Of a stretch of DNA of 30,596 nucleotides, positions 1-30,596 are shown one piece after another. The notes below the pieces were generated by a model. The model saw only the letters and a list, made by a program, of their open reading frames with translations, did no database searches and was not told where the DNA came from. How positions within the stretch are numbered: the first letter of the stretch is position 1; each line of letters begins with the position of its first letter. Position numbers and translations under genes: made by a program. Origin of the DNA: a virus; IMG/VR virus record IMGVR_UViG_3300032665_000136, positions 1-30,596 of that record. One strand, written 5' to 3'.

Positions 1-58
1 AATACATACATACAGCGTTAATTCAACAACACTTTTTTTAACTAAGATAGGAAGCAAA

Positions 59-1147
59 ATGGCAGAAATCGTCAGTCGCACAGTGGGCCCAAGCGGTGCC
101 AAAAAATCTTTGCGTAAAGCATTTAAAAATCAGCGTCCACTGTTCCTTTGGGGTCCCCCAGGCATTGGTAAGTCTGACATTATTAAACAACTTGGCACTG
201 AGCTAGATGCTCACGTGATCGATGTTCGTTTAAGTCTTTGGGAACCTACTGATATTAAAGGTATTCCATATTTTGATTCTAACGATGGCACAATGCGTTG
301 GGCTCCGCCAAGTGAGTTGCCAAGCAAGACATTTGCCGCAAATCATAAACAAATTATCCTATTCTTGGATGAAATGAACTCTGCGGCACCTAGTGTACAG
401 GCCGCGGCTTATCAACTAATTTTGAATCGTCGTGTTGGCGCATACGAATTGCCAGACAATGTTGTAATTGTTGCGGCTGGTAACCGTGAAACTGATAAGG
501 GTGTTACATTTCGTATGCCTGCTCCGTTGGCAAACCGGTTTGTTCACTTGGAAATGCAAGTTGATTGGGCTGACTGGTTCGACTGGGCTGTGGACAATAA
601 GATTCACAAAGACGTAGTTGGTTATTTGACCTTTGCTAAAAAGGACTTGTACGATTTTGATCCAAAAAGCTCAAGCCGTGCATTTGCTACTCCACGTAGC
701 TGGTCTTTTGTAAGCGAATTACTTACAGATGATGACACGGATGTGGATACACTTACCGATTTAACTTGTGGTTCAATCGGTGAAGGATTGGCTATTAAGT
801 TTATGGCTCACCGTAAACATGCATCTAAAATGCCTAATCCAACCGAAATCTTAAATGGTAAGGTTAAAAAGATGGAATCCAAAGAAATTTCAGCTATGTA
901 CTCTTTGACTGTGTCACTGTGCTACGAATTGAAAGATGCTTGCGATAAAAAAGCTAAAACTTGGAATGACATGACTAATAACTTCTTCGAATTTATGATG
1001 AATAATTTCGAAACAGAATTGGTTATTATGGGTACTAAGTTGGCATTGTCGACTTACAAGTTGCCTTTGGACCCAGATGAGATCAAATGCTTTGACGATT
1101 TCCATGCCAAATACGGCAAATACATTAGCCAAGCTACTGAAAAGTAA
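59..1147 (+). CDS. MoxR-type AAA+ ATPase
   Basis: A 362-residue AAA+ ATPase of the MoxR type. Visible motifs in order are Walker A GPPGIGKS (residues 32-39), Walker B ILFLDE with D104/E105, sensor-1 Asn in AAGNRE (N142), a likely arginine finger in ANRF (R160), and a probable sensor-2 Arg in ATPRSW (R213). MoxR ATPases form rings that remodel or activate partner proteins and are typically encoded beside a VWA-domain protein, as here with the next gene. The ATG has an AGGAAG Shine-Dalgarno-like sequence 5 bases upstream. Its promoter probably lies just outside the left edge, because the leader ATACATACAG resembles the leader of the next gene. The substrate in the phage is unknown. Family assignment is firm; the role is inferred. 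Confidence 0.9.
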   Translation: MAEIVSRTVGPSGAKKSLRKAFKNQRPLFLWGPPGIGKSDIIKQLGTELDAHVIDVRLSLWEPTDIKGIPYFDSNDGTMRWAPPSELPSKTFAANHKQIILFLDEMNSAAPSVQAAAYQLILNRRVGAYELPDNVVIVAAGNRETDKGVTFRMPAPLANRFVHLEMQVDWADWFDWAVDNKIHKDVVGYLTFAKKDLYDFDPKSSSRAFATPRSWSFVSELLTDDDTDVDTLTDLTCGSIGEGLAIKFMAHRKHASKMPNPTEILNGKVKKMESKEISAMYSLTVSLCYELKDACDKKAKTWNDMTNNFFEFMMNNFETELVIMGTKLALSTYKLPLDPDEIKCFDDFHAKYGKYISQATEK

Positions 1148-1163
1148 TTAAATTTGGTACTAT

Positions 1164-1192
1164 TTGACAGGACCTTCGGGTCCTGTTATAAT
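1164..1192 (+). promoter_or_regulatory. Consensus sigma70-type promoter with hairpin in its spacer
   Basis: The -35 box TTGACA (1164-1169) and -10 box TATAAT (1187-1192) both match the bacterial housekeeping consensus exactly, with the optimal 17-bp spacer. Transcription would start near 1199, about 19 bases before the VWA-gene ATG at 1218. The spacer plus the last three bases of the -35 box form a perfect 8-bp inverted repeat around TTCG. The consensus match is read directly; activity is inferred. Confidence 0.85.
1167..1186 (+). terminator. UUCG-tetraloop hairpin after the moxR-like gene
   Basis: ACAGGACC (1167-1174), loop TTCG (1175-1178) and GGTCCTGT (1179-1186) form a perfect 8-bp stem. 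In RNA this gives the extra-stable C(UUCG)G loop. Such hairpins are common between phage T4 genes, where they are linked to termination or to protecting mRNA 3' ends. Only a short, mixed T/A stretch follows (TTATAATATAT), so it may be a weak terminator or an mRNA-end stabiliser. It lies inside the promoter for the next gene. Confidence 0.6.
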
Positions 1193-1205
1193 ATATACAT
1201 ACAGT

Positions 1206-1212
1206 AAAGGAG
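1206..1212 (+). promoter_or_regulatory. Ribosome-binding site fixing the VWA-gene start
   Basis: AAAGGAG sits 5 bases before the ATG at 1218. It favours this start over an in-frame TTG at 1164, which would put the start codon inside the -35 box. Confidence 0.85.
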
Positions 1213-1217
1213 CATTC

Positions 1218-2402
1218 ATGTCACATACAGATCCAATTATCGACAAAATTATCGTAGCCCGTGTGGGTCTACTACTTCGCCATCCATTCTTTGGTAATTT
1301 GGCTACTCGTTTACAAATCAAAGAAGGCACAGATTGGTTACCGACAGCCGCTACAGACGGACGTCATATCTATTTTAATCGCGATTTCTTTAGTAATTTG
1401 TCTATTAAACAAGTAGAATTTGTTATTGCACACGAAATCTTGCACAATGTATTTGATCATATGGGACGTCGAGAAGGACGTGATCCACAAATTTTTAACA
1501 TTGCCGCTGACTATTGTGTTAACGGACAAATTGTGCGTGATCGCATCGGAGAGCACAACATCGATGGCATCAAAATCTTTCATGATCCAAAATACTATGG
1601 CTGGGGTGCAGAACAGGTTTACGATGAGATTTACGAAAAGTACAGTGAAGAACAACTTAAACAGTTGGGTCAATTATTGGACGAACATATTGACTGGGGT
1701 GAGAACGGTAAAGACGGTCAGCCAAAGTATAGTAAAGAAGAACTAAAACAGATTCGTGACGAAATGCGTGAAGCCACAATGCAGGCCGCACAGGCCGCAG
1801 GTGCAGGTAATGTTCCTGAAAGTGTAGCACGTATGATTAAAGATTTTACAGAACCTAAGATGAATTGGCGTGAAATTTTGCGTCAACAAATCCAAAGTGT
1901 TATTAAGAATGACTTTAGTTTTATGCGTCCTAATCGTAAAGGTTGGCATATGAATGCTATCCTACCAGGTCAACAATTCCAAGAAACTATCGATATCTGT
2001 GTAGCAATTGACATGTCAGGCTCAATCGGTGACGAGCAGGCCAAAGACTTCTTGTCAGAGATTAAGGGTATTATGCAAGAGTATAAAGACTTTAAGATTA
2101 AAGTATGGTGCTTTGACACTCGAGTGTATAATGAGGCAGACTTTGACGGTTACAACATTGACGAGTTTGATGAATATGAACCAATGGGCGGTGGCGGAAC
2201 TGAGTTCGATGCCAACTGGGAATACATGAAGGAACATGACATTCAACCTAAAAAGTTTATCATGTTTACAGACGGTTATCCTTGGGGTAGCTGGGGCGAT
2301 GAAAACTACTGTGATACAGTATTCATTATTCACGGCAATGACAAGATTGTTCCTCCATTTGGAGAACATGCTTATTACGATTTTGCAAAGGCAACAGCAT
2401 AA
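1218..2402 (+). CDS. VWA-domain / HExxH putative metallopeptidase (MoxR partner)
   Basis: A 394-residue protein with two parts. The N-terminal part has a zinc-binding HExxH motif, AHEILHNVFDH (H72, E73, H76), followed by NIAADYCVN (about 94-102), typical of the predicted metallopeptidase domain remembered as DUF2201 N-terminal. The C-terminal part is a von Willebrand A-like domain with a complete MIDAS: DMSGS (D265, S267, S269), T328 in GGGGTEF and D352 in FTDGYP. A charged, helix-prone linker spans about 140-210. VWA proteins work with MoxR ATPases, such as the upstream gene. The start at 1218 is chosen for its strong ribosome-binding site and downstream position from the promoter. The stop overlaps the next start by one base (TAATG). 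Whether the HExxH site is catalytic is unknown. Confidence 0.85.
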   Translation: MSHTDPIIDKIIVARVGLLLRHPFFGNLATRLQIKEGTDWLPTAATDGRHIYFNRDFFSNLSIKQVEFVIAHEILHNVFDHMGRREGRDPQIFNIAADYCVNGQIVRDRIGEHNIDGIKIFHDPKYYGWGAEQVYDEIYEKYSEEQLKQLGQLLDEHIDWGENGKDGQPKYSKEELKQIRDEMREATMQAAQAAGAGNVPESVARMIKDFTEPKMNWREILRQQIQSVIKNDFSFMRPNRKGWHMNAILPGQQFQETIDICVAIDMSGSIGDEQAKDFLSEIKGIMQEYKDFKIKVWCFDTRVYNEADFDGYNIDEFDEYEPMGGGGTEFDANWEYMKEHDIQPKKFIMFTDGYPWGSWGDENYCDTVFIIHGNDKIVPPFGEHAYYDFAKATA

Positions 2403-2680
2403 TGGCATTAAAATCAGGCAAACCTAATCCTTTAAATTATTTCAATTTACGCAGGGTTGAGTTTGCCTGCCCGCATTTTAAATACACTACTATAAGCAAA
2501 TTTAATCCAAGTCTAGCTAAAAGCCTAGATAGTTGGATTAGGCAAAATCTTAACAATAGATATTACATAGGACAGGGTTTAGAACTAGATAATACCAATA
2601 CTATAGTATACAATACTACTATTGGATTTGAGTCAGAAAAAGAACTAAGTTTTTTCACAATTGCCTGTCCATATCTTTAA
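2402..2680 (+). CDS. Hypothetical protein, 92 residues
   Basis: A small protein of unknown function. Its ATG shares one base with the stop of the VWA gene (TAATG), which suggests translational coupling. It is basic at the N-terminus and rich in Asn, Tyr and Ile, with the stretch CPHFKY near residue 24 and a C-terminal CPYL. Two widely spaced Cys residues do not make a recognisable zinc finger. No signal peptide or membrane segment is seen. The tight packing and RNA-strand consistency support it as a real gene. Confidence 0.7.
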   Translation: MALKSGKPNPLNYFNLRRVEFACPHFKYTTISKFNPSLAKSLDSWIRQNLNNRYYIGQGLELDNTNTIVYNTTIGFESEKELSFFTIACPYL

Positions 2681-2717
2681 AGAAGATAATTAAGTATGTA
2701 CTTTAAAGGAGATACTA

Positions 2718-2975
2718 ATGACAGATACAGTACAACAACCACAACAAGAAAGCACAGATCTTACCATTAACGATTTGAACGCATTAAAGACAATCATCGA
2801 TATTGCTAGCTCACGTGGTGCATTTAAACCAAATGAAATGGTAGCAGTTGGTCAAACTTATACTAAATTAGATACGTTCTTGGCAACAGTTGCTAAACAA
2901 CAAGCCGCCCAAGCTCAACAACCAGCTCAAACCCCAGCCGATCAAGCAGTTGCTAATACGGTAGCAGGAGTCTAA
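2718..2975 (+). CDS. Small conserved-type phage protein, 85 residues, Gln/Ala-rich tail
   Basis: A strong AAAGGAGA ribosome-binding site precedes the ATG. The core (about residues 14-62) reads as helices, with LTINDLNALKTIIDIASSRG and FKPNEMVAVGQTYTKLDTFL. It is followed by a low-complexity Gln/Ala/Pro tail (about 63-85). I have a memory of similar small proteins in T4-like marine phages but cannot name a function. The gap to the next gene is a single base. An adaptor or scaffold-like role is possible but unsupported. Confidence 0.75.
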   Translation: MTDTVQQPQQESTDLTINDLNALKTIIDIASSRGAFKPNEMVAVGQTYTKLDTFLATVAKQQAAQAQQPAQTPADQAVANTVAGV

Positions 2976-2976
2976 T

Positions 2977-3618
2977 ATGGCCGAACTCAAACACGTAGGC
3001 CGTGTTAAAGCTACTAACAAAAAATGTTTAGTGGCTTATCGCACGTTACCTGGCGATGCATACTATTGTCTAGTTATTCCGACAGAAAATTTACCAGACA
3101 TCTATCACGATGCTTTGATCAATTTAGTCGAGAGTACATCTGGACAAGATGCATACGAATTTGCAGAAGCATTGGATCGTACACAATTTCCAGACGGCAG
3201 TAACATGCTACGTAACTTACATGCAAGTGGAAGATTGATCAAAGTTGGAACAAGTGATATTGAAATGACTCCTACTACAGGATTTTCAATTCAATTATCT
3301 GAACTTAATCAACTTATTGCCGAACAGCGTGGTCTATCAGTTGACGACTTATCTTTAAAATCTAGCACAGATCCAAAAGATAATGCAGTTCCAAAAGTTA
3401 CAGATGAACAATTAGTTAAAAACGACAAAGCCGTTGAAACTAAAAAAGCAGATGCTAAACCAACTGCTACAGTAACTACAACTCCGAAAGCAGATGCTAG
3501 TCCAGAAGAACAAGCAAAATTCTTCCGTAGTCAAGCAGACAAGTTAGCTAAAGAAGCTGCCGAGATGCGTCGCAAAGCAGAGGAATTGGTTCCGACCAAG
3601 AAAAAAATAGTTAAATGA
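2977..3618 (+). CDS. Hypothetical protein, 213 residues, coiled-coil C-terminus
   Basis: A two-part protein of unknown function. Residues 1-125 look globular and mixed alpha/beta (start MAELKHVGRVKATNKKCLVAYR). Residues about 130-175 are a Lys/Thr/Ala/Asp-rich, probably disordered linker. Residues about 178-207 (PEEQAKFFRSQADKLAKEAA onward) form a charged helix with heptad-like spacing, probably a coiled coil. An AGGAG ribosome-binding site lies inside the end of the previous gene. The stop overlaps the next ATG as ATGA. Coiled-coil tails often mediate oligomerisation, but no partner is apparent. Confidence 0.75.
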   Translation: MAELKHVGRVKATNKKCLVAYRTLPGDAYYCLVIPTENLPDIYHDALINLVESTSGQDAYEFAEALDRTQFPDGSNMLRNLHASGRLIKVGTSDIEMTPTTGFSIQLSELNQLIAEQRGLSVDDLSLKSSTDPKDNAVPKVTDEQLVKNDKAVETKKADAKPTATVTTTPKADASPEEQAKFFRSQADKLAKEAAEMRRKAEELVPTKKKIVK

Positions 3619-3935
3619 AGCCTAGGGGAAGAGTTCTTCCCAAGGATGTCATAGCAAACTGGCCAGAAGTATTCGGAGACGTACATCTAAACGTGTTACC
3701 TTTAGGGTATCTCCACTCCGTTTTGGTCAATTTTAAGGATGGCAAAACTTGGGAAATTAAAATAACACAGCAAACCAAACGTGGTGGATGGTCCACTTTT
3801 GAAAAAAATCTGTCCGAGTTAGTTAAAAATTACGAAGAAAAAATCGATAATATAGATTTTAAATTAGATACAACCCGTGTTAGAAAAGATATAGAAAAAT
3901 CAACCCAAAAATTCCTTAAGAAAAAGAAGTTATAA
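3615..3935 (+). CDS. Hypothetical basic protein, 106 residues
   Basis: The ATG overlaps the previous stop (ATGA), indicating coupled translation. The N-terminus KPRGRVLPKDVIANWPEVFG leads into a beta-rich core (LHSVLVNFKDGKTWEIKI). The Lys-rich C-terminal helix (about 75-106, ending KKKKL) gives a basic protein. This pattern resembles small unannotated proteins in T4-like aquatic phages, from memory. Function is unknown; nucleic-acid contact by the basic tail is only a guess. Confidence 0.72.
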   Translation: MKPRGRVLPKDVIANWPEVFGDVHLNVLPLGYLHSVLVNFKDGKTWEIKITQQTKRGGWSTFEKNLSELVKNYEEKIDNIDFKLDTTRVRKDIEKSTQKFLKKKKL

Positions 3936-3938
3936 ATA

Positions 3939-4625
3939 ATGCATGTTCGATTACTTAGTTTCTCTCAGCCAACAGAAGAGTTTGCATCAATGGGCATTGA
4001 AGACGCACAGGAACTCATTGCGTATTGTGCCCGTGTCAGCAATCCCTCCAACCAACTTAACACCGAAACATCAGCAAAACTCATACAATACCTCATCCGA
4101 CACCAACATTGGAGCCCGCTCGAAATGGTGTCAGCCTGTATTGAAATCACCACTACCAGAGATATTGCCCGTCAAATACTTAGACACAGAAGTTTCAGTT
4201 TCCAAGAATTCAGTCAGCGATATGCTGACCCTACTAAAGACTTGTCGTTTGTATTGCGAGATGCACGAAAACAAGATAACAAAAATAGACAAAACAGTAT
4301 AGAACTTGATATTCATAATAACGATGAAGATCGATTCCTTGCCTATCAATGGGAACGTATGCAAGAGTTAGTTATTAAACAAAGCCGTGATGCATACGAA
4401 TGGGCGATTAGTAAAGGTATTGCTAAAGAACAAGCTCGTGCTGTATTGCCAGAAGGACTTATTGAAAGTCGATTATATATGAACGGCACACTACGCAGTT
4501 GGATTCATTTTATTGAATTACGGTCGGCTAATGGTACACAAAAAGAACATCAAGAAGTTGCTATAGCTTGTGCTCAAGTGATAGCTCAGATATTCCCGCT
4601 TGCCACTGATCTTTTAGCCAAGTAA
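3939..4625 (+). CDS. thyX: Flavin-dependent thymidylate synthase ThyX
   Basis: Makes dTMP from dUMP using methylene-tetrahydrofolate and FAD/NADPH, and so supplies thymidine for phage DNA synthesis. The 228-residue length is typical. The signature RHRx7S is complete: RHRSFSFQEFS (R82-S92), followed by QRY. The upstream HQHWSPLEM (55-63) carries H57, aligned from memory with the flavin-proximal His53 of Thermotoga ThyX; the family's last His of this motif is Met63 here. The C-terminal LRSWIHFIELRS matches the conserved dUMP-binding stretch. The ATG lies 3 bases after the preceding stop; its ribosome-binding site is weak (AAGAAG). Its last 65 bases are antisense to the 3' end of the convergent gene, and a terminator follows at 4645-4670. 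Confidence 0.95.
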   Translation: MHVRLLSFSQPTEEFASMGIEDAQELIAYCARVSNPSNQLNTETSAKLIQYLIRHQHWSPLEMVSACIEITTTRDIARQILRHRSFSFQEFSQRYADPTKDLSFVLRDARKQDNKNRQNSIELDIHNNDEDRFLAYQWERMQELVIKQSRDAYEWAISKGIAKEQARAVLPEGLIESRLYMNGTLRSWIHFIELRSANGTQKEHQEVAIACAQVIAQIFPLATDLLAK

Positions 4626-5253
4626 AATCATTTATCCTAGCAAGTGCCTCCGGATTGGAGGCATTTTTTTCTCCGTACATTTTACCAGAAATAGCACCCA
4701 TATAAGCATATCCGCCAAATGATGCATTGTTGTTTAGTTGTGTCCAAAAATATAATCTAGTAATGGATTCTTCATTATTAATTACTGCCAATTTGCAACA
4801 CTCTCTAAATGCACTACGCCAAGTAGTAAATGGATCTGTATTGAATGCTGTAATATTACTAGCCTGATCTATTGCTTTAAATTTTGTACTAATATTGGTA
4901 GTCATATCTACTGTATCTGTACTCATATTCATTGTGAGAAATTTTGGTAATAATTTAACTCCGCCATAACCATATGTTAGACTATTAATAGGATTAATAC
5001 TACGCCATACGTGAACAACATCTAAATCCCATTCACTTACTTCATAGTCAAAATTGAAATCATTTAATATAACAGCGTCTGCATCGACTGCCCAAAACAT
5101 TTTAGTCATAGCTTTTTTGGCAGCCGAAATGTGTGCTTGATGTATACCTTTAATTCCATGTACACGTTTTGCAAGAGGAAAACGTTCTTTTAAACTGGCA
5201 AAGTTTTCATCTGCATTTTCTTCATCGTATGAAATAAAAATAATATCGTACAT
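4561..5253 (-). CDS. DAD-motif putative glycosyltransferase-like protein (paralogue of next gene)
   Basis: A 230-residue protein with a beta-strand start (MYDIIFISYDEENADENF), then AKRVHGIKG (about 28-36), and WAVDADA with D57-A-D59. The DxD-like pair after a hydrophobic strand fits metal/nucleotide-sugar binding in GT-A glycosyltransferases, though no substrate can be assigned. It is clearly paralogous to 5253-6152: SYDE.NA, AKRVHG.KG, AH, VDAD, YG.GG.KL, WR..FRE and DF.WL...W recur in order. GGAAG precedes the ATG, which overlaps the previous stop by one base. The C-terminus reads antisense through the thyX terminator into thyX's last codons. The conserved DFTWLKDQW lies partly in that overlap, so the overlap is real coding sequence. 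Confidence 0.78.
   Translation of the reverse strand: MYDIIFISYDEENADENFASLKERFPLAKRVHGIKGIHQAHISAAKKAMTKMFWAVDADAVILNDFNFDYEVSEWDLDVVHVWRSINPINSLTYGYGGVKLLPKFLTMNMSTDTVDMTTNISTKFKAIDQASNITAFNTDPFTTWRSAFRECCKLAVINNEESITRLYFWTQLNNNASFGGYAYMGAISGKMYGEKNASNPEALARINDFTWLKDQWQAGISELSLEHKL
4645..4670 (+). terminator. Rho-independent terminator of thyX
   Basis: TGCCTCC (4645-4651), a GGATT loop and GGAGGCA (4657-4663) form a perfect 7-bp GC-rich stem, followed directly by seven T (4664-4670). It is oriented to end rightward transcription 20 bases after the thyX stop. No T-run follows on the opposite strand, so it is one-directional. It lies wholly inside the leftward gene 4561-5253. Confidence 0.93.
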
Positions 5254-6152
5254 TATTTGCGTCTTCCAATAATGCGTGGAGTATTAAGATATACAGTTTT
5301 GAAAAACTTACTGCCTGCACCGTCTAAATTAGCAATTTCTAATCCGCCATGCTTGTTTAATTCTTTACCTAAAAAATTAATGTATTTTGTCATTTCTTCC
5401 GGGTCTGCTAGTTCATGCGTAGTTTCCCAGAAGTTAGTTAACCATTCAAAATCACGTACCTGGCTATAATCCCAATCAGTAAACATTGTCTTATAACAGC
5501 CTTCTCTGGCACCTAGTATTGACCAAATACCGTGTTCTACATCTGCGCCAACACTACACCAAATCAATAATCTGTGATAATTTTGCCACCAGATTTTTTT
5601 AAGGTCATTTGTTTTTCCGCCCTGCTCTAATGACATTTTTACCCCTTCTCTAAAGCCTGCTCTCCATGCTTGAAACGGTGTAGCATTAGTAAAGCTCTCG
5701 CTATAGTTTTCATTAAATTGGTAGTATCGATGATCAAAACAAAATTCAACACGACCTTTTACATCCATTGGATCCGAGTTTTCATGTGTACGCATTTCAT
5801 TGACAAATTTACGTGTCCATAATTTAAGTCCGCCATTACCATACATAAGTCCGTTAACATGAACTTTACCACACCAACTAAAAACATTTTCGCTAGTAAG
5901 ACCCAACGCATCTAAATCAATTTCTACATTTAAAAATTCTGGGCTAACGATATTATCAGCATCTACTGTAACAAAATATTCAGTTTCACTTAGTGCCGCA
6001 CAAGCCTTATGTGCCGCATCACTACCTTTAACACCATGTACACGTTTTGCCCAAGGCATTTTTGTTAGTAAATCTGCATAATTTTTTTCGGCGTTTGGCT
6101 CATCATAACTGAGAAATATGATGTCCTGATCAATAATTTTAATTTTATCCAT
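5253..6152 (-). CDS. DAD-motif putative glycosyltransferase-like protein
   Basis: A 299-residue protein opening with DIIFLSYDEPNAEKNYADLL, then AKRVHGVKGSDAAHKACAAL and FVTVDADNIVSPEF (D64-A-D66). The strand-loop-DxD arrangement suggests a GT-A-like nucleotide-sugar binding fold. Later conserved blocks shared with its smaller neighbour include YGNGGLKLWTRKF and FQAWRAGFREGVKM. It is about 70 residues longer than the paralogue, with a C-terminal extension ending RIIGRRK. The start overlaps the upstream gene by 8 bases and has a poor ribosome-binding site, so translation is probably coupled. Sequence alone cannot say whether it modifies virion protein, DNA or a sugar pool. Confidence is high that it is a gene and moderate for the family. 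Confidence 0.75.
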   Translation of the reverse strand: MDKIKIIDQDIIFLSYDEPNAEKNYADLLTKMPWAKRVHGVKGSDAAHKACAALSETEYFVTVDADNIVSPEFLNVEIDLDALGLTSENVFSWCGKVHVNGLMYGNGGLKLWTRKFVNEMRTHENSDPMDVKGRVEFCFDHRYYQFNENYSESFTNATPFQAWRAGFREGVKMSLEQGGKTNDLKKIWWQNYHRLLIWCSVGADVEHGIWSILGAREGCYKTMFTDWDYSQVRDFEWLTNFWETTHELADPEEMTKYINFLGKELNKHGGLEIANLDGAGSKFFKTVYLNTPRIIGRRK

Positions 6153-6732
6153 TTTTAATTAGTCCGTAACTTTGAAAATATATCCTAGAGGATATCGATA
6201 TCTTATCTATTTGAGTTTCTATTTTACTAGTGAAAGGAATACGCACTTCGGGTTCTTCCATTAATTCCTTAACATTAACTAGCATAGTTCTTATTAAGAA
6301 ATCAAAATCATTTTTAAGCATTATAAAAAATACTGCATTACTAGTTATGCTATCTGCAAGTCTTGTTTTAGCTTTTTGTGAAAGAGTAAAAATCCAAGTT
6401 TGGTTTTCTAAATTCCATTCAACTGTTAGTTCTGTTGTTTTTGTTGGAGGGTTTTTAATCCATTGAAATATGTTATTTCTAAATCCGTATAACTGATTAG
6501 ATACTTGTATTAAAGATAGTTCAGTTTTACCTGTAACACCTTTAGTATATCCAATTACATAGTCCCGTGTGTACTTTTCTTTTTCTAAAAACGACACATA
6601 CTCTTCTGCCGATATTTCGTAAGCATATTTTTCAGCAGGATCTTTTTGATTAGTAAGACTAGTTATAATTCCTGTTTTTTTATCATACACTAGGTAATAT
6701 TTTTGAGGAGGCGTAAATTTAAACTTTGGCAT
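6145..6732 (-). CDS. Hypothetical protein in the glycosyltransferase-like operon, 195 residues
   Basis: Function not recognised. It starts MPKFKFTPPQKYYLVYDKKTG, and its first half is beta-rich (EYVSFLEKEKYTRDYVIGYT, LTVEWNLENQTWIFTL). Its second half looks helical (FFIMLKNDFDFLIRTMLVNV). AGAGGAG lies 8 bases before the ATG, a strong ribosome-binding site. It overlaps both neighbours (14 and 8 bases) and sits between the DTD pair and the DAD pair of putative transferases, so a linked role such as an accessory subunit is possible. No signal peptide or membrane helix is evident. Confidence 0.72.
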   Translation of the reverse strand: MPKFKFTPPQKYYLVYDKKTGIITSLTNQKDPAEKYAYEISAEEYVSFLEKEKYTRDYVIGYTKGVTGKTELSLIQVSNQLYGFRNNIFQWIKNPPTKTTELTVEWNLENQTWIFTLSQKAKTRLADSITSNAVFFIMLKNDFDFLIRTMLVNVKELMEEPEVRIPFTSKIETQIDKISISSRIYFQSYGLIKNG

Positions 6733-7570
6733 CGATTAACTCCTCTAGCTGAGATATAATTTCTTTTGATAAGAAATCTTTTTCAACATAATGAAATAAT
6801 TGCGGTTGTTTAATATTACCTACAACTAGTTCTCCTTTATTGTTCAGTACAAAAGGTACAATATCCTGCCATCTATCTGCACCAGATGGCCACCCTTGTA
6901 ATGGAATTTTCATATGAACAAATTTCATAGGGTTTAATCTATCTATTGCAGTCTGTTGTAGTCCTGTTATTTCAATAGTAATGGCAGCGGCCAAATCCAT
7001 ACTAAGCCATTTTTGATAGTAATCTGGGGCATATATAGTGTAGCATGCTTCCCAGTTATTACAAACAAATTCTAGTACTTTGTAAAAATCGTAAGCAATA
7101 TCTGATTTTTTAAAATAATGACATGCAAAATACGGGTTAGTTAATCGATTTGCAATAAAAGTTTTTCTATGAAAAGTATCTAACGGAATATGTTCTTGTT
7201 TATAATTATTAATATGTGAGCAAAATTTAATGTCAAAATTACTACAATATGTCCACCAATCACTGATATCACCGGACATTAACATGTCTGTATCCAACAC
7301 TATTGTTTCATGATAAGGTGTTACGTGATAAAATTTCCAACGGTGTTCTGCCGCTAACGGGCTATTACCAATTTCTTCAAACCATGGAATAGGAATTATT
7401 TGATCAAATGCTCGTAGATATTTTTTAGGAACTGTGTTGTTAGTAATTAAAGAAACATTGGTTATTTCTTTTTGACTATTTTTAATACTTAACGCCAGTG
7501 CATAGGCCTGTTGAACATAGTCAACTGTGTCGGTATTTTGTGCAAATAATAAAAATCCTTTAGACACCAT
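6719..7570 (-). CDS. Putative GT-A/GT8-like glycosyltransferase (DTD motif)
   Basis: A 283-residue protein with the layout of small retaining GT-A enzymes. An N-terminal strand and helix (GFLLFAQNTDTVDYVQQAYAL) is followed by SLITNNT (about 40-46), RWKFYHVTPYHETIVLDTDML with D93-T-D95 at the end of a hydrophobic strand, and FVHMKIPLQGW near 220. This resembles glycogenin-like (GT8) proteins, where DxD binds Mn2+ and the nucleotide sugar. Glycosyl transfer is inferred. It is paralogous to the next upstream gene (LIAQN, SLITDNT, DTD). GGAGG sits only 2 bases before the ATG, so the GTG at codon 2 is also a possible start. Overlaps of 11 and 14 bases with its neighbours point to a single mRNA. 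Confidence 0.75.
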   Translation of the reverse strand: MVSKGFLLFAQNTDTVDYVQQAYALALSIKNSQKEITNVSLITNNTVPKKYLRAFDQIIPIPWFEEIGNSPLAAEHRWKFYHVTPYHETIVLDTDMLMSGDISDWWTYCSNFDIKFCSHINNYKQEHIPLDTFHRKTFIANRLTNPYFACHYFKKSDIAYDFYKVLEFVCNNWEACYTIYAPDYYQKWLSMDLAAAITIEITGLQQTAIDRLNPMKFVHMKIPLQGWPSGADRWQDIVPFVLNNKGELVVGNIKQPQLFHYVEKDFLSKEIISQLEELIDAKV

Positions 7571-8408
7571 AACCTCCGTCGATGTAACGATTTAAACTAA
7601 ATTTATTCATTACATGGACATCCAATCCTGTAGTCTTAATAAGAGTATATTCGCCTAGATGACTTTTCTTTTCAATTAAGAATTTCATTTTATTATCATC
7701 TGTACTTACTAAAACATCCTTATCGGATGTATATGTCATTTGTCCAGGTAATTCGATTACAAAATTACCTTCTGTTTTTCCATTAAAAATATGTATAGCA
7801 ATACTGAACGCATAATCATTTCTAAAAGTGTTTGTCTCAATAGCATATAGAGTTCTGAAATAAACCCAATTATTTTTAATGTATTCAATCATATCAAAAA
7901 AAGATTGCATTAATATATTTTTATCAAATATAAAAACACTTGCCCAATAAAAAGGAATGCTATAGGGATTTATTCTCTTAAATGCATCTTCATTTCTATC
8001 CGATGCTAGATCAAAACTTTTTCTGTATATTTGAAATTCGTATTGATTATGTAACGCAGGTTTTAAAATACTAGAATTTAAAATATAATCTGTATCCATG
8101 ACCAATGTGCGATCGTAAGGCGATAAATTATAAACACTGGTACGACTAAAATTTTTCCATTCGGACGTTACTCCTGTAATAGATCCGTCGAAAAATTTTC
8201 TTGTTTGGATTGGTCCTGTTGTGTCTAGTTCTATAACTTGATCAAACCCGTGATTAGGATAATTACTAGACAACCATCGTGTATTATCTGTAATTAAACT
8301 AACAGGAATATCTAAATATTTTTTAATTCTACTAGCGGCAAAAATTGCCATTTTGATGTAATCAATTTTAGAATTATTCTGTGCAATTAGTACAGCACCT
8401 ATTGTCAT
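7560..8408 (-). CDS. Putative GT-A/GT8-like glycosyltransferase (DTD motif), paralogue
   Basis: A 282-residue protein that starts TIGAVLIAQNNSKIDYIKMAIFAA, continues with VSLITDNTRW (about 36-45), a GFDQVIEL block also found in the neighbour, and YDRTLVMDTDYIL with D105-T-D107. Order and spacing match the adjacent 283-residue protein, so the two arose by tandem duplication followed by strong divergence. Its ATG overlaps the upstream stop as ATGA. The catalytic assignment rests on the DxD and fold-like strand order only. It could act on virion surface proteins or on a host or phage sugar; nothing in the window decides this. Confidence 0.73.
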   Translation of the reverse strand: MTIGAVLIAQNNSKIDYIKMAIFAASRIKKYLDIPVSLITDNTRWLSSNYPNHGFDQVIELDTTGPIQTRKFFDGSITGVTSEWKNFSRTSVYNLSPYDRTLVMDTDYILNSSILKPALHNQYEFQIYRKSFDLASDRNEDAFKRINPYSIPFYWASVFIFDKNILMQSFFDMIEYIKNNWVYFRTLYAIETNTFRNDYAFSIAIHIFNGKTEGNFVIELPGQMTYTSDKDVLVSTDDNKMKFLIEKKSHLGEYTLIKTTGLDVHVMNKFSLNRYIDGGYGV

Positions 8409-8755
8409 AATTCAACTATGTCCGCAATCTTTCTTTTACGTTTTAATTCATTATACTTTGCCGCATAATCGTTAGTTGATTCAAAATATACAAATACAAT
8501 ATCATTTAAAAATTTCTGTACGTCTTCAATTAGTACAGGCAAATCATTAGAGTCGACAAATACTGCATCAGTTGTATATCCTAGATCAATAACTGTTTTA
8601 ATAAACGTAATTAATTCAGAATTTATTTTGAATGCCGCACCGTTGGTATAATATACCAATTTTTGATTGTATTCTTCTAGTATTATTCTGCGTTGATTTG
8701 AAAGTGTAGCAGTATAATTGGCTACAGCAAACGCTTTTTCAATTCTCTCATCCAT
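8405..8755 (-). CDS. Hypothetical protein, 116 residues, first gene of the transferase operon
   Basis: Mostly helical, with FAVANYTATLSNQRRIILEEY near the N-terminus, VYYTNGAAFKIN in the middle and a charged C-terminal helix (YAAKYNELKRKRKIADIVEL). The function is unknown, though the pattern is reminiscent of small conserved proteins of T4-like cyanophages. An upstream in-frame TTG at 8761 could extend it by two codons. The ATG at 8755 is preferred because GGAG lies 7 bases before it. A TTGACA promoter begins right behind the upstream gene, and the stop overlaps the next ATG. Confidence 0.72.
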   Translation of the reverse strand: MDERIEKAFAVANYTATLSNQRRIILEEYNQKLVYYTNGAAFKINSELITFIKTVIDLGYTTDAVFVDSNDLPVLIEDVQKFLNDIVFVYFESTNDYAAKYNELKRKRKIADIVEL

Positions 8756-8767
8756 AAACAAACTCCG

Positions 8768-8787
8768 TAGTGTACTATATTACACTA
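8768..8787. promoter_or_regulatory. Operator-like inverted repeat over the -10 box
   Basis: TAGTGTA (8768-8774) and TACACTA (8781-8787) are perfect 7-bp inverted arms around a 6-bp spacer, and they cover the -10 box and probable start site. A second near-palindrome, ATTACACTAGTATAAT (8779-8794, one mismatched pair), overlaps it. The symmetry suggests a repressor or activator site, but no regulator gene is in the window. Confidence 0.4.
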
Positions 8788-8805
8788 GTATAATTAGCTT
8801 GTCAA
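8777..8805 (-). promoter_or_regulatory. Sigma70-type promoter for the six-gene transferase operon
   Basis: On the minus strand, the -35 box TTGACA (8805-8800, exact consensus) and -10 box TAATAT (8782-8777, four of six) are 17 bp apart. The predicted start is near 8770, about 15 bases before the ATG at 8755. The -35 box starts 5 bases after the stop of the preceding structural gene, so virion transcripts could also read through into the operon. Confidence 0.7.
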
Positions 8806-8809
8806 TGAT

Positions 8810-10648
8810 TTAGAATGATGAAACTTGGGCAACTGTCGGCAAATAACTATAAGTATTGATACCAGTTGTTTGGTTAGCTGTTACATGGCTGCCTGATGCA
8901 TACGTGATATTGACTTGAGCGGCTACTGTGCCAGTAACGTCCTCGTCTATATCAAAGGTATTTCCGCTACTCTTGTAAGTGTCTTCCGTTGCGGCTGTCG
9001 ACAAATCTTGCAATTCAATTTTAAATGTTAATACACTACCGCCAGCATCTAATTTTGCCAATATGTCATATTGGTTTGGTGCATATAACACAGATCCTGA
9101 ACTGCCTAAACTAGCTGTATATATAGTAACATATGAACCGCCTTTATTTGCTAAAAAATAATTCCAGCCATTACTAGTATTTCCAGCGGTTGTTGTAGCA
9201 GAACGTGTGCCAGTTAAACCAAAAGAAATAGTTCCCATGTTGTTTAACAATGTGTACCAGGAATCATTTTTATTTGCAGGTACAACTGTTGCAGGAGGAT
9301 AAGTTGCAGGTATTGTTGCACTAGCAGTTGATGTTCCTGCTTCACTCATACTGGCAGTAAATTGTATTAGTCCGCCCGAATTAAAGAAATACTGTGCGGC
9401 TTGTGCGGCAGTATATGAACCTCCACCGCCGTATGTACCACCATTCCATGTCACTGTGAACACATTATTAATTGTTTGAATATTACTTTCAATAACGTTA
9501 AGATTGTACGTCATTGTCGTTGTAGCAACTGATTGAGATATGTTAACTGAGTAACTTGTAGCAATAAATGGACGACTTGGAGAAGGTAATCCTGGTCCTC
9601 CTACTGACTGACTTAAATTGACATACCATTGAGATCCGCCGGCAAAGCCATTAATAATTGTACCTTGCGTAACACCTCCGTAAGCATCTCCTGTTCCGCC
9701 GCCATACAACATCATATTAACAGCAAGAGTACCGCTTGTAATACTAGTAATAGTTAATGTACTATTGACAATATATCCTGAAAAAACACAAGTGTTTACC
9801 GATGTGATCTTTGTGCCAGATGCAACTCCAGAACCTGTTACTGTCATGCCTGCAACAAGAGATGCACTTGGAAATGCAGTTGTTGTCATTATATTTCCAA
9901 CAATATATGCACTTGCTGTAGGGTTTGGGTTTGGATTTGTTATAGTTGATCCACCCCAAAGATACGATGAACCTACTCTATACGCAGTATAGGGAAAATT
10001 ATTTAAAGGAGAAGATAATCCTGTAGTGCTAGCTAGCATTGTGCCTGGAGGTGTTGCATAACATCCAGGATACGTGACTCCGTTCACAGTAGTACTACTA
10101 GAATTAGCTAATGCTGATGCTATTACACCATATGCTATTTTATCAACTTCTCGAATGTCTGTGCTTGTTGTAGGTATTGTAAGAGCAGGACTAGTAGCTA
10201 CACCTAGCTGATGATAATTTAAATTTGTAATATCTAAATATAAATTATTCCAATCGCTTACTTTAACTTTACCTCCGGCACCTGCTAACTGAGAGCTATT
10301 CAAAATTTGTCCGTAACCCGGATACACGCCACCACCCGAAGTATACACGCTCATAATATTATATACTATTGTTTGAATAGCATTATAATCTTCATAAACA
10401 ATTGGTATCACAGTACCTGTGAACGTTGTTGGAGAACCCGAACTTCCTACTGTTTGACTAGTGCTAACAGTATAAGTTCCTGTACCTCCAGTTCCTGTAC
10501 CTTGAGCAAGTATATAAGTACTATTTGCACCAGCATTCCATGTAATAAGCATTGGCACTATTACAGGTTGGTTGGCAGTAACAGAGGTAACAGTTAATGT
10601 TGTCCCTGAAATATAACCAGAAAATGTTTCAGCTGTTGGAAAAGTCAT
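8810..10648 (-). CDS. Virion structural / tail-fibre-like protein, 612 residues
   Basis: A Gly/Ser/Thr-rich, beta-rich protein with the composition of a tail-fibre or tail-appendage subunit. It contains three copies of a fibre module. The first, FSGYISGTTLTVTSV with YTVSTSQTVGSSGSPTTF, spans about residues 8-75. A second, degenerate copy is around TASAYIVGNIMTTTAF, and a third is VFSGYIVNSTLTITSITSG. Between the first and second lies a core domain with DYNAIQ, VKVSDWNNLYLDITNLNYHQ and GVTYPG. The C-terminus carries FDIDEDVTGTVAAQVNITYASG. The whole is paralogous to 10650-12746. A good ribosome-binding site is missing and only one base separates it from the upstream stop, so translation is probably coupled. 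The exact place in the virion is unknown. Confidence 0.75.
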   Translation of the reverse strand: MTFPTAETFSGYISGTTLTVTSVTANQPVIVPMLITWNAGANSTYILAQGTGTGGTGTYTVSTSQTVGSSGSPTTFTGTVIPIVYEDYNAIQTIVYNIMSVYTSGGGVYPGYGQILNSSQLAGAGGKVKVSDWNNLYLDITNLNYHQLGVATSPALTIPTTSTDIREVDKIAYGVIASALANSSSTTVNGVTYPGCYATPPGTMLASTTGLSSPLNNFPYTAYRVGSSYLWGGSTITNPNPNPTASAYIVGNIMTTTAFPSASLVAGMTVTGSGVASGTKITSVNTCVFSGYIVNSTLTITSITSGTLAVNMMLYGGGTGDAYGGVTQGTIINGFAGGSQWYVNLSQSVGGPGLPSPSRPFIATSYSVNISQSVATTTMTYNLNVIESNIQTINNVFTVTWNGGTYGGGGSYTAAQAAQYFFNSGGLIQFTASMSEAGTSTASATIPATYPPATVVPANKNDSWYTLLNNMGTISFGLTGTRSATTTAGNTSNGWNYFLANKGGSYVTIYTASLGSSGSVLYAPNQYDILAKLDAGGSVLTFKIELQDLSTAATEDTYKSSGNTFDIDEDVTGTVAAQVNITYASGSHVTANQTTGINTYSYLPTVAQVSSF

Positions 10649-10649
10649 A

Positions 10650-12746
10650 TTAGAGAGGATTTACTGTTGTAATGTTTGGCAAATAATTATAAACGTTTTG
10701 TCCGGTAGCATTTACCATAGTTACATAATTACCAGAAGCGTAAGATATGTTTACTTCACTGGATAATGTTCCTGTAACATCCTCATCGATATCATACGGA
10801 TTAGTACCGCCTGAACCAAATGCAACTTGTTTATAATAATCTTCAGTTCCAGCCGCTTGGAAAGATGTTCCGGATAATGTAGCTGTAATTAAATTACTAA
10901 TTACAATGGGTGTGGCTGCCGTAGCATTATTATAACTAGTGGCTAGTGTAACACTATTGTTACCAGCATTTACACTTGCTACATAATAAGTTGTTGCCGA
11001 AGATCCTGTGCCCCCGGTCAATCCATTTCCGCCAGTACCTGTTAATATAATAATTGTTCCTTGTAGTATGCTTGAAATATTGCCTTGCGAAATATTTAAA
11101 AATACTGAGCTAGGAGCACCTGTACTGGAAACTGTTCCTGTTACTGTAGGGAAACTACTTGATAAATCTTCAAAATCAATCTGGAATGTCAATTGATTTG
11201 CTTGAGCATTTAATTGTGCCCAAATTGTATATTGGTTCGGTGCATATAAATTGGTACCTGGAGTACCTGCACTCTGTACAAATATTGGAGTAAATTGATT
11301 TCCAGCCTGTGATAGGAAATATTGCCAACCATAACTAGTTCCAGTACCGCCCGATCCACTTTGTGTAACACCATAATAACTAAAATTAATAGTACCCATG
11401 TTGTTTAACAAGGTATACCATGAATAATTTTTAGTACCAGTAGTAGGAATAGCACCGGCACTGGTAGGAATTGTAGGTGTTAATGTTCCTGGACTACTCA
11501 TGCTGGCATTAAACTGTATACTACCACCTGAATTAAAGAAATATTGTGCGGCTTGTGCGGCACTATAACCATTACCGCCTGTCCAACTAACTGTAATAAT
11601 ATTACTAATAACCGATACATTACTTTCAGGAGTACCAAAAGAAGCGGAAAAAGTTACAGGAGAACTGATATTTCCAACAGACTGACTACTACTGATAGTG
11701 TAAGATGTTGCGTTGAATTGTACAGGATTTCCCGAAGTTCCTACATTAGTAAGTGTGTTATTTGTTTGATATTGAGTACCACTACCGTATAAAATAATTG
11801 GTTTTACTGGCAAATATGATTGCCCTGCACCATCTAGCATTGCTGGACTTACTATTGCTTGGCTAATTGGTCCTATTGTGTTTATAAGACCTGTACTATT
11901 AATATAACCTGAAAATACTGAATAATTTACAGTTGAAATTGTTGTTCCTGCGGCAATACTTCCACCAGAAATTTTCATACCTGCGGCAATACTTCCGGAA
12001 GGTAATGTTGTTGTAGTTAATGTAGTACCTGTTATATAACCCGTAGCTGTAATTGGTGTTGTAGGATTACTTGTACTTGTTCCGCCCCATGGACGACTAG
12101 TTCCGATTCTGTTAGAAATATATGGAAATCCGCCTGCTGTAGGGCTTGATGCAGAATTAGTTAATTGTGTGCTTGGTGGAATAGCATAAGCTCCAGGATA
12201 ACTTACACCATTAACTGTAGCTGTACCAATATTTGCTAAATTAGTAGCTATTGTCTGATAGGCTAATCTATCAGTCTCTTTAATTTTAATTGCATTAGTA
12301 GCTGTTGTTAAACTAAGTGCAGGAGTTTGTACTTGGTGATAATAAACATTTGTAATATCTTGTTGTAAAGCATTCCAATCTGTTACTTTAATATTATTAC
12401 CTGTGCTTACTGCTGTACTATTTAAAGGCTGTCCGTAACCTGTACTAGCATTGCCTAATATTCCAGCGATTGTTCCCTGAATAGTGTTATAATCGTTAGC
12501 TAATATTAAAGGAGTAGTACCGTTAAAAGTAACCGGTGATAAACTAGTTCCTACCGATTGACTTATGTTAACTTGATACGATCCGGCTTGACCACTGCCA
12601 GAAATTGCGGCAACAATGTATGTAATTGGCGTTGTTGGAGAACCCGACCATGTTATAGCCATTGGCCATTGTATCGAACCGCTTGAAGGAGCATTGGCAT
12701 ATAAAGTTGTTCCTGCAATATAACCGGTAAATGTTACTGATGCCAT
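10650..12746 (-). CDS. Virion structural / tail-fibre-like protein, 698 residues (paralogue of 612-residue protein)
   Basis: The domain order matches its downstream paralogue: FTGYIAGTTLYANA with YQVNISQSVG (about 4-75), the core DYNTIQ, IKVTDWNALQQDITNVYYHQ and GVSYPG, repeated GYI..T..T modules, then YDIDEDVTGTLSSEVNISYASG at the C-terminus. The chief difference is an extra segment of about 90-100 residues near 11155-10850, before the C-terminal block. It contains TYYVASVNAGNNSVTLATSY, a module type common in phage fibres. AAGGAA lies 7 bases before the ATG. No enzyme motif is seen. Tandem duplication followed by module insertion is the simplest history. Confidence 0.75.
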   Translation of the reverse strand: MASVTFTGYIAGTTLYANAPSSGSIQWPMAITWSGSPTTPITYIVAAISGSGQAGSYQVNISQSVGTSLSPVTFNGTTPLILANDYNTIQGTIAGILGNASTGYGQPLNSTAVSTGNNIKVTDWNALQQDITNVYYHQVQTPALSLTTATNAIKIKETDRLAYQTIATNLANIGTATVNGVSYPGAYAIPPSTQLTNSASSPTAGGFPYISNRIGTSRPWGGTSTSNPTTPITATGYITGTTLTTTTLPSGSIAAGMKISGGSIAAGTTISTVNYSVFSGYINSTGLINTIGPISQAIVSPAMLDGAGQSYLPVKPIILYGSGTQYQTNNTLTNVGTSGNPVQFNATSYTISSSQSVGNISSPVTFSASFGTPESNVSVISNIITVSWTGGNGYSAAQAAQYFFNSGGSIQFNASMSSPGTLTPTIPTSAGAIPTTGTKNYSWYTLLNNMGTINFSYYGVTQSGSGGTGTSYGWQYFLSQAGNQFTPIFVQSAGTPGTNLYAPNQYTIWAQLNAQANQLTFQIDFEDLSSSFPTVTGTVSSTGAPSSVFLNISQGNISSILQGTIIILTGTGGNGLTGGTGSSATTYYVASVNAGNNSVTLATSYNNATAATPIVISNLITATLSGTSFQAAGTEDYYKQVAFGSGGTNPYDIDEDVTGTLSSEVNISYASGNYVTMVNATGQNVYNYLPNITTVNPL

Positions 12747-12765
12747 TTAAATTCCTTTTTATAAA

Positions 12766-14253
12766 TTATAGAACTAAACATTCTACAAGTTTTGGACCAT
12801 TATCGGCATTAGATTCTAATGCAATAGCAAAAATAAATTGTCCGTCTGCGGGTGCATTGTTGTCAGATTGTCCTGTTCCAGCACTACCTGCTGTGATAAA
12901 ATCACCTTTATTAACTGGTCCTGAAATTATAGTTGGCACACGCCCTTTGATTGCAATATAAGTTCCACCTTCTTGCTCTGAATTCATCATATATGCCGGA
13001 TTAGTACTTACTACTCCAACAGCAAATGTACCAATTTGGCATTGAGTAACTTCTTTTGTTCCGCCAACCATTACGACAGTCCCTTTAGGATAGTCTCGAT
13101 CCATTATGTATTTTTCTGCTAAGTCGGCATAGTTAGCAGAAGTTGCTGTTCCTTGGAAAATGTTTGCAGATAAATTTCCATTTGAATCACGACCAGCAAT
13201 AGTATTTGCAGAAGCGGTCGTTGTAGCTGATGCATAACCGTAACTAGCAAGACTTAATAATCCTGCTTGTGTTGCAGTACCAATAAACTGACTAGCATAT
13301 ACATTTAACCATTGATAAGCACTACTACCCAAACTGCTAGTTCCTCCAATAACTGGAAGAGCATCAGTTCCTGTTAGTCTAAGTACCGGAGTAACTGTTC
13401 CGTTCAATTGTGTTGTTTGGAAGAAAATATCGTTAGAGCTAGTAAATGTAGGAGCTGTAACGTTTGCAATTAATCCGCTCTGGACTTGAGCAAGTAAACT
13501 AGGATTTGAACCAATTGTAAATCCTGTGCTAAAATTAGCACTGGTTAATGTTGCGTTTGCAGACTGAACAAACGCACTGGTAGGCAATCCATTAAATAAA
13601 ATTGAATTACTTGCAGTTCCATGGAATTGATATCCGCCAGTTGTAACACCGTTAGTCGATTGGGTAGTATTAACTAGCGTAATACCTTGTTGTATAGTAT
13701 CAAATCCAGTAAATCCTGCTGTGTTACTAGGAATTTGGAATGTTTCATTACTAATAACTGCAACTGTTACACCTTCTGCTTGTACTTGTACGATTGGAAT
13801 AGTTTTTGTACCAGCTGAATTAGTTAAACTTGTTGCATTTACTTGAGTAGTTAAACCGCCTACAGTAACTTCTTGTGGTCCGATTAGTACTGAGTTAGAT
13901 CCGTTATAAACATAAAGTTGATTACTTGCTGTATTAAAATAAAAATCGCCAGATGTTAAACCAGCTGGCTGGGTTGTGCCGGTTTCTGCACCATTTGCTG
14001 TACGGAAATAGCTTCCGTCCCAGAATTTTAATTTTTTATTACCGCTATCATACCAGATTTGACCAGCTAATGGATTTGGCGGTTGGGTTGTATTTGCAAA
14101 ATTTTCAAGCAACCAAACAAAATTATCATTTTGTGCCTGACCGTATCCAGCGTAGTTTTTACCGATTAGGGTAAGATCTGTACTAGTATCAACTGTGCCG
14201 TCCGCAACTGTTGCTAATAATACTCCATTGTAGTGATTAATTGTATATGACAT
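12766..14253 (-). CDS. Tail-fibre-like protein with shared N-terminal domain and G2-like C-terminal domain
   Basis: A 495-residue protein. Residues 1-90 (ADGTVDTSTDLTLIGKNYAG, FVWLLENFANTTQPPNPLAG, IWYD) are the same domain found in the next two upstream genes and probably anchor these proteins to a common virion site. The middle is beta-rich and low complexity. The C-terminal about 110 residues (NYADLAEKYIMDRDYPKGTV, VGVVSTNPAYMMNSE, AIKGRVP, GPVNKGDFI) resemble a C-terminal domain of many phage fibres similar to the peptidase-G2/intramolecular chaperone type. That would imply self-cleavage after folding, which is uncertain. A GATAAATATA late-promoter-like motif and AAGGATGAG precede the ATG. 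Confidence 0.78.
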   Translation of the reverse strand: MSYTINHYNGVLLATVADGTVDTSTDLTLIGKNYAGYGQAQNDNFVWLLENFANTTQPPNPLAGQIWYDSGNKKLKFWDGSYFRTANGAETGTTQPAGLTSGDFYFNTASNQLYVYNGSNSVLIGPQEVTVGGLTTQVNATSLTNSAGTKTIPIVQVQAEGVTVAVISNETFQIPSNTAGFTGFDTIQQGITLVNTTQSTNGVTTGGYQFHGTASNSILFNGLPTSAFVQSANATLTSANFSTGFTIGSNPSLLAQVQSGLIANVTAPTFTSSNDIFFQTTQLNGTVTPVLRLTGTDALPVIGGTSSLGSSAYQWLNVYASQFIGTATQAGLLSLASYGYASATTTASANTIAGRDSNGNLSANIFQGTATSANYADLAEKYIMDRDYPKGTVVMVGGTKEVTQCQIGTFAVGVVSTNPAYMMNSEQEGGTYIAIKGRVPTIISGPVNKGDFITAGSAGTGQSDNNAPADGQFIFAIALESNADNGPKLVECLVL

Positions 14254-14277
14254 GGTTGTCGCTCATCCTTATTTCAG

Positions 14278-14287
14278 TATATTTATC
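14278..14287 (-). promoter_or_regulatory. T4-type late promoter-like motif
   Basis: GATAAATATA on the minus strand ends 24 bases before the ATG at 14253, in a 44-bp intergenic gap. GATAAATA fits the T4-type late -10 (TATAAATA; remembered as NATAAATA in T4-like cyanophages). The same ten bases recur at 18611-18602 in the same position relative to a gene. These late promoters lack a -35 box. Confidence 0.55.
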
Positions 14288-14297
14288 ATAGTTTTGC

Positions 14298-15689
14298 TTA
14301 CCAACCAGATGTTGTTAAAGCCGCTCTACCCCATGTAGCATTTCCGGTAGTTCCACCGCTTACACATACATAGATATAACTAGAATCCCATGCAATCTGC
14401 CCTGTTGTACCTGCCGCTGAATGACTTGCAGGAGTTGATGTTGCAGTTGCAATGAAATTAGTTGCTATGACACTTGAACTGGAATGTATTATTCCGCCCA
14501 CATCTAATGGATATTGAGGTCTACTAGACGATGTAAATCCGTTGATACCAATATTACCAGTATTAGAACTTATAAAAAGTGCCGAACTATTAGAACTTAC
14601 CGGTAAAGAAATTTCAAAATCCTGAGATGAAATATTAGATTGTATTAAAAATTGTGTAGAATTAACATTGATTTGCGATTGGTTTGCTGTTCCTAATGTT
14701 AAAGGTATAGCATTGTTAATCTGTAAAGATCCGCTTGTTGTATTTTGATAAGTGTCGGTTGATAAGAATTGTTCAGCTGATTTTAAAGATCCGTTGGCCG
14801 CAAGTAGTTTGCTGGCTTGACTTGTTGGAACATTAAAACTAATTCCTGCCCAAGTACTAACATTAAACCCAACATTGATTGTACCTTGAATTGCATTTAA
14901 AGTTGTAGGATTTCCGCTAGTTGCAACAGTTTGGCTTACACTGACACTATATGTTCCAACTCCGCCTTGTGCTACTCCGGCACCGCCTGGCCCTGTACCA
15001 TATGCAGTAATAACTGTATTAGAAGCAATAGTGTTAATGCCTGGAGTTGTTATTGATTGTCCAACGCTGAGTGTTCCAGAAGTTACACCAGTCACTGTTA
15101 ATGTATTGCCAACAATATATCCTTGAAATACTGCTGTACTTGTGTATCCGCTTATACTGCTAGAAGGACTAGGTGTAAATGAATCTTTAGAAAAGACACC
15201 CATCAATGTACTACCAACATATAACAATACGATTACGTGAGATACTCCGTTTACATCTGTTACAGTTTCAACTACAAATCCCGAAGGACCTTGTTTTTTA
15301 GTATAAATTGGTCCAGCTAAATTATTTGCAGTACCATCATTAAAATATAATTGACTAGTTGCTGTATTAATCCAGAAACCGCCTGTACTTAATCCGCTAG
15401 GAGCAGTATCGCCTAAGAGTGTATTACCAGTTGGGGCAAATGTTGTTCCATTCCAAACTTTTAAAATATTTGCACTGGTATCGTACCATAGCTGACCTAT
15501 AATTGGATAATTAGGTTGACTTGTATTTGCAAAATTTTCTAACAACTGTACAAAATTTTCGTTGATGTACTGTCCATAACTAGTGGCGTTTTGTCCGATT
15601 AAAGTTAATGATGTATGACTTTGATCGATTGCACCGTTAGAAACTGCTGTTAATTTATTGCCATTTGTTAGATAAATTGAATAGGTCAT
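14298..15689 (-). CDS. Tail-fibre-like protein with shared N-terminal domain, 463 residues
   Basis: The N-terminal about 85 residues (NGAIDQSHTSLTLIGQNATS, FVQLLENFANTSQPNYPIIG, LWYD) match the neighbouring fibre genes. A second block around FWINTATSQLYFNDGTANNL and GPIYTKKQGPSGFVVETV is also shared in form. Around residues 185-270 is a fibre module (VFQGYIVGNTLTVTGVTSG, then GTYSVSVSQTVATSGNPTTL) that is also found in the 612- and 698-residue proteins. The remainder is beta-rich, with no catalytic motif. The ATG overlaps the upstream stop (ATGA). It is probably an adsorption-apparatus subunit. Confidence 0.75.
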   Translation of the reverse strand: MTYSIYLTNGNKLTAVSNGAIDQSHTSLTLIGQNATSYGQYINENFVQLLENFANTSQPNYPIIGQLWYDTSANILKVWNGTTFAPTGNTLLGDTAPSGLSTGGFWINTATSQLYFNDGTANNLAGPIYTKKQGPSGFVVETVTDVNGVSHVIVLLYVGSTLMGVFSKDSFTPSPSSSISGYTSTAVFQGYIVGNTLTVTGVTSGTLSVGQSITTPGINTIASNTVITAYGTGPGGAGVAQGGVGTYSVSVSQTVATSGNPTTLNAIQGTINVGFNVSTWAGISFNVPTSQASKLLAANGSLKSAEQFLSTDTYQNTTSGSLQINNAIPLTLGTANQSQINVNSTQFLIQSNISSQDFEISLPVSSNSSALFISSNTGNIGINGFTSSSRPQYPLDVGGIIHSSSSVIATNFIATATSTPASHSAAGTTGQIAWDSSYIYVCVSGGTTGNATWGRAALTTSGW

Positions 15690-17968
15690 GATAAGTTAGC
15701 ACCAGTAAAGATAAGATAGTTAATAGTCAAGTAAGGATTCATCACATTAAATCCTGTTCCTATGTTAGATACTGTACTTGTTCCATCCGAAGAAACAGAT
15801 CCTACTGTAATACCAGTAGTAGAAGAACTTGTAAAGAAACGAGTTTGGTCGCTGTCTGTTGACCCTGAACCGGCCGCACCGTATGATCCAGGTACTGCAT
15901 TAAAAGGTACTCCGCCCTCGGCATATGGATCAATGTGTGAGTGTCCAGTTTGCCCTGGATTATTAGGATCACTAGGTTCGACAACTACGTGTTGGTGCTG
16001 TGGTAAGTTTGATATACCCAATGTTACATTTTGCCCGCCGTTTGTTCCGCCTTCTGTTTGAGCAGAACTTGCAGTTACGTTTTGAGAATTGCCTGCTTGA
16101 CCGCCTGTAGCTATTGGACCAGGTGGAGTAAACCCTGCGACTTCCTGATAGTTATTCATTGTGCTTCTTCCTAACGGAAATCTAGCACGTAGGTCTGGTA
16201 ATACAAACGCATTTGGATTTTGTGCAGTACCATATGTACTACCAATCACTTTATAAAGAGCAGAATATGTAACTGTGCTTACTTCTGATCCATCGCATAA
16301 CAACCAACCAACTGGTATAGCATGAATAGAAGATTTGCCTGCCCAAGGAATAATTCCTCCAACAGGCATACCATAAGCACTGGTATTTAATAAAGGATCA
16401 ATTTGTAAAAATGTTTGTTTAGACATATTTACAAGACTACCGCTACCTGCACTACCTTGGAAAACTAAGAACTGATCGGATTTACTACTTGATTGAGCTA
16501 CAGTTCTAGCAGTACCATTACTGTTAGTCGTAACAACTGACGGACTCAATGAGGTATTAAGTACAGCATACCCTGAAGCACTAGATCCATTGAACCCTGT
16601 TCCATTGTCTGCACTAACGACATCTCCTGCCAATTGGAATGTAATAGTTTGTGTAAGACTACTTGCTGTTCCTGTGACACTACCAGTAACTGTTCCTGTA
16701 AAATTTCCATTAAAACTTCCCACAAATGACTGGGCGTACATGTTTCTGAATGGCTGTGTTTGACTTCCAATATCGTATTGTGGTGTAGAGTTTACCAGTA
16801 CTGGAGGTAATATTATTGCGCCAGCAGTAGTATTTGATGTAATCTGTAATGCACCGCCTAAATTTAAATTATTGTTAATTGTTGTTGCTAAATTTGTTGT
16901 TATTGCTGTCGAAGATACTGAAAATATACTTGCATTGCTTGAATTATTAACAACAATACCACCGGTTGTACCAGTTGTACCTGATGTAATTATACCACTG
17001 ACTGTTGTCGGAGCACCTAATGCAACTTTACCAGATACATCAAGATGTAATAAATTATTTCCATTTAACAAAAAATCAATATTGTTTGTACTGGTCTTAC
17101 TATTAAATAGGAATGTGTTGTTGCCTTGGCCAATAGTTAAACTTAAATCAGTTCCAATACTAAGACCATTTGTATTTCTAATGTTGAAAGCATTATTTGT
17201 GGTACTTACAACATCCGATCTTAAAAAATTACTACCTTGTACAACTGATTGTGACGACCCCGAACCAACAATAAGTGCATTTGAAGACTGAGCTATACCC
17301 CAAACATAGGCTACGCCTTTATCTAATGAGTTACTGTATAAGTTTACACCAATATTAATAGTTGAAAAGCCGGCAATCGTAGCTTTAGGAGTAAAGGAAT
17401 CAATACTAATAATTGCTACACGATATGCAACATTATTTGTAGCACTTGAAGCATATAATGAAATTACGCTATGTGATATGTTACTTGTATCAACAATAGA
17501 TTCTACTAAAGGTCCTGTACTTGCACCTGCACTAAACTGTGGACCTATTAGCAACCATGTGGTTCCTGAAAACAAATACAACTGACTATTGTCGGTATCG
17601 ACCCATAGGTCACCTTGATTACTATTTGTAACATCAGGAACACCGCCCGTGCTAGCTAATGTGCCTTTACCTTCACGTCTAATAGCACCAGCTTCCGGCC
17701 AGTTGCCTGCACCGTCATAAACTCTAAGTACGTTATTGCCAGATGCAGTATCATACCATAATTGTCCTTGAACAGGATTGCTAGGAGGACTTGAATAAGC
17801 AAAATTTTCTAATAAATGTAATAAATTTCCAGCAATTAACGAACCATATCCTGCATATCCTTGACCGGGAAATGCAAGACTAGTTTGCTGATTAACCGTA
17901 CCATCGGCAACTGTAATAGCTGGTTTTGCTGGATTAGCAGAATCTGTAAATGCAACTGAATATGTCAT
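15686..17968 (-). CDS. Tail-collar domain fibre protein, 760 residues
   Basis: The N-terminal about 90 residues (VADGTVNQQTSLAFPGQGYA, LLHLLENFAYSSPPSNPVQG, LWYD) are the shared attachment-like domain. The long middle is a Ser/Thr/Asn-rich beta region with YDIGSQTQPFRNMYAQSF near 407. A phage tail-collar domain follows at about 530-600: GGIIPWAG, PVGWLLCDGS, YSALYKVIGSTYG and FVLPDLRARFPLG. After it come LPQHQH and GHSH, His-x-His motifs of the kind that bind metal in T4 fibre tips. It ends NPYLTINYLIFTG, typical of collar proteins. A TAGGAG site lies 9 bases before the ATG. The collar fold is used in short-tail-fibre and receptor-binding tips, so a receptor-binding role is likely. Confidence 0.88.
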   Translation of the reverse strand: MTYSVAFTDSANPAKPAITVADGTVNQQTSLAFPGQGYAGYGSLIAGNLLHLLENFAYSSPPSNPVQGQLWYDTASGNNVLRVYDGAGNWPEAGAIRREGKGTLASTGGVPDVTNSNQGDLWVDTDNSQLYLFSGTTWLLIGPQFSAGASTGPLVESIVDTSNISHSVISLYASSATNNVAYRVAIISIDSFTPKATIAGFSTINIGVNLYSNSLDKGVAYVWGIAQSSNALIVGSGSSQSVVQGSNFLRSDVVSTTNNAFNIRNTNGLSIGTDLSLTIGQGNNTFLFNSKTSTNNIDFLLNGNNLLHLDVSGKVALGAPTTVSGIITSGTTGTTGGIVVNNSSNASIFSVSSTAITTNLATTINNNLNLGGALQITSNTTAGAIILPPVLVNSTPQYDIGSQTQPFRNMYAQSFVGSFNGNFTGTVTGSVTGTASSLTQTITFQLAGDVVSADNGTGFNGSSASGYAVLNTSLSPSVVTTNSNGTARTVAQSSSKSDQFLVFQGSAGSGSLVNMSKQTFLQIDPLLNTSAYGMPVGGIIPWAGKSSIHAIPVGWLLCDGSEVSTVTYSALYKVIGSTYGTAQNPNAFVLPDLRARFPLGRSTMNNYQEVAGFTPPGPIATGGQAGNSQNVTASSAQTEGGTNGGQNVTLGISNLPQHQHVVVEPSDPNNPGQTGHSHIDPYAEGGVPFNAVPGSYGAAGSGSTDSDQTRFFTSSSTTGITVGSVSSDGTSTVSNIGTGFNVMNPYLTINYLIFTGANLS

Positions 17969-17971
17969 CTA

Positions 17972-18583
17972 TTATACTCCTACTAGGCCAGTTAAACTTT
18001 GGATACGTACAGTATAATCGATTTGAATTAATCTGTTAAGACTTTTTAAAACTGGATGAAATATAACATGAGTTAGTAGTAAACTATTTCCGCTTGCACT
18101 ATAACTTTGTAATCCTAATTCATCGAACACATACGTTGTTTCGCCTGTTGAAGAAGTATCGTATGCACTTTGTCCGCCAGGCTCACCGTAATCCAGTAAA
18201 CAAGTACAGAAAATATCTGTGTAGTTAACACCGGTCACATGGCGAACTTCAGTAAAGTTGCGAGTTGGATCGGTATTTGTGCTAGCAGTTGGGTCGATTA
18301 CTTTTTTATATGTTTGATTGTACAAGCTGGCATTTGTTCCGCTGGTATTAGGTGTAAGATATGTAATAATTCCTGTAGGATCAATACTGGTTCCACCGTT
18401 ACCAAAATTCATCTGGTAGATATATCCGCCATCTGTATTGTTTGACAAACTGGCAGCCAGGGCGTAACTTATGTTTTCATAATGAATAGCGTTACGTTTA
18501 TTAACGAAAATTTCTTTGGAAACTGGGTCAAATATTTTAATATGACCTTCCACATGAATTCCTGTTTGATCTTTAGTCTGCAT
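17972..18583 (-). CDS. Putative virion structural protein, 203 residues
   Basis: Starts MQTKDQTGIHVEGHIKIFDP and contains IHYENISYALAASLSN, YIYQMNFGNGGTSIDPTG and a C-terminal beta block, LLLTHVIFHPVLKSLNRLIQ. No catalytic motif is seen. Position and composition place it with the tail and fibre proteins; the FGNGGTSID region is familiar from unannotated virion proteins of T4-like phages, by memory. An in-frame TTG ten codons upstream (18613) is rejected because it would overlap the GATAAATATA promoter motif. The ATG has a weak GAGAG site. The gap to the next gene is 3 bases. Confidence 0.72.
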   Translation of the reverse strand: MQTKDQTGIHVEGHIKIFDPVSKEIFVNKRNAIHYENISYALAASLSNNTDGGYIYQMNFGNGGTSIDPTGIITYLTPNTSGTNASLYNQTYKKVIDPTASTNTDPTRNFTEVRHVTGVNYTDIFCTCLLDYGEPGGQSAYDTSSTGETTYVFDELGLQSYSASGNSLLLTHVIFHPVLKSLNRLIQIDYTVRIQSLTGLVGV

Positions 18584-18601
18584 AGTTGTCTCTCTTAGTC
18601 T

Positions 18602-18611
18602 TATATTTATC
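18602..18611 (-). promoter_or_regulatory. T4-type late promoter-like motif
   Basis: GATAAATATA on the minus strand ends 18 bases before the ATG at 18583, within the 51-bp gap after the sedolisin gene. It is identical over ten bases to the motif at 14287-14278. A start a few bases downstream would give a short leader carrying the AAGAGAG ribosome-binding site. Confidence 0.55.
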
Positions 18612-18634
18612 AATATTTTAATATGCTAGTTTAA

Positions 18635-20209
18635 TTATCTAACACCTGTTGTTTTTCTTGGATATGACGGTCCTGATGTAGGTCTAAAACCATAATTTTG
18701 TTTTGGAAAAGTACTTCCTGTATGGAAGTATTTGTATATCTGATCAACTTTTGGAGTACCAAGACCTGTAACCGCATCCCAGCCTGTAGTTGTAGTATAG
18801 CCCGTAGTATAGCCGTCTCTATTATCACCGCTAGTAATATCGTTAAACAATAATGCTCTGTTTGAATACCATGTGGACATATTGAATGGAATACGCTGTC
18901 CTAATTGTTGATTTAATCTAGCCCAAATACCCGCCAATAAAGGCGCCGCGGCGCTAGTTCCGCCTACTTGATTTAGCACACCATTTACGTAGTACGCATA
19001 TCCCGTGTTAGGATCAGCAGGAGCACTTATATCTGGAACACCCCGATAAGGTAGTGCAGTTGGTGAACCTGTCGATGATGCTGTAATAGTAGTTGTTGTT
19101 AGTCCTGATTGCCAGCTAGGGAGAGGAACACTAGCACTAACGCCGCCGCCAGATCCGCTCCAAGCTGTTTCACTAGTAATTTGAGCACTACCGTTTAGAT
19201 TAATTGAAGTTCCGCCGGCCGATACCATATATGGACTACAACATGTAGCGGCTGTACTTAGATTAACTGCACCGTTATCGCCTGAGCTTATAAAAACTGT
19301 TATACCCTTAACTACACAAGACTGAAGTGCTGTATCATATTGTGTTCCATCACCGATGCCCCAACTCACATCAAGGGCAGTTGGATTATTTGTAGTGTCT
19401 GCGGCTACTGCTAGAAAAATATCATTAATAGGTGCGGTTCCAGTATTGGGTGCGGTATAGTATGCAATCAATGCCTTTGGTGCTACACCACCTGCACAAA
19501 ATATATCTAGCATACTTTCCAAATCACTAGTTGTGCTGGCAGTAGCACCGTCGACACTTATTTGTACTATAGTTGGAGCTGAAAGTCCAATCCTACTAAA
19601 ACTACTATTAACATCAGTTTGGTTGTATCCTGTTACGTATCCGCTATAGGTTAATTCAAAAATTCCAACACATCCGCCGTAGCCATTAGACGGAGGCATA
19701 TTATAAGCTATGGACATTTGTACAGGAGTTACTGCTGTCAAAGGATTTGCTACACTAGCTTCACAAACTACCGCATGTTTCTTTGCAATAAAACTTTCAT
19801 CAAACCCTAGTACCTGTTCAACCATACTGGAAATATCTGCAGGTACTATTACTGGACTGTCGTGTGATGTATATGTTCTACCAGTATCATCGGTAACATC
19901 CAAAAGTGTTATATTAAAAATATTATTAAAATTTTCAACAGTTCCAAAAACTCTAATTAATCCTTTAACTCTGCTAGCTTCTACTATTTTAAATCCTATG
20001 TCTTGGAAAAAATCATTCACTTCTATAGTATTAGATTCTGTTGATCCGAACTGATACACATACTCATCGTGATCCAAAATTGGGTGAGTACCGTCAATTA
20101 CAGCATCTGCATATTCTTTCAAAGTCATCCCATTATCGTGCGTATCCCTATGCAGGTACACACTGATTGTCATTGTATCTGAAAGATTTTTTAATCTACT
20201 AAACGTCAT
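18635..20209 (-). CDS. Sedolisin-family (S53, pro-kumamolisin-like) serine peptidase
   Basis: A 524-residue secreted-type endopeptidase fold encoded among tail genes. Residues 1 to about 145 match the activation prodomain of the pro-kumamolisin kind (IGFKIVEASRVKGLIRVFGT, DSPVIVPADISSMVEQVLGF). The catalytic residues of the family are all visible: E231 and D235 in LESMLDI (E-x3-D), the oxyanion Asp in ISSGDNGA (D311), and the nucleophile Ser in GGTSAAAP (S419). A calcium-site block follows, with NDITSGDNRDG and GWDAVTGLGTP (about 456-486). The last about 30 residues (FRPTSGPSYPRKTTGVR) are a basic extension outside the usual domain. No signal peptide or membrane segment is seen. Family members typically cut proteins at acidic pH. 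It may mature a virion protein or digest host surface protein. GGAAG precedes the ATG, one base after the upstream stop. Confidence 0.92.
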   Translation of the reverse strand: MTFSRLKNLSDTMTISVYLHRDTHDNGMTLKEYADAVIDGTHPILDHDEYVYQFGSTESNTIEVNDFFQDIGFKIVEASRVKGLIRVFGTVENFNNIFNITLLDVTDDTGRTYTSHDSPVIVPADISSMVEQVLGFDESFIAKKHAVVCEASVANPLTAVTPVQMSIAYNMPPSNGYGGCVGIFELTYSGYVTGYNQTDVNSSFSRIGLSAPTIVQISVDGATASTTSDLESMLDIFCAGGVAPKALIAYYTAPNTGTAPINDIFLAVAADTTNNPTALDVSWGIGDGTQYDTALQSCVVKGITVFISSGDNGAVNLSTAATCCSPYMVSAGGTSINLNGSAQITSETAWSGSGGGVSASVPLPSWQSGLTTTTITASSTGSPTALPYRGVPDISAPADPNTGYAYYVNGVLNQVGGTSAAAPLLAGIWARLNQQLGQRIPFNMSTWYSNRALLFNDITSGDNRDGYTTGYTTTTGWDAVTGLGTPKVDQIYKYFHTGSTFPKQNYGFRPTSGPSYPRKTTGVR

Positions 20210-20210
20210 A

Positions 20211-22883
20211 TTATACTTCCAACTTCAGATATGAGATTGTAACTGTTAGGTTAGATTGTGAAATACTGCTATTGTTGTATATTTTCAAATACATATTTGT
20301 GCTAGGAGTTGCATCACCATTGAATCCTATGACTGCTGGTGTGAAATAAACAGTACCGCTTACAGTACCAGTAGTTATTGCTTCGGCGATAACTCCTGAT
20401 CCTGGAGTAGGATCTGTAGTAATACTTCTACTGCTGTCGTTTGATTGTGCTGTAGTAGTTGTATAAACAGTTACCCATGCACCCGCTGAACATGTTATAC
20501 TATACAATGCATATCCTTTAGCTGCCGTTACAGTTGTAGTTGTGCTTGCACCAGATGTTAAGTTTACGCTTGTGCTAACTGTAGCTCTACTACTTAATGT
20601 TCCAGCAGATACGTTTGCTGTAATTATTCCGCCACTAATTGTAATAGTGGACCCGTCAACTTTGACTGCACCTAGCTGTGTTGTTGAAGCCGTAGGAACT
20701 GAAATTGTTCCTCCGCTAACTGTAATTGTAGTTCCATCTGGTTTAACAATACCTGCCGCGCCAGTTGTTGCTAAAGTTCCGCCTGAACTGCTAATCACTC
20801 CGCCACTGATTGTAATTGTAGAACCGTCAACTTTTACGCCACCCAGTACACTTGTTGTTGCAGTTGGCAATGAATAAGAACTATTTGCACTAATTACTCC
20901 GCCACTGATTGTAATTGTAGAACCGTCAACTTTTACGCCGCCCAGTACACTTGTTGTTGCAGTCGGCAATGAATAAGTTTGAGCTGTAATAACTCCACTA
21001 CCGTTAATTGTAATTGTTGATCCGTCTACTTTGACTCCGCCCAATGTTCCGCCACTAGTTGTACCTGCTATTGGGAGAGTATATCCGCTACCTCCTGCGG
21101 CACTGATAACTCCTCCTAAGATTGTAATTGTCGATCCGTCAACTTTTACGCCACCTAATTGTGTAGTAGATGCAACTGCTAAACTAATTGATCCGCCAGT
21201 ATTATTAATACCGCTTGAACTAACTGGTTGTATACTTACACCGCCAAGTGTACTTGTACCGGCAGCTGGCAATGAATAGCCGCTACCAGATGCTGATATA
21301 ACTCCATTACTAATAGTAATAGTGCTTCCGTCCACTTTAACTCCACCCAACGTATTTGTACTTGCTGTGGGCAATGTATAAGTTGCTGACATTAGTCCGC
21401 TAATACCATTGACAGTGATAGTCGTTCCATCAGGTTTAACACCGCCTAACACACTAGTTGTAGCTATCGGTAATGCGTAAGTTGAACTAATAACACCATT
21501 ACTAATAGTAATAGTAGATCCATCTACCTTAACTCCACCCAGCGTATTTGTACTTGCTGTAGGCAATGTATAACCACCAGAACCTCCAGTAGAACTAATA
21601 ACTCCGTTAGTTATAATAATTGTACTTCCGTCTACCTTAACTCCGCCCAATACACTTGTAGTTGCTGTTGGTAACGTATAATTATTACTTGGTGTTGCAC
21701 TAATGACTCCGTTACTAATTGTAATCGTTGACCCATCTATTTTAACTCCGCCTAATACACTTGTAGTTGCTGTTGGAAGTGCATATTGTGTACTGCTAAT
21801 AACTCCATTGTTTATTGTTATTGTAGATCCATCTATTTTAACTCCGCCAAGTATACTTGTAGTTGCAGTAGGTAGACTGTATTGTTGAGCACTAATAACT
21901 CCGCCTACACTAGTGATAGTAGATCCATCAATCTTAACTCCGCCTAATTGCGTTGTAGTTGCTGTTGCTAAAGTTATTGTTCCGCTTGAATTGTTTAATC
22001 CGCTAGTAGTAACCGTAGGAATTATTACACCACCCAAATTGCTAGTAGTAGCCGATGGCAATGAATAATTGATTGCACTACTAATAACACCATTGCTAAT
22101 CGTAATAGTGCTTCCGTCTACTTTAACTCCGCCAAGTATACTTGTAGTTGCTATTGGTAATGAATAATTTGAACTAATAACACCGAGGCCACTGATTGTA
22201 ATAGTAGATCCATCTACCTTAACTCCGCCCAAAGTACCAGTACTTGCTGTTGGAAGTGTATATCCGCTACCGCCTGCACCTGTTGCACTAATTACTCCGT
22301 TACTGATTACAATAGTGGATCCGTCAACTTTGACACCGCCCAGTACGGAATTAGTAGCAACTGGTAAAGTATAGCTACTGGCTGTTGAGCTTATTACACC
22401 ATTGTTAATTGTTATGGTTGTACCGTCAACTTTAACACCGCCAAGTATTGCTGTAGTAGCAGTTGGCAATGAGTATTGAGTAGTAGTTAATTGGTTTGAA
22501 CCGTTTAGAGTTATTGTTGTACCGTCAATTTTAACACCGCCAAGTATACTTGTAGTTGCAGTAGGTAGACTGTATTGACTAGTACTTGCTTTAATAATTC
22601 CGTTGGTAATAGTAATTGTTGTACCGTCAACTTTAACGCCGCCCAACTGTGTTGTAGATGCTATGGCTAAACTAATTGCTCCGCTAGAATTTATTAGTCC
22701 GCTGGCAGCGGTAGCAGGAATAGTTACTCCTCCTAATATTGATGTTGTTGCTGTAGGCAATACATAAGATGGCTTATTATACAATTCTGTAAAATTAGCA
22801 TTAATTTTTATGCCGGCTGTACGTAATGTGTCTCCCGTACCTGAATTAACAGCCGTTCCTGTGTTGATTAATTGTTGTGCCAT
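20211..22883 (-). CDS. Repeat-built tail-fibre protein, 890 residues
   Basis: The N-terminal about 38 residues (INTGTAVNSGTGDTLRTAGI, KINANFTELYN) are a typical phage fibre opening that often trimerises or anchors. Residues about 40-762 are about 22 tandem units averaging 33 residues, with core pattern Y(S/T)LPTATTS.LGGVK.DGSTITI.NGVIS. The C-terminal about 125 residues (GYALYSITCSAGAWVTVYTT, SITTDPTPGSGVIAE, FTPAVIGFNGD) form a distinct beta domain of a kind I recall at the ends of aquatic phage fibres, probably a tip domain. A stem of identical beta units fits an extended fibre shaft. The start has an AAGGATAAAAG site, and the upstream gene ends 3 bases earlier. The repeats make recombination and copy-number change likely. 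Confidence 0.85.
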   Translation of the reverse strand: MAQQLINTGTAVNSGTGDTLRTAGIKINANFTELYNKPSYVLPTATTSILGGVTIPATAASGLINSSGAISLAIASTTQLGGVKVDGTTITITNGIIKASTSQYSLPTATTSILGGVKIDGTTITLNGSNQLTTTQYSLPTATTAILGGVKVDGTTITINNGVISSTASSYTLPVATNSVLGGVKVDGSTIVISNGVISATGAGGSGYTLPTASTGTLGGVKVDGSTITISGLGVISSNYSLPIATTSILGGVKVDGSTITISNGVISSAINYSLPSATTSNLGGVIIPTVTTSGLNNSSGTITLATATTTQLGGVKIDGSTITSVGGVISAQQYSLPTATTSILGGVKIDGSTITINNGVISSTQYALPTATTSVLGGVKIDGSTITISNGVISATPSNNYTLPTATTSVLGGVKVDGSTIIITNGVISSTGGSGGYTLPTASTNTLGGVKVDGSTITISNGVISSTYALPIATTSVLGGVKPDGTTITVNGISGLMSATYTLPTASTNTLGGVKVDGSTITISNGVISASGSGYSLPAAGTSTLGGVSIQPVSSSGINNTGGSISLAVASTTQLGGVKVDGSTITILGGVISAAGGSGYTLPIAGTTSGGTLGGVKVDGSTITINGSGVITAQTYSLPTATTSVLGGVKVDGSTITISGGVISANSSYSLPTATTSVLGGVKVDGSTITISGGVISSSGGTLATTGAAGIVKPDGTTITVSGGTISVPTASTTQLGAVKVDGSTITISGGIITANVSAGTLSSRATVSTSVNLTSGASTTTTVTAAKGYALYSITCSAGAWVTVYTTTTAQSNDSSRSITTDPTPGSGVIAEAITTGTVSGTVYFTPAVIGFNGDATPSTNMYLKIYNNSSISQSNLTVTISYLKLEV
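20600..22766 (-). repeat. Tandem coding repeats (about 22 x 33 codons) with a higher-order period
   Basis: Units of about 99 bases encode LGGVK(V/I)DG(S/T)TITI-type blocks. Two adjacent copies, 20791-20878 and 20890-20977, differ at 3 of 88 positions, and all three changes are silent. A 41-base identical run recurs at 21844-21884 and 22537-22577, exactly 693 bases apart. Three composite pairs (SGL.N.SG.I.LA then TTQLGGV) mark block starts at units 1-2, 8-9 and 16-17, so groups of 7 to 8 units appear to have been copied as well as single units. Confidence 0.85.
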
Positions 22884-22886
22884 CTT

Positions 22887-25800
22887 TTATCCTTGGTCCA
22901 TTGTTGTGTTTCCGGTATCTAAACTAACATTATTACCGTCAAATGTTGGGTCTGTACTATTACTTATTTGAATAAAGCCATTATACCATATGCCAGGTTG
23001 TGCCTTAACAAAGGTTGATACAGTATCTTTTCCTTGTAAAATACTAGTCGTAGAAGTACCAGCACGTACACTTGGGGACTGATTTAATTGTTTTAAATCG
23101 TATCCATCCCATAGTGTTCCAGTAGTTCTGACCACTGTTATTAATGTACCAAACGCTGGAGCATTTGTTAATGTAATTGTTGAAGTTCCATTAACTGTAA
23201 AATCCGCAGGATAACTTACATCACCTGCTGGACTATACGGTGCATTATTAATATCAAATATCTTGTAAGATTGTTTCTTTAATCGAACAAGATCATTTTG
23301 TCCACCTACAAATATTTCAATCTGGTTAGCCGATGTAACAGTATACGGCAATGTGATTGTAGTTGTACCTAAACTTGTTATTTGTGTTGTCTGAACTGTG
23401 TCAATATAAGGAATAGTTTCACTTGGGCCGATACCTTGTACAAATGTTCCAGATGGATTTACTTTTGTTACTCCTGTACCTAACGTACCTCTGCGAAGTT
23501 GTCCTAGTGTATTTCCGGTTAATGTGAAGTATTCAATGCGTTCGCCTCGAATTTCAACAACGCCTGGTTTATTATTAGAAGGACTCGGTATATCAAGATT
23601 GCTTGCATCTGATACAATAATTGTAGTATCATTCCAATGTAGTGTTTGTGCTAGTGTTGTTTGTTTATTCAAATTCAAACGTTTATAATTTACACGATTC
23701 AACATGTCTTTAAATTGCATATATGCAATACTAGTTTGAACTACATTATTACCAAATGTAATTAATGTAACTGTATCCGTAGGAGATAATGTTTTTGCCA
23801 ATGTGATACTTTGGAAATCACTATTTAAAATGTAATCAATGCTGTTAGATAACAATGTTGAATTTTTTATTACCCAAACATAATTTCCATCAATTACTGG
23901 ACGATCTAATTTGATAATGCCGCCTGGTATATTTTTATAATTGAAATAACTAGTTGAGCTTGGAGTTATGTTATAACTTGAGTTATACTGAATAGTTGTT
24001 CTTTGAATATCCAATACATTCTGCACATAAGAACTAATAATTTCAACCACACCAGATGGAACTGTTGCAAATGTTATTTGACTAGTAGAAGGATTATAAG
24101 CATAGGCATTGTTTGCAACAATACTTACAATTAATTGCTGTCCAGAATATTGAGAATAAATTGCTCTATTAATCTTAATAGTAATACCAGTTGGGTCTAT
24201 GCTATAATCAGAAGATGCATTTAATAAATTATTACCTGCATAAACTAGAATGTTATTAGTTGTTACTGACTGAGGAACAGCCTTAGATGGATCAATGGTA
24301 TAATTTAATCTATTACCACCAATTGTAAAATAACTGTTGACTGGTGCGGACAATATTGATTGTCCTACACGTACAATCATATTACTTTCGTAAGGTAAAT
24401 TATTTCCAATTGGGTATGACAAAGTGTAAGCCGATACACCAACTACTGGTGTAATTGATTGTGTTGTTGTGATTGCAAATGTTTGTTGCAAACCAGACAC
24501 TATAATATAATTGATTAATGCACCGGCTGGTGGAGGAGATGCAAATTGTATTCCAATAAATCCAGCAACTTCATAAGATGTATCTGTTTCAAATAAAGTC
24601 ACTGATGTTGCAACACCGTTTACATACACTAAACTTGTTACAGTACTATTCCAGCTAGCTCTTGTTATAAAATCAACTGTTGTACCATCACCAATAAAAT
24701 AATCAATATCTAACAAATTAGATCCACTAAATCCGACACTATAAATTGATACAAGTTGGTTTGCTGTTGGAGTATTGATGAATGTAATATTAGGAGTTGT
24801 AGTGTAGTTAATCAAATAATCAGTATTATAAGTTACAATATTACCATTAAGTTTAACAATAATAGCTCTTGAACTATTAGGTTGTTGTCCAATATTATAA
24901 GTCGATGTTATTCCATCAGTTTCATAGTTAACAACTTTTATGTTAGCTGAACCTGTTCCAGTTTGATCATATACTTTAATTGCAAGTGTATCTACTACTT
25001 GTCCCGGTACTACTTCTTCTGGTGCAGGGCTAGATGTTGGTGTAACAAATCCGTCACCGTCTAATAAAATATCATCAGGTGCTAGTCCGGTTGCAGTTGT
25101 ATAAGCTAAATTGCCGCCATCTAATTTTGTATCGTAATCAGTATCCGGTGTTGGTACTGAACCATCACTAGTACTTTCACGTAGAATAAATCTGTCTCCA
25201 GTATTTACAGTAAAAGAAGCAGGAAGTTCTATGACATTTGTAATAGATTGATCAATCACAGTTCCACTTAAAGTAGATGCAAAACTAGTAGTACTAGCCG
25301 ACCCGCCATAATCGACAGCACTAAAAGATACTGATAAACTAGCACCACCGCCACCGATCGTTGCAGGAGTAATAGTAGTACCAACTACTGGAGTTTTTAT
25401 AATAGCGTTGGCATTGGTTTGCTGTGCTGTTCCAAAATTAGGATCATCTAATCTAATTGGACTATATGTTCCAGTTATATTAATGGTAGATCCCACTGGG
25501 TACGCTGTTTTTAATGTAGCACTACCTGGTATTAGTACAACATCAGTTAATTCTTGTAATTTTTCTGTAAATGTAACTTGTGTCGAAGGTAACATGTTAG
25601 TTAAAATAACTTGACTCAACGTTACAGCATTAGTCGATGTGTTAATTGCTGTAATTGTTGTATCATAACTAAAAGAACTCACTGTAGCGGCTGTTCCTGT
25701 TCCTGATCCTACACCTGTTGCAGTAAATGATTCTCCTGTTTGATTAGCTAATGCGCCGATTAATGTAAAATCGGTTGATCCAATACTGCTAATTGTATAA

Positions 25801-28800
25801 AGAATACCCGGAGTAAATGACCCCGCAGTAACCAATGCGTTAGTGACTACGGCTCCAACTTTTAATCCGTTTAAAGAATTAAGTGTTAATACATTACCTC
25901 CTGCAATATTAGAAACTGTAAGAGAACTACCGTTAGTAGGTAAAGAAGAAAATATTATTGCTTGATCATTTGGTGGAGTTGCATCCGGTGGAGCACTAAT
26001 TTTTAAAATTGTGCTACTGACAACACTAACTACAGTTTGTCCAGACAAGAAATATGCCGGAGTTGCAACACCGTTGACTGAAGTAGTCGATGTTATTAAC
26101 ATTCCAGGAATAATTTTTGAAGTGCTTGACACTTGTAAAAGTATACCTGAACTACCGAACGAATTATAAAAACGTAGGTAAGATAAATTATCTGGAATAG
26201 AATCTAAGATAAGTGTTGTACTATTTTCTATTCGAAGAATTTTTTGTCTACTTAAAAATCCTTGTCCATAAATTCTCATACCAGGTACCATACCTGTAGT
26301 AGACGCAACTTTAACTATAAACCCTGCACTACCTAAAGAATTATATGTTGTAGTAATTCCAGAAGTTAACGCACTAGTTGTAATTGTTACCGATGGACTA
26401 ATTAAATTTTGATCCACTGGGTAAACAAGTGTACTACCGTCCGATGTGTATGAATAAGTTTTTTGTTTAACATAATATACGTTGATATTAGTATTGTTAG
26501 GTGGTGTATATGGTAACGTGAATACGTGAGTATTTGCTAATACTTGAACAGAGTAATCATTAAAATTAGGATCTCTACTATCCCATGTATCACTCAAATA
26601 AGGTGCATCGTCCCAACCACCTGAAATGTTAAAGTTTAATCCTGTAACTGTTACACCGCCGTAATCTGTTCCTGTCATTAACTGACTTAAATCTTTACCT
26701 AACTGTCCTGTTGTAGGATTGTAAAAATATTGAATTCTGTCTGTAGCTGTTAATACTGAGATATCTTTATGATAAGTTACAATAATTGTTGATCCAACTG
26801 CTATATTAAAAGTAAATGTAATGCTACCGGTATACTGAGTATAACCTGATTCCATTGATGTCACTTTTGAAAGAGTATATAATTCTCTCAAGACAGGTGT
26901 TCCATTTACAGTCACTACTGTTTGATCTATTCTAGTATCAGGTGCCCATGTCAATGGATACTGTACACGATTAATTATTGCAGTAAATGTATCAACTTGT
27001 TGCAGATTAGTAATATAATATCCATAATTAACTCTATCAAATTTCATACCTACTAAATTTGAACGTACTAATCCGTTGCCAATAATTGCAACTGCTTGAG
27101 CTTGCACTCCGTTTGCACCTAGCCCGCCATTAATTGTCACTGTAGGTGCAAATAAATAACCGTTACCACTTGCACCAAATTGATCAACATTTAATAAAGT
27201 TATTTTAGAAACTTTACCATTTGAAATCAATGCGTCGGCTGTTGCTGTAACAGGATTTGATCCTGTTGGAGATGATATTATAATCTGCGGAACATTAGTA
27301 TAACCGCTTCCTCCATTTGTAATGACAATTTCAATAACTTTAAATCCAACATTGTCATTCCAAAATTTCCAAGGATAACTTTCAATCAACGGATTACTTG
27401 TTTGAAGTGTTCCATTAACATCTGTTACTTGTATTGTTGTAAATCCGCCATTTTCGTAAGTAGTTTGTAAATCAAAATCAGTTACAGCACTTTCAGTTGT
27501 ATCCATACCAGTATAGTCACTGATATATTCTCTAACTTTTGTTCTGTAAGGTTTAACTTCAGCTACATAATCTTCAAAATTTCTTAAATTATCAATTGGA
27601 TAGTTTACAGGCTGACCTAATGTACCTACTTTATGGGTAGCACGTACAAAACTTGTTTTAAATATCCAGTCAATGAAAGGCTGTTCGCTATGTGCATAAC
27701 GAACATTAGTAAAGAATAGATCTAAATAATCTTGTTTTAAATCGTCTATTAGAATATTATTTTTAATACAATTAAGAATTATTCTTAATTCAGCACTGGC
27801 TTGTACGTCAAAGTCACCGCCATCGAAAATGTTAGCATCATATCCAACATCTGTACCTGAGAACGAATACAAGCTAGATTTAAACTGGATCGTTCCATTT
27901 TCTATACCGACAATTCGATAACTTTGTGTCCAGTCTACGCTAGTTGAACTAGCATATTTTTCTAATAATATCCAATTGCTACTGCTACCATTTATAATCT
28001 TAACTAATATACCGATACCCTGGTCACTTAATGCCGAAAGACTTTCATTAACTACAAACAAATCTGCAAATGTGTTTATTTTAAAATCTGGTCCGTTAAA
28101 CTGGCTAAAACCAGTTGCATACCAATCAGTGTAACTCCAGTATTTTCTAACATCATATGACTGTGATAAGGATCTTGACCAAATTCCAGTAGCAGGATCA
28201 TAAGAGTAAATACTCCATGCACCGTATGCGGTACTGTCGGATAAAATTAATACAGAATAACTTCTAATTGTACATATTGTATTGTTGTTATATCCTTGTC
28301 CACCATTAATAATAGTAGCACCAGTTATCTGACCTAGTGCATTAATAGTGGCTTTTACTATTGCGCCTTCACCTGATCCAGTAATTTCAATATAAGGTGC
28401 ATATCCATAACCATTTCCAGCATTTACTATTGTTATCCCAGTGATAGATCCGTTAGTTATAACAGGTTTTACTGATGGTAACGCAAATGATCCAATACTA
28501 GCAAATTTTAATTCTGCTTCTGTATTATAAGAAATATCCCATAATCCTAGAATTTTATCAGGAGTAGGATCATAACTTTCCAACGCCGATATGTTTCTAG
28601 AATTAGTTGTTTGGTATGTACTTAATACAAGATTGGTACGTTCAATTAATTCTTTAATTGCTTCTACACGATTAACAAACATTCCTTGACGAGGACGATT
28701 TTCAATACCGTAACGCAATTTAACTGGTAAGCTAGGATCCGGTACTGGTCTACCACCCTGGTCGACACCACATAAACTATCAAACCATTTTTGTTCAATG

Positions 28801-30596
28801 GTATTTGGTAAATCTACAACAGGATCGTTACTAATTAATTTCCATTGGCTATGAATATTTTGGTCTGTTTTATCAATAGTCCAATATTCAATTGCTAGTG
28901 CTACATCAGTTCCGTTTAGATATCGACTTGCATTTATAAGACTAAAGCTATTAGTACCAGTTAATGCAAGACATGTATAATCTTGTCCGCTTGGATTTGC
29001 AATTAAATTTGCAACATCATTTGCAGACATATTTCTTCCATCGACGCTAGGAATAATTTTTTTATTTTTTACCCAGAAATAATAAGTGTTTGTAAATGTT
29101 TTACTTACTGTGTCATATTTTGTAGTTGAGCTATAGGCTGAATTACCGTATAAACTTTTTCCGCTGATACCTGCTGTTAGTCCAGCTGGTGTATCAGCAA
29201 TACTATCCCATACACTAGGTAATTGATTATAACTTACCCATTCGTAAATATCAACACTTGCACCTGCGGCAAGTGTATTCCATGCAGTGTTTCTATATAA
29301 AGGATCTGCAAAATAATTATTAACAAATTTACAAGTTCTCAGATCCCACCATAGTTGACCGACTGGTTGGTCTGACCACCATCCTTCAATTCCGTTTGAA
29401 GATGCAACATTAACTGTTACTGTACTATCACTGTAACTATAAGTTGCTGGGTCAAAGAACGTTTGATATTTGATTTCTTCTTCGGCAGGACCTGGAATTT
29501 TTCCTTGTAAAGGATCTACAACATCCAAATAAGTAGACAATGTTCCTAATTTTTTATTATACAGGAATGCTTTTTTAATTTTACTTACATCTGGAATGGA
29601 TACTTGCGTGTTATAAATTGTCCAGGCAAATACATTACTTAACTTTGTATATGTATAAACTTGTCCAGATTCAATATTATTAAACATTGCATACGGGGCA
29701 CTAATTGCAATTTGATTATTGCCTACTGCAAATCCAGTTCCGTATCCTTCTCCAAATTTATTTTCAGTTGCTAATGATTCGCTGAATATCCATTTACTAT
29801 TGTATCTGTCGTAAATGTCAACCCTACCACTTGCATTATCTGCTGTTAAAAAATCAGTTGAATTTCTGTCAAATGTCGTTGTAGAGCTATCAAAGGAAGT
29901 ACTAACTGTAGTATCACCGTATAAACTATAAACAACAATAGTTTGACTATCATTCATAAATGATATCTTGTTACCAAATAAAGAATTAGTTTCAGGATTA
30001 TTACTAATTAATGCTTGATTAAAAATATACTGTCCATTTACAAGAGAATATACATTGATACCGCCTGCTTGCACTTTTGTATTACTTTGTGTATCATCGG
30101 AAATAGCAATATAATTTCCATAGTCGGATATTGCTATTCCAAATCCAAAATTAGAGTCAGATCCAACTAACACCTGCATAAAATCAGGATTGTTAACATC
30201 AGACACATCGTACACACTTACTGCACCGGATGACGATACTAATAATGTGTTTCCATCTGCTGTTATTTTTAATGCACTACCAAAATTTACAGGGTTAGTT
30301 AACGATGCATCTGGATCGATATGTCCACTATAAGTCCATGTGTGTTCTACAAAGTTAATTGTTCCGCCTGGTAAACTGTTTTGATCAACCGGTGAATCTA
30401 AGAATAACGTATTCAAAGGTATAATTGGAGCAGAAGTTCCGCTTAGTTGATTAGTGCTAGCAACAGCAAATGTTAAATTAACATCGTTATTAATAACCAG
30501 TTGTGTAATGGATGTACTCATGTCTTGAGTAGAACCAACAATCAAATAACTAAATGCTTGTTGTGATCCGTTTATTGTAAGATTTTCTTGTCCCTG
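22887..30596 (-). CDS. Giant virion structural protein, 5' end outside the window (at least 2569 residues)
   Basis: The reading frame stays open to the right edge, so the true N-terminus is missing; the first seen residues are QGQENLTINGSQQAF. Residues below count from the edge. About 95-315 hold FG-GAP/beta-propeller-like blades (FGSALKITADGNTLLVSSSG, FGFGIAISDYGNYIAISD, TGFAVGNNQIAISAP). About 410-640 hold GQLWWDLRTCKF, YYFWVKNKK and RYGIENRPRQGMF. GYGYAPYIEI and GGSGYTNVPQI-type Gly repeats lie near 730-760 and 1095. HSEQPFIDWIFKTSF is near 970. The C-terminus (about 2300-2400) has GVVEIRGERIEYF, LRRGTLGTGV and GPSETIPYID. This set is familiar from very large structural proteins of T4-like aquatic phages, by memory. 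Role unknown; a tail or baseplate-associated appendage is likely. An ATG at 30521 lacks a ribosome-binding site and is not taken as the start. Confidence 0.82.
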   Translation of the reverse strand, partial: QGQENLTINGSQQAFSYLIVGSTQDMSTSITQLVINNDVNLTFAVASTNQLSGTSAPIIPLNTLFLDSPVDQNSLPGGTINFVEHTWTYSGHIDPDASLTNPVNFGSALKITADGNTLLVSSSGAVSVYDVSDVNNPDFMQVLVGSDSNFGFGIAISDYGNYIAISDDTQSNTKVQAGGINVYSLVNGQYIFNQALISNNPETNSLFGNKISFMNDSQTIVVYSLYGDTTVSTSFDSSTTTFDRNSTDFLTADNASGRVDIYDRYNSKWIFSESLATENKFGEGYGTGFAVGNNQIAISAPYAMFNNIESGQVYTYTKLSNVFAWTIYNTQVSIPDVSKIKKAFLYNKKLGTLSTYLDVVDPLQGKIPGPAEEEIKYQTFFDPATYSYSDSTVTVNVASSNGIEGWWSDQPVGQLWWDLRTCKFVNNYFADPLYRNTAWNTLAAGASVDIYEWVSYNQLPSVWDSIADTPAGLTAGISGKSLYGNSAYSSTTKYDTVSKTFTNTYYFWVKNKKIIPSVDGRNMSANDVANLIANPSGQDYTCLALTGTNSFSLINASRYLNGTDVALAIEYWTIDKTDQNIHSQWKLISNDPVVDLPNTIEQKWFDSLCGVDQGGRPVPDPSLPVKLRYGIENRPRQGMFVNRVEAIKELIERTNLVLSTYQTTNSRNISALESYDPTPDKILGLWDISYNTEAELKFASIGSFALPSVKPVITNGSITGITIVNAGNGYGYAPYIEITGSGEGAIVKATINALGQITGATIINGGQGYNNNTICTIRSYSVLILSDSTAYGAWSIYSYDPATGIWSRSLSQSYDVRKYWSYTDWYATGFSQFNGPDFKINTFADLFVVNESLSALSDQGIGILVKIINGSSSNWILLEKYASSTSVDWTQSYRIVGIENGTIQFKSSLYSFSGTDVGYDANIFDGGDFDVQASAELRIILNCIKNNILIDDLKQDYLDLFFTNVRYAHSEQPFIDWIFKTSFVRATHKVGTLGQPVNYPIDNLRNFEDYVAEVKPYRTKVREYISDYTGMDTTESAVTDFDLQTTYENGGFTTIQVTDVNGTLQTSNPLIESYPWKFWNDNVGFKVIEIVITNGGSGYTNVPQIIISSPTGSNPVTATADALISNGKVSKITLLNVDQFGASGNGYLFAPTVTINGGLGANGVQAQAVAIIGNGLVRSNLVGMKFDRVNYGYYITNLQQVDTFTAIINRVQYPLTWAPDTRIDQTVVTVNGTPVLRELYTLSKVTSMESGYTQYTGSITFTFNIAVGSTIIVTYHKDISVLTATDRIQYFYNPTTGQLGKDLSQLMTGTDYGGVTVTGLNFNISGGWDDAPYLSDTWDSRDPNFNDYSVQVLANTHVFTLPYTPPNNTNINVYYVKQKTYSYTSDGSTLVYPVDQNLISPSVTITTSALTSGITTTYNSLGSAGFIVKVASTTGMVPGMRIYGQGFLSRQKILRIENSTTLILDSIPDNLSYLRFYNSFGSSGILLQVSSTSKIIPGMLITSTTSVNGVATPAYFLSGQTVVSVVSSTILKISAPPDATPPNDQAIIFSSLPTNGSSLTVSNIAGGNVLTLNSLNGLKVGAVVTNALVTAGSFTPGILYTISSIGSTDFTLIGALANQTGESFTATGVGSGTGTAATVSSFSYDTTITAINTSTNAVTLSQVILTNMLPSTQVTFTEKLQELTDVVLIPGSATLKTAYPVGSTINITGTYSPIRLDDPNFGTAQQTNANAIIKTPVVGTTITPATIGGGGASLSVSFSAVDYGGSASTTSFASTLSGTVIDQSITNVIELPASFTVNTGDRFILRESTSDGSVPTPDTDYDTKLDGGNLAYTTATGLAPDDILLDGDGFVTPTSSPAPEEVVPGQVVDTLAIKVYDQTGTGSANIKVVNYETDGITSTYNIGQQPNSSRAIIVKLNGNIVTYNTDYLINYTTTPNITFINTPTANQLVSIYSVGFSGSNLLDIDYFIGDGTTVDFITRASWNSTVTSLVYVNGVATSVTLFETDTSYEVAGFIGIQFASPPPAGALINYIIVSGLQQTFAITTTQSITPVVGVSAYTLSYPIGNNLPYESNMIVRVGQSILSAPVNSYFTIGGNRLNYTIDPSKAVPQSVTTNNILVYAGNNLLNASSDYSIDPTGITIKINRAIYSQYSGQQLIVSIVANNAYAYNPSTSQITFATVPSGVVEIISSYVQNVLDIQRTTIQYNSSYNITPSSTSYFNYKNIPGGIIKLDRPVIDGNYVWVIKNSTLLSNSIDYILNSDFQSITLAKTLSPTDTVTLITFGNNVVQTSIAYMQFKDMLNRVNYKRLNLNKQTTLAQTLHWNDTTIIVSDASNLDIPSPSNNKPGVVEIRGERIEYFTLTGNTLGQLRRGTLGTGVTKVNPSGTFVQGIGPSETIPYIDTVQTTQITSLGTTTITLPYTVTSANQIEIFVGGQNDLVRLKKQSYKIFDINNAPYSPAGDVSYPADFTVNGTSTITLTNAPAFGTLITVVRTTGTLWDGYDLKQLNQSPSVRAGTSTTSILQGKDTVSTFVKAQPGIWYNGFIQISNSTDPTFDGNNVSLDTGNTTMDQG

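Follow-up and report, generated by a model that had tools for sequence, protein, structure and literature searches.

The whole stretch of DNA analysed here, 30,596 nucleotides and referred to as the window, is a fragment of a freshwater jumbo phage of the RaK2/121Q/Atu_ph07 type, and its IMG/VR record is incomplete. On its minus strand, an open reading frame with an ATG start at positions 18635..20209 encodes a kumamolisin-type S53 peptidase of 524 amino acids, as identified by phmmer, Pfam and Foldseek. Its N-terminal part is a pro-kumamolisin activation prodomain (residues 10-137, minus strand 19799..20182), which matches Pfam PF09286 with 43.5 bits at a cut-off of 23.5. The catalytic domain comprises residues 158-486 (minus strand 18752..19738). 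Residues 14-486 align with pro-kumamolisin 1t1e with an E-value of 3.5e-61 in a phmmer search of the PDB. In this alignment E231, D235, D311 and S419 fall on E78, D82, D164 and S278 of kumamolisin; E231, D235 and S419 are the catalytic Glu, Asp and Ser and D311 is the oxyanion Asp, the set of residues that defines S53 membership. The calcium block D457-I458...G476-x-D478 is in register with the Ca-site block of kumamolisin at the sequence level. All four active-site residues are invariant among 34 distinct phage S53 proteins, down to 36% identity. An AF2 model calculated from the alignment of these 34 phage sequences has a mean pLDDT of 89.3, and its top PDB match in Foldseek is again 1t1e (E 2.1e-41, TM 0.81). 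Prodomain, Glu-Asp-Asp-Ser site, Ca site and fold are common to the window protein and to kumamolisin and kumamolisin-As (MEROPS S53, PDB 1t1e and 1sio). In contrast to kumamolisin, the phage enzyme is encoded behind a fibre gene and carries an additional C-terminal tandem tag.

We conclude that the reading frame encodes a complete kumamolisin-type S53 peptidase. The earlier note, made from the sequence alone, had proposed just this, including the four catalytic residues, the prodomain and the calcium-site block, and each of these points holds, with the gene on the minus strand. Its statement that a secretion signal is missing is true by inspection but carries little meaning, as no obvious signal is seen either at the N-terminus of the bacterial kumamolisin-like relatives that we inspected. 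Purifying selection acts on the gene, with dN/dS of 0.05-0.11 in five S53 pairs, two of which are near saturation at synonymous sites. Residues 238-463 also match Peptidase_S8 (PF00082, subtilase clan) above cut-off. This match is explained by the clan shared by S53 and S8; the Asp-His-Ser triad of an S8 subtilase is absent and the Glu-Asp-Ser of S53 is found instead. A prohead maturation protease of the S77/S78 type could likewise be rejected, since PF00082 and PF09286 are the only Pfam matches of the protein.

Upstream of the peptidase gene, separated by a single nucleotide (20210..20210) between the fibre stop and the protease ATG, lies the gene of an 890-residue fibre protein (minus strand 20211..22883). 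It contains many 'LGGVKVDGSTI' repeats, on which Pfam places its Phage_head_fibr matches. Its last ~130 residues (762-890, minus strand 20214..20600) form a conserved fibre C-terminal domain, here called FCD. Its predicted model is all-beta with a pLDDT of 95.5 and reads as a jelly roll; no confident match was found when the PDB was searched for this fold. The domain contains invariant residues.

The two genes occupy a slot with well-defined borders. On the upstream side the slot is bordered by a giant structural ORF (minus strand 22887..30596, 5' end outside the window), which is related to proteins of the jumbo phages RaK2, 121Q, Atu_ph07 and Phosso. The 3' border is a conserved 213-aa protein downstream of the peptidase (phrog_11259, minus strand 17972..18613) with 42-52% identity to proteins of the same four phages; it marks the phage lineage. 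A tail collar fibre (PF07484, minus strand 15686..17968) follows downstream of the cassette. Atu_ph07 and Phosso have neither an S53 gene nor a repeat fibre in the interval from the giant ORF to the 213-aa gene. We compared 80 loci that contain the 213-aa gene. The slot in front of this gene is taken by an S53 peptidase at 17 of them and by a subtilase at 10, and at 32 the 213-aa gene comes directly after the giant ORF. Six of the slot subtilases were checked with Pfam and are S8 members well above cut-off. In one relative (L049:7288-7971) the slot is occupied by a lectin-like Laminin_G_3 protein and not by a protease.

Elsewhere in the window, the gene of a MoxR-type AAA ATPase precedes, on the plus strand at 59-2402, that of a vWA protein which begins with a metallopeptidase domain (PF13203 and PF09967). 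The two correspond to the MoxR and vWA-metallopeptidase chaperones that have been described as a pair in group 2.2 jumbo phages (PMC7824862). On the minus strand, four glycosyltransferase-like ORFs are found at 4561-8408, in two similar pairs by inspection, and no Pfam family scores above its cut-off for them. A further fibre at 12766-14253 (minus strand) gives a weak match to the self-cleaving chaperone domain Peptidase_G2 (E 0.0085, below cut-off).

Among 50,697 deposited phage records, we found no S53 peptidase. IMG/VR yielded 37 S53 loci, ranging from identical down to 41% identity, and 38 distinct proteins were available after more loci had been fetched. A literature search combining sedolisin or kumamolisin with phage returned no paper describing a phage S53, searches within two jumbo-phage reviews turned up no mention of the family, and a search for cyanophage subtilisin with tail fibre returned nothing on point. 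A search of genome contigs with the phage-only S53 alignment gave no match; bacterial relatives were recovered with an S53 alignment including kumamolisin. These come from many phyla, and the phage enzyme is at most 37% identical to them. The earlier note had suggested a phylogeny against bacterial S53 enzymes. In a tree that includes the nearest 80 bacterial sequences only, a branch with support 100 has the phage S53s together on one of its sides. The subtilase-clan model gives exactly one match, the S53 itself, in 23 of the 24 S53 contigs searched. Cyanobacteria are not supported as hosts of the S53 phages: psbA was found in none of the S53 contigs tested, some of which are fragments, whereas it is present in two FCD-S8 contigs. 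Cyanobacteria are thus improbable hosts of the S53 phages.

Almost all S53 loci have an FCD fibre directly upstream with a gap of 1 nt. This linkage is kept in entirely different gene neighbourhoods (L009/L014/L022, L015 and L032). At two exceptional loci (L038 and L042) the S53 directly follows the giant ORF and carries a variant tag, and their partial contigs show no FCD. A further exception is L040, whose S53 of 860 aa contains an insertion as well as a cadherin-like domain and has no tag. Within L040:7989-17294 it adjoins a 2,234-aa protein that looks like an alpha/beta-hydrolase esterase at its N-terminus, and a separate FCD fibre is found on the contig. Six S53 proteins (L111, L146, L151, L152, L176 and L201) of ~408 aa are devoid of the prodomain and retain the tag and the upstream FCD fibre. 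They represent a natural case of S53 enzymes lacking the folding and inhibitor domain. Four FCD fibres (L061, L062, L069 and L070) have no adjacent protease, and for L070 the cassette is found elsewhere on the contig.

A survey of FCD domains places the peptidase in a wider context. Among the matches listed, which comprise 156 FCD instances, the next gene is an S8 subtilase in 112, an S53 peptidase in 27 and another gene or short fragment in 15; 2 FCDs are internal. S53 or S8 peptidases thus make up 139 of the 154 readable downstream genes among these matches, a 90% share that may be inflated by a survey that is redundant and was seeded from protease-linked FCDs. The gap is 1 nt at 26 of the 27 FCD-S53 junctions and at 70 of the 112 FCD-S8 junctions, again among the matches listed. 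An FCD followed by S8 also occurs in the cultured cyanomyoviruses S-CREM1, S-RSM4, S-H9-1, S-CAM4 and Sf-FR1. S8 peptidases in cyanophages have been noted before, in passages that draw no link to a fibre (PMC3037559). In the marine cyanomyoviruses S-CREM1, S-H38, Sf-FR1, S-RSM4 and S-CAM4, the S8 gene takes the same position 3' of the FCD fibre as the S53 gene and differs from the window S53 in peptidase family and prodomain. S-H9-1 contains a second FCD fibre, and the protein encoded after it (767 aa, L126:7494-9797) does not carry the usual tag, so that the FCD may also pair with other partners. The earlier note had described S53 enzymes as best known as secreted acid peptidases; to read the phage enzyme as one of these out of place misses its membership in a widespread fibre-protease cassette.

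The two families have been exchanged on the same fibre domain. A tree built from 117 distinct FCDs shows 5 switches of the S53 label, at least 4 of which are forced by well-supported branches; the underlying alignment is short, and the deep forks of the tree lack resolution. L138 with an S53 and L144 with an S8 are sisters with support 100/100. This topology indicates that S53 and S8 were swapped at least 4 times.

Both families share a conserved C-terminus. In the window S53, it comprises residues 497-524 (TGSTFPKQNYGFRPTSGPSYPRKTTGVR, minus strand 18638..18721), which we propose as a docking peptide. The consensus in S53 and S8 is a tandem TFPK-x5-RPxSGxxYPR. The window S53 ends in TGSTFPK-QNYGF-RPTSGPSYPR-KTTGVR, and a slot S8 given as an example ends in RPLTGATVPK-CNHRR-RPASGVAYPR-IRGRR. 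In the 34 phage S53 proteins, P502, R509, P517 and R518 are as invariant as the catalytic residues. A profile built from S53 tails only matches the C-terminus of 48 of 86 S8 proteins, with a best E-value of 2e-11, and none of 860 shuffled tails. The core [YFW]P[RK] is found within the last 40 aa in 24/24 S53 and 72/86 S8 proteins and in 1-2% of random internal windows; many of the 14 S8 proteins without it at the C-terminus end in an extra domain. The S8 proteins of S-CREM1 and Sf-FR1 end in the same tag as the phage S53. It is found in none of the 80 bacterial S53s, and it is absent from the S8 proteins of P-SSM2 and Phosso, the two phage S8s without an adjacent FCD that were compared. A tblastn search with the 36-aa tail alone returned two chance Listeria matches only. 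A mere recombination scar could be rejected as the origin of the tag, since pS is 0.67 and pN is 0.13 over its length, so that synonymous sites have diverged and amino acids were kept. In the monomer model, tag residues 501-509 and 514-524 have a pLDDT below 50, as would be expected if a docking peptide adopts its fold solely in contact with its partner. The proposal of the earlier note that the basic C-terminal extension tethers the enzyme to the tail is thus well supported.

Given this linkage, the shared tag and the swapping of protease families, we consider a docking system at the fibre tip, with interchangeable proteases acting on host surface protein, to be the best explanation and a reasonably probable one. 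The cassette would consist of a repeat-rich fibre ending in the FCD and, as the next gene, a clan SB protease, which is an S53 in the window and an S8 subtilase in most relatives. With a distance of 1 nt between the genes, the protease is probably translated together with the fibre. The flexible tandem tag at the end of each protease would bind the FCD that terminates the fibre and thereby place proteases at the fibre tips of each virion. The window S53 would be made as a zymogen that its prodomain keeps inactive in the neutral host cytoplasm and that processes itself under acid or later conditions; its proteolysis would accordingly be acid-active and self-activating. Zymogen control is plausible for the window S53 and is not general, as some phage S53 proteins lack the prodomain. 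The active enzyme would then cut a host surface protein during adsorption, such as an S-layer, an outer-membrane protein or a pilus. Tag-FCD binding, activation, substrate and virion location are steps that we infer; the last, which the earlier note had suggested, gains indirect support from a protease gene that is strictly linked, 1 nt away, to the gene of a fibre with a conserved C-terminal domain.

The T-even phages offer a precedent for such an arrangement. Their distal fibre gene 37 is followed by a separately encoded adhesin, gp38, that sits on the fibre tip. Here too the partner gene lies directly 3' of the fibre gene after a gap of 1 nt, and the window has no Pfam match to the gp38 family. 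In contrast to gp38, the partner is an enzyme whose docking segment is apparently a C-terminal peptide. By analogy, enzymatic tailspikes and depolymerases likewise would bring an enzyme at a fibre or spike tip to the host coat. These are glycan enzymes within a trimeric beta-helix spike, whereas the cassette encodes a protease as a separate polypeptide.

The main rival is that the protease takes part in assembly by cutting the FCD fibre encoded with it, or further tail proteins, with the tag holding it on the substrate, comparable to prohead proteases or self-cleaving fibre chaperones. The gene adjoins that of its putative substrate and carries a probable docking tag, the FCD has invariant residues, and processing of virion proteins is common in phages and has been suggested for jumbo-phage peptidases (PMC7824862). 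The giant ORF, the 213-aa protein and the collar are nevertheless kept in the 32 of 80 relatives without the cassette in the slot, and the protease is therefore not needed for these core tail proteins; absence of the cassette from the slot is what would be expected of an adsorption module. It is also hard to square a fixed cleavage site with two families whose specificity and pH range should differ and that swap on close FCDs. Since the cassette is accessory and the families of its protease are exchanged, we regard maturation as unlikely and favour it less than docking. The trimming of fibre proteins raised by the earlier note becomes the weaker option for an accessory cassette, with both fibre and protease missing from the slot in these syntenic relatives.

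The fibre linkage could also reflect late co-expression only, with a free enzyme acting in the dying cell or outside after lysis and not as part of the virion. S53 enzymes usually are secreted hydrolases, and 1-nt coupling would ensure late expression. Co-expression fails, however, to explain a conserved tag that is common to two protease families and tied to one fibre domain, and we find this reading rather improbable. A purely structural use, in which the S53 or S8 fold serves as an adhesin with incidental catalysis, would agree with the position of the gene where T-even phages encode their tip adhesin. It is very improbable in view of the catalytic residues retained throughout the 34 S53 proteins and of S8 members that match Pfam well over cut-off.

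If we extend the docked-protease reading beyond the window, aquatic tailed phages could possess a jelly-roll socket at the fibre end for the tandem tag, in which S8, S53 and perhaps other proteases are exchanged according to host coat or ambient pH. We put this forward tentatively. S53 may suit acidic humic waters, which is an idea only. The S8 version occurs in cultured cyanophages, which opens the docking model to test now. If the docking tag is real, fibre-borne phage enzymes could be sought by a rule that is open to test, and a common class of cyanophage proteins annotated as 'hypothetical' would gain a likely function. Protein coats may then be attacked at the fibre tip by some phages in the way that capsules are by others. 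From the comparison with relatives, many aquatic phages seem to carry interchangeable proteases that the same short C-terminal tag holds on the end of a fibre, where they probably serve to cut through host-surface proteins.
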